From an uncultured Acidobacteriota bacterium (lineage in GTDB: Bacteria; Acidobacteriota; Thermoanaerobaculia; UBA5066): a stretch of DNA of 64,000 bases. The notes below the pieces were generated by a model. That model was not told the DNA's origin. It did not search any database and saw only the letters and a list, made by a program, of their open reading frames with translations. A program made the position numbers and the translations under genes. The stretch spans positions 1 through 64,000 of the forward strand of contig CAIMWE010000019.1 in NCBI GenBank assembly GCA_903845115.1. The letters run 5' to 3'. Of the stretch, positions 1-64,000 are shown in pieces. Position 1 is the first letter of the stretch, and the number at the start of each line of letters is the position of its first letter.

Positions 1-2482
1 GCGGATCTGCCCGAAGAGCCGGAGTCCTTCCCGGTCGAGGGCTCCTTCGTATCTCCGGGCCACCAGGGCGGAGTAACCGTCGATCGCCCGGAGCGGGGTC
101 CTGAGCTCGTGCGAGATGGAGTACGAGTAGGCCTCCAGCTCCCGGTTCGCTTCCGTCAGCTCCGCCGTCCTCTCCCGCACCCGCTGCACCAGTTCCGCGT
201 GGAGCGACCGGAGCTCCTCCTCCGCGCTGCGCCGCTGGGTGACGTCCCTGAAGTACCAGACCCACCCCAGGAAGGTTCCGTCGTCCCCCTTCAGGGGCCG
301 TGTGTGACAGTCGAGGATGCGGCCGTCCTTCAACGAGGCCTCGTCGTTACTCTCCCCGGCCGGCTGGCTGCGCAGGGACTCGACCCGCCGGCAGAACGTC
401 TCCGGGTCTTCGAGGGACAGGAGGACCCGGGCAGGGACACCAGCTCCAGCTCCGGTCCTCGGCGCTTCCGGCTCCTCCTCCCGATCCGGGAAGAGCTCGG
501 CGAACCGGCCGTTCTGGAGGAGCACCCGCCCGTCCGGGTCGACCGCGAGGATTCCGTCCTGAGCCGCCTTCGACTGAGCCTCCAGGAGGGCGCTACGGAG
601 GGCCAGCTCCCCGGTCCGTGCCACCACGAGCCGCTCCAGCTCGGAGTGCCGCCTCCTCAGCTGGAACGTCCTGATCCGGAACGCGAGGACGGCCCCCGCG
701 AGGACGAGAGCGGCGGCGAGGGCCCGGAACCACCAGCTCTGGTGGAAGGCCGGCCGGATGACGAGCGAGACGAGGCGGCACTCCCCTCCCCACGGTCCGT
801 CGGCGATGCGGCCGCAGGCGCGGAGCTCGTAGCTCCCCGGCGGCAGGCCCGCGAAGTAGGCGGCTCGCCGCGACCCCACTTCGGCCCAGCTCGTGTCGAA
901 CCCCTCGAGACGGTAGCGGAACTGGATCAGGTCGGGGGGCTGGAGGGTCGTCGGCGCGTAGCGGATCTCGACGTTGTGCCGCCCCGACCCGACCTCGAGC
1001 GCCTCCCGCTCGCGGCGCGCCACCCCGTCGACAAGGATCTCCTCCGCGCGGACACCGGGCGGAGGCATGGCGGGCGGGATCCGCGCCGGGTCGACCACGA
1101 CGACGCCGCGGTACGAGGGGAGCCAGAGCCGCCCGTCGGGCCCGATCGAACCGGCCGGCTGCTGCCCGCCGGCGAACGTGGTGCTCCGGAGGCCGTCGGC
1201 GCGTCCGAAGGCCACGGGATGGATGGGAGCAGAGCCTCCCGCCGACGCGGTCCTCCAGGAGGACCTGCACCATTCCGTCGCCGAGGCCGTCCTCCGGGCG
1301 GATCGACGAGATCTTCCCGTCCTTCAGGCGGTTGAGCCCGTCCCTGGCGCTGCCGATCCAGAGGCTCCCCTCCCGGTCCTCCAGGAACGCGCGGATGTCG
1401 AGGGAGGGGAGGCCTTCTGCCTTCCCGTATGTGTCGATCCGGCCTGACCGGATCCGGGCGACTCCTGCCGTGTAGGTGCCGATCCAGAGCGCTCCGCTCC
1501 GGTCCTCGTAGAGGGAGGAGAGCATGTCGCTCGGGAGGCCGTCGGCCTGGCGGAGGATCTCGACGCGTCCCTCGCGGATCCGGTTGAGGCCGCCCCCCGC
1601 CGTAGCGAGTCAGACACTCCCGTCCCGTCCGTGGAGGACCGCCCGGACGTTGTCGTTCGAGAGCCCCTCCGGGACGCCGAAGACGGCGAATCTCCTGTCG
1701 CGCAGCCGGTCGAGCCCGCCGACCCAGGTGCCGACCCAGAGCGAGCCCTCCGCGTCGGCAAGGAGAGACCAGATGCTGTCGTTCGACAGGGGGGGCGCTC
1801 CGAGCGGGAGGAACTTTCCGTCGCGCAGGACGCAGATGCCGTTCCCCCACGTCCCGATCCAGAGCGAGCCAGTGGCGTCGAGCGCCAGAGCCGAGATCTG
1901 CTCGCTCGGCAGGCCGTCCGCCCGGCCATAGATCCTCATCGTCTCCCCGGCGACGCGGACGAGGCCCTTCGACCCGGCGATCCAGACGGTTCCGTCGGCA
2001 GCCTCGCAGATCGACCAGGAGGTCCCTTGACCGGTCGCCCTGGAATCGATCAACTGCTCGAAGACGCCCCCCTCGTACCGGACGACGTTCTCGCTCCGGC
2101 CGATCCAGAGGCCCCCCTTCCGGTCCTCCATCAGGGCGAACGTCGTTCCCTTGGCCAGGAGCGGGGTCGTCTTGCCGTCGAAGACCGTGAAGGTGGCTCC
2201 GTCGAAGCGGACGAGCCCCTCGTAGGTCCCGAACCAGAGATTGCCGTCCCGCGTCCTGACGATCGACGTCACCGTGTTCTGCGGCAGCCCGTGCTCGGTC
2301 TGCCAGACGTCGACCTGGTACTGGCTGAGGGCCCGCTCGGGATCGAGTGCCGTCGCGGGCGACGTCTCGAGGAGCGCCGCGACGGCGAATCCCAGGAAGA
2401 GGGCTCGGGCAATCCGCCGTACTCCGCCCGCCGCGCAGGGCCACTCGCCGCGGTGGTCGCCAGACTCCCTCGTCCATCGCAA
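1..2482 (-). pseudogene. Propeller-type sensor histidine kinase, disrupted; continues past left edge
   Basis: This was a membrane sensor kinase of the two-component regulator propeller type. Residues 1-290 (2482-1610) hold a signal segment and repeated blades with DGSLWIGT-like motifs. The frame then hits TGA at 1612-1610, where the blade motif needs Trp (GSV-stop-LATAGGGLNRI), and the same frame continues with good blades to about 1240. There it loses homology, and the reading moves to another frame that encodes a Y_Y_Y domain (FRYRLEGFD motif, about 930-780), one membrane helix (about 740-690), a PAS domain (about 580-240) and the HisKA box SHELRTPLRAIDGY with the phosphoacceptor His codon at 111-109. 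About 25-30 blade residues seem to be missing at the frame switch, so this is more than a single indel. A nonsense change plus a frame break argues for decay, but assembly error cannot be excluded. The catalytic ATPase domain would lie left of the window. Confidence 0.75.
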
Positions 2483-2580
2483 GCTGCCTGGCCCTCCCCG
2501 CCGCTCCCCTGGATCACCCGTTCCGGCCGGCCCGACCCGGGCCGGGCCATTCTGGAGACAGGGAGGGGACTTGTCGACCA

Positions 2581-2865
2581 GAAAGCGACCTCGGGCTCAT
2601 CCGGCTCGACGCGAGAGGGTTGGCCTCCTCTCACGGCGAGCTGGCCCGCCTGCTGCTGGGTCGAATCGCTTTCCTGAAACTCTTGCCGGCCGTCCTCGCC
2701 TGCGCGCTCGAGCCGTTTCCCGTCCCCGTGCGAACTCTGGATGCTCTCCATCTCGCCTCTGCGGAGTTCCTGAGATGTCAGGGACAGAAAGTCGCGGTGG
2801 CCACCTACGACGGGCGGCTCGCGCTGGCGGCCAGGTCGTTGAAACTCGATCTCGTGGATCTCTGA
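2581..2865 (+). pseudogene. C-terminal remnant of a PIN-domain (VapC-like) toxin
   Basis: About 95 codons encode the back half of a PIN-domain ribonuclease. The diagnostic part is the PVRTLDALHLASA motif followed by VATYDGRLALAARSL, which carries the acidic residues of the second half of the active site. The front half, with the first catalytic Asp (normally in a LDTSAL-like motif), is not seen in any frame upstream, and there is no convincing start codon or ribosome site. No antitoxin gene is adjacent. It is therefore probably a dead fragment of a VapBC toxin-antitoxin module left between the broken kinase gene and the oxidoreductase cluster. The rest of the roughly 400-bp gap between the kinase start and 2881 shows nothing else recognisable. 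Confidence 0.6.
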
Positions 2866-2881
2866 CGATTCCGATCGGCAG

Positions 2882-3121
2882 CTACCCCCCCTGCACCGGC
2901 GGCCGGAGGGTGACGACCTCGCCCTCCTTCGGGACGTACAAGAGATGCACGATGTTCGAGTCGACGAAGGCCATCGCGACGTGCCCGGGCGGGACGCCGA
3001 TCGACTCGAGGATCTGGCGGAGGGTCTGCCCCTCGCCCGCCTCGACCTCCCGGGCGTGGGTGACCGGGTCGGGCTTCAGGTAGTCGGCCAGCATCCCGCC
3101 GGCCTTCAGCACGATCTTCAC
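2882..3121 (-). CDS. MoaD/ThiS-like small sulfur-carrier protein
   Basis: A 79-residue ubiquitin-like protein beginning VKIVLKAGGMLADYL (GTG start) and ending PPVQGG. The C-terminal Gly-Gly is the hallmark of MoaD/ThiS sulfur carriers, whose terminal glycine is adenylated and thiocarboxylated for pterin-cofactor or thiamin synthesis. Family members also hold a conserved VDSN...PKEGEVVTLRPPV stretch, visible here as FVDSNIVHLLYVPKEGEVV. The GTG start lies one base after the stop codon of the upstream oxidoreductase, so the two are co-transcribed and probably translationally coupled. I infer that it serves molybdopterin/tungstopterin assembly for that enzyme. Similar small MoaD-like genes often accompany aldehyde ferredoxin oxidoreductases. 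An upstream in-frame extension into the oxidoreductase gene is low-complexity Arg/Ser and is rejected. Confidence 0.8.
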   Translation of the reverse strand: MKIVLKAGGMLADYLKPDPVTHAREVEAGEGQTLRQILESIGVPPGHVAMAFVDSNIVHLLYVPKEGEVVTLRPPVQGG

Positions 3122-3122
3122 G

Positions 3123-5042
3123 TCAGAACGCCTTCGGCTTGTAGCGCTCGCCCCGGACCTCCGGGAGGGGCGCCATGAGCGGGCCGAGGAGGTCGAGCGT
3201 CTCGAGCCGCGTCGCCGTCTCCGGGAGGCCGAGGTCCTCCAGGATCTCGCGCGACGGGTTCCCGTCCCGGCTCCACCCACGGGCGGCGTAGTACTCGTCG
3301 AGCATCACGTCGAGGTCTTCCATGGTCAGCCGCGCCCCCTTCCCCGGACCGGAGGGGACCGCTTCCTCGTAGAAGCGGGCGGGCGGGTAGTCGTGCTTTC
3401 GCCCCGGGCCGCCGTTCCGCTCGAGGAAGTGGGCCCGGTTCAGGTTCCAGAGCCGGTCCGACAGGCGCATCGCCTCCTCGAGGGTGAAGTCGCTCCAGCC
3501 GGTCATCAGGCGAATCGCCTCGATGTGCTCCTCGACGGTGACGTCCACCTCTCCCCAGAAGAGCCGGCAGCAGGAGACCACGTCGAAGAAGGGGCGGATG
3601 TGCTGGAGGTAGACGACGACCTTGGCCTTCCCCTTGATCACGGCCTTGCCCAGGTCCTCGTCCATCGTGATCGTCCAGGAGCGGTTGTGGTGGGCGCCGA
3701 TGTCGGCGGTCATGTAGGAGAGCAGCATGGCCGGCGCGCCGCGCCCGTCGTAGCCGCTCATGCCCTGCCCCTTCACCTGCGCGGTGAAGCGAATCGAGTC
3801 GTGGCCGATCTGCCCGGCGGCGTAGACGATACCGCGCGCGAACCAGTCGCCGATGCCGCGCCGGTGGACGATCATGTCGACGAAGTGCTCGAAGTCGTCG
3901 ACGCTCCCCCAGCGGAGCTCGTGTCCCTCGAGCTGCTCGCGGGTGATGAACCCCTTCTCGTAGCACTCCATCCCGAACGCGACGAAGCCGCCGCCGCTCA
4001 TCGTGTCGATGCCGGTCTGGTCGCAGACCCAGTTCACGTACGCGACCTCTTCGATCTTGTCGAAGCCGCAGTTGCCGCCGCAGAGCGAGCCGGTCTCGTA
4101 CTCCGGCCCCTCGACGTGGATCGTCGGCTTCTCTGGGAGCGTGACCCGCGCGTACTTGCCGCAGTTCATCCAGCAGCCGGAGCAGGCCTTGTTCGAGACG
4201 AGGAGCTTGTCGACGAGAGGCTGGCCGTCGATCCCGGCGTAGGGCTCGAAGTAGGTCGTCTGGAAGTTGTGGGTGGGGTAGACCCCGTGCTCGTTCGACC
4301 AGCCGACGAACATCGCCGTGCCGAACTTCTGCCAGGGGGCCATGTTCGGGTGCGTCGACGTCCGCTTGATCACCCCCATGGTCAGTTCCTTCAGCCCCGG
4401 CAGGTCGTGGATCGGGACCGACCTGGTGCCGCGGACGGCGATCGCCTTGAGCCTCTTCGACCCCATCACCGCGCCGACCCCGCAGCGCCCCGCCTGGCGG
4501 CCGAAGTCGTGGCCGATGCAGGCGAAGGTCACCATGCTCTCGCCCGCCGGGCCGATGGCGGCGATCTCGAAGTCCTCTCCGAGGTCGTGCTTCAGCATCT
4601 CCTCGGCCTCGATCGTCCCCTTTCCCCAGTACTTCGAGGCGTCGCGCAGCTCGACCCGGTCGTCGTCGACGAAGAGGTAGACCGGGCCCTGGGCGATCTC
4701 CTCGAAGACGATCAGGTCGTAGCCCGCGAACTTCAGCTCCGGCCCGAAGTGCCCGCCCACCGTCGAGTCGCCGTGCGCCCCGGTGAGGGGGCTCACCGCC
4801 CCGAAGCAGCACTTGCTGCCGGTCGGGCCGAAGTTCCCGGACATCACGCCGGGAGAGACGACGAGCCGGTTGAGCGGCCCGAGCGGGTCGGCGTCGCGGG
4901 GGACCTCGTCGTAGAGGACCTTGCAGACGTAGCCCCGGCCGCCGAGCCAGGCGCGGGCGAAGGCCGGGTCGAGAGGCCTCCTCTGGACCTGGCCCGTCCT
5001 CAGGTTCACCCGGAGGCTGCTGCCGCCGAAACCCTTCAGCAT
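3123..5042 (-). CDS. Aldehyde ferredoxin oxidoreductase, tungsten-pterin type
   Basis: Enzyme of the AOR family, which oxidises aldehydes to carboxylic acids (or the reverse) with ferredoxin, using a tungsto-bispterin cofactor and one [4Fe-4S] cluster in the cytoplasm. The product is 639 residues, close to the usual 600-660. The N-terminal pterin-binding domain is clear (WLGGRGY near residue 32, GPTGSKCCFG, GHFGPELKFAGYD). The cluster cysteines are in NKACSGCWMNCGK and in the later LCGGNCG. The start at 5042 is preferred because AGGGA precedes it and because the residues match the family N-terminus; an upstream start would run into the ferredoxin gene. It sits between its ferredoxin (37 bp upstream) and a MoaD-like gene (1 bp downstream). 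The substrate cannot be read from sequence. Confidence 0.93.
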   Translation of the reverse strand: MLKGFGGSSLRVNLRTGQVQRRPLDPAFARAWLGGRGYVCKVLYDEVPRDADPLGPLNRLVVSPGVMSGNFGPTGSKCCFGAVSPLTGAHGDSTVGGHFGPELKFAGYDLIVFEEIAQGPVYLFVDDDRVELRDASKYWGKGTIEAEEMLKHDLGEDFEIAAIGPAGESMVTFACIGHDFGRQAGRCGVGAVMGSKRLKAIAVRGTRSVPIHDLPGLKELTMGVIKRTSTHPNMAPWQKFGTAMFVGWSNEHGVYPTHNFQTTYFEPYAGIDGQPLVDKLLVSNKACSGCWMNCGKYARVTLPEKPTIHVEGPEYETGSLCGGNCGFDKIEEVAYVNWVCDQTGIDTMSGGGFVAFGMECYEKGFITREQLEGHELRWGSVDDFEHFVDMIVHRRGIGDWFARGIVYAAGQIGHDSIRFTAQVKGQGMSGYDGRGAPAMLLSYMTADIGAHHNRSWTITMDEDLGKAVIKGKAKVVVYLQHIRPFFDVVSCCRLFWGEVDVTVEEHIEAIRLMTGWSDFTLEEAMRLSDRLWNLNRAHFLERNGGPGRKHDYPPARFYEEAVPSGPGKGARLTMEDLDVMLDEYYAARGWSRDGNPSREILEDLGLPETATRLETLDLLGPLMAPLPEVRGERYKPKAF

Positions 5043-5079
5043 GGTTCCCTCTCGCTGTGTGGCAAGCGCGTCGCCCATC

Positions 5080-5460
5080 TCAGTCGATCCTGACGAGGGC
5101 ACCGGTGTTGCACACCTCGGTGCACTTCCAGCAGAAGTCGCACTTCGCCGCGACCCCGTCCCAGCGCATCATGACCCCGGGCTTGCACGCGTCGACGCAG
5201 AGCCCGCACTCGTCGCAGAGCTCACCGTCCACATACAGGACGCCCCGGTCGTCCTTCACGATCGCCTCGCTGGGACAGGCCTCGGCGCAGTCGCCGCACT
5301 GGTCACAGACGACCGGCTGATACGTCCCGGGAGCCGGGAAATGGGCGACGATCTTGAGACGCGAGCGGCGCGGGTTGGTCTCGCCGTTCTTCTCGATGGC
5401 GCAGACCTGACGGCAGAGCCGACAGCCGGTGCACGCGCTCTGGGTGACCTGGATCTTCAT
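5080..5460 (-). CDS. Four-cluster [4Fe-4S] ferredoxin partner of the aldehyde oxidoreductase
   Basis: A 126-residue cytoplasmic electron carrier of the HycB/DmsB-like class. Four cysteine motifs are visible in order: CTGCRLCRQVC (about residues 10-20), CDQCGDCAEAC, CDECGLCVDAC and CDFCWKCTEVC, enough for up to four [4Fe-4S] clusters. It precedes the aldehyde oxidoreductase gene by 37 bp on the same strand and is most likely its dedicated electron acceptor/donor subunit; AOR genes are commonly paired with such a protein. There is no signal peptide and no twin-arginine motif, consistent with a cytoplasmic complex. The gene lies 50 bp downstream of the bactofilin gene and could be transcribed with it. 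Confidence 0.9.
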   Translation of the reverse strand: MKIQVTQSACTGCRLCRQVCAIEKNGETNPRRSRLKIVAHFPAPGTYQPVVCDQCGDCAEACPSEAIVKDDRGVLYVDGELCDECGLCVDACKPGVMMRWDGVAAKCDFCWKCTEVCNTGALVRID

Positions 5461-5510
5461 GGGATTCCTCTCGGACGGACGGCACGGAGGGGGTCCGCTG
5501 TTCGATTCTG

Positions 5511-5969
5511 CTACGCCGGCCTGGGGGCGGGCGAAGAGGAAGGCCCCTTCCCTCCCTCCATGTCGACGCTTCCCTTGAATTGCGCGCCTTCCGCGATGGA
5601 GACCTTGGGGGACCGGATGTTCCCATCGAGGGATCCGGACGCCACGATCTCGACGCGGTCCGCGGCCAGGTTCCCCACGACCTTCCCGGCCACGACGATG
5701 AACTGCGCCTTCACGTCGGCGTGGACCTCGGCCTTCGGCCCGATCCGGACCGTCTTGGTCATCGAGATCTTGCCCTCGACCTTTCCCTCGATGAGGATGT
5801 CCTCGTCGCCGGAGAGCTCGCCCTGGATCCGCACCTGAGGCCCGATCACGGCGTTTCTCGCCTCCCCGCGGGACGCGTCTCCCCTGCCTCCGAAACCGGC
5901 TGGAACCGTAGGCTGGGCCGACCCGCCGTCCTTCTCCTGGAGCGTCCTGCTCTTGCCGAAAAGTGCCAT
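5511..5969 (-). CDS. Bactofilin cytoskeletal protein
   Basis: A 152-residue polymer-forming bactofilin. After a short disordered N-terminus (about residues 1-40) comes the right-handed beta-helix core: VIGPQVRIQGELSGDEDILIEG, then repeated short strands such as VRIGPKAEV, FIVVAGKVVGNL and VEIVASGSLDGNI, ending in a Pro/Ser tail. Bactofilins polymerise without nucleotide and act as membrane-linked scaffolds in cell shape, pili placement or chromosome organisation. The start ATG at 5969 has a good GGGAGG site 6-8 bases upstream, and a TATACT -10-like hexamer lies at 5988-5983. The gene is divergent from a PilT-like ATPase, which fits a role in polar or motility scaffolding, although that link is only inferred from position. 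Confidence 0.92.
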   Translation of the reverse strand: MALFGKSRTLQEKDGGSAQPTVPAGFGGRGDASRGEARNAVIGPQVRIQGELSGDEDILIEGKVEGKISMTKTVRIGPKAEVHADVKAQFIVVAGKVVGNLAADRVEIVASGSLDGNIRSPKVSIAEGAQFKGSVDMEGGKGPSSSPAPRPA

Positions 5970-6085
5970 GCGAAACCTCCCGAGTATAGACGATGGGAAG
6001 CCGCTTCGGGCCCGAAAAGCCGGGACCGGAAACCCGCGGAGACGGCCATTCCCCGGCCTCCGACCGCCCAGGGCCACTCCTTCCG

Positions 6086-6115
6086 TTGACCCCCGTCCGG
6101 TCCCGATGCTACCGT
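6086..6115 (+). promoter_or_regulatory. Predicted promoter of the PilT-like gene
   Basis: TTGACC at 6086-6091, an 18-base spacer, then TACCGT at 6110-6115 with an extended TGC just before it. The -35 box is good and the -10 box matches TATAAT at three positions. The ATG at 6150 is about 35 bases downstream. No other gene could use it. Confidence 0.4.
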
Positions 6116-6149
6116 GCGGTCGATGCCCTCTCCGACAGGCGCCGACTAG

Positions 6150-7607
6150 ATGGACCTGACCGAACTGCTCAAGTTCGTGACCAAGAAGGAGGCCTCCGAC
6201 CTCCATCTCAAGCCGGGACGTCCGCCGCTGCTCCGGATCAACGGCCGGCTCGTCCCGCTGAAGACCGACCCGCTCTCGCCGAAGGAGATCGAGGAGATGG
6301 TCCTCCCGATCCTCTCGCCGCTCCAGAAGGAGAAGCTGATGGCGAACTACGCCGTCGACATCGGCTACGGGGTGACGGGCGTGGCTCGCTTCCGAGGGAA
6401 CATCTTCCTGCAGCGCGGCAGCTGGACCGCGGTCTTCCGGAGGATCCCCTTCATCATCCCGGGCATGGACGAGCTGGGGCTCCCCGACGTCCTCGGAACT
6501 TTCATGGACATCCCGGCCGGGCTGGTCCTCGTCACCGGACCCACCGGGTCCGGCAAGTCGACGACCCTCGCGTCGATCATCAAGGGGATCACGGAGCACC
6601 ATCCCCTTCACATCGTGACGGTCGAGGACCCGATCGAGTACCTCTTCCAGGACAACCTCGCCTCGGTCTGCCAGCGCGAGATCGGGACCGACACCGTGTC
6701 GTTCCAGGAGGCGCTGCGCAACGCGCTGAGGCAGGACCCCGACGTGATCATGGTCGGGGAGATGCGGGACTGGGAGACGATCGCGACGGCTCTCACCGCG
6801 GCCGAGACGGGACACCTCGTCTTCTCGACGCTCCACACCAACAACGCCGCCCAGACGATCGACCGGATCATGGACTCGTGCCCGCCGTCGATGGCGAATC
6901 AGGTCCGCCGGCAGGTCTCCCTCGTCCTCAAGGCGATCGTCTCGATGCAGCTGATCGAGCGGATCGACAACAAGGGACGGATCCCGGTCGTCGAGGTCCT
7001 CATCAACTCGCCGAAGATCCAGAAGCTGATCGAGACGGGAGAGACGAAGGACATCCTCGAAGAGATGGAGAGCTCGGTCGCCTACTACCGGATGCAGTCG
7101 ATGAACCAGTCGCTGATCGCCTTGCTGGTGAACGGCGCCATCGACCTGCAGCGGGCGATGGAGCTGACCACCGACCCGGAGGACCTGTCGCTCAAGCTGA
7201 GAAAACTCTTCCCGGCCATCGAGGAGAAGTTCCGAGGAGGAATCATGGCTCCGACCGTCAACGACTTCTCGGCCATCACCGAGCTCATGGACATCAAGAA
7301 GCTCTACGAGGAGCAAGACGAGAAATGGAAGCTCCGTCTCCAGGAAAAGGACGAGCTGCTCCGGAGCCTGGAGGCCGACCTCCACGAGCGGGAACGGCTG
7401 ATCGACGTGCGGGCCCAGCAGGCGGCGGACAGCGACGGAGAGGTCCTCCGGATGCGGCAGGAGGTCGAGAGGCTCAAGCAGGAGGCCGCGGCCCGGATCA
7501 CCCAGCTGAACGAGAGGATCAAGGAGCTGAACCAGCGGCTCATGGGGACGACCGGCGCCAACCAGGCCGCTCCCGGCCCCCCGCCGTCCGGCTTCTTCAA
7601 GCGCTGA
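6150..7607 (+). CDS. PilT-like type IV pilus retraction ATPase with C-terminal coiled coil
   Basis: Hexameric secretion-type ATPase of the PilT family that powers pilus retraction at the cytoplasmic base. Residues 1-110 are the PAS-like N-terminal domain (ASDLHLKPG near 15). The Walker A motif GPTGSGKST is at 130-138, the Asp box TVEDPIEY near 157-164, Walker B DPDVIMVGEMRD at 196-207, and the His box GHLVFSTLHTNNA at 221-233. The family core ends near residue 360. Residues about 385-465 form a long charged coiled coil, and the protein ends in a Pro-rich tail, making it 485 residues instead of about 350-390. The tail is unusual and may dock a partner. A second, conventional PilT is encoded at 47213-48388. 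The next gene starts 82 bp downstream. Confidence 0.92.
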   Translation: MDLTELLKFVTKKEASDLHLKPGRPPLLRINGRLVPLKTDPLSPKEIEEMVLPILSPLQKEKLMANYAVDIGYGVTGVARFRGNIFLQRGSWTAVFRRIPFIIPGMDELGLPDVLGTFMDIPAGLVLVTGPTGSGKSTTLASIIKGITEHHPLHIVTVEDPIEYLFQDNLASVCQREIGTDTVSFQEALRNALRQDPDVIMVGEMRDWETIATALTAAETGHLVFSTLHTNNAAQTIDRIMDSCPPSMANQVRRQVSLVLKAIVSMQLIERIDNKGRIPVVEVLINSPKIQKLIETGETKDILEEMESSVAYYRMQSMNQSLIALLVNGAIDLQRAMELTTDPEDLSLKLRKLFPAIEEKFRGGIMAPTVNDFSAITELMDIKKLYEEQDEKWKLRLQEKDELLRSLEADLHERERLIDVRAQQAADSDGEVLRMRQEVERLKQEAAARITQLNERIKELNQRLMGTTGANQAAPGPPPSGFFKR

Positions 7608-7689
7608 GGCCCTCCGGCGCGAAGACCGGTTCGCGTGACGCGCCTCACCCTTCCCGGGAGGGGCGCTGCCTAGAATTCCCTTCGCGGAG

Positions 7690-9561
7690 ATGAGGAAGAG
7701 GCGGATCGCCGTGGCGGGCCTCGCGGCCCTGCTCCTGGCCGTGGGCGCCTCTTCGTGGCTCGGTTTCCGCCGCCTGCGCTCGACCGTAGCCCGGGCCACG
7801 GACCCGGCGCGGACGGAAGAGGGCCGGGCGCGTCCCCTCGCGTTCTCGCCGATCGGCCACGCCCGATTCCCCATGGACCTCTTCGCCGACCCGTCCCTCC
7901 TCTCCGTGGCCGCTGCCGGGGGCGAGCTCTGGACCGCGGGCGGCCTCGGCCTGTCGGACGGGACGAGGAGCTTCGACCCCGCCGTGGGCCTCCCTTCGGC
8001 CCGGGTCGGCGCGCTCGCGGCGTGGAGGAAGGACGTCGTGTTCGGTCTCGAGGCCGGCGGCTGGGGGAGGGTCAGCGACGCGGGACTCGAGACGGCGACC
8101 TCCGGATGGGGACAGCTCGAGGTCCGGGTCTTTGCCGAGACCGAGGCCGGAGAGCTCCTGCTGGGGGCGAGGCAAGGGCTCTTCCTCGCACCCTACGGGA
8201 ACGGTTCGATCGAGAGGATCTCGGGCGAGCCCGTCCGGGCCGTCGCGCTCCTTCCGGGCGGTCTCGTGGCCGCGGGGGGCGAACGCGGCCTCCAGGTCCT
8301 CTCCCTGTCGGGGACGGGAACCCGCTCCGTGGCGACTCCCGACCCGTGGATCGAGTCGCTCGGGTGGGACGGAAAGAGCCTCTGGGCCTCGACGCCGCTC
8401 GGAACTGCCGTCGGGGATCCGCTCGCCGAACGCCTCCTCCTCGACCCGCATCCCCGCGGGGGGGACGTCCGCAAGGGTCTCGTCCAGGGAGGCGCCTGGT
8501 GGGGCCTGGCGGACGGCGGCCGGCTCGCCGCCCTTCTCCGGGACGGGACGCGGTCGGAGGAGCCCAACCCAGACGGGTTCCGGCGCCTCTTCTCCGTGGG
8601 AGGGAGCCTCTTCGCGGAGGCGCCCGCGGGCCTCTTCCGGAGGGAAACGGGGGGGTGGACCCTCGTCCGGAAGACCCTTCCCGGCGCGCTCCCGCTCTCC
8701 CACGTCAACGCCCTCGCGAGCACCGCCGGGGAGCTGTTCCTCGGGTTCTTCGACGGAGGGGTGGCCTCGTGCCGGCCCGGTCCGATCGGCTCCAGGATGA
8801 CGGTGCGGCCAGTGAGCGGGAGCGCGGCCTGGGGGGTCAACGCGCTCCTCCCGTCGGGAGGGACCGTCTGGGCGGCGACGCTTCGCGGGGTCTTCAAGAT
8901 CCGGGGAGGACGGGTCGAGCCGGTCGACGGCCCGGGCGGGGCGTATTCCCTCGCCCCGACCCCCACGGGGATCGCGCTCGGGTACGGGCAGGGGGTCTCG
9001 CTTCCGGGGGGACGCCTCCTCTCGGCCTTCCACGGACTTCCCGGGAACCAGGCGTACGCGCTGACGGCGGCGCGGGGCTCCGACGCCCTCTGGGTCGGGA
9101 CGCCGACGGGGCTCGGCCGGATCGAGAATGCCCGCGTCACCGCGCGGGCGCTCCCCGGCGAAGGGAAGCTCCCTCACCCCTGGGTCACCGCCCTCGTGGA
9201 CCTGGGCAGCCAGCTCGTGGTCGCCACTTGGGGAGGCGGCGTGGCCTCCCGGACCGGCGACGGCCCATCCGAACGGTGGGCCGCGTTCCCCGAGACCGAC
9301 CGCCTGCGGGTCAACGCCGGCGCGATCGCCCTGGGCCCGGACGGCCGCCTCTGGATCGGGACGCAGGGCGAGGGAATCTGGCGGTCGGACCCTTCCATCA
9401 CGCGGTTCGCGCCGGCCCCCTTCCCTTTGCCCTCCCGGAACGTCTATTCCCTGGCATTCTTCCCGGCAGACCGCCCCGACTCGCTCTTCGCCGGAACGGA
9501 TCAAGGACTGGTCCGGATTCCGCTCTCGCCCGACCCGCCGGTTTCCACGGAGGCCCGATGA
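7690..9561 (+). CDS. Membrane-anchored beta-propeller protein, first gene of the five-gene exported cluster
   Basis: A 623-residue protein with an N-terminal signal anchor (RRKR-type start then AVAGLAALLLAVGASS, about residues 4-20), followed by a periplasmic beta-propeller. Several blades carry motifs like those of two-component regulator propellers: ALWVGTPTGLGRIEN, RLWIGTQGEGIWR and LFAGTDQGLVRI, with earlier degenerate repeats. There is no kinase or output domain, so it is a free-standing propeller that probably binds a partner or ligand outside the membrane. A TAGAAT hexamer at 7671-7676, 13 bases before the ATG, may be its -10 element, but no clear -35 box is seen. Its stop overlaps the start of the VIT/VWA gene (ATGA at 9558). 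It is unrelated in sequence to the giant protein downstream. Confidence 0.8.
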   Translation: MRKRRIAVAGLAALLLAVGASSWLGFRRLRSTVARATDPARTEEGRARPLAFSPIGHARFPMDLFADPSLLSVAAAGGELWTAGGLGLSDGTRSFDPAVGLPSARVGALAAWRKDVVFGLEAGGWGRVSDAGLETATSGWGQLEVRVFAETEAGELLLGARQGLFLAPYGNGSIERISGEPVRAVALLPGGLVAAGGERGLQVLSLSGTGTRSVATPDPWIESLGWDGKSLWASTPLGTAVGDPLAERLLLDPHPRGGDVRKGLVQGGAWWGLADGGRLAALLRDGTRSEEPNPDGFRRLFSVGGSLFAEAPAGLFRRETGGWTLVRKTLPGALPLSHVNALASTAGELFLGFFDGGVASCRPGPIGSRMTVRPVSGSAAWGVNALLPSGGTVWAATLRGVFKIRGGRVEPVDGPGGAYSLAPTPTGIALGYGQGVSLPGGRLLSAFHGLPGNQAYALTAARGSDALWVGTPTGLGRIENARVTARALPGEGKLPHPWVTALVDLGSQLVVATWGGGVASRTGDGPSERWAAFPETDRLRVNAGAIALGPDGRLWIGTQGEGIWRSDPSITRFAPAPFPLPSRNVYSLAFFPADRPDSLFAGTDQGLVRIPLSPDPPVSTEAR

Positions 9562-11885
9562 ACGGACACCGTCTCTCGATTGCCGCTCTCCTCGGCGCTC
9601 TCGCCTTCCCGGCGCCGGCGCAGACCGGACTGCTGGTCCCCTCGTCGAAGGGGCATCCGGACGAGTCGGTGCTGGCTCTCCGGGAGATGAAGGTGGAGGC
9701 CGGCATCTCCCGCGGATACGCCCGGGTGAACGTGGTCCAGGTCTTCGAGAACAGGACCGGCGAGATCCAGGAGGGGACCTGGCGGTTCCAGCTCCCGCCG
9801 TCGGGCGCCGTCGGCGACTTCGCGGTCTGGGACGGGGCCGTCCGGATCCCCGGCGTCATCCTCGAGAAGAAGCGTGCCCGGGCGATCTACCGAGACCTGA
9901 CCACGCAGAAGATCGACCCCGGCCTCCTCCAGCAGGGAGAGGAGGACGACCGCCCGGCCGGCGGCGGTGGTACCCGGCCCTCGGGAGGAGCGGCTTTCTC
10001 GGTGAAGGTCGCGCCGATCCCGGCCTGGGGGACCAAGCGGCTCGAGCTGGAGTACCAGCACGAAGTGCCGTGGGTCGACGGAGTGGGAGAGTTCCGCTTC
10101 CCGCTGAAGCCGGGCGACGGCCTGGGGATGACCGCCGGAACTCTCGGCGTCCGCGTCGTCCTCGAGGACGGAGAGCCCCTCCCGGGCGGGCCCGGGACGG
10201 TCGCCCTCGTCCGGTCCGGGCGCGAGTCGGCGTTTCAGGGAAAGGCCGTCCGGCTGGAGCAAGACGTCGTCCTCAGGTTCCGGCCTGGCGCGACGGCTTC
10301 TCTGGTCTTCACGGCGTTCCGGAATCCCCAGGGGAAGCTTCCGGATGGGCTCGCCCTGGCCCCCTGGGAGCGCCCCACCGAGATTCCCCCGGAGAAGGAC
10401 GGGTTCTTCCTCCTCGAGTACCGCCCGGCCCTCCCGGCGAGCGCCCCGGCCGCCAGGACTCCCCGTCCGCCCGTGAGCGCGATCTTCCTCTTCGACACCT
10501 CGCTGGCGCACCGCTGGAGCGGTCTCGAGACCGGATGGGGACTGCTCGCCCGGATGCTGGACCTCCTGGGGCCCGACGACTCGTTCGCGGTGATCCCCTT
10601 CGACCGGTCCCCTGCCGCGGGGGCTCCCGCTCTCGCCCGGGCCCTGCCCGAAGCCAGGGCGAGCGCCCTCGAATTCCTCAGGTCCCGGCCCCTCCAGCCG
10701 GGAGCCAGCGCCGCGAGCGCCGTCGGCGAAGCCGCCTCCCGCCTCGCCCGGGTCGCCCCCGCGTCGGCGCGCATCGTCCTCCTGACCGGCGGCACGGCGA
10801 GCGCGGCCTCTCTGAAGGAGGCCCGGAAGGGAATCCCGCTCTTCACCGTGATGACGGGAGAGGAGCGCCCAGGGGGGCTCGCGGCCGCATCGGAGGAGTC
10901 GCTGCACCCGGCCTCGTCCGGCGAGGCGGAGGAGACTCTCTTCCTCCGCCGCCTGTTCGCCCCCCTTCCGCCGGCCGGCGCGGGAAAGCCGGTCGACGAA
11001 TCGCCGCTGAAGGTCTCTGGCGCCGCCGGCGTTCGCGACGTCTACCCGGTCATGACCCGGCCCCCCGCCCCGGGATCGCTCTCCGGGTGGGTCGGCCGGT
11101 ACGCGAAGGCGGCCCAGGGGGTCTCACTGGCACCGAAGGGAGAGGCCGTCCCCTCCGTTTCGGCGGACTTTCCCGAGACCGCCCTGGAGGCCCGCGACCT
11201 CCCCCGCCGCTGGGCGCGAGCCCGCGTCGACTACCTCCTCGCGAAGATCGAGCTGGAAGGCGAGAAGAGGGCGTGGGTGGAGGAGATCATCGCCCTGTCT
11301 CGCCGGTACAAGTTCGTCACGCCGTACACCGCGTTCCTCGCCGCCCCCAGGTCCCTCCTCAGGCCGCGCCGGATCCAGCCGGGAGACCCGGTCATCCGCA
11401 TCGAGGCCGACCCGCAGATCGTCTCGGCCACGGCCCTCCTTCCGTTCGGCAAGGCCGTCGACCTCTCGCGCCGCCCCGGCTCGAACCTCTGGGAAGGACG
11501 ATTCCTGGTCCCGGACGGCACGCCCGACGGCCCCCTGCCCGTGAGGCTGATCCTCACGGACGTCTCGGGGGCCAGGCTGGCCGAGACCAAGACCGTCGTC
11601 ATCGACGGGACTCCCCCGGTCATCCGCCCCGACGTCCCGGCCCAGGCGACGGCCGGGGAGACCGTGACCGTGGGCGCCCGGACGGACGCCGACGTCGTCT
11701 TCCTCTCCGTCCGCGTGGACGACGGTCCGCCGATTCCCCTCCGGTGGGACCAGAAGAGCCTGAGGTCGACCGCGCTCCTCACCCTTCCGCCCGGTTCCGC
11801 CGGACACCGCGACCTCTTCTTCGAGGCTTCGGACTCGGCCGGCAACCACGGCTTCGCCCGCGCCGGACTGGAGGTGAGCCGATGA
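9558..11885 (+). CDS. Exported VIT and VWA domain protein
   Basis: A 775-residue secreted protein. A signal peptide (about 1-22, cut near APAQ) is followed by a VIT domain (about 35-190; YARVNVVQVFENRTGEI and EKKRARAIYRDL are typical). Next comes a VWA-like domain (about 305-435) and the helical motif ALSRRYKFVTPYTAFLA (579-595), which is conserved in VIT/VWA proteins. The C-terminal part (about 605-775) looks like beta-sandwich, Ig-like modules. The VWA metal site normally reads DxSxS; here it is DTSLA (313-317), so the last serine is lost and metal binding may be weak or absent. Such proteins act as adhesion or assembly scaffolds. The ATG overlaps the previous stop (ATGA), and its own stop overlaps the next start in the same way, which shows tight coupling in the cluster. 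Confidence 0.85.
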   Translation: MNGHRLSIAALLGALAFPAPAQTGLLVPSSKGHPDESVLALREMKVEAGISRGYARVNVVQVFENRTGEIQEGTWRFQLPPSGAVGDFAVWDGAVRIPGVILEKKRARAIYRDLTTQKIDPGLLQQGEEDDRPAGGGGTRPSGGAAFSVKVAPIPAWGTKRLELEYQHEVPWVDGVGEFRFPLKPGDGLGMTAGTLGVRVVLEDGEPLPGGPGTVALVRSGRESAFQGKAVRLEQDVVLRFRPGATASLVFTAFRNPQGKLPDGLALAPWERPTEIPPEKDGFFLLEYRPALPASAPAARTPRPPVSAIFLFDTSLAHRWSGLETGWGLLARMLDLLGPDDSFAVIPFDRSPAAGAPALARALPEARASALEFLRSRPLQPGASAASAVGEAASRLARVAPASARIVLLTGGTASAASLKEARKGIPLFTVMTGEERPGGLAAASEESLHPASSGEAEETLFLRRLFAPLPPAGAGKPVDESPLKVSGAAGVRDVYPVMTRPPAPGSLSGWVGRYAKAAQGVSLAPKGEAVPSVSADFPETALEARDLPRRWARARVDYLLAKIELEGEKRAWVEEIIALSRRYKFVTPYTAFLAAPRSLLRPRRIQPGDPVIRIEADPQIVSATALLPFGKAVDLSRRPGSNLWEGRFLVPDGTPDGPLPVRLILTDVSGARLAETKTVVIDGTPPVIRPDVPAQATAGETVTVGARTDADVVFLSVRVDDGPPIPLRWDQKSLRSTALLTLPPGSAGHRDLFFEASDSAGNHGFARAGLEVSR

Positions 11886-14800
11886 GCCGCCCGTCCCTGC
11901 GTGCCAGCGGCCTCCTCTCCGGAGGGGTGCTCCTCGCCGCCGCCTTCCTTTCCCGGCGGGAAGTGGCCGCGGGAGAGTCGTTGACTCCGTTCGCCGACCT
12001 GACCGACTCCGATCCGATCACCGCGATCGTCTCCCGGACCGCGACGATCGACGGCCGGCTCGTCCGCTACCCCACCCCGACCCGCGACCTGGCGGCCGCC
12101 CTCGAGGCGAGAGCGGCCGGCGGCGCCAGGGGCGGAGGAGGGGACGGGGCCGTTCCGTCCCGCGACGCCCTGCGCCACCTGGCCGAGGCCCGGCGCGAGC
12201 TGGGCGACCTGCCGGGCGCCGAGGAAGCCCTCTCTCGCTGGGCCGCCTCCTCCCCGTCGGGCGGCGGGACCGAGTGGAACGAGGTCGCCCGGTGGGCCGC
12301 GAGATACCGGCGCTGGCCGCTGGCGCGGACGGCGGCGGCGAAGGCGCTCGACGCTCCGGCGTCGAAGGGCGGCTTCCCGCTGGAGTCCCGGAAGGGCCTC
12401 GCCACCGACCGGATCGAGTGGGCGGGCGAGGACCGCGCGGCCGGGGACCCGGACCAGCTGCGGGGAGACCGGGCGTCGCGCTTTCCGGACGACCCGAAGT
12501 TCGCCGAGGAGTGGATCCGCGCGCTGGAGAAGGCGAAGAAGCTCCGGGAGGCCGACGACGCGCTCCTCGGGGCCAGGGCCCTCGCTCCGGAGAGGCGCGC
12601 GCTCCTGGCCGCCCAGCTCCGGGACGCACGGGGAGACCTCCCGGGCGCCCTCGACGTGCTCGAGAAGGCTGTCCTGGCCGGCCCCGGCCAGGCGCCCTCG
12701 CCGGAGCTCCTCAAGGTATTCGCCGCCGCCGTCGACCGGACCGGGCCCCGGCGAAGGGACGTTTGGAGAGCCTCGCTCGACCGCCGGTTCGATCCGGCCG
12801 CCCTCTCTCTCTACCACGCCTACTTCCAGGGGAAGGGCCGCGGGGACCTCTCCGCCGAGCTCCTCCTCCAGACCGAGCTCAGGCACTCCGGCGCCCTCGA
12901 CCGGATCGCCTGGCTGCAGCTCTCCCGGCTCCACGAGGCCTCGGACACGATCCCGGAGGCCTTCCGGAGCCGCCTCGCGGCCGCCCAGGGAGCGAGCGCC
13001 GACGCGCAGAAGGAAGACCTGGCGGTCCTGGTCCACCTCGCCCTCCGGGCGGGTGCGCGCCCCCTCGCGTGGGGGACGTACAACGACGAGCCCCTGAGAT
13101 GGGCGGCCCGCATCGACGTCCACCCCGGTTTCACGAGCGGAGCCCTCTCCTTCCTGATGACCGGCTTCGACGGCCGGAACGCCCTGCACGGCCTGGAGGC
13201 CAAGCGTCTCCCCGAAAGAACCTTCCGGACGGCCCGGCTCCTCCTCGACGAGCTGGAGCGGCGGGCGCCGGCCCATCCGTCGATCCCCGCGCTCGTGGTG
13301 GAGGTGATGGAGCGTTACGTTCAGCAGGGCCACGGCGCCGACGCCCTCCAGCTCCTTCCGAAAGCCGACCGCGGAGAGGCGCCGGTCCGGGCCGCGGCCC
13401 GCCGCGCCGCTCTCCTCGCGCTCCGCCAGACGAAGGAGGCCCTCCCGAGGGAAGCTGCCCTCTGGAAGGAGCGCCTTCGCCTCCTGGCCCCGGACGGCTC
13501 GGTGCCGCCCATGGCCGAGAACGCCGACGCGGACGGGTACGCGGCGGTCCTCCGGGAGGCGATCGCGCGGCTCGACGCCCGGGACCGCTCCCACCGGACC
13601 TCCCTCGACCTCCTCCTCGCCGAGCTGGACCGCCTCCCGGACGCGGAAGCCCTCTGGCTCTTCGGAACCGGACGCGTCGAGGAGTGGAAGCTCGACGACG
13701 AGATGGAGGGGCGCTACCGCGCGGCCCTGAAGAGCTTCGAAGGGCCCGAGTGGTGGAAGAGCCTGGCGCGCTGGTACGCGCGGCGCGAGAAGAGAGCCGA
13801 GCTCAAGGCCCTCGCGGACGACGTCGCCTCGTCGTTCCGCGGGTCCGAGCTCTTCCGCCGCGACCCGGGCGTGAGCGCCCTGGTCAGGGTCGAAGGGCAG
13901 CCCGAGCTGTTCATCAGGGTCGCCGACTACCTCCGGCTCAGGGCGCTGGAGCGGTTCCCGGCTTCGCCGGCCGTCCTCAAGGAGGCGGAGTCCCACCTGG
14001 TGAGCCTGTCGACGTACCGGGGATTGACCGGCGCCGCCCTCGTCGAACGGAAGGAGAGAGGCGTCGTGGACGACCGCCTTCTGGAGAACCGGAGGGACGC
14101 GGTCCTGTTCCAGGACGACGATCGCCGCGCCCGCCTCATCAGCGGGCTGATGCGGGACGGAGCGCTCGAGAGGTTCCTCGTGACGCTCGAGCAGAAGAGC
14201 GGCAAGACCCCGGTCGACCACCTGTTCCTTCTCGACGGCTGGAGCCGGCTCTCCCGTTTCGAGCAGGCGGTCCCCTGGGCGGACCGGCTCGCCGAGAGCT
14301 ATCCCGGGGATCTCCGGCGGGCGACGGACGCGGTGACGCTCCACCGCTCCCTCTCGGGCCTCTTCCCGGCGGAGGCCGAGAACGCGGCCCGGATCGCCCG
14401 GACCGCGCTGCCGGCCCTGGAGAGCCCCGAAGGGCTCCTCACCCAGGTCGGCGAGATGTGGCAGGACCTCGACCGGCCCGAGCTGGCCGGCGCGGCGTTC
14501 CGGCAGGTCCTGGGGACCCGGCCACGGAACAGCGCGACCATCCTGGAGGTCGCCAGCACCTTCTGGGACTACGGGCGTTTCGAGGAGGCGTCGGGGGTCA
14601 TTGCCGAGGGGCGGCGCACCCTGGGTCTTCCCCACCTGCACGCCTTCGAGGCGGGAGTCCTGAAGGAGGAGACTAAGGACCTCCCGGGAGCCCTGCAGGA
14701 ATACCTCTCGTCCGTGGGCGGAGAGGATGCCGTCCCCGCGGCGGAGGCAGAGGAGCGGTGCGGGACGGGCGACGCCCGGGCCTCCCGCCGGCTGGCGCGT

Positions 14801-17800
14801 CTCGCGGGCCACCAGGGTCCGCGCGCGCTCCTCCTCGCCCGCATCGACGCCCTCCGGCCGGGGAGCCCGGAGTCGGAGGCCGCCGCCGTCCGGCTGCTCG
14901 CCGTCGTGGCCGAAGGGGAGGAGCCGGTCGACCCCTGGGACGACTGGGTCGACGACATGCCTCACGATCCGGTGGGGCGCGAGCAGCGCACGGCCAGGAA
15001 AGAGGCGTCCCGCCCCGCGGTGGAGAAGGGAGTCGTCGCCCTCGGGTCGAGGCTCCAGGAGAAAAGCTTCGCGCTCGCCGACCGGGCGACAGACCTGGCC
15101 TTCATCGCCGCGCTCCGCCGCTGGCGCCGGACCCTCCTCGACCCGCGCTGGACGGCGCCGCCCGAGCAGGCCGGTGTCGAGCTGGAGAGCCGGCTCCTCG
15201 CCCGCGCCTCGGACCTGGCCCCGACGCCCGAAGCCCGCATCGACGCCGAGCTGGCGAGGGCCCGGTACCTCGCCGCCAACGGGAGGGCGGCGGAGGCCGC
15301 CCGCATCCCGCCGGCCCTTCTCTCGAGGATCGACGCCCTCCCCGAGGGACCGGCGAAGATCCGCGCGCTCGTGACGCTGGCGCGCTTCGCCGAGGAACGC
15401 GGGGATCCCGTGGAGGCCTGGTCGCGCGTGTCGGCGAAGTACCCCTGGTCCCTCGGTGTCCTGGACGACCACCTGGAGTTCCTCTTCCGGACAGGGAAGG
15501 CGCGCGAGGCGCTGGACCTCCTCGAGAAGCGGTCCGCCTCGGCGGCCCCGGGGCACCGGGAGCGCCTCGTCGACCGCCTCGTGAGCGAGTCGCTCGACCG
15601 CGGCGACGTCGTCCGGGCCAAGCGCGCGCTCCAGGCCCGTCTTTCCCTGCCCCTCGAGCCCGAGGACCGCGTCGTGGCCGCGGGCCAGCTGGCGAGGATC
15701 TCGCTGCGCGAGGAGCCGGCCTTCGACGCCGTCACGCTCGGAAAGCGGGAGGCGAAGCTCGTCCCGGACCGCCTCCAGGCCGACCTCTGGAACGCGCTCG
15801 CCCTCGCCGCCCGGAAGGAGGCGCGACCCAGGGCCGACCTCACCCTCTCCATCGAAGCACTGAACCGCCGCCTCGACCGCGACTGGCTCGCGGGGGCGGC
15901 GAAGGCCGCGGCGGCCGCGGGACTCGACCCCGAGCTGCTCCGGTTCTTCGAGGCGCAGCGCGCGCGGAGCCCCCGCGACGTCCGGTGGGCCGTCGCCGTC
16001 CGCGACCTGAAGATGTTCGCAGCGGATCTCCCCGGCGCCATCGAAGCCGCCAGGGAGGCGTGCGCGATCGCCCCGGAGCAGGAGTCGCTCCAGCGGGAGG
16101 CCGTGACCCTCTTCGAGCGCGCCGGGAGGTTCCGCGACGCCTCCGACTTCCTGGCCGGATGGGCGAAACCGAGGGCGGGAGACGAGTCCGTCGCCATGTG
16201 GCGCGCGGGGCTCCTCGTCCGGGCGGGCGACAACACCAGAGCCGTGGAGATGGTGCGCGCGTATCTCGCCGCCGCACCGGCGGCCGGGAAGGCGCCGGCC
16301 GCGGACGACGAGGAAGGCGGCGGGGGCGGCAATCTCGCTCGCGCCGTGAGCCGCTTCCTCCAGTGGAACAGACCCAGGGCCGCCTGGATGCTCGCGTCTC
16401 CGCCGGACGGCAAGACCCCGGCGCGCGACGGGCGGCTCCCCCACCGCCTGAGGGCGGAACTGGCCCTCCGGGCCGGTCGTTTCGAGCTGGTCTTCGAGAA
16501 GTTCGGCCGGAACGACGATTTCCTGCGGGAGGCCGCTCCCGCCCTCGAGCGGACGGCGCGGCCGGAACAGCTCGCGGCTCTCCAGGAAACCCTCCTGGCG
16601 AGGCTCTTCCCCACCGGCAAAGCCCCCGATACGGAAGCGCTCAACCGGTACTGGTCGTTCGCGCGGAGCGCAGGTCTGCACCGCTTCGACGAGGCGATCG
16701 CCCGGAAGCTGTTCGAGAGGGGCGGTCCGGGCCCGTGGGGAACGGCGCCGCCGTTCGAGTTCGTGAAGGAGACGAAAGCGGTCGACACGGCCGTGGACAG
16801 CCGGCACTCGCTGGTCTTCGCCCCGCTGCCGACGGAGCGCGAGTGGGTTGGCTTCCTCGTCCAGCGAGACCGGACCGACCTGCTCTCTCCCGTCCTGGAC
16901 CGGATGGTCGCCGAGATCGACCGGCAGGTCTCGTCGGGCGGCGCCGCGGCCGAGGTCCCCTTCGCCCGGTGGTTCCCGGTCGAGCCGTTCTCCCGCATGG
17001 CCGCGAGCGGCGATCACGAGGCGTGGCGCCAGGCCGTGAGGCGGTGGTTCCGCTCGGCCGAGACGTGGGCGCGCTTTCTCCAGGCGACGGGCAAGCAATG
17101 GGACGTGACCCGGATGGTCCGGCTCCTCGACGGGCCCGCACGCGACGCCTGGATTCAGGCCAACGCCGCTTCCGCCGGCAAGAAGCCGGGGAGCGCTGAC
17201 GTCGTCCGGCGGGTCGGCGCCTCCCTCGCCGCGCTCGTCGAGAACGCCCCGGGAGCTTCCAGGGACCCCGACATCGTCCGGCTCCGAGGCCCGCGCACCA
17301 TCGGCGATGTCCTCGGGAACGACCCGAAATGGGCCTTCTCGGAGCTGTCGTCCGGCGGCGGCCGGCCCCCCCAGGAGCTCTGGGACCATCGCCCCGGCGA
17401 CGCCTGGTACGTCCTGGAAACGCTCGCCCGGCTCCGCGAGAAGGACTCCCTCTCCCCGTTCGTCCCGCTCGACTCCGTGGCCAGGGGCCAGGAAGGCGCC
17501 CGGGGTTTCCTCGCCAGCCGCACGGCCGAAGCGATCGGGGAGATCCCGCTCGCACTCCAGCTGGACGGCGGCGACGAGCCGATCGCCCGCCTCGACCGGC
17601 TCGAGAGGCGCCTCCGCTTGCTCGCCTCGTCGCCCGAGCGCAGGAGCGACGCGGCTGCCCTCTTCGCCAAGGAGGTGGCCGGGCGCCAGCGGACGGTCGA
17701 CGCCGCGGCCTTCCGGCAGCTGGAGCGGATCGGCTCCGACCTCGCGCTCGGCGCCGCCATCGACCGGATCGACGCTGCGAAGCCCGTCTCGAACACCCTC

Positions 17801-19432
17801 CTCGTCTCCCTCGTCGACCGCTACGGACCCTCCCGCGTCTCCACCCTCGTTCCCGTCGACGCCTCGGACTTCCGCGCGACCATGGGATGGCGCTGGCGCT
17901 CCGATCTCGACGGGCTCTCCGGGGAGCGGCTGACCTGGGCGATCGATCGCCTCTGGGCCGAGGGGGCCCTTTCCTTCCCGGCCGCGGCGACGGTGCGCGC
18001 CAGGCTCTTCTGGCCCGAGGCAGCCGCGTGGCTCTCGCTCCTCGATCCTCCCCGGAGGAAACAGGGCCTGACGGCCGTGAGATCCCTCCCCGACCCGGCC
18101 GGTCTCCTCGTCTTCGCGGCCTCCCTGCCTCCCGAGACTTCGGCGGCCGGAGAGGCTCTCCAGCTCCTCCTCCTCCGCGCCGAGGTGACGAACGGGAACT
18201 CCGTCGCGGCCCTGAAACGGCTCGAGATGCTGGCGGCCGGCAACAGGGCTTTCTCCCGGGTGCCAGCCCTCCCCTCGCCGGTCGCCCCCCCGGCCAACCC
18301 CGAATCCAGCGGCGACGACGGAGAGCCTGCCCAGCCGCGGGCGGCGGAACGCCAGGAGCCCTCTTCGACCCTCCGTGCGGCCCTCAGGATCGTCCGCCTG
18401 TCGAAGGACCCGAAGGACGCCGTGCCGGCCGAGGAGTTCCTCGCCGAGAAGCTCCGGAAGGGAGAGATTCCCGGGAGCCTCTCCCAGCAGCGGTTCCTGG
18501 CCGTCGACCTCGCCACGAAGAAGGACGACCTCGACCGCGTCCTACAGCAGCTCGAACGGGACTGGGCCGGTGGAGACTGGGACGACAACGCCTCCCGTCT
18601 CGCCCTCGCCGACCTTCTCGCGGGGCGGGACGAGGTGGCCGCCTGGCGCTGGTTCGGGCGCGTGGAGGAGGCCCGCAATCTCGAGAACGTCCGCTCGCGA
18701 TCCTCTCTGCTCGTGAAGTTGAAAAAGGCCGAACTGGCTCGCGGCGAGTGGATCGAGTCCCTCCGGCTGCCCCTCGACCGGCCCGAGGAGCTGATCGCGT
18801 TCGACGCCTGGAGGCAGCTCCCCGCCGGTCTTCCGGAACCGCCGGCCTCCTGGAAGGCCTCGGTGGTCTTCTGGAGGAAGAAGGCTCCGGACTTTCCGGC
18901 GTGGTCGGGCGAGCTGGCGGCGCACCTCAAGCGGAGCCCCTACGACCGGCTCGCCGCGAGGTCGGTTCTCCGGAGCCTCGCCCCGGCGTCCGAGGAGGCC
19001 GTGGCGCCGGCGGTCGCCGCCCTCGGCTCGCCGCAGGACGTCTCCTCCTGGCGGGTCGTCCGCGACACGGCGAACCGGTCGCTCAGGGGGGCCGCGGCCT
19101 TCCTGCCGCCGGGAAAGGCCGTCACCGTCGCCGACCTTCGAAATCGCCGGTTCTCGAAGGCGGAGATCGACGGGCTCCTCCGGACTCTCGCCCGCGTCGG
19201 CGCCTCGGGCGAGCGGACCGCTTATCTCGTCGACCAGTCCGTCGCGTCCCTCGAGGACCTCGGGGTCTCGCCGGTCGCTCCCCTTCGCTCCGAGGTGGCC
19301 CGGATCCGCCTGTCGCTCTTGCCGCCTCCCGCGGTCGTCCAGTCCACAGCCTCCAGGTGGAGCTATCTCAGACCCGCCGACCTCACCTGGGACCTGTATT
19401 CGAGGATCCTGACCGGAGAGGAGTCCCGATGA
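11882..19432 (+). CDS. Giant exported helical-repeat (TPR-like) protein, 2516 residues
   Basis: A very large protein with an N-terminal signal segment (GLLSGGVLLAAAFLS, about residues 9-23) and almost all of the rest made of Ala/Leu/Arg-rich helical hairpins. Many look like degenerate TPR units, for example HLAEARRELGDLPGAEEALSRW near residue 100, and DAFEAGVLKEE-type segments and EAREACAIAPEQESLQREAVTLFERAGRF further on. No enzymatic motif was recognised and no second membrane segment was seen. The predicted shape is a long solenoid in the periplasm or outside the cell, suited to holding other proteins. It is coupled by ATGA overlaps on both sides: to the VIT/VWA gene before and the 536-residue exported protein after. 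Codon use and GC do not differ visibly from neighbours. The long antisense frames opposite it are composition artefacts. Confidence 0.8.
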   Translation: MSRPSLRASGLLSGGVLLAAAFLSRREVAAGESLTPFADLTDSDPITAIVSRTATIDGRLVRYPTPTRDLAAALEARAAGGARGGGGDGAVPSRDALRHLAEARRELGDLPGAEEALSRWAASSPSGGGTEWNEVARWAARYRRWPLARTAAAKALDAPASKGGFPLESRKGLATDRIEWAGEDRAAGDPDQLRGDRASRFPDDPKFAEEWIRALEKAKKLREADDALLGARALAPERRALLAAQLRDARGDLPGALDVLEKAVLAGPGQAPSPELLKVFAAAVDRTGPRRRDVWRASLDRRFDPAALSLYHAYFQGKGRGDLSAELLLQTELRHSGALDRIAWLQLSRLHEASDTIPEAFRSRLAAAQGASADAQKEDLAVLVHLALRAGARPLAWGTYNDEPLRWAARIDVHPGFTSGALSFLMTGFDGRNALHGLEAKRLPERTFRTARLLLDELERRAPAHPSIPALVVEVMERYVQQGHGADALQLLPKADRGEAPVRAAARRAALLALRQTKEALPREAALWKERLRLLAPDGSVPPMAENADADGYAAVLREAIARLDARDRSHRTSLDLLLAELDRLPDAEALWLFGTGRVEEWKLDDEMEGRYRAALKSFEGPEWWKSLARWYARREKRAELKALADDVASSFRGSELFRRDPGVSALVRVEGQPELFIRVADYLRLRALERFPASPAVLKEAESHLVSLSTYRGLTGAALVERKERGVVDDRLLENRRDAVLFQDDDRRARLISGLMRDGALERFLVTLEQKSGKTPVDHLFLLDGWSRLSRFEQAVPWADRLAESYPGDLRRATDAVTLHRSLSGLFPAEAENAARIARTALPALESPEGLLTQVGEMWQDLDRPELAGAAFRQVLGTRPRNSATILEVASTFWDYGRFEEASGVIAEGRRTLGLPHLHAFEAGVLKEETKDLPGALQEYLSSVGGEDAVPAAEAEERCGTGDARASRRLARLAGHQGPRALLLARIDALRPGSPESEAAAVRLLAVVAEGEEPVDPWDDWVDDMPHDPVGREQRTARKEASRPAVEKGVVALGSRLQEKSFALADRATDLAFIAALRRWRRTLLDPRWTAPPEQAGVELESRLLARASDLAPTPEARIDAELARARYLAANGRAAEAARIPPALLSRIDALPEGPAKIRALVTLARFAEERGDPVEAWSRVSAKYPWSLGVLDDHLEFLFRTGKAREALDLLEKRSASAAPGHRERLVDRLVSESLDRGDVVRAKRALQARLSLPLEPEDRVVAAGQLARISLREEPAFDAVTLGKREAKLVPDRLQADLWNALALAARKEARPRADLTLSIEALNRRLDRDWLAGAAKAAAAAGLDPELLRFFEAQRARSPRDVRWAVAVRDLKMFAADLPGAIEAAREACAIAPEQESLQREAVTLFERAGRFRDASDFLAGWAKPRAGDESVAMWRAGLLVRAGDNTRAVEMVRAYLAAAPAAGKAPAADDEEGGGGGNLARAVSRFLQWNRPRAAWMLASPPDGKTPARDGRLPHRLRAELALRAGRFELVFEKFGRNDDFLREAAPALERTARPEQLAALQETLLARLFPTGKAPDTEALNRYWSFARSAGLHRFDEAIARKLFERGGPGPWGTAPPFEFVKETKAVDTAVDSRHSLVFAPLPTEREWVGFLVQRDRTDLLSPVLDRMVAEIDRQVSSGGAAAEVPFARWFPVEPFSRMAASGDHEAWRQAVRRWFRSAETWARFLQATGKQWDVTRMVRLLDGPARDAWIQANAASAGKKPGSADVVRRVGASLAALVENAPGASRDPDIVRLRGPRTIGDVLGNDPKWAFSELSSGGGRPPQELWDHRPGDAWYVLETLARLREKDSLSPFVPLDSVARGQEGARGFLASRTAEAIGEIPLALQLDGGDEPIARLDRLERRLRLLASSPERRSDAAALFAKEVAGRQRTVDAAAFRQLERIGSDLALGAAIDRIDAAKPVSNTLLVSLVDRYGPSRVSTLVPVDASDFRATMGWRWRSDLDGLSGERLTWAIDRLWAEGALSFPAAATVRARLFWPEAAAWLSLLDPPRRKQGLTAVRSLPDPAGLLVFAASLPPETSAAGEALQLLLLRAEVTNGNSVAALKRLEMLAAGNRAFSRVPALPSPVAPPANPESSGDDGEPAQPRAAERQEPSSTLRAALRIVRLSKDPKDAVPAEEFLAEKLRKGEIPGSLSQQRFLAVDLATKKDDLDRVLQQLERDWAGGDWDDNASRLALADLLAGRDEVAAWRWFGRVEEARNLENVRSRSSLLVKLKKAELARGEWIESLRLPLDRPEELIAFDAWRQLPAGLPEPPASWKASVVFWRKKAPDFPAWSGELAAHLKRSPYDRLAARSVLRSLAPASEEAVAPAVAALGSPQDVSSWRVVRDTANRSLRGAAAFLPPGKAVTVADLRNRRFSKAEIDGLLRTLARVGASGERTAYLVDQSVASLEDLGVSPVAPLRSEVARIRLSLLPPPAVVQSTASRWSYLRPADLTWDLYSRILTGEESR

Positions 19433-21039
19433 GAGCCCTTCCGATGCTCCTCGCCGCCTCGTTCCTTGCCGCGCTCGCCTCGCCGGCAGCAGCAGTAGCA
19501 GTAAGCGCAATTCCGGTGCCGGACGGTCCGGTGGTCCTCCGGGTCACCGACGTCCCGGCGTTCGACCGGGCCCTGACCGGCGGCCTCAGGAAGGCCCTCG
19601 CCGGCAAGCTCCCGGAGGCGGATCCCGCGGCGGCGGCCTGGAAGCGGACGAGGGTCGGGGGAAAGCTCGACTCGCAGTGGGCGCTCTTCGCCGCGGACCT
19701 TCCCCTCTCGTGGCCCGACATCCTCTCGCTCCGACCGTCCGAGCTCGCCTTCACTCTCCTCTCCGCCGGAGACCTGGAGGCGGTGATGGCGGTGAGGACC
19801 CCGCTCGCTGCCCTTCCCGTCAAGTTTCCCGCAGGCTCTCCCCGGACTCACCACGGCGTGACCTGGCACTTCGTCTCGCGCGGGGCGGGCGACCTGAAGA
19901 CCCTCGACCGCCGGATCGGCCTCGCCTGGGCCAGGACCGGCGACCTCCTTCTCGTGGCGACGAGCGAGCGGGCCTTGCTGCTCGCCCTCGACGCGCCCCC
20001 GGAGCAGGCGAAGGCTCCCGGCCTTCCGGGGTTCGCCCACCTGAGGCTCGACATGGACCGGCTGAACCCGGACCACTATTTCCGCCGCGAGTTCCTCTTC
20101 CCCGAGGGGCGGGCGGCCCGGGGCATCGTGGAGGCTGCCCTCCGGGTGGAGGGAGAGACTCTCGTCGAGGTCCGCGAAGGCGTGGGGACCGACAGCCCCT
20201 CGGCGGCCAGGTGGCCGACCGAGGGCAGGGGCGTGGCGGCCGCCGGATGGGAGAGCGACGGCACGCGGTTCTTCGCCGCCCTCCGCCGGGCCTTCCTCGA
20301 GCCTCTTCCCGGCGAGCCCTCCGGCCGCCCCGTCCCGGTCTCGAAGGCAATCCCTTCGCCGGAAGGGGCGAGCGACGACCGGTACCTCGTGGACATCACA
20401 CGCGCCGCTCCCGCAGCCGGCAAGGCCGGGGAAGGCGAGCTCCCGGCCTGGACGAAGTTCCTGGCCGAGGCGCATGTGGAGGGCTGGGGCTGGGAGATCG
20501 GCGAGAAGGGAGCCGTCCGCCTCGCCGTGATCCAGCCTCCCTCGTTCGACGGGCCGTTCCTCGACCTGGCGGCGGCGACCGTCCGGCGGCGCGCCGGAAC
20601 GTCGTCCCGGGTCGGCGAGACGCTGCAGGTCGGCCCTGGCCTTTCCGCCTTCGTCGTCCGGCGGCGGGGCGGCGCGCTCTGGATCGGCCTGGCCCCGGAG
20701 GATCTCGCCGACGTGCCCGAGCCTTCGGTGGAGGCTACCCTCGTCCGGTGGGGGCGCGTCGATGCGTCCGTCGTCAGGAGCGAGGGACGCGCGTGGGCGG
20801 AGGCCGAGGGGACGTTCTCCCCGGACACCACGCGGCCCTTCTCGGACCGGGTCCTCGGCCTCCTGGGGTGGGCTCCGTCGCTCCGGACGGTCTCGGTCGA
20901 GCGGCGGCGGGTCGGGACTCGATTCGAGGAGAAGCTGGTCTTCTCGTTCACGAAGGCCGCCCCCGCCTCGAAGCCTTCCCCCGCGGCAGCGAAGCCCAAG
21001 GGCGCCGCTCCGACCCCGAAGAAGCCGAAGAAGGATTGA
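19429..21039 (+). CDS. Exported protein of unknown function, fourth gene of the cluster
   Basis: A 536-residue protein with a clear signal peptide (MRALPMLLAASFLAALASPAAA, about 1-22). The body is mixed alpha/beta without a motif I recognise; it ends in a Lys/Pro/Ala tail (about 505-536) that is probably disordered. Stretches such as RTGDLLLVATSERALLLALD and GGALWIGLAPEDL recur in a pattern suggesting two related halves. In size, export and position beside a YfaQ-like gene it recalls DUF2138 (YfaA) proteins of alpha-2-macroglobulin operons, but I cannot show sequence similarity, so this is only a suggestion. The ATG overlaps the giant gene's stop (ATGA), and its stop overlaps the TTG start of the transpeptidase gene (TTGA). 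Confidence 0.75.
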   Translation: MRALPMLLAASFLAALASPAAAVAVSAIPVPDGPVVLRVTDVPAFDRALTGGLRKALAGKLPEADPAAAAWKRTRVGGKLDSQWALFAADLPLSWPDILSLRPSELAFTLLSAGDLEAVMAVRTPLAALPVKFPAGSPRTHHGVTWHFVSRGAGDLKTLDRRIGLAWARTGDLLLVATSERALLLALDAPPEQAKAPGLPGFAHLRLDMDRLNPDHYFRREFLFPEGRAARGIVEAALRVEGETLVEVREGVGTDSPSAARWPTEGRGVAAAGWESDGTRFFAALRRAFLEPLPGEPSGRPVPVSKAIPSPEGASDDRYLVDITRAAPAAGKAGEGELPAWTKFLAEAHVEGWGWEIGEKGAVRLAVIQPPSFDGPFLDLAAATVRRRAGTSSRVGETLQVGPGLSAFVVRRRGGALWIGLAPEDLADVPEPSVEATLVRWGRVDASVVRSEGRAWAEAEGTFSPDTTRPFSDRVLGLLGWAPSLRTVSVERRRVGTRFEEKLVFSFTKAAPASKPSPAAAKPKGAAPTPKKPKKD

Positions 21040-22838
21040 GCCCCGGCGCCGCGCTCCTCCTCGCCGTGGCGGCGGCCGCGGCCGCCACGGCAGGAGCGCC
21101 CGGGCCGTTCGAGGTCTGGAGCCTCCGCGGAGGAGTCCTCGACTCGGCGGCCGCCGGAGCCCCGGCGGCCCCGGTGGGGTCGATCCAGAAGGTGTGGGTG
21201 GCCCGTGCCTGGGGCGAGGCGCATCCCGACCCCTCCACCGCGATTCCCCGTCACACCTGCGGGCCCGCCTCCGGCTGCTGGAACCGGAAGGGGCACGGAG
21301 AGCTCGGCCTTCGCCGGGCGACGTCGCTCTCCTGCAACGTCTACTTCCTGGCCCTCGCTCGGGGCGTCCCACGGTTCGCCGCCGAGCAGACGTTCCGCGA
21401 GGCCGGCTTCGAGGTCCGGGGGGCCCTGACCCCGGAGCGGATGGTGGGTCTCGACACCGGGGGACGTCCCGTCACGATCCGGCCGGGGCGCCTCCTCGAG
21501 TCGTTCCGGGGGGCCGTTTCGGAGCCGTGGGCAGGCCGGGAGGACGTCCGCGCGGAGCTGGTCGACGGGATGCGCGACGCCTCCGAGGACGGCACCGGCT
21601 CGCTCGTGCCGCTTCCGGGGCTCGTCGTGAAGACAGGAACGGTGGCGTCCCTCGACCGGAACCCGTTGACGACCTCGGGGTGGGCGATCGCGGCCGACCC
21701 GACAGGAGGAACCGTCCGTCTCGCTCTTCTCCGGAACGGGACGGGAGCGCTGGCCGCGGCCCGCCTCGCCCTCCTCTGGCGCGAGGACGGAAAGGGGGCT
21801 CGCGCCTTGCCGCCAGCCCCCGTAGAGGACCGTCCCGGCGCGGCGACCGATCCCAGGCGCCGGCCCCTCCCCGAGAGCGTCCGGGTCCGTCTCTTCTCCG
21901 CCCTCTCCCCGAAGAAGATCACCGCGACCAACGCGGGGACGTTTCCGCTCCGCTTCCAGTCGAGGGCGGGCTCCCTCGAATGGGTCGGCCCGGGAGCGGC
22001 GAGGGAGGTCCGGGAAGGCTCCTTCCTTTCGTCTGGCGCGTGGGAGCTCTCGGTGGAGCCGTACGGACTCGTCCGGCTCGTCCGGGGGTCGCTCGAAGCT
22101 CGGGACGGGCGGCACCCGGTCCTGACGACGGCGCTCCGCGACTGGGTCGAAGGGGTCGTCCGTGCGGAAGCCCGGGGTTTCCCGGCCGAGCGCCTCGCGG
22201 AATTCGTCCCGGTGATCCTGCGGTTCCTCCAGCGCGGCGCCCGGCACGGACGGGAGGACGTCTGCGACCTCTCCCACTGCTGCCTCTTCACGGGCTTCGG
22301 CCCGGACGCCGGCTGGCCCAGACCCGACACGGCCAGGATGGAAGCCGGCGCGGCGAGGCGAGACCGGCCCTTCGTGCCGGAGACCGTCCTGACCGACGGC
22401 GATTGGGCCCTCGCTCTCGACTCCGCCGCTCGGCCCGGGGCTTCTCTCTGGTCGGGACACTGCGGGGGCAGCCCGCTCTCGGAGAGGGAGGTCTGGGGAT
22501 CGGGGAGCGCCGCCGTCACCCCCTGCGAGCACGCGGCGCAGCACGGGCTCGAGGCCCGGTGGACGCGCACCGTCATGGAGGAGACGCTCGCCTCCGTCTT
22601 CCACCGGAGGCCCCTGGCCGTCGAGGCGACCGAGCGGGACGGCGTCCGGAAGACGGCGATCACGTTTCCCGACGGCCGGCAGGAGCTCCTCTGGGACGAC
22701 CTGCATCAACGTCTCGCGCGGGTCGCGGGCTGGGACGCCCTCCCCTCGCCGCCCGACTCCTGGACCCGGACCGCCGCCGGCTGGGCGGTCGCCGGGCGCG
22801 GACGCGGCCACCGGGTCGGCTACTGCCTGGGGGACTGA
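21036..22838 (+). CDS. Exported fusion of PBP-like transpeptidase and SpoIID-like domain (DUF2300/YfaQ-like)
   Basis: A 600-residue exported protein. TTG start overlaps the previous stop (TTGA), and the signal peptide follows directly (about 1-20). Residues 45-250 carry the penicillin-binding-protein triad in order: SIQK at 49-52, SCN at 99-101 and KTGT at 199-202, so a D,D-transpeptidase or carboxypeptidase acting on peptidoglycan stems is likely. Residues about 278-600 look like a SpoIID/LytB domain, a family whose studied members cut denuded glycan strands: VRVRLFSALSPKKITA, DWVEGVVRAEARGFP (369-383, candidate catalytic Glu), DVCDLSHC (408-415), LWSGHCGG (471-478) and the closing GRGRGHRVGYCLG. 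From memory the layout and the PKKIT motif resemble YfaQ/DUF2300 proteins. It is the last gene of the cluster and implies a wall-remodelling job. Confidence 0.8.
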   Translation: MSPGAALLLAVAAAAAATAGAPGPFEVWSLRGGVLDSAAAGAPAAPVGSIQKVWVARAWGEAHPDPSTAIPRHTCGPASGCWNRKGHGELGLRRATSLSCNVYFLALARGVPRFAAEQTFREAGFEVRGALTPERMVGLDTGGRPVTIRPGRLLESFRGAVSEPWAGREDVRAELVDGMRDASEDGTGSLVPLPGLVVKTGTVASLDRNPLTTSGWAIAADPTGGTVRLALLRNGTGALAAARLALLWREDGKGARALPPAPVEDRPGAATDPRRRPLPESVRVRLFSALSPKKITATNAGTFPLRFQSRAGSLEWVGPGAAREVREGSFLSSGAWELSVEPYGLVRLVRGSLEARDGRHPVLTTALRDWVEGVVRAEARGFPAERLAEFVPVILRFLQRGARHGREDVCDLSHCCLFTGFGPDAGWPRPDTARMEAGAARRDRPFVPETVLTDGDWALALDSAARPGASLWSGHCGGSPLSEREVWGSGSAAVTPCEHAAQHGLEARWTRTVMEETLASVFHRRPLAVEATERDGVRKTAITFPDGRQELLWDDLHQRLARVAGWDALPSPPDSWTRTAAGWAVAGRGRGHRVGYCLGD

Positions 22839-22840
22839 GT

Positions 22841-23055
22841 GGCCGGTTCCCGGGTCCCCCGATTCACCTCCGAAATGTCCGTGTCAACGCTCTGCTCCGG
22901 CGCGGGGGGGAGCGTGTAGCGCGCGGGGGACCCGGCCGGTTCCCGGGTCCCCCGATTCACCTCCGAAATGCTCGTGTCAACGCTCCGCTCCGGCGCGGGG
23001 GGGAGCGCGTAGCGCGCGGGGGACCCGGCCGGTCCCGGGTCCCCCGATCCACTTC
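22841..23055. repeat. Tandem direct repeat, 93-bp period, 2.3 copies, with internal inverted repeats
   Basis: Copies begin at 22841, 22934 and 23027 with GGCCGGTTCCCGGGTCCCCC or a close variant; the third copy is cut off after about 28 bases where the lexA stop begins. Copies 1 and 2 differ at only a few bases. Each unit contains CGGGTCCCCCG and, about 60 bases on, the complementary CGGGGGACCCG, so stems can form within or between units. It fills the convergent gap between the transpeptidase gene and lexA. It could be a mobile intergenic repeat or act as a bidirectional transcription end. No T-run follows the stems. Confidence 0.8.
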
Positions 23056-23665
23056 AGTAACGCCGCATCAGGCCGACCACGACACCCTGGACTCTCACGG
23101 TCGACTCGTCGACCAGAAGAGGCTGAATCCGGTCGTTTGCCGGCTGCAGCCGGATCATTCCGGCGGCCTCACGGAAGAACCGCTTCAGGGTGGTTTCCCC
23201 CGACACGAGCGCCGCCACCATCTCCCCGTTCGCCGCGGACTCCCGCCGCTGGATCACCACGAGGTCGCCATCGTGGATTCCGTCCCCGACCATCGAGTCG
23301 CCCCGGACGCGGAGAACGAAGTGGTCCCCCCGGCCCGTCAAGCTCTCCGGGACCGACACCGTCTCGTCGCCGGGCAACGATTCGATCGGACTCCCTGCGG
23401 CGATCAGGCCGAGCAGCGGGAGTTCCACCGCCCTCGCTTCGGCTCGATCCGTCGGGACGAGGAGCGACCGCCTCTTGTTCCAGTCGCGGACCAGGGCGCC
23501 CTTCTCGAGGAGGAGCCGGATGTGCTTCTGGAGCGTGCCGAACGAAGAGAAGCCGAACCGTTCGCAGATCTCTCGCTGGGTCGGCGAAATCCCCTTCCTC
23601 GCCCGGTAGTCGCGGACGAAGTCGACGATTTCCTTCTGTCTTTCGGTCAGCGCGATCTCTGCCAT
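23054..23665 (-). CDS. lexA: LexA SOS repressor
   Basis: A 203-residue repressor-protease that shuts SOS genes until RecA-DNA filaments trigger self-cleavage. Residues 1-65 are the winged-helix DNA-binding domain (LTERQKEIVDFVRDY, ISPTQREICERFGFSS). The cleavage bond is Ala90-Gly91 (LIAAGSP), the catalytic pair is Ser124 (RGDSMVGDGIHDGD) and Lys161 (GETTLKRF), all in standard spacing. The recognition helix RFGFSSFGTLQKHIR differs from the E. coli type, so the operator will differ too. The start at 23665 (MAEIALTERQ) matches the family; a GTG five codons upstream is possible. A strong promoter and a 19-bp palindrome precede the gene, suggesting autoregulation. Its stop sits at the edge of the 93-bp repeat. 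Confidence 0.96.
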   Translation of the reverse strand: MAEIALTERQKEIVDFVRDYRARKGISPTQREICERFGFSSFGTLQKHIRLLLEKGALVRDWNKRRSLLVPTDRAEARAVELPLLGLIAAGSPIESLPGDETVSVPESLTGRGDHFVLRVRGDSMVGDGIHDGDLVVIQRRESAANGEMVAALVSGETTLKRFFREAAGMIRLQPANDRIQPLLVDESTVRVQGVVVGLMRRY

Positions 23666-23690
23666 ATTCTTTTCGGCCACTTGACGATCC

Positions 23691-23709
23691 TGCCTTATTT
23701 TATTAGGCA
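23691..23709. promoter_or_regulatory. 19-bp palindrome in the lexA leader, candidate LexA operator
   Basis: TGCCTTATTTTATTAGGCA is a near-perfect palindrome (TGCCT-N9-AGGCA with symmetric AT pairs inside). It is AT-rich in a GC-rich genome, lies 26 bases upstream of the lexA ATG and just downstream of the predicted transcription start, where a bound repressor would block elongation or clearance. LexA normally represses its own gene. Assignment as its operator is inference. Confidence 0.6.
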
Positions 23710-23727
23710 CGGCTGCAAGATATGCCG

Positions 23728-23756
23728 ATCTTAGGCGCAAATGGACCGCAAGTCAA
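23728..23756 (-). promoter_or_regulatory. lexA promoter
   Basis: On the minus strand TTGACT (23756-23751), a 17-base spacer and TAAGAT (23733-23728). Both boxes and spacing fit the housekeeping sigma factor. Transcription should start near 23721, leaving a leader of about 55 bases that contains the palindrome. Confidence 0.7.
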
Positions 23757-23790
23757 GCCCGCTCCGAGGGCGAGATGGCACGGCGATGGC

Positions 23791-23819
23791 TTGACGTGGC
23801 CGGTCCGCCGCCTTATGTA
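23791..23819 (+). promoter_or_regulatory. Predicted promoter of the ECF sigma/anti-sigma operon
   Basis: TTGACG (23791-23796), a 17-base spacer, TATGTA (23814-23819). The start codon of the sigma gene is only 10 bases beyond the -10 box and no Shine-Dalgarno sequence is present, so the transcript would be nearly leaderless. The -35 is good and the -10 fair. Confidence 0.5.
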
Positions 23820-23829
23820 GGTCTGGACG

Positions 23830-24360
23830 ATGGCGCGTCCCCCTCAGCAAGACCCGGCCGAGATCGAGCTCGGGAGGATTCCGGAGAAGCTGAGGCGCTT
23901 CTTCCTCTCGCGAGGGGTCCGTACCGAGGACGAGGCACGGGAGATGGCGCAGGAGACGGTCCTGCGAGTCCTTCAGAGGATGAGCCGCGGTGAGCTCCTC
24001 CAGTCGACCGAGGCTTTCGCCCTCGGCGTGGCCAAGAACGTCTTCTTCGAATACTGCCGTCGCGTCGTCAAGTCGAACGCGCAGGACGGAATCTCGGGCG
24101 CCATCGATCTCCCCTCCCACGACGACCCCCTGGCCGACGCCCTCGTCAACAGCCGGCGCCTCCTGGTGCAGAGGGCCCTGGGCCTCCTCCCGGACCGGAT
24201 GAGGAGCCTCTTGCTCAAGAGGTTTGTCGAGGAAGTCCCTTCCCGGACCATCGCGCGGGAGGAGGGGATCTCCACCGACGCCGTCGACATGCGCGTCTAC
24301 CGCGCCAAGCGAGAGCTGAAGAAACGGATGGAAGAGTCCCGACCCGGTGCCGAGGAATAG
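23830..24360 (+). CDS. ECF-type RNA polymerase sigma factor
   Basis: A 176-residue sigma-70 family protein with only regions 2 and 4. Region 2 spans about residues 10-75 (DEAREMAQETVLRVLQRM and ALGVAKNVFFEYCRR), and region 4 about 115-168 (LPDRMRSLLLKRFVEEVPSRTIAREEG, then a VDMRVYRAKRELKKRM helix-turn-helix). It would redirect RNA polymerase to a stress or envelope regulon. The downstream gene starts 9 bases after its stop and encodes a likely membrane anti-sigma factor, the usual arrangement. The start has no ribosome site and a promoter ends 10 bases before it, suggesting leaderless translation. The inducing signal is unknown. Confidence 0.88.
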   Translation: MARPPQQDPAEIELGRIPEKLRRFFLSRGVRTEDEAREMAQETVLRVLQRMSRGELLQSTEAFALGVAKNVFFEYCRRVVKSNAQDGISGAIDLPSHDDPLADALVNSRRLLVQRALGLLPDRMRSLLLKRFVEEVPSRTIAREEGISTDAVDMRVYRAKRELKKRMEESRPGAEE

Positions 24361-24369
24361 AGAGGACGA

Positions 24370-25215
24370 ATGAGCGCGACGCCCAGGAGTCCAGGTCCTG
24401 AAGAGATCCGCCACTACCTCCTCCGACGTCTGACGGACACGGCGAGGACCCGTTTCGAGGAGGCGTACTTCGTCGACGACGGTCTCTTCGACCGGATCGA
24501 GTCGGAGGAGGACCGGCTCGTCTCCGACTACGTCCTCGGGCATCTGAGCACGAGCGACAAGTTCCGGTTCGAGGCTTCGCTTCTCCGGACTCCCTACTAC
24601 CAGGAGCGAGTCGACACCACGAGCCGCATGCACCGCCGGCTGGTCCGCGCGCCGGGAGCCCTCCCCTCGAGGCGCGAACCGCAGGCGGAGCGTCCGGCCG
24701 CTCCCCGGTCCAGACGCCTCCCCGACCTCCCCCTGTTCCCGCCGGGCACCGGGAAGGCCGTCGCCATCGTCGTCCTGGGAGTTCTGCTCGTCGCCGCCCT
24801 GCTGTCGGCGGTCCAGCTCAAACGCGACGTGGATGCCCTCAAGACAGGCCGCCAGCAGCTCCGGGCTCCGTTCGGGGCAGTGGCCGAAAGCCCCTCGGCC
24901 ACCCGGGTTCTCGCCTTCACGATCCCGGGCGGAACCGGCCCCCCAGTCGTTCACCTCGACGCCGTGCCGGGAGGCTCGCTGCTCGTCGTCCCCCGGACGT
25001 CCCTGCCCGCCGGCAGGGCCAGCGTCCGCCTTTCGCTCGTCGACTCGAGAGGGGAAACCGTCTGGGACAGCGGCCTCCTCACGCCTCCGACCTCGTCGGC
25101 CGAGGGGGATCTCCCCGTCTCCCTTCCGGCGGGCCAGCCGCCCCGGGGAATTTCCTTTCTCCAGGTCGGGACGGGCGGCTCGAGCTCGCTCCTGGCCGTC
25201 CTCGAGACGTTCTGA
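24370..25215 (+). CDS. Putative membrane anti-sigma factor
   Basis: A 281-residue single-pass membrane protein. The cytoplasmic part (1-125) has a helical motif (LLRRLTDTARTRFEEAYF...EEDRLVSDYVLGHLS) that I recognise from many acidobacterial proteins encoded beside ECF sigma factors. It lacks the His/Cys zinc-binding motif of classic ZAS anti-sigma factors. A membrane helix spans about 129-149 (KAVAIVVLGVLLVAALLSAV), and the outer part (about 150-281) is beta-rich. The start has AGAGG six bases upstream and lies 9 bases after the sigma gene. Role as the cognate anti-sigma factor is inferred from context and topology. A terminator-like hairpin follows at 25378. Confidence 0.75.
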   Translation: MSATPRSPGPEEIRHYLLRRLTDTARTRFEEAYFVDDGLFDRIESEEDRLVSDYVLGHLSTSDKFRFEASLLRTPYYQERVDTTSRMHRRLVRAPGALPSRREPQAERPAAPRSRRLPDLPLFPPGTGKAVAIVVLGVLLVAALLSAVQLKRDVDALKTGRQQLRAPFGAVAESPSATRVLAFTIPGGTGPPVVHLDAVPGGSLLVVPRTSLPAGRASVRLSLVDSRGETVWDSGLLTPPTSSAEGDLPVSLPAGQPPRGISFLQVGTGGSSSLLAVLETF

Positions 25216-25377
25216 CCCGCCCCGGCCCGCCGAAGGTCCCGATTGACTGTCTACGGCGGGGCTCCGGGCCACCAGGCCAGTTTTCGTTCCTGGGCGTTGG
25301 ATTCCCCCTTCCTCCTGCACTCCCGTTCGAGGGGTGGGCCTGACGCCTCATCAGCCCTCCTCCTTCTCCTTCCTCGA

Positions 25378-25420
25378 CCGCCGCCGGGGTCCCTCCTCCC
25401 TGGCGGCGGTTTCCTTTTCT
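25378..25420 (+). terminator. Rho-independent terminator after the sigma/anti-sigma operon
   Basis: Stem CCGCCGCC (25378-25385) pairs with GGCGGCGG (25402-25409) around a 16-base loop, followed by TTTCCTTTTCT. It lies about 160 bases past the anti-sigma stop. Confidence 0.6.
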
Positions 25421-25433
25421 CGCCAAGAAGACG

Positions 25434-25457
25434 AAAAGCCCGCCGTTTCCGACGGGC
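25434..25457 (-). terminator. Rho-independent terminator of the tRNA-Pro gene
   Basis: Read on the minus strand: GCCCGTCG-GAAA-CGGCGGGC with one G-T pair, then CTTTTCG-type T-run at 25437-25434. It lies 31 bases past the tRNA 3' end. Confidence 0.65.
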
Positions 25458-25488
25458 GACTCTTCATTCGATAGCGGGGAAAGTGTAA

Positions 25489-25565
<77 letters not shown>

Positions 25566-25584
25566 ACCCCGAGAGCGAGCGCCG

Positions 25585-25593
25585 ACTCTAGCA
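25585..25593 (-). promoter_or_regulatory. Extended -10 promoter element of tRNA-Pro
   Basis: TGCTAGAGT on the minus strand: TGN followed by TAGAGT. The -10 box ends 19 bases before the tRNA 5' end. The -35 region is weak. Confidence 0.45.
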
Positions 25594-25681
25594 CCTCGGC
25601 TTCCCTTTTGCCATCCATTCCCTGGAATCGAGCCGCCTTCCCGGACCGATCTCCCTGATCGGAGACCTTCCTCGATCGGAC

Positions 25682-25709
25682 TTGACAGCCAGGGATCTTC
25701 CCGTATGCT
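25682..25709 (+). promoter_or_regulatory. Strong promoter of the Ala/Pro-rich lipoprotein gene
   Basis: Perfect TTGACA (25682-25687), a 16-base spacer and TATGCT (25704-25709). Transcription should start near 25716, giving a leader of about 120 bases that is less GC-rich than its surroundings and ends in the strong site AAGGAG (25828-25833 region) six to seven bases before ATG. I see no known riboswitch in the leader. Confidence 0.65.
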
Positions 25710-25838
25710 CCGGCGTGAAGCTCGGGGATGGTAGTTCCAGCCCAAAGTGATCGTTTGCCCCAGATGGCGCGGTCGCGAACCAAGAAAAACCTCGCTCGAT
25801 GAAGCTAATCCAGAACCAAGGAAATTAAGGAGATATAA

Positions 25839-26105
25839 ATGAAGAAGCCCGTTTCGATCCTCGCCCTCGGCATCCTCTCCCTCGGCATGGTCGCCACCGT
25901 CGCCTGCGGCGGCGAGCAGAAGAAGGAAGCCGCTCCGGCCGAGGCCCCGAAGGTCGTCGAAGAGAAGCCGGCTGCCCCCGCCACCCCGGCCACCGCTGCC
26001 CCGGCCACCCCGCAGACCGCTGCCCCCGGCACGGCTGCTCCGGCCGCCCCGGCCACGGCTGCTCCGGCCGCTCCGGCTGCCCCCGCCGCCCCGGAAAAGA
26101 AGTAA
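25839..26105 (+). CDS. Small Ala/Pro-rich lipoprotein, probably highly expressed
   Basis: An 88-residue protein. The signal peptide (MKKPVSILALGILSLGMVATVAC) ends in a lipobox-like TVAC, with Cys23 as the likely lipidated residue. The mature part is a short charged segment then tandem Ala-Pro-Ala-Thr repeats ending EKK, so it is extended and disordered, like a spacer or wall-interacting tether. A consensus promoter, a long leader, a near-ideal ribosome site and an excellent terminator all point to strong single-gene expression, in the manner of an abundant structural lipoprotein. No homolog is recognised. The Ala/Pro repeats may vary in number between strains. Confidence 0.85.
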   Translation: MKKPVSILALGILSLGMVATVACGGEQKKEAAPAEAPKVVEEKPAAPATPATAAPATPQTAAPGTAAPAAPATAAPAAPAAPAAPEKK

Positions 26106-26128
26106 CCCCGGTCTTCCGTGACCAGGAA

Positions 26129-26159
26129 GGACGCCCCGGTCTCCGGGGCGTCCTTTTTT
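26129..26159 (+). terminator. Rho-independent terminator of the lipoprotein gene
   Basis: Perfect 11-bp stem GGACGCCCCGG/CCGGGGCGTCC with a TCT loop, followed by TTTTTT (26154-26159). It is the strongest terminator in the window. Confidence 0.93.
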
Positions 26160-26191
26160 GTATGCGCCTTCTCGCGTACCCGGATCTGCCG

Positions 26192-26830
26192 ATGCTCGAC
26201 GCGCTCCTGATCGACCTCGGAAACGTCCTCGTCCGGTTCGACCACGGCCTCACTCTCCGGCGGATCGCCTTCGCGGCCGGTGTCGCCGACCCCGACTCTC
26301 TCCGGTCCGCCCTGTTCGGCCCGATCGAACGCGACTTCGACGCGGGACGCCTCGATCCAACTTCCTTCTTCAGGCAGGCGGAGCGCGCCGCCGGTCTCCC
26401 GTCCGTCCCGGACGAGATCTGGCGCCCCGCGTGGCGGGACATCTTCGAGCCCATCCCCGAAGCGCTGGCGCTCCTCTCGAGGCTCCGCCCGGGCGTCAGG
26501 AAGTGCCTCGTTTCGAACACGAACGAGCTGCACTGGGAAGGGGTGAAGGCCGTCTGCGACGTCGAGTCCCGGATGGACGCGCTGGCGCTCTCGTTCGAGG
26601 TCGGCCTGGTCAAGCCGGACCCCGCGTTCTTCCGGCACGCGCTGGATCTCGTCGGCGCCGCTCCCGGAGAGGCGCTCTTCGTGGACGACCGCTCCGACTT
26701 CGTCGAGGCGGCGCGGACCCTCGGAATCGCCGGGGTGGCGGCCGCGACCACGGCGGAGCTGGAACGGGGACTCCGGCTCCACGGCCTCCTTCGCGCCGAC
26801 CCGAGTCCGCCTTCCCCCGCCCGGTCGTAG
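26192..26830 (+). CDS. HAD-superfamily phosphatase, YihX-like
   Basis: A 212-residue cytoplasmic hydrolase of HAD subfamily IA. Motif I is LLIDLGNVLVRFD, with the nucleophile Asp and the DLGN form typical of YihX-like sugar-phosphate phosphatases instead of DxDGT. Motif II is VSNTN, motif III the Lys of GLVKPDPAFF and motif IV VDDRSDF. The first 10 codons of a longer frame starting at 26162 begin two bases after the terminator T-run and lack a ribosome site, so the start at 26192, which places the family N-terminus MLDALLIDLGN first, is preferred. Substrate unknown; glucose-1-phosphate or flavin nucleotides are known for relatives. Confidence 0.85.
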   Translation: MLDALLIDLGNVLVRFDHGLTLRRIAFAAGVADPDSLRSALFGPIERDFDAGRLDPTSFFRQAERAAGLPSVPDEIWRPAWRDIFEPIPEALALLSRLRPGVRKCLVSNTNELHWEGVKAVCDVESRMDALALSFEVGLVKPDPAFFRHALDLVGAAPGEALFVDDRSDFVEAARTLGIAGVAAATTAELERGLRLHGLLRADPSPPSPARS

Positions 26831-26870
26831 TAACGTCAGGTCCGGGAAGACCTCCGGAGGAAACCGCCTC

Positions 26871-27359
26871 ATGAAAGCCCCCCGCCTCTTGGCCTCCCTC
26901 CTGGTGGCCGCCCTCGCGGCCGCCACGCTGCCGGCGTGCAAGAAGCAGAGCTCGGAAACGGCCGAGTTCGAGGCCAGACCCTCCGCCGGATCGGCGAAGG
27001 CGGCGGGCGGCGGAATCGCCTTCGCCTCTCTCGGCTACGACGAGGCTCTCTCGAAAGCGTACGCCGAGCAGAAGCTCGTGATGGTCGACCTGTACACGGA
27101 CTGGTGCGGCTGGTGCAAGAAGATGGACCGCGAGACCTTCTCCGACCCGAGGGTCGGGCGGGCGACGCGGGGAATGGTCCCGATCCGGGTCAATGCAGAG
27201 AAGGGCGGCCAGGACGTGGCGAGGAAATACCGCGTGGACGGCTTTCCCGTCGTCCTCTTCCTGGACGGTAAGGGCCGCGAGGTCCAGCGGATCCGCGGCT
27301 TCGTCGACGCCGAAGAGCTGCTCAGGGTGGTCGAGGGCCTTCCTCGCGCCGGGGCCTGA
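26871..27359 (+). CDS. Thioredoxin-fold lipoprotein
   Basis: A 162-residue exported protein. The signal peptide ends in the lipobox TLPAC with lipidated Cys23. The domain at about 55-158 is thioredoxin-like of the DsbD C-terminal kind: VMVDLYTDWCGWCKKM holds the redox pair CGWC, and VDGFPVVLFLDGKG holds the cis-proline. It probably reduces or repairs disulfides on envelope proteins, although electron delivery from a DsbD-type membrane protein is not encoded nearby. GGAGG lies about 11 bases before the ATG. The gene is convergent with the glycosyltransferase that ends five bases beyond its stop. Confidence 0.88.
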   Translation: MKAPRLLASLLVAALAAATLPACKKQSSETAEFEARPSAGSAKAAGGGIAFASLGYDEALSKAYAEQKLVMVDLYTDWCGWCKKMDRETFSDPRVGRATRGMVPIRVNAEKGGQDVARKYRVDGFPVVLFLDGKGREVQRIRGFVDAEELLRVVEGLPRAGA

Positions 27360-27363
27360 CGCG

Positions 27364-28677
27364 TCAGGGCCTCTCCCGTCCTCCCTCCCGCGCGGGGAGG
27401 ACTCCGCGCGCGGCCAGGGCCACGGAGAGCACCAGGGAGGCGTCGGGATTCCGGTCTCCGCTGGGGGACTCGCCAGGCATGCCGGCGCCGACGGCCGCGA
27501 GCGCGGAAGCGACCGACGAGACGAGGCACGCGGCTCCCGAGCGGCCTTCGGCGGCCTCGTGGAGGACGTCGGCGTACTGCTTCGCCACCGCCTCCGGTGA
27601 CCGGGCGCGGCCCCACGCCGCGGCGGCCTCCGAGCGCCGGCGCCGCGCCTCTTCGTCGCCGGCGAGGAGGTCCAGCGTCCGGGCGATCGCCGGCACCTCG
27701 TCCCTCCCGACCGGGATCTTCGAGGCGAAGGCGTCCGGCAGCTCCCGGAACCACCCGACGTCGTTGACCACGAGGGGAAGGCCGAATCCGGCCAGGCGGC
27801 AGACTGCGCCCGAGGTCTCCCCCACCGTCGGATAGCGGAGGTTGACGGCGAAGTCCGCCGCCGATGCGGAACACCAGAAATCCTCGTCGCTCAGGTACCC
27901 GCCGAAGGCCACGTCGTCCTCGAGGCCCAGAGAGACCGCCAGCGACTTGAGGGGGTCGTCGACGGCCACGGCCCCGCCGACGAAGAGGAAGGGCCTCCGG
28001 TCGCCCGGGACGAGGGCCAGTCCCTCGAGCAGCTTTCCGATCCGCTTGGCGGGAGTGACGACGCCGAGCGAGACGGCGACGACGCGATCAGAGGGGAGCC
28101 GGAGCCGGGCTCTCGCCTCCGGGCGGGGGGTCCGCGGGGCCGCCACGACGTGGTGGGGAATCTCCACGACACGGGCGCCGGGGCGATCCCGGAGCACCGC
28201 CCCGCGCACCAGCCGCGAGTGGGTGATCACGGCGGTCGCGTCGGCGACGACGCCGCCCGACATCGGGAAGGCCCAGGGGTCGAGGTCCCAGATCGGAATT
28301 CTCGGGCCGGCGACCGAGCGCGCCGCGAAGTTCCTCCCGCGGGCTCCGTGCGCCCGCTCCATCTCCCGGACGTACTCGGCGTCCTTCCCGTGGTCCAGAT
28401 ACGCCGCCGCGAAGAGGTGGTGGAGGGCGTAGTCGTGGAGCACCACGACGGCGGGGACCTCCTTCGCGTGCCGGGCCAGCGCTTCCACGGACGGAAGGTG
28501 AAGGGGATCGTTGCCGACCTGGAGCAGGACCACCGCGGGGCGGTCGGAAAATGCCCGGTCGGCGTCGGAAGGCTGGTACGGGGTGACGTCGACGTGCTCG
28601 GCCAACGCCGGCAGCAGCTCGCTCGAGTAGTCCGCGATCCCGGACCGGACCGGCGGCCAGGGGCTGACCATCGCCAC
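27364..28677 (-). CDS. Glycosyltransferase, GT-B fold
   Basis: A 437-residue GT4-like transferase. It opens VAMVSPWPPVRSGIADYSSELLPAL, the usual start of this group, and its second Rossmann half has SLGVVTPAKRIGKLLEGL, FLFVGGAV and NLRYPTVGETSGAVCRLAGFGLPLVV, where Glu of PTVGE binds the nucleotide sugar. The start is either GTG at 28677 or ATG two codons later; neither has a clear ribosome site. It follows another glycosyltransferase by 17 bases and a methyltransferase upstream, so it belongs to a glycan-assembly unit. The C-terminal 60 residues are Ala/Gly rich and not obviously part of the fold. Sugar specificity unknown. Confidence 0.85.
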   Translation of the reverse strand: MAMVSPWPPVRSGIADYSSELLPALAEHVDVTPYQPSDADRAFSDRPAVVLLQVGNDPLHLPSVEALARHAKEVPAVVVLHDYALHHLFAAAYLDHGKDAEYVREMERAHGARGRNFAARSVAGPRIPIWDLDPWAFPMSGGVVADATAVITHSRLVRGAVLRDRPGARVVEIPHHVVAAPRTPRPEARARLRLPSDRVVAVSLGVVTPAKRIGKLLEGLALVPGDRRPFLFVGGAVAVDDPLKSLAVSLGLEDDVAFGGYLSDEDFWCSASAADFAVNLRYPTVGETSGAVCRLAGFGLPLVVNDVGWFRELPDAFASKIPVGRDEVPAIARTLDLLAGDEEARRRRSEAAAAWGRARSPEAVAKQYADVLHEAAEGRSGAACLVSSVASALAAVGAGMPGESPSGDRNPDASLVLSVALAARGVLPAREGGRERP

Positions 28678-28694
28678 GGAGAGCCGGGGCCAAG

Positions 28695-29732
28695 TCAGCC
28701 GATCCCTCCCGCCTCGAGCAGGGTCCGGACGGCGCTCTCCCACGTGATCCCCCGGACGGCCTCCCGTCCCGCACGGCCCATCTCCCTGGCTCTCGCCCGG
28801 TCGGCGAGGAGGGAGGCGGCCGCCTCCCCCACCGCGCGGCCGTCCGGAGGGACGACCCGGCCTGTCGCGCCGTCGCGCACGAACTCGAGCGGCCCGCCGG
28901 AATCGGTGCACGTCACGACCGGCCTCCCCGAGAGGAAGGCCTCCAGGGCGATGTAGCCGTAGTCCTCGTCCGCCGGCGTGAAGAGGACCGCTCCGGCCGA
29001 CGCGTAGAGCTCGACGAGCTCCTCGTCGGTCACGGTCCCCCGAAAGTCGACCCGCGCCCCCGATCGCTCCGCGATTCCCCGGAGGCGGGCCTCGTCCGGC
29101 CCCGCTCCGGCCACCACGAGGGGGAACCAGCCCGCGGCGGCGCCCTCGATCGCCAGCTCCATCCTCTTCCACCGGTCGAGGCGCCCGACCACGAGCGCGA
29201 AGTCCCCGAGGGCCCCTTCCCGGTAGCGCCCGGCCAGAGGGGGCGGGTGGTAGAGGGTCGTGGAGTCGATCCCGTTGAAACGGGAGAGCCTCGCCGAGGT
29301 GTTCTTCGCGTTGGTGAAGATCCGCCGCGCCTCGCCGAGGCCCGTCGCGTCGGCCGCGGCGATCAGCTCCCGCCAGCGGGTGTCCTCCGGCCCCGCGTCG
29401 AAATCGCTCCCGTCCGTCCCGAACCGGTCGTAGGCCTGACGGAACTGGTGGATCAACCAGACCACCTTGTTCGGGTGGCGGACGAGGTACGACGGAAACT
29501 TCATCGGGATCACCAGGTCGATCGGCATTCCGTCCGACCCGGTGACGTCGAGGAGCCGCCACGCGAGGGCCGACAGCAGGATCTGTTCGCGCGGGTACCA
29601 CTTGAACGGCACCTGCGCCAGCTCCGCCTCGTGGCCCAGCGCCCGGATCTCGCGGACCAGCCCCGCGGCGTGCCGCTCGGCGCCGCCGGAGACGAACGGC
29701 ACCTGGGCGGTGCAGACCAGGACGCGCGCCAT
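28695..29732 (-). CDS. Glycosyltransferase family 4-like protein
   Basis: A 345-residue GT-B transferase. The N-terminal acceptor domain starts ARVLVCTAQVPFVSGGAERHAAGLVREI, and the donor domain has VVGRLDRWKRMELAIEGA, LVVAGAGPDEARL and the EX7E motif in TPADEDYGYIALEAFLSGRPVV. It probably adds a sugar to a surface polysaccharide or lipid-linked oligosaccharide at the inner face of the membrane. ATG follows the stop of the methyltransferase gene directly (TAG then ATG), and the second glycosyltransferase follows 17 bases later. The three genes form one transcript starting at the methyltransferase. Confidence 0.9.
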   Translation of the reverse strand: MARVLVCTAQVPFVSGGAERHAAGLVREIRALGHEAELAQVPFKWYPREQILLSALAWRLLDVTGSDGMPIDLVIPMKFPSYLVRHPNKVVWLIHQFRQAYDRFGTDGSDFDAGPEDTRWRELIAAADATGLGEARRIFTNAKNTSARLSRFNGIDSTTLYHPPPLAGRYREGALGDFALVVGRLDRWKRMELAIEGAAAGWFPLVVAGAGPDEARLRGIAERSGARVDFRGTVTDEELVELYASAGAVLFTPADEDYGYIALEAFLSGRPVVTCTDSGGPLEFVRDGATGRVVPPDGRAVGEAAASLLADRARAREMGRAGREAVRGITWESAVRTLLEAGGIG

Positions 29733-31178
29733 CTATTTCGTGCCGATCACGGCGATGTCCTGCGGAGCGAAGAGGAGCCGGGAGACTGGCGCGAGATCGG
29801 CGCTCCCTGCCGCCGGATCGGGGATCCGGTCGCTTTCGGGGACCGGCGAGCGGTAGTCGATCACGACGTCCCGGAATCCCGCCGCGCCCAGGAGGTGGGC
29901 CAGCGACGGCCCCGGCACGGGGCGAACGTGCGAGAGGTCCATCCAGAACCACTTCATCGCGTAGACCGATTCGGGGTTGACGGTCTCCAGGAGCAGCACA
30001 CCGCCCGGCGAGAGCTTGGCAACCGCTAGGTCCACGAGGCGGAAGAGCGACTCCGTCGGAAGGTGCTCCACCACCTGAAAAGCCGTGATGCCGCCCAGGG
30101 ACCCGTCGGGCCTGGCTGCCAGCCACGAGAACAGGTCGGCGCGCTCGACGTCCAGCCCCCTGGCGCGGGCGTGCTCGGCCATCAGCGGATTGGCGTCGCA
30201 CCCCAGTCCCGGGATCCCGGCGGACGCCAGGACCGTGAGGAACTCGCCCCTCCCGCACCCCAGGTCGGCCACGGGCCCCGCGACGGACCGGAACCGCTCG
30301 ACGTCGCGGGATTGCCGGCGGCGGATCTCCTCTTCCGACCCGCGGAACGTCTCCTCGAAGCTCATGTAATGCCCGGCCCGGAGGGGATCCCCCGGATCCA
30401 CGCCGGCCCGCCGGCCCGTCGCGCTTCCGCTTTCCTCCGCGCCCCGCGAGACCGGGGCCGCTCCGGCCCGGACCGTCGTCCACTCGAGGCGGAGGGCGCG
30501 GATCTCGCGCTCCAGGTCGCCCAGCCGCCGGTCCGCTTCCGCCTTCTCCGCCGACAGCCTGGTCGCCGTCCCGAGCAGGCCGTCGATCTCCGCTCCCCGG
30601 CGGTCCGCCTCCCTCTCCAGCCGGTCCAGTCTCTTCGTCGACGCGGAGGACTCGCGTCCGAGCGCCTCCCGCGCCGCGGCCTCCTCGGCCAGGCGCCGCC
30701 CGAGCGACGTGCCGAGCATGGAGAGCCGCCGATCCGCCTCGGCCAGGACGTCGTCGGAGACTTTCCGGAGGCCTTCCTCCACCCGCCCGTCCACCGCCAC
30801 GACGCTCTCGGTCGCCCGACGCCGCGTCTCCTCGACCCCCTGCTCGATCTCGCGGAAGGCGATTCGCAGGGCCTCGAGGAGAGCCGAGTTGAACACCGTC
30901 TGATCGCGCGTGACGATCCTGAGCGCTCGCAGGACGAGCGCCTTCGCCTTCCGGGCCCGGGCATCGGCAGGGAGGACCGGGGCGAGGAACCGGGCGCCGT
31001 TCTCGAGCATCGCCCGCGGGCCCTCCAGGACGAACTCCTCCGGGCCTCCGGCGTTCCTCCTCGCCGTCGCCGCTCCCGAACCGGGCAACGGTGTCGCGAG
31101 GGCGGCCAGGGTATCGGCGATCTCCCGGGCGATCGACTTCGTCTCTTCCTCGGGCTCGTCCGCTCGCTTTGGCGTCAT
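29733..31178 (-). CDS. SAM-dependent methyltransferase with long N-terminal coiled coil
   Basis: A 481-residue protein. Residues about 85-240 are strongly charged heptad-like helix (many Arg/Glu/Ala, for example RRLAEEAAAREALGRESSASTKRLDRLERE). Residues about 265-481 are a class I methyltransferase: motif I VADLGCGRGEF, motif II GLGCDAN, post-I DLFSWLAARPDG, then TAFQVVEHLP and LLLETVNPES. Similar coiled-coil methyltransferases cap O-antigen chains and set chain length (WbdD type), here without the kinase domain. Together with the two following glycosyltransferases this suggests synthesis and capping of a surface glycan, an inference from order. A TAATATTA stretch just upstream, shared with the divergent gene, is likely promoter DNA. 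Confidence 0.82.
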   Translation of the reverse strand: MTPKRADEPEEETKSIAREIADTLAALATPLPGSGAATARRNAGGPEEFVLEGPRAMLENGARFLAPVLPADARARKAKALVLRALRIVTRDQTVFNSALLEALRIAFREIEQGVEETRRRATESVVAVDGRVEEGLRKVSDDVLAEADRRLSMLGTSLGRRLAEEAAAREALGRESSASTKRLDRLEREADRRGAEIDGLLGTATRLSAEKAEADRRLGDLEREIRALRLEWTTVRAGAAPVSRGAEESGSATGRRAGVDPGDPLRAGHYMSFEETFRGSEEEIRRRQSRDVERFRSVAGPVADLGCGRGEFLTVLASAGIPGLGCDANPLMAEHARARGLDVERADLFSWLAARPDGSLGGITAFQVVEHLPTESLFRLVDLAVAKLSPGGVLLLETVNPESVYAMKWFWMDLSHVRPVPGPSLAHLLGAAGFRDVVIDYRSPVPESDRIPDPAAGSADLAPVSRLLFAPQDIAVIGTK

Positions 31179-31198
31179 GGGCCGCTAATATTACGTTC

Positions 31199-32380
31199 GT
31201 GAACGCCTTTACGCTTCGACGATTCCGTCCGACGTCTCTCGTGCCGATGATCGCGATCGCGGGCCTCTGTGCCGTCTTCCTCTCGCACTGCCGCTCCGGC
31301 GAACCACCGGCTCCGCCCGCGGGCGCCGCGCCCCAGAGCACGGCGACTCCACAGACGAGCACCACGCCGCCCGGGAATCCCTGGGAAGGGGTCCTCTCCC
31401 CGCTCACCTATCCGGGAGAGCGCCATCTCGCCAACGTCCGCCAGCTGACGTTCGGAGGAGAGAACGCCGAGGCCTACTGGTCCTCGGACGGCAAGCAGCT
31501 GATCTTCCAGTCCACTCACCCTCCCTTCGACTGCGACCAGATCTTCGTGCTGGACGTCGACCGGCCCGGCGCCGAGCCGCGCGTCGTCTCGACGGGAAAG
31601 GGCCGGACGACCTGCGCCTACTTCTTCCCCGACGGGCGCCGGATCCTCTACGCCTCGACCCACCTCGGCTCGCCGAGCTGTCCGGCTCCCCCGGACCAGT
31701 CCCAGGGCTACGTGTGGGGCCTCTTCCCCGACTTCGACATCTTCAGGGCGAATGCCGACGGGACCGGAGTCCAGCGGATCACCTCGGCGCCCGGGTACGA
31801 CGCCGAGGCGACGATCTCGACCGACGGGCGGAAGATCGTCTTCACGTCCGCCCGGGACAACGACCTGGAGATCTACACGATGTCCCCGGACGGGTCGAAC
31901 GTGAAGCGGATCACGAACCGGCCGGGGTACGACGGCGGACCGTTCTTCAGCGACGACGGCGAGTGGATCGTCTACCGGAACTCGCAGCCCGCCACCGAGG
32001 CAGCCCTGGCCGACTTCCGGGCGCTTCTCTCCCGCGGGCTGATCCGGCCCACGACCCTCGAGATCCGCGTCATGCGGGCGGACGGCACGGACGACCGGCC
32101 GGTCACGTCGAACGGAGCCGCCAATTTCGCCCCCTTCTTCTTCCGGGGCGGGCACGACCGGATCATCTTCTGCTCGAACCTGGGCGACCCGAAGAAGCGG
32201 AATTTCGACCTCTGGACGGTCCGGACCGACGGAACGGGCCTCGAGCGGGTGACGTACAACCCGACGTTCGACGGCTTTCCCATGTTCTCCCCCGACGGCA
32301 AGCGCCTCGTCTTCTGCTCGAATCGCCACAACGCGAAGCCAGGGGAGACGAACGTCTTCGTCGCCGACTGGATCCCCTGA
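31199..32380 (+). CDS. TolB-like beta-propeller lipoprotein (PD40 repeats)
   Basis: A 393-residue exported protein. The GTG start at 31199 gives a basic n-region (LRRFR) ahead of the hydrophobic stretch and the lipobox LSHC; the in-frame ATG at 31247 would lack this. The mature part is a six- or seven-bladed propeller of PD40/TolB type, with repeats such as YWSSDGKQLIFQS, FFPDGRRILYAS, ISTDGRKIVFTSARDND and FSPDGKRLVFCSNR. Such proteins bind partners in the periplasm; the function here is unknown. It is divergent from the methyltransferase and convergent with the exporter gene, with a strong stem-loop at its 3' end. A related propeller forms the C-terminus of the kinase at 33475-36108. Confidence 0.85.
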   Translation: MNAFTLRRFRPTSLVPMIAIAGLCAVFLSHCRSGEPPAPPAGAAPQSTATPQTSTTPPGNPWEGVLSPLTYPGERHLANVRQLTFGGENAEAYWSSDGKQLIFQSTHPPFDCDQIFVLDVDRPGAEPRVVSTGKGRTTCAYFFPDGRRILYASTHLGSPSCPAPPDQSQGYVWGLFPDFDIFRANADGTGVQRITSAPGYDAEATISTDGRKIVFTSARDNDLEIYTMSPDGSNVKRITNRPGYDGGPFFSDDGEWIVYRNSQPATEAALADFRALLSRGLIRPTTLEIRVMRADGTDDRPVTSNGAANFAPFFFRGGHDRIIFCSNLGDPKKRNFDLWTVRTDGTGLERVTYNPTFDGFPMFSPDGKRLVFCSNRHNAKPGETNVFVADWIP

Positions 32381-32383
32381 CCC

Positions 32384-33478
32384 TCAGCTCCCGGCCGGCT
32401 CCGCCGCCGGCCGGGAGTTCTGTTCCCGGAGCACGTCGAGCAGCGTCGCGGCGAGCGCCAGCGAGATCGGCCCGATGAAGATGCCGAGCAGGCCGAAGAA
32501 CGACAGCCCTCCGAAGACGCCGACGAAGACGACCAGCGTGTCGAGTTCCGAGGAGCCCCCGATGAGGAGGGGCTTGAGGATGTTGTCGGCGAGGAAGGAG
32601 GTGACGACGAGCCCCCACGCCGCGAGGAAGACCGCCGCCCCGTGGTGGCCCGTGAACCAGAGGACCAGCGACCCGGGCAGCCAGACGATCGCCGTTCCCC
32701 CGATCGGGAGGAGCGAGAGGAAGGCCATGGCCGCCCCGGCGAGGGCGGGCGACGGGAGACCGGAGATCCACCACCCCAGCGCCCCGCTCACTCCCTGGGC
32801 GAGGGCGCAGAGGAGGGAACCGAGGAAGATCGACTGGAGCATTGCGAAGAGGGAGCCCCCGATCCGCTCCCTCCTCTCGACCGCGATCGGCAGGATCTCC
32901 AGGATCCTGGCGGTCATATGGCGGCCGTCTCGAAGGAAGAAGAAGAGGAAGAAGAGCGTCATCAGGAAGCTCATCACCGCGTCGAAAAGGGAGAGGAGGA
33001 GACCGCCGCTCTTCTGCGCGAGGAACGTCGCCGCCTCCCCGACGAACAGCGCCGTCCTCCGGGCGATCTCCTCGGACGAGACCCCCGTCTTCTCGGCGAC
33101 GAACGCGACCACTCGCTCGACCGCCGGAATGGCGAGGACGTCCTCGACTCCGTGGACGTTCTGGTTCTTCAGCTCCGCCACGGTGCGGCTCGCCACGTCC
33201 GAGGCCTGCCACGCGAGGACTCCCGCAAGACTTCCCGCCGGCAGGACGACGAGGACCCCAATCGCGAGCGACAGGAGCAGCGCGGCGAGGTTCTTCCTCG
33301 AAGGGTACCGCCCCTCGAGCCAGAGCCACGGCCGGTGGAACGCGACGGCGAGGACGATCGCCCACGCGATCGCCGTCAGGAAAGGGGCGAGGAGGGCGAT
33401 GCAGATCCCGCCGATCGCGGCCGAGAGCACACAGAACACGAGGACCGGGTAGGCTCCGGACCGGCTCGCCGAGGTCAC
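32384..33478 (-). CDS. AI-2E family transporter (TqsA/PerM-like)
   Basis: A 364-residue inner-membrane protein with about eight hydrophobic helices. The family core is visible in the tandem hydrophobic pairs near the N-terminus (PVLVFCVLSAAIGGICIALLA, IAWAIVLAVAF), the large soluble loop (about 95-145), and the conserved end LSLLPIGGTAIVWLPGSL ... VTSFLADNILKPLLIGGSSELDTLVVFVGVFGGLSFFG. Relatives export autoinducer-2 or act as Na+/H+ antiporters, so the substrate is open. The GTG start overlaps the stop of the upstream Ser/Thr kinase gene (GTGA), so expression is coupled to it. The last codons contain a perfect 12-bp stem that may end transcription of the opposing gene. Confidence 0.88.
   Translation of the reverse strand: MTSASRSGAYPVLVFCVLSAAIGGICIALLAPFLTAIAWAIVLAVAFHRPWLWLEGRYPSRKNLAALLLSLAIGVLVVLPAGSLAGVLAWQASDVASRTVAELKNQNVHGVEDVLAIPAVERVVAFVAEKTGVSSEEIARRTALFVGEAATFLAQKSGGLLLSLFDAVMSFLMTLFFLFFFLRDGRHMTARILEILPIAVERRERIGGSLFAMLQSIFLGSLLCALAQGVSGALGWWISGLPSPALAGAAMAFLSLLPIGGTAIVWLPGSLVLWFTGHHGAAVFLAAWGLVVTSFLADNILKPLLIGGSSELDTLVVFVGVFGGLSFFGLLGIFIGPISLALAATLLDVLREQNSRPAAEPAGS
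32388..32424 (+). terminator. Stem-loop terminator of the PD40 lipoprotein gene, inside the opposing gene
   Basis: Perfect 12-bp stem CTCCCGGCCGGC/GCCGGCCGGGAG with a TCCGCC loop, followed by TTCTGTT. It starts eight bases after the plus-strand stop codon and overlaps the last codons of the transporter gene on the other strand. The T-run is short. Confidence 0.5.
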
Positions 33479-36108
33479 CGGAACACCCCCTCCAGGAGCA
33501 TGACGTCGTCGTTCATCCACTGGCGGGTCGTGATCAGCGACCGCCCGTCGGGCGAGACGGCCATGGTGTGGATGGCCCAGAACTGGGTCACGTGGTCGGC
33601 GTTGAAGTCGAACATCCTCTTCGGGGGGGCGCTCGCGTCGATCGGAACGGAAACGAGGTACGGGTCGTTCTTCTGCCCCGCCCAGGCAAAGACCGTCCGC
33701 CCGTCCGGGCTGACGGCCGGGTACCACCCGGCCGGGATCAGCAATCGCACGGGTCCGCCCGATAGCGGCGTCACGTAGACCCCGCACTTCTCGTCGACGT
33801 CGCACGTCCGGAACACGGCGTACTCGTTCGACGCGGCGGGCTGCGTGATGTCGTCCCCGAAGAGAACCCGGACCGCCCCGGTGGCCGCCTCCACCGCGCA
33901 GAGGGATTCCTTTCCGTCCGGGTGCCTCCGGATGAAGACGACGTGACGTTCGTCCGGAGTCGGGCTCGCCCAGTCGTCCGATTCCTTGACGTCGTTGGTC
34001 AGCATCCGGGGCGGGCCGCCCGCGACCTCCATCACCGCGATCCCCCTCGTCTTGGCGGGCCGCTGGAGGGAGAGATAGACCCGCCGCCCGTCGGCCGACG
34101 CCTTGGGGGTCCCGCCTCTCGTCACCAACGAGCGGCTTCCCCGGGAGTCCTCCAGGAAGATATCCAGGTCCTCGCCCGGCCGCGTCCAGTCCCCGTACAG
34201 GAGGCGGCCGTCCGACAGACGGGCTGGGGCCCAGACCGAGCCCGAGTTCGTCAGCTGGCGTCCGCGCCCGTCCGAGAGAGAGAACTCCCAGGCATCGGAG
34301 ATGAAGCGGCGGGACTGGACGAGCATCGAGGTGCCGTCGGGAGACATGCTGGGCGAGAGGAGCATCGAGCTCGCGGGCATGACCTGGGTCGGCGCGCCGG
34401 CGTCGGGCGAGACCATCCAGATCGTCCCAGTCCCGCTGCGGGTCGAGGAGTAGAGGATGCCCGAGTCGTCCGGCAGGAACTCGACGTGCCCCCAGACGTC
34501 CGCCGCGTCGTCCGTCAGCCGGGTCGGCGCTCCTCCTTCGGTCCGGACGCGCCAGACCTCTCCGCGGGTATCCGTGAAGATGAAAGTCCAGAGGAAGGCG
34601 ATGTGGGTTCCGTCGTGGGAGAACCGGGCGCCGACGATCCGACCCGGTCCGCTCTCGACGAGCGTCCTCTGGGCGGTGCCGTCCACGTCGGCGACGACGA
34701 GGGAGGTCCGGTGTCCCTTCGGGCGGATGAAGAGGAGCCGCTTGCCGTCACTCGAGACGTGGGGCTGCTCACCCCCCTCCACGATTCGCCTGACCGATCC
34801 GCCGAGGGCCGGAACGGAGCAGATCGAGGTCTGCCGGGTGACCGGGTCCTCGAAGGAGAAGAGGATGGTCCCGCCGTCGGGAGTGAACACCGGGTGCCGC
34901 TTCTCTCCTCCCGGCTCGGTGAGGCGGATCGGGGAGCTGGAAGCGAACAGCTGATAGTAGATGTTGCTCTCGCCCCCCTCGTTCGACGAGTAGGCGAAGC
35001 CCTTGCCGTGGGGCGAGTAGACGGGGTCGGTTTCGCGGTAGTCCGACTGCAGGAAGAGGCGCGTCGACGAGGGAGGCCCCGGGACCTTCCTCCTGGACCT
35101 CCCGACGCCGATCCCTCCGGCCAGCGCCACCACGGCGAGGACGGCGGCGACGGCCGCCGGCCGTCTCCAGGGCCGGGACCGCGGAGGGGGGGCCGCGGCC
35201 GGCGGAACCCCGGGCCGGATGATCGGTCTCAGGGCCGAGGCGTCCCGGCTCTTCCGGAGGAAGCGCCGGAGGTCCGACGACATCTCCCGGATCGACTGGT
35301 ACCGTTCTTCGGGCCGCTTCTCCAGCGCCTTCTCGAGAACGGCGAGGAACGTGTCGGGCAGAGCCTTTTCGGCGTCGATCGGGGAGGCCGGGTCGTAGAC
35401 GATCGCGTGCATGACGTCCACCGCCGACGGCCCGTCGAACGGCCGTCTTCCCGTCGCCATCTCGTAGAGGACGATCCCGAGCGAGAAGATGTCGGACCGG
35501 GCGTCCACCTCCTGCCCCTGCGCTTGTTCTGGGCTCATGTAGTGAACGGTCCCGACGACCATCCCGTCGTTCGTCAAGGGCTCCGGCGCGCCCAGCGGCC
35601 GCCCCGGACGCTCCAGGATCTTCGCGAGACCGAAGTCGAGGACCCGGACGCGGCCGTCCGCATCGACGATCAGGTTCCCCGGCTTCACGTCCCGGTGCAG
35701 GATCCCGGCGTCGTGCGCCTTTGCGAGGGCCTCGGCCACCTCGATTCCGCATTCGGCCACCCGGTCGACCGGAAGCGCTCCACCCTTCCAGATGAGCTCG
35801 TCGACGGTCTGGCCGGAGACCAGCTCCTGCACGATGTAGGGAATCCCGCCGCTCTCGCCGATGTCGTAGACGGGGACGATGCCCGGGTGGCTCAGCGTCG
35901 CCACGACCTTCGCCTCGGTCTCGAAGCGCCGGCGTTTCTCGGGAGTGCCGACCGCCTCCGGCGGGAGGATCTTGATCGCGACGTCCCGGTCGAGGGCGAT
36001 GTCGTGAGCCCGATAGACCTGACCCATCCCTCCGGACCCGAGTTTCTCCTCGAGACGGAACCGGGACAGGACGCTGCCCGGGGCGACCGTGATCGGCTTG
36101 TCGTCCAC
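33475..36108 (-). CDS. Transmembrane Ser/Thr protein kinase with TolB-like propeller
   Basis: An 877-residue Hanks-type kinase. Kinase domain about 15-285: P-loop GSGGMG (24-29), VAIK Lys46, HRDVKPGN (138-145), DFG (158-160) and HYMSPEQ (189-195). It is followed by a Pro-rich linker, one membrane helix (about 317-335) and an extracytoplasmic PD40/TolB propeller to the end (FTPDGGTILFSF, VSSDGKRLLFIR and similar repeats). It probably senses an envelope signal and phosphorylates cytoplasmic targets; this architecture is common in Acidobacteriota. The start is uncertain: GTG at 36108 fits related N-termini and leaves 41 bp to the divergent gene, while GTG at 36147 would leave almost none. Its stop overlaps the start of the transporter gene. 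Confidence 0.9.
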   Translation of the reverse strand: MDDKPITVAPGSVLSRFRLEEKLGSGGMGQVYRAHDIALDRDVAIKILPPEAVGTPEKRRRFETEAKVVATLSHPGIVPVYDIGESGGIPYIVQELVSGQTVDELIWKGGALPVDRVAECGIEVAEALAKAHDAGILHRDVKPGNLIVDADGRVRVLDFGLAKILERPGRPLGAPEPLTNDGMVVGTVHYMSPEQAQGQEVDARSDIFSLGIVLYEMATGRRPFDGPSAVDVMHAIVYDPASPIDAEKALPDTFLAVLEKALEKRPEERYQSIREMSSDLRRFLRKSRDASALRPIIRPGVPPAAAPPPRSRPWRRPAAVAAVLAVVALAGGIGVGRSRRKVPGPPSSTRLFLQSDYRETDPVYSPHGKGFAYSSNEGGESNIYYQLFASSSPIRLTEPGGEKRHPVFTPDGGTILFSFEDPVTRQTSICSVPALGGSVRRIVEGGEQPHVSSDGKRLLFIRPKGHRTSLVVADVDGTAQRTLVESGPGRIVGARFSHDGTHIAFLWTFIFTDTRGEVWRVRTEGGAPTRLTDDAADVWGHVEFLPDDSGILYSSTRSGTGTIWMVSPDAGAPTQVMPASSMLLSPSMSPDGTSMLVQSRRFISDAWEFSLSDGRGRQLTNSGSVWAPARLSDGRLLYGDWTRPGEDLDIFLEDSRGSRSLVTRGGTPKASADGRRVYLSLQRPAKTRGIAVMEVAGGPPRMLTNDVKESDDWASPTPDERHVVFIRRHPDGKESLCAVEAATGAVRVLFGDDITQPAASNEYAVFRTCDVDEKCGVYVTPLSGGPVRLLIPAGWYPAVSPDGRTVFAWAGQKNDPYLVSVPIDASAPPKRMFDFNADHVTQFWAIHTMAVSPDGRSLITTRQWMNDDVMLLEGVFR

Positions 36109-36149
36109 GCGGGCCGATGATATCGGATCGGTTGATAGACTTTGCACAG

Positions 36150-37157
36150 ATGTTCCCGACCGGCGCGCGCCGCAAGCCGCCCCGCCACTCCCCCCCCGAG
36201 CCCCCTCCGGACCCAGAGATCCTGGGCCGGATGGCGGTTTCGACGGCCATGGCCCACGGTTTTGCTGCGGCCGGAATCCTCGCGGCCCGGGGCCCTTCGA
36301 GCTGGGCGTCGTTCCGGAGCTGGCTGGACGGAGGCTCGCACGGCGGAATGGAGTGGCTCGAGAGGGACTCCGAGCCCCGGAGGGGATTCTCCGAGATCCT
36401 CCCGTTCTGCGCCTCGATCCTCTCGGTGGCGTACGCGGTCCCCGGTGGCGGAGCCGGGAACATCGCGCGCTACGCCCGGGGCGACGACTATCACCGCGCC
36501 GTCCGGAGCCGGCTGAAGGAGGTCGTGTCGTCCCTTCGACCCCGATTCCCCTCGGGCACCCATTTCCGGGTCGCCGTCGACACGGCGCCGCTTCTCGAGC
36601 GCGAGGTGGCTCTCCGGGCCGGCCTCGGATTCATCGGGAAGAACGGAATGCTGATCGTCCCGGGCGCGGGATCGCACGTCGTCCTCGGCGAGCTCCTGAC
36701 CGACGTGCCGCTCGGCGCGGCCTCCGCGGCCCCCGACCCCTCCGAGGTCCTGCGCTTCGACCGGTGCGGGGAGTGCCGGGCGTGCCTCGACGGCTGCCCG
36801 ACCGGGGCATTCCTCGCCCCCCCGTTCCTGGACGCCAGGAAGTGCCTCTCCTACCTGACGATCGAGAAACGGGGCCCGTTCGAGCCGTGGGAACGGGAGG
36901 CGCTGGGCGGGAAGCTCTTCGGGTGCGACGTCTGTCAGGACGTCTGCCCGTGGAACCCTCCGGTCCCGCCCTCCCCGGGAGGCGGAGGCGACCGGCCCTT
37001 CCCGCCGGCGTGGCTCGACCCGGCCGGGGTGGCGGAGCTCGACGCCGCGGAGTTCAGGCGGACGTTCTTTCCGACCGCGCTCTGGCGGGCCACATACTCC
37101 GGGCTCGTGAGGAACGCCCGTGCCGCGCTCGAGACGTCCCGGAGGGATCCCTCGTGA
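36150..37157 (+). CDS. queG: Epoxyqueuosine reductase QueG
   Basis: A cobalamin-dependent iron-sulfur enzyme that performs the last step of queuosine biosynthesis, reducing epoxyqueuosine in tRNA wobble position 34. The cobalamin-binding N-terminal part has AYAVPGGGAGNIARYARGDDYHRAVRSRL and RVAVDTAPLLEREVALRAGLGFIGKNGMLI. The ferredoxin-like part has two cluster motifs, CGECRACLDGCPTGAF and CDVCQDVCPWN, plus the linking DARKCLSYLTIEKRG. The start is uncertain: ATG at 36150 gives 335 residues and a plausible gap to the divergent kinase; ATG at 36117 would overlap its leader. It is shorter than E. coli QueG because the C-terminal HEAT-like part is absent. It heads a chain of four genes linked by 4-base overlaps. 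Confidence 0.92.
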   Translation: MFPTGARRKPPRHSPPEPPPDPEILGRMAVSTAMAHGFAAAGILAARGPSSWASFRSWLDGGSHGGMEWLERDSEPRRGFSEILPFCASILSVAYAVPGGGAGNIARYARGDDYHRAVRSRLKEVVSSLRPRFPSGTHFRVAVDTAPLLEREVALRAGLGFIGKNGMLIVPGAGSHVVLGELLTDVPLGAASAAPDPSEVLRFDRCGECRACLDGCPTGAFLAPPFLDARKCLSYLTIEKRGPFEPWEREALGGKLFGCDVCQDVCPWNPPVPPSPGGGGDRPFPPAWLDPAGVAELDAAEFRRTFFPTALWRATYSGLVRNARAALETSRRDPS

Positions 37158-37954
37158 GCCCGATCCTCGTCGCCGCGGGGATCGCGGTCAGGGGCGGCCG
37201 CCTCCTCCTCCTCCGTCGACCGGAGGACGGCGCCCTGCCGGGCCTCTGGGAGTTTCCGGGAGGGAAGGTCGAGCCCGGGGAGACTCCCTTCGATGCGCTG
37301 GTAAGGGAGTGGATGGAGGAGATCGGCGTGAGGGTCGCGGGCGCCGAGCCGTTCGCGTTCGCCGAGGGCGAATCCGGGGGAACGCCCCTGCTCCTCCTCT
37401 TCTACAAGGTCACGGCGTTCTCCGGAGAGCCGGCCGCCCTGCTGCCCGGTTCGGCCCTGCGGTGGTCCCCCGCGGAGGAAGCCGCGCTCCTGGCGATGCC
37501 GGCCCTGGACGCCCCGGTCCTCGCGTCGCTGATCCGGGAAGGAAACGGGTCCTTCATGGGAACCGAGTCGCCCGACGCTCCGCGGCTCCTGGCGGAGGCG
37601 GGCGAGCTGGACCCGTACATCGAAGGGTCCGGCCGCCTCCCGGATTCCAGCGTGGTCTTCTTCACGAAGCGCCGGGCCAGAGGCGCCGCGCCGGTGCGCG
37701 GCGTCCTGGTGGGAATCGCCGGCGAGGTCCGGGCGTGGGAGAACGTCTGCCCGCACGTCCCCATCCGGCTCGACCGGCCCGGGGAGGAGGTCCTGCTGGA
37801 GGGCGGGACGATCGTCTGCCAGCAGCACGGGGCCGCCTTCGACGCCCGGACGGGGCTCTGCCACGCCGGGCCCTGTGCGGGGGACCTCCTTCGCCGGATC
37901 CCCCTGTCCCCGGCTGGAGAGGGCTGGGCCGTCGACTGGACGGCGATGCCATGA
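37154..37954 (+). CDS. Nudix hydrolase fused to a Rieske-type iron-sulfur domain
   Basis: A 266-residue cytoplasmic protein in one uninterrupted frame. Residues 1-130 are a MutT-like Nudix domain: VAAGIAVRGGRLLLLRRPEDG, then the full Nudix box (Gly36 to Val59 region, GGKVEPGETPFDALVREWMEEIGV). Residues about 165-266 are a small Rieske domain: CPH at 199-201 and CQQH at 222-225 are the two ligand pairs for a [2Fe-2S] cluster, followed by DARTGLCHAGPCAGDLL, typical of this family. Sanitising oxidised nucleotides is likely for the first part; the second would transfer electrons or sense redox state. The pairing in one chain is unusual. The GTG start overlaps the queG stop (GTGA), and the stop overlaps the next ATG (ATGA). 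Confidence 0.85.
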   Translation: MSPILVAAGIAVRGGRLLLLRRPEDGALPGLWEFPGGKVEPGETPFDALVREWMEEIGVRVAGAEPFAFAEGESGGTPLLLLFYKVTAFSGEPAALLPGSALRWSPAEEAALLAMPALDAPVLASLIREGNGSFMGTESPDAPRLLAEAGELDPYIEGSGRLPDSSVVFFTKRRARGAAPVRGVLVGIAGEVRAWENVCPHVPIRLDRPGEEVLLEGGTIVCQQHGAAFDARTGLCHAGPCAGDLLRRIPLSPAGEGWAVDWTAMP

Positions 37955-39204
37955 GCGACGGGCCCCTCGTGTCCCTGTTCGGGCTCTTCGTGATCCTCTC
38001 GGCGTTCTTCTCGGGCTCCGAGACCGCGCTCACCTCGATCTCGGACGCCGCCGTCTTCCGCCTTCGCGAGGACCGGCACCCGGCCGGGGAGACCCTCGCG
38101 CGGCTCAGGTCGGACCTCTCGAGATCGCTCAGCACGCTTCTCATCGGCAATACGCTCGCCAACATCGGAGCCGGGTCGATCGGCACCGCCCTCGTCCTGC
38201 CCAGGCTCGGAGAGACCTGGGGCGTCGCCGTCGCGACGGCATCCACGACCCTGATCCTGCTCGTCGTCTCCGAGGTGACCCCCAAGATGCTGGCGGCCAG
38301 GCGGCCCGTGGACTTTGCGGCGGCCGTCGCGGTCCCCGTGGAGCTCCTGGTCCGCGTTCTCTCCCCGGTCTCGAGGCTCCTCACCGGGGTCGCGCGGCTC
38401 TTCCTGAGGCCCTTCGGGCCGCCCGAGGGCTCCCGCGTCGGGGTCACCGGCGAGGACGTCCGCGACCTGATCTCCCTCTCGCACCAGGGCGGCGCGCTGG
38501 AGACCGAGGAGAAGGAGATCCTCCACGCGGTCCTCGAGTTCGGCGACGTCCCGGTGAAGGACGTCATGACCCAGCGGGGCCGGATGATCTCGCTCGACGC
38601 CGCGGCCTCCTTCTCGGAGGTCGAGGAGCTGTGCAAGGCCCACCGGTACAGCCGCTATCCGGTCTGGCGGAACGACCCGGACGACGTCGTCGGCATCCTC
38701 CACGTCAAGGACCTCTTCCAGGTCACCGACGAGGAGGAGAAGACCTTCCAGCTGGCGAAGTACCTCCACCCCGCGGTCTTCGTGCCGGAGCTGAAGCGAG
38801 CCGACGACCTCTTTCGCGAGATGAGGCGCCGCCGCTTCCACATGGCGATCGTCGTCGACGAGCGGGGCGGCGTCGCGGGGTTCGTCACGCTCGAGAACCT
38901 CGTCGAGAGCATCCTCGGCGACATCGCCGACGAGCACGACGAGCCGGCGGACGCTTCCCGGAGCGAGGGAACCTCGCTGATCTTCGAAGGACGCTATCCG
39001 CTCGCCTCGCTCGAGAAGGACCTCGGCCGGACCTTCGACGAGCCCGGCGTCGAGACCGCAGGAGGCTTCTTGCTGAAACGATTCGGGAGGATCCCCCGCA
39101 CCGGGGCGCGCCTCGTCGTCGGGGACCTGGAGTTCCTGGTCGAACGGGCGAGGCCGATGGCGATCGAACGGATCCGCGTCACGCGGAAGGGGCGGACGCC
39201 GTGA
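37951..39204 (+). CDS. CNNM/CorC-type membrane protein with CBS pair
   Basis: A 417-residue inner-membrane protein of the HlyC/CorC (UPF0053) group, implicated in magnesium and cobalt efflux or homeostasis. Residues 1-180 are the DUF21/CNNM domain with four hydrophobic segments (FGLFVILSAFFSGSETALTSIS; NTLANIGAGSIGTALVL; EVTPKMLAARRP). Residues about 185-330 hold two CBS domains (VMTQRGRMISLDAAASF, and HMAIVVDERGGVAGFVTLENLVESILGDIADEHDE), and about 340-415 is the CorC_HlyC transporter-associated domain. The ATG overlaps the preceding stop and its stop overlaps trmB (GTGA). No gene for a haemolysin is present. Confidence 0.9.
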   Translation: MSDGPLVSLFGLFVILSAFFSGSETALTSISDAAVFRLREDRHPAGETLARLRSDLSRSLSTLLIGNTLANIGAGSIGTALVLPRLGETWGVAVATASTTLILLVVSEVTPKMLAARRPVDFAAAVAVPVELLVRVLSPVSRLLTGVARLFLRPFGPPEGSRVGVTGEDVRDLISLSHQGGALETEEKEILHAVLEFGDVPVKDVMTQRGRMISLDAAASFSEVEELCKAHRYSRYPVWRNDPDDVVGILHVKDLFQVTDEEEKTFQLAKYLHPAVFVPELKRADDLFREMRRRRFHMAIVVDERGGVAGFVTLENLVESILGDIADEHDEPADASRSEGTSLIFEGRYPLASLEKDLGRTFDEPGVETAGGFLLKRFGRIPRTGARLVVGDLEFLVERARPMAIERIRVTRKGRTP

Positions 39205-39902
39205 GCCGGCCCTCCCTGCGCCGGGCGCTGGTCCGAGCCGGCCTCGAGCCCGTGGCAAAGGCGCCGAGGGCGAAAGGGCCCCGCAACCGCGGCATCGTCC
39301 CTCCCCCCAGGATCTTCCTCCCCGGCGAGCCGGTGTCGAGCGAGCCCGGCCCCGCGGATCTCGCCGCGCTCTTCGGGAGGTCGGCGCCCGTGGAGCTGGA
39401 GATCGGCACCGGCAGGGCCCGCTTCCTGCTGGCGGAGGCGGCCCGGCAACCCGGACGCGACTTTCTCGGCGCGGAGGTCGAGGCCGACTACGCCAGGATC
39501 GCGCAGGCCCGCGCCAGCGCGCTGGGCCTCTCCAACGTCCGCGTCGCCTGCCTGGACGGGAAGGCGTTCGTCCTCTCGCGCCTGGCCGAAGCGTCGCTCG
39601 ACGGCCTCCACCTCTACTTCCCGGACCCGTGGCCCAAGAAGAAGCATCACAAGCGGCGCGTCGTGGACCCGGAGTTCGCCGCCGCCGCCGCCCGCGCGCT
39701 GCGAGCGGGGGCCCTCCTGAAGGTCGCCTCGGACCACGCGGACTCCTTCGCGGCGATCGAGGCGATCCTCTCCGCCGAGCCTCTCCTCCGGACGCTCCCG
39801 GAGGCCGAGCAGGGCCCCTGGACGACGGGAACGAGCTACGAGGTCAAGTTCCTCGCGCAGGGCCGCCCGATCCACAAGGGGATCTGGGCCCGCCTCGGTT
39901 GA
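39201..39902 (+). CDS. trmB: tRNA (guanine-N7)-methyltransferase TrmB
   Basis: A 233-residue SAM-dependent enzyme that makes m7G46 in the tRNA variable loop. Motif I is VELEIGTGRARFLLAEAARQP, the acidic post-I motif is LGAEVEADYARIA, and the family signature YFPDPWPKKKHHKRRVVDPEF is complete, as is the C-terminal TSYEVKF. A basic N-terminal stretch of about 50 residues is longer than usual. The GTG start overlaps the preceding stop. It ends the queG-Nudix/Rieske-corC-trmB chain and faces pgsA, whose stop lies four bases beyond. Two of the four chain genes act on tRNA. Confidence 0.93.
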   Translation: MSRPSLRRALVRAGLEPVAKAPRAKGPRNRGIVPPPRIFLPGEPVSSEPGPADLAALFGRSAPVELEIGTGRARFLLAEAARQPGRDFLGAEVEADYARIAQARASALGLSNVRVACLDGKAFVLSRLAEASLDGLHLYFPDPWPKKKHHKRRVVDPEFAAAAARALRAGALLKVASDHADSFAAIEAILSAEPLLRTLPEAEQGPWTTGTSYEVKFLAQGRPIHKGIWARLG

Positions 39903-39906
39903 GAGG

Positions 39907-40479
39907 TCAATCCGGAGCCGGCACCCTGGACTCCTTCTCGAGGAGGAGCGGCAGGAACTTCCGGAAGTAGTCCACGCCCGAGATCAGGGCCATCGCGGTC
40001 ATGATGTAGAGCGCCGTGCGCCCGGTCCTCCGCCAGAGGCCGATGTCGTCGAGGCGGGCCCCGAGGATCATCAGGGAGATCCCGGCCACCTGCAGCCCCA
40101 TCTTCAGCTTTCCGAGCTTCGAGGCGCTGATGATGACGCCGTGGGCCGCCGCGATGGCCCGGAGCCCCGAGACCGCGAACTCCCGCCCCACGATGATGCA
40201 GACGGCCCAGGCGTCCGCCTCCTGGAGGTCCACGAGGGAGATGAGCGCGGCCGAGATGAGGAGCTTGTCCGCGATCGGGTCGAGGAGGGCGCCGAGGGTG
40301 GTCTTCTTGTTGAACCGCCGGGCCCAGAAGCCGTCCAGGAAATCGGTCACGGCCGCGACGAGGAAAACGCCCAGCGCCCAGTACTCCCGCGCCGGCATCC
40401 TCGTCAGCAGGACGACGACGAGGAGGGGCACGAGGAAGATGCGGAAGAGCGTCAGCCCGTTCGGTACGTTGAGGTACAC
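39907..40479 (-). CDS. pgsA: CDP-diacylglycerol--glycerol-3-phosphate 3-phosphatidyltransferase PgsA
   Basis: A 190-residue inner-membrane enzyme making phosphatidylglycerophosphate, the committed step toward phosphatidylglycerol and cardiolipin. It starts MYLNVPNGLTLFRIFLVPLLVV, as the family does. The CDP-alcohol phosphotransferase signature is complete at DFLDGFWARRFNKKTTLGALLDPIADK (spacing D-x2-D-G-x2-A-R-x8-G-x3-D-x3-D). Four to five further hydrophobic helices follow, and the tail is charged. It is convergent with trmB and divergent from the phosphohexomutase gene; 61 bp separate the two starts. Confidence 0.93.
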   Translation of the reverse strand: MYLNVPNGLTLFRIFLVPLLVVVLLTRMPAREYWALGVFLVAAVTDFLDGFWARRFNKKTTLGALLDPIADKLLISAALISLVDLQEADAWAVCIIVGREFAVSGLRAIAAAHGVIISASKLGKLKMGLQVAGISLMILGARLDDIGLWRRTGRTALYIMTAMALISGVDYFRKFLPLLLEKESRVPAPD

Positions 40480-40540
40480 CGGAGTGAGATTCTAAACGTT
40501 GCTTGCCGAGCGGCCCGGGCCTCCCCCACAATGGCCTGTG

Positions 40541-41953
40541 ATGAAAGACGAGATCGTCTTCGGAACCGACGGCTGGAGAGGGCGGATCGCGAGGGAGCTG
40601 ACGTTCGAATCCACCGCCCGGGTCATCGACGCGATGGCCACCTGGAACGTCTCCCCGGAGAACTCCGACCCGGGAGACCCCTGGGAGGTGCCCCTCGTCT
40701 ACGACACGCGCTTCCTCTCCCCCGAGCTGGCCAGCGAGAGCGCCGGGCAGCTGGCCCGGAAGGGCTTCCGGGTCCTCCTCTCGGACCGGCCGGCCCCGAC
40801 GCCTTGCGCGTCGTGGCACGTGAAGTCGAGGGGGCTGCGGGGCGGCCTGGCGATCACGGCGTCGCACAACCCGCCCGAGTGGAACGGCGTGAAGTACAAG
40901 GCCCACTTCGGGGGAAGCGGCACGCCGGCGACCTACGCGGCCATCGCCTCCTCGGCGGACCGTCCCCTCCCCGATCGGCCGGGCGGAGGCGTGGCCGTGA
41001 CGGATCTGGTGGGCCCCTGGGCGGAGGCCGTCGGACGCGCCGTCGACCTCGGAGCGATCCGGGCCGCCGGCCTGAAGGTCCTGTTCGATGCGATGCACGG
41101 CGCCGCGGGGACCCTCCTGGAGGAGATCGTCGGGTCGGCCGGACCGACCCGCGTCACCAGCCTCCGGAGCCGGCGGGACCCCCTCTTCGGGGGCGTCCAC
41201 CCCGAGCCGATCCCGGAGCACCTGGGGGCGTCCCTCGAGCGCCTCCGGGCGGAACGGTACGACCTAGCCCTGGCGAGCGACGGGGACGGGGACCGGCTCG
41301 GCGTCCTGGCTCCCGACGGCACGTTCGTCACCCCCCACCGGATCCTCGCCCTTCTGGCCGAGAGCCTCGCCGAGCGGGGGCGGATCGGAGGGGGGATCGC
41401 GAAGACCTTCTCGACCTCCCTGCTCCTGGATCGGGTGGCGGCCAGGCTTTCCGTCCCGCTGCACGTCACCCCGATCGGTTTCAAGTACATCGCAGAGAAG
41501 ATGATCTCGGGCGAGGTGGGGATCGGCGGGGAGGAGTCCGGTGGCCTCGGGGTCGCCTTCTTCCTTCCGGAGCGGGACGGAGTCCTTTCCGCTCTCCTGG
41601 TCCTCGAGGCGATCGCCCACTCCGGCATCTCGTTCGAACAGCTCCTGGAGCGCCAGGATTCGACCTACGGCTCCTTCGCCTACGGGCGCCGCGACATCCG
41701 CCTGCCGATGCCGGTCCTGCGTTCCTTCCTGGACCGCCTCGCGGCCGCCCCACCCACCGTTCTGTCAGGAGAGAAGGTCACCGGCGTCTCCACCCTGGAC
41801 GGCCTGAAGCTCGAGTTCGGGAACCGGGGCTGGCTCCTTCACCGGCTCTCGGGAACCGAGCCGATCATCCGGATCTACGCCGAGCACGAGGATCCCGAGA
41901 CCGTGCGCCGGCTTCTCGCCGACACCGAGCAGGCCCTCCGCTCTCTCGCCTGA
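40541..41953 (+). CDS. Phosphoglucomutase/phosphomannomutase family protein
   Basis: A 470-residue alpha-D-phosphohexomutase that interconverts 1- and 6-phosphosugars for glycan precursors. All four signature loops are present: active serine ITASHNPPEWNG, metal-binding DGDGDR, sugar-binding GGEESGG and phosphate-binding RLSGTEPIIRIY. It opens EIVFGTDGWRGRIA, which sets the start at 40541; an in-frame ATG 14 codons upstream adds a non-conserved segment. Glucose versus mannose (or glucosamine) preference cannot be told from sequence; GEESGG is shared by several. It may feed nucleotide sugars to the glycosyltransferases at 27-30 kb, although it is not linked to them. Confidence 0.92.
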   Translation: MKDEIVFGTDGWRGRIARELTFESTARVIDAMATWNVSPENSDPGDPWEVPLVYDTRFLSPELASESAGQLARKGFRVLLSDRPAPTPCASWHVKSRGLRGGLAITASHNPPEWNGVKYKAHFGGSGTPATYAAIASSADRPLPDRPGGGVAVTDLVGPWAEAVGRAVDLGAIRAAGLKVLFDAMHGAAGTLLEEIVGSAGPTRVTSLRSRRDPLFGGVHPEPIPEHLGASLERLRAERYDLALASDGDGDRLGVLAPDGTFVTPHRILALLAESLAERGRIGGGIAKTFSTSLLLDRVAARLSVPLHVTPIGFKYIAEKMISGEVGIGGEESGGLGVAFFLPERDGVLSALLVLEAIAHSGISFEQLLERQDSTYGSFAYGRRDIRLPMPVLRSFLDRLAAAPPTVLSGEKVTGVSTLDGLKLEFGNRGWLLHRLSGTEPIIRIYAEHEDPETVRRLLADTEQALRSLA

Positions 41954-41994
41954 GACCGACCCGGGGGACGTTCTTCCCCGGCGGGAGCTTCCGG

Positions 41995-43248
41995 TCAACC
42001 GACGTCGACGACTACCGCGCCGTTGCCCGTGAACCGGCAGAGGGGGCGGTTCCCCAGCTCGGGATACCGTGCGCTGGGGTCCACCGTCTCCGCTTCCAGG
42101 TCGCCGATGTAAGCGACCACGTTCGCCTTCGTGATCAGCAGGGGCTCGGCCGTGGAGACCGGGATGCGCGCAGGCTCCGAGACGACGGCGAGCGCCACCA
42201 CTCCGTCCCCGAGGAACTTCAGGAACGGATGGGTTCCGGGCGGCCCGAACTCGAACGACGGGTCCTCGCGATAGCCGAGCGAGCTCTCGAAGGCGAGGAC
42301 CCGGGTCGGATCGGCCGAGAGGAAGCCCCCTCCGGGCTGGATGAGGAAAGGCTGCCGGCTCGGGTGGGCGAGGAGGAGCGACCCTTCGCCGCTGGCCCGA
42401 AGGAAGAGACGTTCCAGGGACGCGGAAAGGCCCGGCTCCTCCTCGAGGACCGGGAATCCCCGGCGGCCCGTGACGGCCTCCTGGCGCACGACGATCCCGG
42501 TCCCGGTCCTGGCCGACAGGAGCCCCCCGGCGCTCACCTGGAAGGGGCCGGACGCCTTCGGACCGGCCCCGCTCTCCACCGCACCCGCCCGTCCGGCTTC
42601 CGTCCACGAGGTCTGCGGGGGGCGCGCGCGCTCCACCGGGGCCTGGATCGGATGCGTGTCGAGGAAGCGCTCCGGTCTGACGATCGGCGTCGTGGCCTCC
42701 GCCTTCTGAATCGCGCCCTCCCCCGCCCCGTCCGCCGCTGTCCTGGCCAGGCGGGAGAGCGTGTCGTCATCCTCGGCGCCCACGACCTTCCCCGCTCCCG
42801 TGGTCCTGAAGTGCTCGGCGGAGAGATCCCCCAGCCCCATCTTCTGGAAGACGAGGCCCAGCGTCAGGTGGGCCTTGCGGTGAGCCGGCAAGATCTGGAG
42901 TACCCGCTCCAGGGGTTCCCGGGCCTCCCCGAACCGGCCGGCCTTGAAGAGGATCAGGCCGAGGTTGAACAGGAGAGGCACCGAGGAAGGGAACGACGCG
43001 AGGACATCCCGCGTGATCTTCTCCGCCTCTTCGTACTGCCCCAGGTGGAAGAGCGCGAAGGCCAGGTTGGCGAGCACCGCCGGCTCCTGTGCCCGGAAGC
43101 GCCGGGCGTTCTCGAGCTCCCGGCGCGCTTCCTCGTAGTTGCCCAGCCGGAGCTCTTCCTTGCCCCGATTCAGGTGGAGCAGGTAGATCCCCTGGTCGAA
43201 GAATGGAGCGGCACTCCCCGGCCCCGGATCCGCCGGACGCCCGCTCAT
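41995..43248 (-). CDS. TPR protein with C-terminal AIM24-like domain
   Basis: A 417-residue protein without signal peptide. Residues about 20-140 are three TPR units (NRGKEELRLGNYEEARRELENARR, NLAFALFHLGQYEEAEKITRDVL, NLGLILFKAGRFGEAREPLERVL). A disordered linker (about 145-235) leads to a beta-rich C-terminal domain (about 238-417) that resembles the AIM24/TerD-like beta-barrel family (GPFQVSAGGLLSARTGTGIVV ... LLLAHPSRQPFLIQPGGGFLSADPTRVLAFE). The ATG overlaps the stop of the upstream lytic transglycosylase gene (ATGA). The AIM24 call rests on my recollection of the pattern and is moderate. It is the last gene of the pilT-recX-alaS operon. Confidence 0.75.
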   Translation of the reverse strand: MSGRPADPGPGSAAPFFDQGIYLLHLNRGKEELRLGNYEEARRELENARRFRAQEPAVLANLAFALFHLGQYEEAEKITRDVLASFPSSVPLLFNLGLILFKAGRFGEAREPLERVLQILPAHRKAHLTLGLVFQKMGLGDLSAEHFRTTGAGKVVGAEDDDTLSRLARTAADGAGEGAIQKAEATTPIVRPERFLDTHPIQAPVERARPPQTSWTEAGRAGAVESGAGPKASGPFQVSAGGLLSARTGTGIVVRQEAVTGRRGFPVLEEEPGLSASLERLFLRASGEGSLLLAHPSRQPFLIQPGGGFLSADPTRVLAFESSLGYREDPSFEFGPPGTHPFLKFLGDGVVALAVVSEPARIPVSTAEPLLITKANVVAYIGDLEAETVDPSARYPELGNRPLCRFTGNGAVVVDVG

Positions 43249-44021
43249 CTGGTCCGCCGGATCTCTCCCGTCTCGACCCGCCCGAGGACGGGCTGGGTGC
43301 GAGGCCCCTCGACGAGGTTCGAGATCACCGCTCCCGCGTCGGAGCGTCCGAGCCGGACGGGTACCGATGGTCGAGGGGCCTCGAGGCCGGTCTTCACGCC
43401 GACGGAATGCCCGCGGAACCCTCCGCCGAGGAGAGTGCCGCCGCCACCGCCGTTCACGCCGTACACCAGCATCGCCCGGCGGACGTACTCTCGGGTCTCG
43501 GGGTAGGGAGGCACTCCCGAGTACTTCTGGACGGCCCCCTCTCCGGCGTTGTAGGCGGCCAGCACGAGCGGGATAGCTCCCCGGAACGCGACCATCAGAT
43601 CGGAGAGATACGCCACCCCTCCGCGGATGTTCTCGCCGGCATCGTGGACGTCCTTCACCCCGTATCGCTTCGCCGTCTGCGGCATCAGCTGCATCAGCCC
43701 GCGCGCCCCCTTCGGGGAGACGGCGCGCGGATCGAAGTTCGACTCGACCAGGATCACGCTCCGGACGAGCCTCGCGTCGAGGCCGCGCCGCGACGACTCC
43801 TCCCGGATCACCTCGTCGAAGCGCGTGGAGGCTTCCTTGCGAGAGAGCAGGTAGGTGTCGCTCGGAGCGTGGCCCTTCACCAGCCACCCGCTCCCCACGC
43901 CGTTGGAGATCGTGACGGAGCCGTCGGGGCGGCGGAGCACCTGGATGTCGCCCCTGGCGACCATCGAGACCGCTCCACACGCCACGGCCAACCAGAAGAC
44001 GCCTGCGGCCTTCATCTCCAT
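43245..44021 (-). CDS. Lytic transglycosylase, SLT domain
   Basis: A 258-residue exported muramidase-like enzyme that cuts peptidoglycan with 1,6-anhydro ring formation. A signal peptide (about 1-24) is followed by a small beta region resembling the DUF4124 type (IQVLRRPDGSVTISNG). The SLT domain (about 65-190) shows the catalytic Glu in SVILVESNFDPRAVSPKGARGLMQLMPQTAKRYG and the later NIRGGVAYLSDLM and LAAYNAGEGAVQKYSG. The C-terminal 60 residues are Gly/Pro rich and of unknown role. It lies 29 bp downstream of alaS and overlaps the TPR/AIM24 gene. Such enzymes are often needed to let pili or secretion complexes through the wall, which fits co-transcription with pilT. Confidence 0.92.
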   Translation of the reverse strand: MEMKAAGVFWLAVACGAVSMVARGDIQVLRRPDGSVTISNGVGSGWLVKGHAPSDTYLLSRKEASTRFDEVIREESSRRGLDARLVRSVILVESNFDPRAVSPKGARGLMQLMPQTAKRYGVKDVHDAGENIRGGVAYLSDLMVAFRGAIPLVLAAYNAGEGAVQKYSGVPPYPETREYVRRAMLVYGVNGGGGGTLLGGGFRGHSVGVKTGLEAPRPSVPVRLGRSDAGAVISNLVEGPRTQPVLGRVETGEIRRTR

Positions 44022-44050
44022 CGATTATAGGGCTCCCCCGAACGGGGTTC

Positions 44051-46762
44051 TCAGCGGCCCGGCGGCTCCAGCCGTTCTCTCGCCTTGCCGACCCCGGCCC
44101 GGAGGGCGTCCCCGATCCTGGTGGCGTCCTTTCCGCCGGCCTGCGCCAGGTCGGGCTTCCCCCCTCCCTTTCCGCCGACCAGGGGAGCCATGGCCTGCGC
44201 GAGCTCGTGCGCGGAGACCCTTCCGGTGAGGTCGGGTGTGACCGCCGCGAGCAGCGTCACCTTCCCCTCGTGCTCGGTGCCGATCAGGACGATTCCCGAC
44301 TTCAGCTTGCCGCGAAACGTGTCGGCCAGGTTCCGGAGCTCGTTCATCGGGAGCGAGGGAACCTGCCGGGCGAGGACCTTGACGCCGCCGACCTCCTCGA
44401 CGTCCGCGTCTCCGCGGGACTCCGCGGCGCCGCCCCCGGACGCCGCCAGCTGGACCTTCAGCCGGGCGATCTCCTTCTCGTGGTCGCGGAGGCGGTGCGA
44501 GAGGTCCCTCGCCTTCGCCGCCAGCTCCTCGGGGACCGCCTGGAGCACCTCGGAGAGCTCGCCCAGGATCGTCTCGCCACGGGAGAGCCGCTCCAGGGCG
44601 TTCAGGGACGTCACCGCCTCCATCCGGCGAACGCCGGCCGCGAGACCCTTGTCCGAGATCACCTTGACGGCCCCAACTTCGCCCGTCCTCTCGACGTGGC
44701 AACCGCCGCACAGCTCGGTGGAGAACCCGGGGACGTCCACGACGCGGACCCGCTCCCCGTACTTCTCTCCGAAGAACATCATCGCGCCCGTCGCCTTCGC
44801 CTCGTCCATCGACATGACGGCCTTGCTCACGGGGCGGTCCCGCAGGACCTCCTCGTTCACGAGGCGCTCGACCTCGGCGATCTCCGCGGCCGTGGTCGGG
44901 CGGCTCGCCGCGTAGTCGAACCGGAGCCGGTCGGGCGCGACGAGCGAGCCCATCTGCCGGACCGACTCGCCGAGCACCTTCCGGAGCGCGGCGTGGAGCA
45001 GGTGGGTCCCGGTGTGGTTCGCCTGGGTCTTGCGGCGCGCCCACTCGTCGACCTGCATCGAGAGAGTTCCGGCCTTCAGGAGAGTGCCCTCCTCGACCTG
45101 GACGTGGTGGAGGATCGCGGACCCGACCTTCCGGACGTCCTTCAGGGACGCCCGCCCCCCCGCCTCCCAGCGGATCTCACCCGAGTCGCTGGCCTGGCCT
45201 CCGCTCTCCGGGTAGAAGACCGTGCGGTCGGGGACGATCAGGCCTTCCATGCCCGGGAGGAGCGAATCGTCCTCCCGAGTCTCTCCATCCGGGAGGACCC
45301 TCCACATCTTCAGGATCGCGACGTCCCGGAGCCGAAGGTAGTCCTGCTCGGGATAGCCCGTGAAGGCGGTCGACCATCTCTCCGATTCGCTGGCGAGGAG
45401 CGCTTCCCAGGAGTGTCCCTCGAATTTCGACCCCGCGCGCGACCGCTCCCGGGCCGCCGCCATCTCCCTGTCGAAGCCCTCGCGGTCGACCGAGATCCCC
45501 TCGTCGAGCGCCAGCTCCTGGATCAGGTCGAGCGGGATTCCGAACGTGTCGTAGAAACGGAATACGGTCTCTCCCGAGAGCGTCGAAGCCCCGCGCCGCC
45601 GCAGGTCCGAGATCGCCTCGCCGACCCGGTCCGCGCCGGCCGACATCGTCTTGACGAAGCGGGCCTCCTCGTCGTGCAGCGTCTTCTCGAGAGCGAGCAC
45701 CCGCTCCCCGAGCTGCTCCGACTTCTCGAAGTACGTCCCCAGGAAGACCCAGACCGCCGGGTCCACCAGCTCGGCGAGGAACGGCCGCTCGATGCCGAGA
45801 CGGCGGCCGTACCGCGCGGCGCGCCGGATGATCCGGCGCAGGACGTACCCGCGTCCCTCGTTCGACGGCAGGACGCCGTCCGTCATGAGCATGGTGGCGG
45901 CGCGGACGTGGTCGGCGATCACGCGGAAGGGGGCGTCCTCCACCGCCATCCCGCCGGCGTACGACCGGCCGGAGATCTCCTCGATCCTGGCGACGAGCGG
46001 CGCGAAGAGGTCGGTGTCGTAGTTGTTGTTCTTCCCCTCGAGAAGGGCCGTGATCCGCTCGAGGCCGGCCCCCGTGTCGACCGACGGCTTCGGGAGCGGC
46101 GTCATCTTCCCGGAGGCGTCGCGCTCGAACTGCATGAAGACGAGGTTCCAGATCTCGATCACCCGGTCCCCGTTCCCGTTCGGCAGGGCGTCTCCCGGGA
46201 CGGCCGGCCCCTGGTCGTAGTGCAGCTCGGAGCAGGGCCCGCACGGCCCGGTGTCCCCCATCGACCAGAAGTTGTCCTTCTCGCCGAAGCGGAGGATCCG
46301 CTCCTTCGGGAGGTGCCTCTCCCATAGCGCGGCGGCCTCGTCGTCGTCGAGGTAGACGGTGGCCCACAGCCTCGAGGGGTCCAGCCCGTACCACTTCGGG
46401 TCCGTCAGCAGCTCCCAGGCGAACTCGATGGCGTCCTTCTTGAAGTAGTCGCCGAACGAGAAGTTCCCGAGCATCTCGAAGAACGTGTGGTGCCGGGCCG
46501 TGTACCCGACGTTGTCGAGGTCGTTGTGCTTGCCGCCCGCCCTCACGCACTTCTGGGCCGTCGTGGCGCGGGCGTAGCCGCGCGTCTCCCGCCCGAGGAA
46601 CAGGTCCTTGAACTGGTTCATCCCGGCGTTCGTGAAGAGGAGGGTCGGATCCTCCGCGGGGACGAGGGACGACGAGGAGACGCGCCGGTGCCCCTTCGAC
46701 TCGAAGTACGAGAGGAACTTCTCCCGGACCTCCGAGGAGGTCCATGTCTTACTCTGGGTCAT
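44051..46762 (-). CDS. alaS: Alanyl-tRNA synthetase
   Basis: A 903-residue class II synthetase that charges tRNA-Ala. Domains are in full order: catalytic (about 1-250; LLFTNAGMNQFKDLFLG, TARHHTFFEMLGNFSFGDYFKKDAIEFAWE), tRNA recognition (about 250-460), editing (about 565-735, with the zinc/active residues in NHTGTHLLHAALR and CGGCHVERTG) and the C-Ala domain at the end (about 770-900). Length is near the usual 870-880. The ATG lies within the last codons of recX (14-base overlap). Confidence 0.97.
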   Translation of the reverse strand: MTQSKTWTSSEVREKFLSYFESKGHRRVSSSSLVPAEDPTLLFTNAGMNQFKDLFLGRETRGYARATTAQKCVRAGGKHNDLDNVGYTARHHTFFEMLGNFSFGDYFKKDAIEFAWELLTDPKWYGLDPSRLWATVYLDDDEAAALWERHLPKERILRFGEKDNFWSMGDTGPCGPCSELHYDQGPAVPGDALPNGNGDRVIEIWNLVFMQFERDASGKMTPLPKPSVDTGAGLERITALLEGKNNNYDTDLFAPLVARIEEISGRSYAGGMAVEDAPFRVIADHVRAATMLMTDGVLPSNEGRGYVLRRIIRRAARYGRRLGIERPFLAELVDPAVWVFLGTYFEKSEQLGERVLALEKTLHDEEARFVKTMSAGADRVGEAISDLRRRGASTLSGETVFRFYDTFGIPLDLIQELALDEGISVDREGFDREMAAARERSRAGSKFEGHSWEALLASESERWSTAFTGYPEQDYLRLRDVAILKMWRVLPDGETREDDSLLPGMEGLIVPDRTVFYPESGGQASDSGEIRWEAGGRASLKDVRKVGSAILHHVQVEEGTLLKAGTLSMQVDEWARRKTQANHTGTHLLHAALRKVLGESVRQMGSLVAPDRLRFDYAASRPTTAAEIAEVERLVNEEVLRDRPVSKAVMSMDEAKATGAMMFFGEKYGERVRVVDVPGFSTELCGGCHVERTGEVGAVKVISDKGLAAGVRRMEAVTSLNALERLSRGETILGELSEVLQAVPEELAAKARDLSHRLRDHEKEIARLKVQLAASGGGAAESRGDADVEEVGGVKVLARQVPSLPMNELRNLADTFRGKLKSGIVLIGTEHEGKVTLLAAVTPDLTGRVSAHELAQAMAPLVGGKGGGKPDLAQAGGKDATRIGDALRAGVGKARERLEPPGR

Positions 46763-47216
46763 CGGGGGGTTCGCCTTTCTTGCGGAGCGCCTCGAGCACG
46801 GCGGCCGAGGAGAAGCCGCGCCGGACGAGATGGTCGAAGAGTTTCTTCGACCTCCCTGCCGGCGTCAAACCGGCCGGGAGGGTCCTCGACCTCTTCTCGA
46901 GAGCCTTCCCCAGCGCCTCCCGCTCCTCCTCCCTGGGGATCTTGGCGAGGGCGCCGTCGATGTCGCCTCTCCCCAGCCCGCGGCTCTGGAGCTCCGAGGC
47001 GATCCTGTTCCTCCCCATTCCGCGGCCGGTCCGCGCCCGGACGAACGCTTCCGAGGTCGCGGCGTCGTCGATCAGGCCCCTCGCCGTCAGGGCCTCCAGG
47101 ACCGTCTCGACCTCGGCGGCGTCGAAACCCTTGCGCCCCAGCTTTCGCTCCAGCTCGCGCCTGCCGTGGGCTCTTCGGGCGAGGTACGCGAGCGCGGCCT
47201 CGCGGCAGGAGGTCAA
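46749..47216 (-). CDS. recX: Regulatory protein RecX
   Basis: A 155-residue small helical protein of the RecX/OraA family, which binds RecA filaments and limits their growth. Three-helix repeats are visible: ALAYLARRAHGRRELERKLGRKGFDAAEVETVLEAL, then ARGLIDDAATSEAFVRARTGRGMGRNRIASELQSRGL, and a third LTPAGRSKKLFDHLVRRGFSSAAVLEAL. The TTG start overlaps the pilT stop (TTGA). recA itself is not in the window; recX followed by alaS, as here, is a common order downstream of recA in other bacteria. It would join lexA as the second SOS-related gene in this region. Confidence 0.9.
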   Translation of the reverse strand: MTSCREAALAYLARRAHGRRELERKLGRKGFDAAEVETVLEALTARGLIDDAATSEAFVRARTGRGMGRNRIASELQSRGLGRGDIDGALAKIPREEEREALGKALEKRSRTLPAGLTPAGRSKKLFDHLVRRGFSSAAVLEALRKKGEPPDDPE

Positions 47217-48388
47217 GGCTGGTTGGAGAAGTCGAACGGGGATTCTTCCTGGAGAGGGTTCATCTCGTCCGGAGCGCGCATCGCCGCGTCCATCTGCTCC
47301 TGGGAGACGTCCGAGGTCGACTGGATCCCCTGGATCTTCAGCTTGAACTCGTTCGGGTTCGTCGACCGCCGGATGGCCTCCTCGAGCGTGATCAGGCCCC
47401 CCTTGTAGAGCTGGTAGAGGGACTGGTCGAAGGTCTGCATCCCGTACTGGGACGTCCCGCTCTTGATCGCGTCGTGGATGTACTTCGTCTTGTCCTTGTT
47501 CTCGATGCAGTCGCGGATGTAGTTCGTCGAGATCAGGATCTCCACGGCCGGGACCCGCCCGAGCCCGTCCGCGCGCGGAAGGAGGCGCTGGGAGATGACG
47601 GCCTTGAGGACGGCCGCCAGCTGCAGCCGGATCTGCTTCTGCTGGTGCGGCGGGAAGACCGAGATGACCCTGTTCACCGTCTCCGTCGCGTCCATCGTGT
47701 GGAGCGTGGAGAGCACCAGGTGCCCGGTCTCGGCGGCCACGAGCGCGGTCTCCACCGTCTCGAAGTCGCGCATCTCGCCGACGAGGATCACGTCCGGGTC
47801 CTGCCGGAGGGCCGCGCGCAGCGCGGAAGAGAACGACCGGGTGTCCACCTCCAGCTCCCGCTGGTTCACGATCGACTTCTTGTCCCGGTGGAGGAACTCG
47901 ACGGGATCCTCGACGGTCATGATGTGCTCGGCCCGCGTCGCGTTGATGTAGTCGATCATCGCGGCCAGGCTGGTCGACTTCCCCGAGCCCGTCGTCCCCG
48001 TCACGAGGATCAGCCCTCGCGTCTCCTCGCAGATCCGCTCGACGATCGGGGGCAGCAGCAGCTCCTTCACCGGCTGGATCCGGGCCGGGATGACCCGGCA
48101 CACCATCCCCACCGTGCCGCGCTGCTGGAAGATGTTGCAGCGGAACCGTCCCAGGCCCGGCACCGAGTAGGCGATGTCGATGTCGAAGTTGTTCTTGAAC
48201 TTCTCCTTCTGCCGGGACGACATGATCGAGAACGCCATCGCGATCGTGTCTTCCTGCATGAGGCGCTTCAGGTCGGTCAGGGGGATCAGGTCTCCGTCCA
48301 CCCGGATGATCGGATGAGCCCCGACTTTCAGGTGGAGGTCGGAGGCTTTCCGCTCGACCGCGATCTTCAGAAGGTCGTTGATGTGCAT
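47213..48388 (-). CDS. pilT: Type IV pilus retraction ATPase PilT
   Basis: A 391-residue hexameric ATPase that retracts type IV pili for twitching and DNA uptake. It begins MHINDLLKIAVERKASDLHLKVGAHPIIRVDG, the standard PilT N-terminus. Walker A is GTTGSGKST, the Asp box TVEDPVEF, Walker B DPDVILVGEMRD, and the His box GHLVLSTLHTMDA. The C-terminal part KYIHDAIKSGTSQYGMQTFDQSLYQLYKGGLITLEEAIRRSTNPNEFKLK is the family type. It is of normal length, unlike the paralog at 6150-7607. The start has GTAGGAAG upstream and a good promoter at 48466-48437. It heads the operon pilT-recX-alaS-transglycosylase-TPR/AIM24. Confidence 0.95.
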   Translation of the reverse strand: MHINDLLKIAVERKASDLHLKVGAHPIIRVDGDLIPLTDLKRLMQEDTIAMAFSIMSSRQKEKFKNNFDIDIAYSVPGLGRFRCNIFQQRGTVGMVCRVIPARIQPVKELLLPPIVERICEETRGLILVTGTTGSGKSTSLAAMIDYINATRAEHIMTVEDPVEFLHRDKKSIVNQRELEVDTRSFSSALRAALRQDPDVILVGEMRDFETVETALVAAETGHLVLSTLHTMDATETVNRVISVFPPHQQKQIRLQLAAVLKAVISQRLLPRADGLGRVPAVEILISTNYIRDCIENKDKTKYIHDAIKSGTSQYGMQTFDQSLYQLYKGGLITLEEAIRRSTNPNEFKLKIQGIQSTSDVSQEQMDAAMRAPDEMNPLQEESPFDFSNQP

Positions 48389-48436
48389 CGCTTCACTTCC
48401 TACGCTTCTGGCCCGGTGGCAGGCTGATTCTGCGTG

Positions 48437-48466
48437 AGCATAGGCTCCCCGACGCCGGCCGGTCAA
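48437..48466 (-). promoter_or_regulatory. Promoter of the pilT-recX-alaS operon
   Basis: On the minus strand TTGACC (48466-48461), an 18-base spacer, TATGCT (48442-48437). The predicted leader is about 42 bases. The same TATGCT box occurs in the lipoprotein promoter at 25704. Confidence 0.6.
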
Positions 48467-48494
48467 CGCATCGCTTCGCCGATTCCGGCCGGCC

Positions 48495-49118
48495 GTGCGT
48501 AAGATGGGTGTCGTGTCGTTCGCCTCGGGAGTCCTCCTCGCCGGCGGCGCTTCCCGTCGGTTCGGCGCCGTCAAGCTCCTCCATCCGTTCCGGGGCGAGC
48601 CGATGGTCCTGGCCGTCGTCCGGGCGTTCCTCGCCTCCGGGCTCGACGAGGTCCTCCTCGTGGTCGGCGCCCACGGGGCCGTCGCCGACGCGGTGGCGGG
48701 AACGGGAGTTCGCACGGTCGTCAACCCCGGCTGGGAATCAGGGATGTTCTCCTCCGTCCTGGCCGGTCTGGCCTCCCTGGACCCTCGCAGCCAGCTGGCC
48801 CTCCTCTCGCCCGCCGACCTCCCCCTCCTGACGGCGGGCGCCGTCGGAAGGGTGCTCGCCGGCGCCCGCGGGGACGGGGACCGGTCGGTCACCCTGCCCG
48901 TCTCGGACGGGCGCCGGGGACACCCGGTGGCGCTTCCCGCCCCGATCGTGCGGGAGGTCCTCTCCTGGCCGGTCACCGCGAGGCTCGACCAGGTCCTCGA
49001 CGGCCGCTTTCCCGTCCGATGCCTTCCGGGCTTCGGCCCCGAGGTGTTTCGAGACGTGGACGTGCCGGCCCAGCTCCCGGCGGACGCCGCGAAGGCCCGC
49101 CGACCCCTGATCTCCTGA
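48495..49118 (+). CDS. MobA-like nucleotidyltransferase (molybdenum cofactor type)
   Basis: A 207-residue NTP-transferase domain protein. The nucleotide-binding start is SGVLLAGGASRRFGAVKLLHPFRG, the metal-binding motif is LLSPADLPLLTAGAVGRVL, and GRRGHPVALPAPIVREVL follows in the MocA/MobA manner. MocA adds CMP and MobA adds GMP to molybdopterin; the GRRGHP region points to the MocA-like (CTP) group, but I would not decide. It might supply dinucleotide cofactor to a Mo enzyme elsewhere, since the AOR in this window uses a bis-pterin without nucleotide. GTG start at 48495; an ATG lies three codons on. It is divergent from pilT and convergent with ilvE. Confidence 0.82.
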   Translation: MRKMGVVSFASGVLLAGGASRRFGAVKLLHPFRGEPMVLAVVRAFLASGLDEVLLVVGAHGAVADAVAGTGVRTVVNPGWESGMFSSVLAGLASLDPRSQLALLSPADLPLLTAGAVGRVLAGARGDGDRSVTLPVSDGRRGHPVALPAPIVREVLSWPVTARLDQVLDGRFPVRCLPGFGPEVFRDVDVPAQLPADAAKARRPLIS

Positions 49119-49122
49119 CGGC

Positions 49123-49167
49123 GATCGTCCGGGGACGATCCGGGCGAAGCGCTCCGGCGGGGCTTCG
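49123..49167. other. Two stem-loops in the convergent gap between the nucleotidyltransferase and ilvE genes
   Basis: GATCGTCC-GG-GGACGATC (49123-49140) is a perfect 8-bp stem; CGAAGC (49145-49150) pairs with GCTTCG (49162-49167). Neither has a T-run. They may end transcription from both sides or stabilise 3' ends. Confidence 0.35.
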
Positions 49168-49168
49168 A

Positions 49169-50092
49169 CTAGCCGACGGGAGTCAGCCAGCCGTACCGGT
49201 CCGGGACCTTCCCCTCGACCAGGTCGAAGAACGCCTTCTGGAGCTTCTCGGTCACCGGACCCCGCCGTCCCGATCCGACCTTGATCTTGTCGACCGACCG
49301 GACCGGAGTGATCTCGGCGGCGGTCCCGGTGAAGAAGACCTCGTCGACGACGTAGAGCATCTCGCGCGGGATCATCTGCTCGACGACCTCCAGGCCCAGG
49401 TCCTTCGCCAGCCGGACGACGCTCGCCCGGGTGATGCCGGGGAGGGCGGAGGAGGCAAACGGCGGCGTGTAGAGGATCCCTCTCCAGACCAGGAACAGGT
49501 TCTCCCCCGATCCCTCCGAGATGCGGCCGATGTCGTCGAGGGCGATTCCCTCGTGGTAGCCGTTCGCGATCGCCTCCATCTTGATCAGCTGGCTGTTGGC
49601 GTAGTTCGCGGTCGTCTTCGCCATCGCCGGCATCGTGTTCGCGCCGAGCCGCGTCCACGAGGAGACGCAGACGTCGACCCCTTCCTCGAGCGCTTCGGTG
49701 CCCAGGTATTTCCCCCAGGTCCAGACGCCGATCAGGACGTCCACCGGGTTCGGGAGAGGATTGACGCCCAGCGAGCCGAAGCCCCTGTAGGCCAGCGGCC
49801 GCACGTAGCACGCCTTGAAGCCGTTCGCCTTGATCGTCTCGAGGGTGGCGGCGCAGAGCTCGGGGACCGTGTATGGGATCTCCATCCGGTAGATCTTGCC
49901 GGACCAGTGGAGACGCTCCATGTGCTCGGTCAGGCGGAAGACCTCGGACCCGCGGGCGGTCTCGTAGCACCGGATCCCCTCGAACACCCCGGAGCCGTAG
50001 TGCAGCGCGTGGGTGAACACCGAGATCTTCGCGTCCGCGAAGTCGACCATGCGCCCGTTCATCCAGACCTTCTTGACTCCCTCGAAGCTCAT
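49169..50092 (-). CDS. ilvE: Branched-chain amino acid aminotransferase IlvE
   Basis: A 307-residue PLP enzyme of fold type IV, interconverting Leu/Ile/Val and their keto acids. The N-terminal KVWMNGRMVDFADAKISVFTHALHYGSGVFEGIRCY is typical. The Schiff-base Lys is in TMPAMAKTTANYANSQL, the cofactor phosphate site in GISEGSGENLFLV-like GRISEGSGENLF, and EVFFTGTAAEITPVRSVD is diagnostic for the branched-chain enzyme. Length is standard. It lies 22 bases downstream of rsmE on the same strand and may be read from the heat-shock operon or from its own start. The gene is a single stand-alone copy of the pathway here. Confidence 0.95.
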   Translation of the reverse strand: MSFEGVKKVWMNGRMVDFADAKISVFTHALHYGSGVFEGIRCYETARGSEVFRLTEHMERLHWSGKIYRMEIPYTVPELCAATLETIKANGFKACYVRPLAYRGFGSLGVNPLPNPVDVLIGVWTWGKYLGTEALEEGVDVCVSSWTRLGANTMPAMAKTTANYANSQLIKMEAIANGYHEGIALDDIGRISEGSGENLFLVWRGILYTPPFASSALPGITRASVVRLAKDLGLEVVEQMIPREMLYVVDEVFFTGTAAEITPVRSVDKIKVGSGRRGPVTEKLQKAFFDLVEGKVPDRYGWLTPVG

Positions 50093-50114
50093 CCAGTCCT
50101 CCGTCCGCCGAATC

Positions 50115-50807
50115 TTATCCGATGGAAAAGGTCACGAGGCTCGCCACGACCGCGGTCTCCATCCGGAGCACACGGGGGCCGAGGCCGAAGGAGATCGACC
50201 CCGCAGCTTCCAGGGCCGTCCGCTCCTCGTCGGCGAGGCCGCCCTCGGGCCCGATGACGATCAGCCCTCCGGCCTGGGCGCCGGATCCCCTCGCCGGCGC
50301 CCAGGCCGGAGTCCCGGGCACCGCGGTGAACGACGGCCGCCGCGCGACGAGGTCCCGGAACGCCACCGGCCCGTCCACCCCCGGGACGACGGAGCGCCCG
50401 CACTGCTTCGCCGCCTCGAGCGCGACCTTCCTCAGGCGGGGGAGCCGGCCCTCCAGGGACGTCACGAAGGCCTTCTGGGAGCGGCTCGCGATCCAGAGGA
50501 GGAATCCCGCGGCCCCGCACTCGGTCCCCTTCTCGACGGCCCACTCGACGCGGGCCGGCTCCGCTGCCGCCAGGGCCACCGTCCACCGCGCGGCCGGCTC
50601 GCCCACGTTCGCCTCGACCTCCTCCACGAGGACGTTCGTTCCCCCTCCGCCGAGAGGTCCCCGGCCGGTCCTCCCCTGGCCGTCGAGCAGCTCGACGACG
50701 GACCCGTCCAGGAGCCTCCGCACCCTCACGTGACGCACCTCGTCGGGAGCGAGCGGGACGGTCTCCCCCGGCACGAACGGCCGCCCTGCGAAGAATCGCG
50801 GCCGCAC
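50115..50807 (-). CDS. rsmE: 16S rRNA (uracil-1498-N3)-methyltransferase RsmE
   Basis: A 230-residue SPOUT-class methyltransferase acting on U1498 of 16S rRNA. The PUA-like N-terminal domain has RPRFFAGRPFVPGETVPLAPDEVRHVRVRRL. The knotted SAM site is LIVIGPEGGLADEERTALE and GPRVLRMETAVVASLV, both diagnostic. The GTG at 50807, five bases past the prmA stop, is preferred because it starts at the family N-terminus; upstream in-frame codons overlap prmA and are Arg/Gly-rich. prmA-rsmE after dnaJ is a conserved order in many bacteria. Confidence 0.93.
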   Translation of the reverse strand: MRPRFFAGRPFVPGETVPLAPDEVRHVRVRRLLDGSVVELLDGQGRTGRGPLGGGGTNVLVEEVEANVGEPAARWTVALAAAEPARVEWAVEKGTECGAAGFLLWIASRSQKAFVTSLEGRLPRLRKVALEAAKQCGRSVVPGVDGPVAFRDLVARRPSFTAVPGTPAWAPARGSGAQAGGLIVIGPEGGLADEERTALEAAGSISFGLGPRVLRMETAVVASLVTFSIG

Positions 50808-50812
50808 CGCGG

Positions 50813-51646
50813 TCAGCCCCTCGTGGCCGCGACGCCGAGCCACTCGTTCTCGACGGCCAGCCTGAAGCTCCCGAATCCCTCCGACGCCAGGATCTCCAGC
50901 CACTCCGCCTCCCGCGCGCGGAGCTGCCCCGAGGTGAGCAGCGTCCCCCCCTCGACCAGGAGCTCCCGGATCTGCCCGAGGAGAGGGGCCATCTCCTCCT
51001 GGAGCATGTTCGCGACGACGAGACCGAACCGGCCTTTCGCCCGGAGCGCCTCGCAAGGGCCGGCGAAGGCGGCCACCCCCCGCACACCGTTCGTCCGCGC
51101 GTGCTCCCGGGTGGCGAGCGACGCGTCCAGATCGACGTCGAAGGCCACTACCCGGGAGGCCCCTTCCCGCGCCGCGACGAAGGCCAGCGTGCCGGCGCCA
51201 CAGCCGACGTCCAGGACCACCTCGCCCGGGACGATCTCCTGCTGGAGGAGCCGGAGCGCGATCCGGGTCGACTCGTGCGACCCCGTCCCGAACGCGCGGG
51301 CCGCCGGAAGGTGGATCCGCGTCCGGTCTCCGGGGGGAGTCGCCCGCGCTCCGTCGTGCGGGTCGAGGAGGTAACGGCCCACCGCGACGGGCAACCGGAG
51401 GGCCGCCGATTCGGCGACCCAGTCGCGCTCGACCTCTTCCTCCCGCCCGAGCACCTGGATCCCTGCGGACTCGAGCGCCCCCCTCACGCCGGCCTCCACG
51501 TCGGGGGCCGACCAGAGCCGGATCCCCGCCGGGCCTTCCACCCAGGAGACCTGGAACTCCGAGAGCGCCTCCGTCAGGAGGTCATCGACGTCCGCCCCGC
51601 GGGGGAAGGAGAGGGCCCACCGGATCGCGCCGCTCATCGGCGTCAC
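50813..51646 (-). CDS. prmA: Ribosomal protein L11 methyltransferase PrmA
   Basis: A 277-residue SAM-dependent methyltransferase that trimethylates L11. The small N-terminal substrate domain (about 1-90) is followed by a linker and the catalytic domain: [20 protein letters not shown] is the PrmA signature, motif I is [20 protein letters not shown], with the post-[11 protein letters not shown], and [18 protein letters not shown] stands where relatives have an NIL motif. The GTG at 51646 overlaps the dnaJ stop (GTGA); an ATG lies three codons in. Confidence 0.88.
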
Positions 51647-52770
51647 CCGGCGATGAACTCCCGGAGACGCTCGAGGAAGCCCTTCTCTTCCTTCGTCGGG
51701 GCTCCGGCCTCGGCGCCCAGCACCTCGGAGAGCCGCTGGACGGCTTCTTTCTGCGCACCCGTGACCTTCTTCGGGACCCGGATGGTCAGGACGACGTGCT
51801 GGTCACCCTTCCCTCGGCCGTCGACCCTGGGCACGCCCTGCCCGCGGAGCGTGAAGACCCTCCCCGCGGCGGTGCCGGCCGGGACGTCGAAGGCGGTCTC
51901 CCCGTGCAGGGTCGGCACCGTCACCTTCCCGCCGAGGACCGCGAGCGGAAACGGGATCGCCCAGGTGAGGATGATGTCGAAACCTTCCCGGCGGAACTGG
52001 TCGTGGGGAGCCACCGAGAGGACGACGTAGAGGTCTCCCGGAGGGCCCCCGGCCCGGCCGTGGTTTCCCTCGCCCGTGAGCCGGAGCCTCGCTCCGTCGT
52101 CGACCCCCGCCGGGACCCCGATCTTCAGCGTCCGCTCACGAACCGTCCGCCCGTCGCCGCGGCACTCGGGGCAAGGGTCCTTGACCACCTCGCCGGCGCC
52201 GCCGCAGTCGGGGCACGGCCTCTCCATCGCGAAGAACCCCTGGCGGAACTGGACCCGTCCCCGCCCGCGGCAGGTCCCGCAAGGCCCGGCTCCCGTCCCT
52301 TCCTTCCCTCCGGTCCCGCGGCACGAATCGCACCGCTCGTACCGGCGGAGCGGGATCGACCTCTCCACCCCGAACGCCGACTCCTCGAACTTCAGCTCGA
52401 GATCGGTCTTGAGGTCCTCTCCCGGCCGCTGCCTCCCCCGCCTCGTCCCGCCCCCGCCGAACCCGAAGCCGAAGAAGTCCCCCAGGATGTCGGCGAAGTC
52501 GACGAAGGCGTTCGGGTCGAACCCGGCCGAACCGCCTCCGCGGACCCCTTCGACGCCGAACCGGTCGTACCTCGCCCTCTTCTCGGCGTCGGACAGCACG
52601 GAGTAGGCCTCGGCTCCCGCCTTGAACCTCTCCTCGGCTTCCTTGTCCCCCGGGTTCCGGTCGGGGTGGTGCCTGAGGGCGAGTTTCCGGTAGGCGGCCT
52701 TGATCGCGTCGGTGTCCGCGTCGCGCGGCACACCCAGGATCTCGTAGTAGTCGGTCGTGGGTCGGCTCAT
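51643..52770 (-). CDS. dnaJ: Chaperone DnaJ
   Basis: A 375-residue type I Hsp40 that delivers clients to DnaK and stimulates its ATPase. The J domain (about 1-75) contains HPD in [13 protein letters not shown] Gly/Phe region (about 80-125) follows. Four zinc-finger repeats are [24 protein letters not shown] and CPECRGDG, and two beta-sandwich client domains follow. Length and domain order are standard. CGGAGA precedes the ATG. It lies 46 bp downstream of dnaK. Confidence 0.97.
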
Positions 52771-52816
52771 GGTCTCCGTGGTGGACCGGGACGGCGCGCC
52801 GGAGGGCGGCCGGCCG

Positions 52817-54646
52817 TCACTCGGCCGAGGCTGGCTTGTCCGTCTTGTAGAGCATCGCGTTCGTCAGGATCCGCGACACTCCCTGCATGTCGAGGAGGGC
52901 GTTGTCGATGTCGCCCCTCTCCTCGCACGTCATGGCTTCCTTCGCGACCTGGAGCGTCCGGCCGACGCGGTCCCGTTCGTCGGGCTGAAGGAGATTGCCG
53001 AACTCGCGGAAGATCCGCTCGTTCCCCGTGATCAGCCCTTCCAGCTTGTTCTTCAGCCGCCGGAGCTCCTTCTTCTTGGCGTCGAGCGTCTTGTTGGCAT
53101 CGGCCTCCGCGACGATCCGCTCGATCTCGTCGGACGAGAGGCCTCCCGCCGGATTGATCTGGAGGCCCTGGGCACGTCCCGTCGCCATGTCGCGGGCGGA
53201 GACGTTCACGATTCCCGAGGAGTCGATCGCGAAGGTCACCTCGATCTGGGGCACTCCACGCGCTGCGGCCGGAATCCCGACGAGCTGGAACTTCCCGAGG
53301 GACTTGTTCTCCTTCGCGATCTCGCGCTCGCCCTGGAGGACGCTGATCTCGACGACGTTCTGGTTGTCGGAAACGGTCGTGAAGATCTGCGTGTTCTTCG
53401 TCGGGATCGTCGAGTTCCTCTCGATCAGCTTGACGAAGATCCCGCCGTGGGTCTCGATCCCGAGCGAGAGGGGGGTGACGTCCAGGAGGACGATGTCCTT
53501 GATCTCGCCGCGCAGGACCCCGGCCTGGATCGCCGCCCCGACCGCCACGACCTCGTCCGGGTTGATCGAGCGGCTCGGGGCCCTGCCGAAGATCGTCTCG
53601 ACCATCTGCTGGACGCGCGGAGTCCGTGTCTGGCCTCCGACGAGGATCACGGTGTCGACCTGGTCGGGCTGGAGCCCGGCGGACTCCAGAGCATTCCGGC
53701 ACGGCTCGGCCGTCCGCTGGATCAGGGGCTCGACGAGGGACTCGAACCTGTCCCTGGTCAAGACCTGGTTGATGTGCTTCGGCCCGGACGCGTCGGACGC
53801 GATGAACGGCAGCGCGATCGTCGTCTCGTGGGTCGTCGACAGCTCGCACTTCGCCTTCTCGGCGGCCTCCTTCAGGCGTTGGAGCGCGAGCCGGTCCTGC
53901 CTCAGGTCGATTCCCGCCGACGCGATGAACTCGCCGAGCAGCCAGTCCATGATCGCGCGGTCGAAGTCCTCGCCTCCCAGGAACGTGTCGCCCGAGGTCG
54001 AGAGGACCTCGAACATTCCGTTGTCGATCCGCAGGATCGAGATGTCGAAGGTGCCGCCTCCGAGGTCGTAGACGGCGATCGTCTCGTGGGCCTTCGTCTT
54101 CTCGAGCCCGTAGGCCAGCGACGCCGCCGTCGGCTCGTTGATGATCCGGAGCACCTCGAGCCCGGCGATCCGCCCGGCGTCGCGTGTGGCCTGCCGCTGG
54201 GAGTCGTCGAAGTAGGCCGGCACCGTGATGATGGCCTCGCGGATCTCCTCGCCGAACGCCTCCTCGCAGAACTCCTTGATCTCGCGCAGGACGAAAGCCG
54301 CGATCTCCTCGGGCGAGTAGTCGCGATCCCTCACCCTGATCTTCACGTCCCCGTTCGGGGCGGCGACGATCGGATACGAGAGGTGGTCCCGGGCGTCGCG
54401 GATCTCGGGGGCCGCCCACTTCCGGCCGATCAGCCTCTTGACCGCGTAGATCGTCTGAGAAGGGTTCGTGATGGCCTGCCGCTTCGCGATCTGGCCGACG
54501 AGCCGCTCTCCGTCCTCCGTGAAGGCCACGATGGACGGGGTCGTCCTGGCCCCCTCCCGGTTCGCGATCACCTGCGGGGAGCCCACCTCGATGACGGCGC
54601 AACAGGAGTTCGTCGTCCCCAGGTCGATGCCGAGAACCTTCGCCAC
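52817..54646 (-). CDS. dnaK: Chaperone DnaK (Hsp70)
   Basis: A 609-residue Hsp70. The ATPase domain (about 1-380) has [29 protein letters not shown] and [17 protein letters not shown]; the substrate domain (about 390-500) has [18 protein letters not shown]. The C-terminal lid is short and ends KTDKPASAE, about 30 residues less than E. coli DnaK (638), and lacks the acidic EEVKDK-like tail. The GTG start has GGAGG eight bases upstream (54662-54658 region). It is 38 bp downstream of grpE. The nonstandard end may change co-chaperone or client binding. Confidence 0.97.
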
Positions 54647-54684
54647 GTTGTTAGCCTCCAGAACCTTCGACGGTAGCGCTCATC

Positions 54685-55464
54685 TTACTGCCCATCCTCC
54701 GGCCTCGACTTCTGGGGGAGCGCGGACACCTTGACCATCGCGGGGCGAAGGAGACGGTCGTTCAGGAGGTAGCCCTTCTGGAAGACGGCCAGGACGAGCC
54801 CCGGCGCGGCGTCCGACGTCTCCTCCCTGGCCACGGCCTCGTGGATGTTCGGGTCGAACGGGAGGTGATCCGCCGGGACCTCCGTGAGTCCGTAGCGGCG
54901 AAGAACGTCGGAGAGCTGCTTCTCGATCATCCCCACGCCCACTCCGAAGTCCCCGATGAGGATCTCTTCCGGGGCATGGGCCAGCGCCCGCTCGAAGTTG
55001 TCGACGACGCCCAGAAGGTCCCGGAACGCCTCGGCGAGAGCGTACCGGAAGTGATCGGCCTTCTCCTTCTCGGTGCGGCGCTTGACGTTCTCCAGGTCGG
55101 CCGTCTTGCGGAGCAGGGACTCCCGGAGCTGCCGGATCTCCACCTCGGCTTTCGCGGTCCGCTCCCGCTCCGCCTCCAGCTCCGCCTCCAGGCGGCTCGA
55201 TCTCGTCTCTTCGTGAGCCTCTGCCTGCGGCGGGACCGGGATCTCTGGCGCCGGTCCGGGCCCCGGGCTCCCGGCAGAGGAGCCCTCCGCCTCCTGCGGC
55301 GGCGGGAAGACGGATCCCGAGCCCGCCTGGCGATGCCGGGCCTCGACGGCCGTGACGGCGCGGACGGCGTCCTCGAACGCGCGCGAGACGTCGTCGCCGC
55401 TCGTGTCGTCGAGGAAAACCACGTCGTCGTCCGGGGGCCGCCGATGCCGTTTCTGATCGGTCAC
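54685..55464 (-). CDS. grpE: Nucleotide exchange factor GrpE
   Basis: A 259-residue DnaK cochaperone that speeds ADP release. A long disordered acidic/Pro-rich N-terminus (about 1-95, much longer than usual) leads to the coiled coil (about 96-145: EAELEAERERTAKAEVEIRQLRESLLRKTADLENVKRRTEKE). The core has FRDLLGVVDNFERALAHA and the beta-domain signature PFDPNIHEAVAREETSDA...VLAVFQKGYLLNDRLLRPAMVKVS. The GTG start overlaps the hrcA stop (GTGA). Confidence 0.94.
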   Translation of the reverse strand: MTDQKRHRRPPDDDVVFLDDTSGDDVSRAFEDAVRAVTAVEARHRQAGSGSVFPPPQEAEGSSAGSPGPGPAPEIPVPPQAEAHEETRSSRLEAELEAERERTAKAEVEIRQLRESLLRKTADLENVKRRTEKEKADHFRYALAEAFRDLLGVVDNFERALAHAPEEILIGDFGVGVGMIEKQLSDVLRRYGLTEVPADHLPFDPNIHEAVAREETSDAAPGLVLAVFQKGYLLNDRLLRPAMVKVSALPQKSRPEDGQ

Positions 55465-56570
55465 GACATCTCCTCGGCGAGCCGCCTGGAAACGTACCGG
55501 CCCATCTCCTCGACCAGGGGGAGGACCCGCGAGTACTCCATCCTTCTCGGTCCGATCACCCCGAGCGCTCCGAGGACCCTCCCCCCCGTGCCGTAGGTGG
55601 CCGCCACGACCGACGTCTGCGTCTCCTCCGTCAGCGGGCTCTCCGAGCCGATCACGACGGAAGTCCCGCTGCCAGGGAGGCAATCCGTGAGGAGGTTCAC
55701 CAGCCGGGCCTTCTCGCTGAAGGCGTGGAACATCCGCCGCAGCATCTCGACGTCGTTCCGGAACTCCGGCTTGTCGAGGATCTTCTCCGTCCCCTCGACC
55801 ACGACCTCCTCGTCCGCGCCGCCCCCCCCGGAGAACGCCTTCTGGCCGAGGTCCAGGGCGCGCCGGAGAGCCGTGTCGAACTGGACCTTCTCCTCCTCGA
55901 GCGCGGAGACGAGGAGCTTCCGGATCTCCGACAGAGATCGCCCGGCGTAGTCGGCCGTGAGCCGGCGGGAGACCTCTTCCAGGTCGGCGGCCGAGTAGTC
56001 GTCGCGCGTCTCGATCAGGCGGTCGTCGACGAGGCCGGACTCCGAGATCTGGACGACCAGGATCTTGCGATCGGCCACGCGGGTGAAATGCACGGACTGA
56101 AGGACGAACCGGAACGACCCCGGGGCGGCGAGGACGGCCACCTCGCCCGTCAGCTTCGAAAGGAGCCGGGACGTCGCGTGGAGAAACCGGTCGACCTCCA
56201 CGGGCTCGTGGTCGAGACCGAGCACGATCTGCCGGCGGTCATGGTCGGAGGGAATCTCGACCTCCATCAGCTCCTCGACGAACGTCCGGTAGCCGAGGTC
56301 GGTCGGGACCCGCCCCGCCGACACGTGCGGGTGAGTCAGGAACCCGAGGTCCTCGAGATCCGCCATCGAGTTCCGCAGGGAAGCCGGCGACAGGCTGAAG
56401 ACGCCGCCCTCGGTCAGCTGCCGCGACGAGACGGGCGAAGCGCTCCGGATGTAGGTCATGACCACGGTGGAGAGGACTTCGCGAGACCGGGGATCGAGCC
56501 GCGCACCCGGTCCACCCCGGCTAGCCGTCGGCCTACCGGCACTCCCCCCACCTGCCGCTGCGGCGCCCAT
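55461..56570 (-). CDS. hrcA: Heat-inducible transcription repressor HrcA
   Basis: A 369-residue repressor of class I heat-shock genes. The winged helix (about 25-105) contains LDPRSREVLSTVVMTYIRSASPVSSRQLTEGGVFSLSPASLRNSMADLEDLGFLTHPHVSAGRVPTD-type motifs, the family hallmark in its order. The rest is the GAF-like dimer domain, ending GGRVLGALGVIGPRRMEYSRVLPLVEEMGRYVSRRLAEE, also diagnostic. It first gene of hrcA-grpE-dnaK-dnaJ-prmA-rsmE. I find no CIRCE inverted repeat (TTAGCACTC-N9-GAGTGCTAA) in the 107 bp before it, which is surprising for an HrcA-controlled operon. The first 22 residues are Gly/Ala rich and possibly not translated. Confidence 0.94.
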   Translation of the reverse strand: MGAAAAGGGSAGRPTASRGGPGARLDPRSREVLSTVVMTYIRSASPVSSRQLTEGGVFSLSPASLRNSMADLEDLGFLTHPHVSAGRVPTDLGYRTFVEELMEVEIPSDHDRRQIVLGLDHEPVEVDRFLHATSRLLSKLTGEVAVLAAPGSFRFVLQSVHFTRVADRKILVVQISESGLVDDRLIETRDDYSAADLEEVSRRLTADYAGRSLSEIRKLLVSALEEEKVQFDTALRRALDLGQKAFSGGGGADEEVVVEGTEKILDKPEFRNDVEMLRRMFHAFSEKARLVNLLTDCLPGSGTSVVIGSESPLTEETQTSVVAATYGTGGRVLGALGVIGPRRMEYSRVLPLVEEMGRYVSRRLAEEMS

Positions 56571-56677
56571 GCGGCGATGCTACCAGAGAATCGGGCAGGC
56601 CCGGACCGTCTCTCGCGTTCGCGCCGGGTGTAACATGCAGCCCCCCAAGCGGAGAACGGGAGCACGCACCGAGACCC

Positions 56678-57886
56678 ATGGTTTTCTTCAACTACGCGAC
56701 GATGCAGATGGCCGCGAAGATCGTGTACTACGGTCCGGGTCTATGCGGGAAGACCACGAATCTCCACGTCATCTACAGCCGGACCGCACCGACTTCACGC
56801 GGGGAGATGGTCTCGCTCGAGACGGAGACCGACCGGACGCTGTTCTTCGACCTGCTCCCCATCGACGTCGGCGTCATCGGCGGTTTCAAGACGCGGCTGC
56901 AGCTCTACACCGTCCCCGGACAGGTCTTCTACAACACCACCCGCAAGCTCGTCCTGAAGGGGGTCGACGGGATCGTCTTCGTGGCCGACTCGCAGATCCC
57001 GATGCTGGACGCGAACCGGGAAAGCCTCAAGAATCTCGGCGAGAACCTCGCCGAGATCGGACTGAACCTCTCCGACGTCCCGGTCGTCCTCCAGTACAAC
57101 AAGCGGGACCTGTCGAACATCCTGACCCCCGAGGAGTTGCACTCCGCGCTGAACCCCGACGGGAAGCTGGAGTGGTTCGAGGCGTCGGCCCGCAACGGCA
57201 CCGGCATCTTCGAGACGTTGAAGGGGATCTCCAAGCTGACGCTCCGGTCCCTCAAGGCCAAGATGACCGGCGAGCTGAGACGGCCGACCGCCTCGATCGG
57301 CGGCTTCGGGCGCGGCGGCGTGGTCCCACCCCCGGCGGACGCCGTCCTTCCGGAGACCGCGCGGGAGGCCCCGGACGCGCCTTCGCCCGAGGGGGCCCCC
57401 TCTGCCGTCGCGGCTTCCCCGGAGGAGGCTCCCGGCGTGGCGTCCGCCCAGGCCGGCGCACCTCCTTCGAGCGCCGCGAGCGACCTGGAGGTCAAGCACG
57501 TCCGGGTCCGCTCCACGGTCGACATCCTCTCCGAGCTCGACAAGCTCCGGAAGCTGGCCACGCAGAGGCCGGCCTCCCCGTCGGATTCCTTTCCCGCGCT
57601 CTCCTCTGCCCCGGGCCGGACGCAGAGCGGCAAGCAGGCCAGCCTGTCCATCGACGACCTCCTGAGGACCGCGACCTCCCGCCGCGACGTCAGCCGTTCG
57701 TTCGACCTCGCGATCGGCCGGGCGGCCCTGAGCCAGGCTCAGAAAGTGACGGTGATCCTCCGGTTCAACGGCAGTGGCATCGGAGAGGCCGGCCCGACGG
57801 AACGCGAGGTCACCGTGGACCTTCCGGCGGCCCGCGACCTCCGGAGACTCCTCCTCTCGCTCAAGTTCAACGTCCAGGCGGAGTGA
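56678..57886 (+). CDS. MglA-like polarity GTPase with C-terminal extension
   Basis: A 402-residue small Ras-like GTPase, which in Myxococcus sets the leading pole for gliding and type IV pilus motility. Residues 1-195 match MglA closely: MVFFNYATMQMAAKIVYYGPGLCGKTTNL with the P-loop at 19-26, the switch TETDRTLFFDLLPI, TVPGQVFY (78-85) and NKRDL (141-145). MglA proteins are normally about 195 residues. Here residues 200-402 add a Pro/Ala-rich linker (about 205-290), a helix and a small beta-rich end (VTVILRFNGSGIGE ... LRRLLLSLKFNV). No MglB-type roadblock protein is adjacent. The gene is divergent from hrcA. Confidence 0.9.
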   Translation: MVFFNYATMQMAAKIVYYGPGLCGKTTNLHVIYSRTAPTSRGEMVSLETETDRTLFFDLLPIDVGVIGGFKTRLQLYTVPGQVFYNTTRKLVLKGVDGIVFVADSQIPMLDANRESLKNLGENLAEIGLNLSDVPVVLQYNKRDLSNILTPEELHSALNPDGKLEWFEASARNGTGIFETLKGISKLTLRSLKAKMTGELRRPTASIGGFGRGGVVPPPADAVLPETAREAPDAPSPEGAPSAVAASPEEAPGVASAQAGAPPSSAASDLEVKHVRVRSTVDILSELDKLRKLATQRPASPSDSFPALSSAPGRTQSGKQASLSIDDLLRTATSRRDVSRSFDLAIGRAALSQAQKVTVILRFNGSGIGEAGPTEREVTVDLPAARDLRRLLLSLKFNVQAE

Positions 57887-57917
57887 TGACCATCCATCGG
57901 GCCATCGTCGATTTCGC

Positions 57918-57946
57918 TTGACCTCGCAGCCGGAACTCTGGCAAAT
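57918..57946 (+). promoter_or_regulatory. Possible promoter of the LysM transglycosylase gene
   Basis: TTGACC (57918-57923), 17-base spacer, GCAAAT (57941-57946), only seven bases before the GTG start. The -10 is weak. Confidence 0.3.
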
Positions 57947-57953
57947 CCCTTCA

Positions 57954-59795
57954 GTGACGCGACGTTCTGCTCTCCCGTCGAACCGCGGGGCGATTCTCCT
58001 CCGCATCGCGGTCGCCTTCTCCTTGTCGGCTCTCTGGGGCTGCGCGACGACCGCCCCTCCCCCGCCTCCTCTGGTGGCGAAGGCTCCGCCCCCCAGCAGG
58101 GTCGAGGCCGTCCCTGACGCCCGGGCGCTGGCGACCGAGCACTTCTACCGCGGCAAGTCGTTTGCGCTCTCGGGAGACCCTTCGTGCGCCCGGATCGAGT
58201 TCGACCAGGCGCTCGAGGAGTTCCGGCTTCACTCGACTCCCGGCGACCCGGATGACCTCAACTTCGCCCAGCAGCTCTGGGACAGCATCAGCCTTTACCG
58301 GACGATCACCGATGGCCGCGGCGACCTCGAGGATCGCCCGCCCGCGGAGGTCACCCCGGACAGCCTGATCGCCGTCTCGCCGGCGCCGACGGCCGACGAG
58401 GTCGAAAAGGTCAAGGCGGAGCTCTCCGCGGAAGCGGCCCGCTCGTTCGACATCCCGATCGTGGTCAACGAGGCCGTCCTGAGGGCGATCGCCTTCTACC
58501 AGTTCCGCACCCCGCAGGCGTTCGCGGGGGCTCTGAAGCGAAGCGGGAGGTACCTGCCGCTGATGCGGGGCATCCTGGCCGAACAGGGTCTCCCGCAGGA
58601 CCTCGTCTACGTCGCGATGATCGAGTCCGCGTTCAAGCCGGCGGCCCACTCGCGAAAAGCGGCCCACGGGTTCTGGCAGTTCATCGACGGGACCGCGAAA
58701 CGCTACGGCCTGAAGAAGACCCGCGCGATCGACGAACGGAGCGACCCCTTCAAGTCGACCCGCGCGGCGGCGGCCTACTTCAAGGACCTCTACGAGATGC
58801 TCGGAGACTGGCACCTCGCGATGGCGGGGTACGACGCCGGAGAGGGGAGGATCCTCAAGGGCCTCCAGCGCACCGGGGCCCGGGACTACTGGGAACTGGC
58901 CGCCGGCGGCTTCCTCCCGCGCGAAACGCGCGACTACGTCCCCTTCGTCCTGGCGGCGGCCCTCATCGCCAAGGACCCCGCCCGTTACGGCTTCGACATC
59001 GTCCCGGACCCCCCGATGGCGTTCGACGTCGTACAGCTGGAGAGGCCCATCGACCTCTCCCGGGTCAGCGAGAAGCTGGGCACCAGCGTCGACGACCTCC
59101 GGCTCCTCAACGGGGAGCTGAGGACCCGCCTGACTCCGGCAGGCGGGGTCTACCCCCTTCGGGTCCCGCCCGGAACCGGGGAGACGCTGAAGGCATCCCT
59201 GGCCGCCCTTCCCACCGCGCCGCCCTTAGAGGAGCGCACGGTCAAGGTGAAGAAGGGAGACACCCTTCCGAAGCTCGCCGCCCGCTACAAGGTGAGCGTC
59301 TCGGACCTCGCCGACTTCAACGACCTGCCGCCCAATGCTCGCCTGAAGGCGGGGACCGTCCTCGTCGTCCCGTCCCGGCCCGCGCGGAGCGCTCCGCCGG
59401 CTGCGGGGACCGCTTCTTCCGGACCGCCGGCGAGCCGGCGCGGTTCGCTCTCCCATGGCCAGATCCGGGCGCTTCCGACGCCGGCCGCCGCCGTCACCGA
59501 CCCGAAGGCGCTGAGAGTGGCCGGGGCTCCGCCGCCGACCCCGCGACCCCTGCCGTCGGTCGTGGACATCCCGGCCGAAGGCTTCGCGGAAAACCCGCCG
59601 CCGGCAAAGACGGCGGCTGCTCCCGCTGCGAAGAAGCCTCGGACCTACACCGTCCGCTCGGGCGACACGCTGTACAAGATCGCGAACCGGTTCGGCGTCA
59701 CCGTCGACGCGCTCAGGAAGCAGAACAAGCTCAAGCCGAACGATCCTCTTCCCGTCGGGCGGCGCCTCTCGATCCCTGCCGGGTCGAGCCGATAG
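57954..59795 (+). CDS. Lytic transglycosylase with LysM repeats (MltD-like lipoprotein)
   Basis: A 613-residue murein-cutting lipoprotein. The signal peptide ends in the lipobox SALWGC, with the lipidated Cys near residue 30. After a Pro-rich stretch and a helical N-domain comes the SLT domain (about 175-330): LVYVAMIESAFKPAAHSRKAAHGFWQFIDGTAKRYGL holds the catalytic Glu, and LAMAGYDAGEGRILKGLQRTGARDYWEL completes it. Two LysM modules at the end bind glycan (VKVKKGDTLPKLAARYKVSV, and YTVRSGDTLYKIANRFGVTV), separated by a Pro/Ala linker. The GTG at 57954 gives the basic n-region (TRRSALPSNRG). It lies 67 bp downstream of the MglA-like gene. Confidence 0.92.
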   Translation: MTRRSALPSNRGAILLRIAVAFSLSALWGCATTAPPPPPLVAKAPPPSRVEAVPDARALATEHFYRGKSFALSGDPSCARIEFDQALEEFRLHSTPGDPDDLNFAQQLWDSISLYRTITDGRGDLEDRPPAEVTPDSLIAVSPAPTADEVEKVKAELSAEAARSFDIPIVVNEAVLRAIAFYQFRTPQAFAGALKRSGRYLPLMRGILAEQGLPQDLVYVAMIESAFKPAAHSRKAAHGFWQFIDGTAKRYGLKKTRAIDERSDPFKSTRAAAAYFKDLYEMLGDWHLAMAGYDAGEGRILKGLQRTGARDYWELAAGGFLPRETRDYVPFVLAAALIAKDPARYGFDIVPDPPMAFDVVQLERPIDLSRVSEKLGTSVDDLRLLNGELRTRLTPAGGVYPLRVPPGTGETLKASLAALPTAPPLEERTVKVKKGDTLPKLAARYKVSVSDLADFNDLPPNARLKAGTVLVVPSRPARSAPPAAGTASSGPPASRRGSLSHGQIRALPTPAAAVTDPKALRVAGAPPPTPRPLPSVVDIPAEGFAENPPPAKTAAAPAAKKPRTYTVRSGDTLYKIANRFGVTVDALRKQNKLKPNDPLPVGRRLSIPAGSSR

Positions 59796-59835
59796 ACGAG
59801 ACGACCGCTCCTCCGCCTCGAGAGAGAACCCCGAG

Positions 59836-61368
59836 TTGAGCGTCGCCCGAGCCTACGCCGCCTCGCTTTCCGGAATCGACGGAGTCCCCGTGATCGTCGA
59901 GACGGCGATCGGCGCGGGCTTGCCCGGCCTCACGATCGTCGGCCTCCCGGACGCGGCGGTGCGGGAGAGCCGCGAGAGGGTCAGGTCGGCCTTGCGTCAG
60001 CTCGGCTTTCCCCTTCCCGGCCGCAGCGTCGTCGTCAACCTCGCCCCGGCCGATCTCCCGAAGGCCGGGACCGCGCTGGATCTGGCCGTGGCGATCTCCA
60101 TCCTGGAAGCCAACGGCGACCTGCCTCCCGGCGCCGGAAGCTCGGTGACCCTGGTCGGCGAGCTCGGCCTCGACGGCTCCCTCCGGCCCGTTCCGGGCGT
60201 GCTCGCCTTCGCCGAGTCCTCGCTCCGGGAAGGGAGGAGGACGATCGTCGTTCCGGCTGCGAACGCCCTGGAGGCGGCGGTCCACCCCGACCTCGCGGTG
60301 CTGCCGGCGAGTCACCTCGGAGAGGTCGTGGCCCACCTGGCGCAGCGTCTCGAGCTCCCGCGCGTATCCGAGGCCGCCGACGAAGAGGCGCCCGAGCCGG
60401 ACCCGCTGGACGACCTGCGCGAGGTGCGGGGCCAGGCCCTGGCCCGCCGGGCCCTCGAGATCGCGGCCGCGGGGGGGCACAACATCCTGCTCACCGGGCC
60501 GCCCGGGTCGGGCAAGACGATGCTCGCCCGCCGCCTTCCGGGGATACTCCCTCCCCTGTCGCGGCCGGAATCCCTCGAGGTGACACGGATCTGGAGCGTG
60601 GCCGGCAGGCTGCCTTCCCACTCCGGGCTCGTCCGGTCCAGGCCGTTCCGGTCGCCCCACCACGGCGCGACCGCCGCCGCCCTGGCAGGCGGGGGCGCCG
60701 ACCCGAGGCCGGGCGAGCTCTCCTTGGCCCACCTCGGCGTCCTCTTCCTGGACGAGTTCCCGGAGTTCCGGCGAGACGCCCTCGAGGCGCTCCGCGAACC
60801 CCTCGAGGACGGAATCGTTTCGGTGGCGCGGGCGTCGGGTTCCCGTTCGTTCCCGGCCCGCTTTCTCCTCGTGGCCGCGATGAATCCCTGCCCCTGCGGC
60901 TTCCTCGGCGACGTCCGGAGGCGGTGCCGCTGCACCGAGCGGGACGTCTCCCGGTACCGGAAGAAGATCTCGGGTCCCCTCCTCGACCGCATCGACCTCC
61001 ACGTCGAGGTGCCGGCCGTACCCGCCGGGGACTTCCACGGCCCGGCCGAGGCCGAGCCCTCCAGCGTGGTCGCCGAGAGAGTCCGGCGAGCGCGAAAGAT
61101 CCAGGCATCCCGGTCGGGGGACCCCCGGTACACGAATGCGGCTCTTCCGTCCCGCCACCTGCGCCAGCAGATCGGCCTCGAGCCCGCGGCTCGCCTCCTC
61201 ATGGAGAAGGCGATGGACCGGGTCGGTCTCTCGGCCAGGGGATACCAGCGGGTCCTCCGCGTCGCGCGGACGATCGCCGACCTAGAGGGTTCCGGACCGA
61301 CCTCCGCCGGCCACGCCGCGGAAGCCCTTCGCTACCGGCCGGCGGCGCGGCCGGAGACTCCTTCTTAG
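59836..61368 (+). CDS. ComM-like Mg-chelatase/AAA ATPase (YifB)
   Basis: A 510-residue AAA+ protein; ComM is a branch-migration helicase in natural transformation. The N-terminal Lon-protease-like domain (about 1-170) has VIVETAIGAGLPGLTIVGLPDAAVRESRERVRSAL. The AAA core has Walker A LLTGPPGSGKTMLARRLPGILP and Walker B LFLDEFPEFRRDALEALREPLEDG, followed by the Mg-chelatase insert with AAMNPCPCGFLGD and the C-terminal helical LSARGYQRVLRVARTIADLEG. The TTG start at 59836 matches the family N-terminus. With two PilT proteins in the same window it suggests competence for DNA uptake. Confidence 0.9.
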   Translation: MSVARAYAASLSGIDGVPVIVETAIGAGLPGLTIVGLPDAAVRESRERVRSALRQLGFPLPGRSVVVNLAPADLPKAGTALDLAVAISILEANGDLPPGAGSSVTLVGELGLDGSLRPVPGVLAFAESSLREGRRTIVVPAANALEAAVHPDLAVLPASHLGEVVAHLAQRLELPRVSEAADEEAPEPDPLDDLREVRGQALARRALEIAAAGGHNILLTGPPGSGKTMLARRLPGILPPLSRPESLEVTRIWSVAGRLPSHSGLVRSRPFRSPHHGATAAALAGGGADPRPGELSLAHLGVLFLDEFPEFRRDALEALREPLEDGIVSVARASGSRSFPARFLLVAAMNPCPCGFLGDVRRRCRCTERDVSRYRKKISGPLLDRIDLHVEVPAVPAGDFHGPAEAEPSSVVAERVRRARKIQASRSGDPRYTNAALPSRHLRQQIGLEPAARLLMEKAMDRVGLSARGYQRVLRVARTIADLEGSGPTSAGHAAEALRYRPAARPETPS

Positions 61369-61417
61369 CCGTAAGCGACTGAGTCGGAACCGGTTACCTG
61401 AACTGACTCCCTTTCCC

Positions 61418-61445
61418 TTGACTGGGGGACGCCGGCGGATACACT
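61418..61445 (+). promoter_or_regulatory. Promoter of the M23 peptidase gene
   Basis: TTGACT (61418-61423), a 16-base spacer and TACACT (61440-61445). The predicted leader runs about 56 bases to the ATG at 61508, so an earlier in-frame TTG at 61418 is part of the promoter, not a start codon. Confidence 0.55.
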
Positions 61446-61507
61446 TCCGGGGTTCCGAACGAGCTTCAGCGACTCCGGACACGGCGGCCGGAAACTCCGG
61501 GAATCGG

Positions 61508-62386
61508 ATGACGCGAAAATTTCACACGATCATCTTCGTTCCTCATGCGCGGGCCAAGTTCCGTCAATTCCACGTCTCTAGCCGGCTTCTGATCACCCTC
61601 GGAGCCGTCTTCCTCCTCACGATCCTCATCGGAGGGACGTTCACCACCCTCTGGGTCCATTCCTTCCGGAAGAACCGCGAGATGAGCGTCCTCGCCGAGG
61701 AGAACAAGTCCCTTCGCGGCCGGACCACTCTTCTCACCGGCAAGCTCGAGACGATCGAGAAGCAGCTCGCCGAGTTCGAGGAACGAACCCGCCGGCTTGC
61801 GATCGTGGCTGGCCTGGCCGGCGTCCACGACGCGGGCACCGGTGGCGTGGGTGGCCTCGGGGCGCTTCCGGTCGACCCGGCCATCTCCCCCGTGGACGGG
61901 GTCGGCGAGGCCGTCCGGCGCGGCGCCATCCTTTCGTCGCGGCTCGTCCTGATCGAGAAGCGCCTGTCGACCCAGGCCGACCAGCTCTCCCTGACCCCGA
62001 CCCTGGCGCCGACGGTCGGCGTCCTGACGGCGGCCTTCGGGAACCGGATCGACCCGTTCAACGGCCGGCCGGAATTCCACACCGGCATCGACATCTCCAC
62101 CCCCTCCGGGAACCGTGTCGTCGCCCCCGCGAACGGGACGGTGGTCCGGGTCGGGTGGGAGAACGGCTACGGGCGCTTCGTGGAGATCTCTCACGGGTAC
62201 GGGGTCGCCACGTCCTACGGGCACCTGGCAACGGCCCGGGTGATCGAGGGACAGCGGGTGAAGCGAGGCGACGTCATCGCCCTGGTCGGCTCGACCGGCC
62301 GCTCCACCGGCCCCCATCTCCACTACGAAGTCCACGCCGCCGGGAAGGCCATCAACCCCCTCGACTTCATCCTCAACGCGTTCTGA
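61508..62386 (+). CDS. Membrane-anchored M23 (LytM-type) peptidase
   Basis: A 292-residue envelope protein. A membrane helix (about 27-50, LLITLGAVFLLTILIGGTFTTLWV) follows a basic N-terminus. A coiled coil (about 58-98) leads to the LytM domain (about 175-285) with the zinc ligands in FHTGIDISTPSG (HxxxD) and GPHLHYEV (HxH). The domain is complete, so it probably cuts peptide cross-links, although some family members only activate amidases. The start is set by the promoter at 61418 and by the RKFHTIIFVPHARAKFRQF opening, which is common in relatives. It lies 114 bp upstream of secA. Confidence 0.92.
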   Translation: MTRKFHTIIFVPHARAKFRQFHVSSRLLITLGAVFLLTILIGGTFTTLWVHSFRKNREMSVLAEENKSLRGRTTLLTGKLETIEKQLAEFEERTRRLAIVAGLAGVHDAGTGGVGGLGALPVDPAISPVDGVGEAVRRGAILSSRLVLIEKRLSTQADQLSLTPTLAPTVGVLTAAFGNRIDPFNGRPEFHTGIDISTPSGNRVVAPANGTVVRVGWENGYGRFVEISHGYGVATSYGHLATARVIEGQRVKRGDVIALVGSTGRSTGPHLHYEVHAAGKAINPLDFILNAF

Positions 62387-62454
62387 AAGCGGACTTCCCG
62401 CCGGATTCGCCCGGAGCTCTCGCCTCCCTGTCAGCCGGCCCCGCGCCCCCCTTC

Positions 62455-62463
62455 TGCTACGAT
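62455..62463 (+). promoter_or_regulatory. Possible extended -10 element of secA
   Basis: TGCTACGAT: TGN then TACGAT, 37 bases before the secA ATG. No good -35 box. Otherwise the gap 62387-62500 shows nothing. Confidence 0.35.
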
Positions 62464-62500
62464 TCCGCCCCCGCGCTCGTCGCGCCCTGCGAATAGAGAA

Positions 62501-64000
<1,500 letters not shown>

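Follow-up and report, generated by a model that had tools for sequence, protein, structure and literature searches.

The closest described systems to the locus reported here are the operons yfaA-yfaT-yfaS-yfaQ-yfaP of Escherichia coli and magABCDEF of Pseudomonas aeruginosa (type II alpha-2-macroglobulin, A2M), which, like this locus, encode a set of exported proteins, one of them very large. The Mag proteins have been described as a membrane-tethered complex (PMC5764988), and in other bacteria A2M is paired with PBP1c, for which a role in protection and repair has been proposed (PMC3328433). A study published in 2025 described E. coli YfaQ, as modelled, as a protein with transpeptidase-like and SpoIID-like parts, and deletion of yfaQ led to wider cells (PMC12282094). 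This YfaQ-type protein is encoded within the E. coli yfa operon, and a probable remote homologue with transpeptidase-like and SpoIID-like parts is encoded within the present locus.

In this study, a five-gene operon was analysed in the window, which is the whole stretch of 64,000 nucleotides of DNA from an uncultured Acidobacteriota bacterium. Members of the Acidobacteriota occur widely in soil, and little is known about the biology of their envelope. No described system with the same parts was found, and no paper describing the operon was found in the open-licence literature. That a gene set of approximately 15 kb has retained its order in at least 14 families points to a function under selection. 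We give a probability of roughly one half to the reading that the locus encodes a conserved envelope complex of Acidobacteriota, in which a periplasmic scaffold recruits wall-remodelling activity.

Layout of the locus and gene order across Acidobacteriota

The operon extends from position 7690 to 22838 and consists of five genes on the forward (+) strand, P1 to P5, whose reading frames are free of stops and specify products of 623, 775, 2516, 536 and 600 amino acids. The main features are as follows:

7690..9561, +, P1, a 623-residue beta-propeller protein (Reg_prop repeats) with a hydrophobic N-terminal segment, first gene of the block in 28 loci
9558..11885, +, P2, a 775-residue exported VIT + VWA + Ig-like protein (domain matches)
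9678..10055, +, VIT domain of P2, residues 41-166 (Pfam PF08487, 1.1e-16)
10482..10853, +, VWA domain of P2 (domain match, MIDAS motif)
11882..19432, +, P3, a 2516-residue exported helical giant (open reading frame; C-terminal part predicted all-helical)
19429..21039, +, P4, a 536-residue exported alpha/beta protein of an undescribed family (sequence searches without match; structure model)
21036..22838, +, P5, a 600-residue exported fusion of transpeptidase-like and SpoIID-like domains with a TTG start (profile matches, motifs)

The initial annotation had placed the five genes on one strand with an NTGA stop/start overlap at every junction, and the coordinates bear this out, each of the four junctions (9558/9561, 11882/11885, 19429/19432 and 21036/21039) being a 4-base overlap of this kind. 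It had also assigned an export signal to each product, and a hydrophobic N-terminal segment was present on all five (best 13-residue hydropathy 2.1-2.8, and 1.5-3.5 in relatives), with the qualification that the segment of P1 is probably an uncleaved membrane anchor rather than a cleaved signal. A scan for promoters and terminators gave no signal above chance.

The order P1-P2-P3-P4 was the same in 28 loci, which represent 14 families of Acidobacteriota (labelled f1, f21, f23, f26, f29, f33, f34, f35, f39, f43, f67, f75, f76 and f80), and P2-P3-P4 was present in three more loci (G330, G375 and G119b). The complete five-gene order was found in three genomes of the same family as the source genome (G003, G004 and G006, at 39-63% identity) and in two genomes of another family (G166 and G204). 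Moreover, partial contigs of f49, Vicinamibacteria and Holophagaceae were consistent with this gene order. The profile searches of the core covered the Acidobacteriota only. The proposal that the genes form one conserved unit stands for the four-gene core, the homologues of which were found together, rather than separately, in these 28 loci.

The four core proteins

P2 was 52-63% identical to its relatives in a near group and 32-38% identical to those in a far group, and its MIDAS motif reads DTSLA, in comparison with DTSLS in most relatives. The local similarity of P2 to TIGR03788, a sortase-target VIT/VWA protein, was weak, since its 81 bits lie far under the cut-off of 552 bits. An apparent fusion of the P2 and giant genes in L025 was discarded as an artefact produced by a stretch of N letters in the scaffold sequence.

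The open reading frames of the P3 orthologues encode 2330-2680 amino acids, though pairwise identity drops to 13%. In the modelled part of the giant, the C-terminal 1077 residues, an all-helical solenoid was predicted (pLDDT 78). The sole match of P3 was a sub-threshold one to a TPR protein; the weak local similarity to TIGR02917 PrsT (XrtA/PEP-CTERM TPR protein) reached 25.2 bits against a cut-off of 312.2 bits. Searches with giant profiles located the giant in 34 of the 347 sampled Acidobacteriota genomes. For some giants (G149, G173, G210, G108a and G119a), partners were undetected.

For the P4 family, sequence searches of Pfam, NCBIfam and the PDB were without match. The P4 proteins of the near group (A5) and those of the far group (A9) occupy the same operon position, and they were joined via the protein of G375 with E values of 9.5e-8 and 7.7e-27, the first of which was obtained with an alignment from which the G375 protein itself had been left out. 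The P4 structure was predicted with AF2 at pLDDT 75 and pTM 0.70, and the best Foldseek match of this model was TP0453 of Treponema pallidum (PDB 3k8h; E 6e-6, probability 1.00). The TM-score of 0.43 applies to the target only, the rmsd was 7.5 at 11% identity, and P4 is twice as long; this weak match between a model and a known fold is a lead at most and carries no family membership. An assignment of P4 as a divergent DUF2138 (YfaA) was ruled out by profile comparison (E 0.43-0.49) and by Pfam hits to DUF2138 in none of 14 members. The weak P4 match in G345, where the operon neighbours are missing, was dropped.

These core proteins can also be read as a surface or secretion apparatus, in which the giant and the propeller would serve to assemble the VIT/VWA protein, or to present it, as an adhesin or a matrix protein. 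The enzyme would then do no more than open the peptidoglycan locally to let the large structure through. VIT/VWA proteins do include sortase-targeted surface proteins, though P2 falls far short of that profile; a solenoid of about 2500 residues, if fully extended, would exceed the width of the periplasm; and the restriction of the enzyme to some lineages would fit an accessory wall-opening role. However, a sorting signal, an outer-membrane channel and a secretion ATPase are all missing from the conserved block, and PilT adjoins it only in family f1; we regard such an apparatus as rather improbable.

The transpeptidase-SpoIID protein and the macroglobulin operons

The following motifs were located in P5:

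21180..21191, +, SxxK motif of the transpeptidase-like domain, S49-K52, invariant in 16/16 Acidobacteriota sequences
21330..21338, +, SxN motif, S99-C100-N101, invariant (E. coli YfaQ reads SCG)
21630..21641, +, KTG(T) motif, residues 199-202, of which KTG is invariant (E. coli YfaQ reads KTW)
22167..22169, +, Glu378, corresponding in position to the catalytic Glu of SpoIID, invariant
22263..22280, +, CDxxHC motif of the SpoIID-like domain, residues 410-415, invariant in 16/16 (missing in E. coli YfaQ)
22794..22829, +, C-terminal GxGHxxGxC motif of the SpoIID-like domain, invariant in 16/16

Together with a CGG motif, these make seven motifs that are invariant in all 16 sequences. P5 shares SxxK, SxN and KTG with the PBP transpeptidases, and its profile matches PBP2 structures at 2.5e-8. 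With the SpoIID lytic transglycosylases it shares the catalytic Glu, CDxTHC and GxGHGxG, which, like CGG, are present in a form particular to the P5 family; PF08486 was reached by two of seven P5 members (best 0.0011). From these motifs, P5 appears equipped both to cleave the cell wall and to join it again. The protein is fused in f1, f35, f49 and Vicinamibacteria. In f21, f39 and f29, its halves are encoded by separate, adjacent genes that take the same place in the operon (genomes G128, G230, G291, G298, G088, G100 and G123), and the fusion therefore links the transpeptidase-like and SpoIID-like activities.

The full-length P5 occurred in 6 of the 347 genomes, all six of which also carry P4. 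Reading of the gene neighbourhoods left P5 undetected beside many P1-P4 cores, and a P5-like protein was also found alone, for example in G331. A scan of 85,000 genomes with P5 alone yielded 13 loci, all in Acidobacteriota. P5 is accessory to the four-gene core.

The initial annotation pointed to a resemblance to YfaQ, and this holds for P5 alone. Profile comparison of P5 with YfaQ of E. coli and Citrobacter gave an E value of 8.4e-7 over 310 columns covering parts of both domains (0.91 for an unrelated control), and the two proteins have the same two-domain architecture; PF10062 (DUF2300) had zero matches in the whole source genome. Judged by profile comparison, P5 and E. coli YfaQ (DUF2300) are probably remote homologues. 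In the E. coli protein the Asn of SxN, the Gly of KTG and the Cys/His motifs of SpoIID have been lost, and all of them are kept in P5. Because E. coli YfaQ has SCG, KTW and no SpoIID Cys/His motifs, the Acidobacteriota versions look more active, and with their intact motifs they provide material for testing the function of YfaQ-type proteins.

The same annotation proposed an operon related to those of A2M, with the helical giant substituting for the macroglobulin, a proposal that the gene content does not support. In P1-P5, no A2M domains (PF00207, MG2, bMG) were found, nor were DUF1175, DUF2135 and DUF2138 in the profile search; the enzyme is missing beside the core in many families; and the two A2M genes of the source genome lie elsewhere, on contigs C111 and C269, without such partners. 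In G300 (contig C14), a gene row was found that consists of DUF1175 (1.5e-56), an A2M (MG2, bait region, TED), a protein of 266 amino acids and a fused transpeptidase/SpoIID protein. This fused enzyme is homologous to P5 over its full length (E 3e-35, model positions 38-586) and has the same motifs. No giant, VIT/VWA protein, propeller or P4 adjoins this row, and a separate giant operon is located elsewhere in G300. Since the A2M row of G300 ends with a fused P5 homologue, the same enzyme type is present in A2M and giant operons; the claim that the operons are related is borne out for this one common enzyme but not for the remaining parts. The sharing points to a transpeptidase-SpoIID pair that serves as a reusable module of the envelope.

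The P5-like enzyme within a true A2M operon, together with the proposed protect-and-repair role of the A2M-PBP1c pairing in other bacteria (PMC3328433), would suit an A2M-like defence complex, in which invading proteases or toxins would be captured or detected by the giant or by the VIT/VWA protein, and the damage mended by the wall enzyme. However, the macroglobulin, bait and thioester domains are all missing from the operon, the A2Ms of the source genome stand apart and partnerless, PADLOC models match none of P1-P5, and the core is frequently found without the enzyme. We regard a defence complex as improbable.

Evidence for a unit and the proposed envelope complex

The initial annotation took the 4-base overlaps to imply a complex, an argument that is weak here. 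Outside the operon, 7 of 27 same-strand gene pairs also overlap by 4 bases (codon-usage gene model, 31 same-strand pairs in the window), so that the overlaps prove little. One chain of four apparently unrelated genes joined in this manner lies at 36249-39902. Furthermore, only around one in two of the homologous junctions retains the overlap. As a sign of a complex, the overlaps were rejected, and conservation is the real evidence for the gene set as a unit.

Flanking genes are common within a family, as in f1, where pilT lies upstream and lexA downstream; between families no orthologous flanking genes were seen, the few cross-family hits being of low identity. In 25 loci, the distances of P1-P4 correlated at 0.94-0.98 (shuffles at most 0.33). 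Because a common species history is part of this correlation, it shows co-inheritance rather than interaction. The core is a co-inherited, undescribed gene set, and its newness rests on the known family profiles of which its proteins fall short, not on demonstrated function. That the genes share an operon merely for expression reasons while their proteins act separately would agree with the frequent 4-base overlaps between apparently unrelated genes in the window and with the lone P5-like genes, but it is very improbable given the same gene order across 14 families despite differing flanks and the congruent divergence of P1-P4.

In the envelope complex that we favour, the products of P1-P4 would assemble in the periplasm, with P1 holding the complex at the inner membrane and the giant serving as a scaffold to which P2 and P4 bind. 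P5 would cut and re-link peptidoglycan at the site of the complex, and the role of the whole may be envelope maintenance or repair. The lone P5-like proteins, the partnerless giants and the weak fold match of P4 speak against this reading. Moreover, because many loci do not have the enzyme, the core cannot serve wall remodelling alone and must do something else too or recruit other enzymes. A tentative extension, to which we give somewhat less than even odds, is that the core of four obligate proteins (an anchored propeller, a VIT/VWA protein, a solenoid of about 2500 residues and the new-family P4) constitutes a platform on which exchangeable effector modules dock, P5 being one such module, common to the macroglobulin operons.

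In comparison with the known systems, the Yfa and Mag operons have no giant, VIT/VWA protein, propeller or P4, and the operon described here has no A2M, DUF1175, DUF2135 or DUF2138. Unlike the known SpoIID and PBP enzymes, the two activities predicted here are combined in one exported protein or in neighbouring genes inside the operon. The proposed complex would be analogous to Mag of P. aeruginosa in that proteins encoded in the same operon keep a very large periplasmic protein at the inner membrane. The Mag complex and the A2M-PBP1c pairing are precedents for membrane-held complexes around a large periplasmic protein and for the coupling of such a protein to a wall enzyme.

Flanking genes and repeats

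Two PilT-like genes were found in the window:

6150-7607, directly upstream of the operon, encoding a PilT-like ATPase whose tail is a coiled coil
47213-48388, second PilT-like gene

The PilT-like ATPase also adjoins the operon in genomes G003 and G006 (same family; 79-82% identity). At window 22841-23026, a 93-bp tandem repeat (two copies that are 96% alike and a partial third copy) lies with the operon on one side and lexA on the other, and a search of the same genome returned only short diverged matches to this repeat elsewhere.

Gene overlaps and junctions

The 4-base NTGA junctions of the operon were taken in the initial annotation as a sign of a complex. At window 36249-39902, three successive 4-base overlaps link four apparently unrelated genes, and this chain is a natural control for such arguments. 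The junction between the VIT/VWA gene and the gene of the giant, the exported helical protein that has 2516 residues in the window, is widened in G069, G368 and G293; in G069, a transposase-like ORF (L137 4632-5126) separates the two genes. An apparent fusion of these genes at locus L025 was rejected, as a run of N in the scaffold mimicked it.

Giants lacking detectable partners

Counterparts of the propeller, the VIT/VWA protein and the 536-residue protein were undetected next to giants of the same family in G108a, G173, G149, G119a and G210 (loci L141, L142, L143, L144 and L158). These giants are possibly paralogues with a different role.

Alpha-2-macroglobulin (A2M) genes and the fused transpeptidase-SpoIID protein

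The source genome of the window carries two A2M-domain genes, on contigs C111 (L060) and C269 (L061), and none of the usual DUF partners was recognised among their neighbours. In G331:C52 (L102-L103), a fused transpeptidase-SpoIID protein is free-standing, distant from any giant or A2M gene. An Acidobacteriota A2M operon was found in G300:C14 (L093 12968-19315 and on), with the following members:

DUF1175 protein
A2M
266-aa protein, without a Pfam match
fused transpeptidase-SpoIID protein
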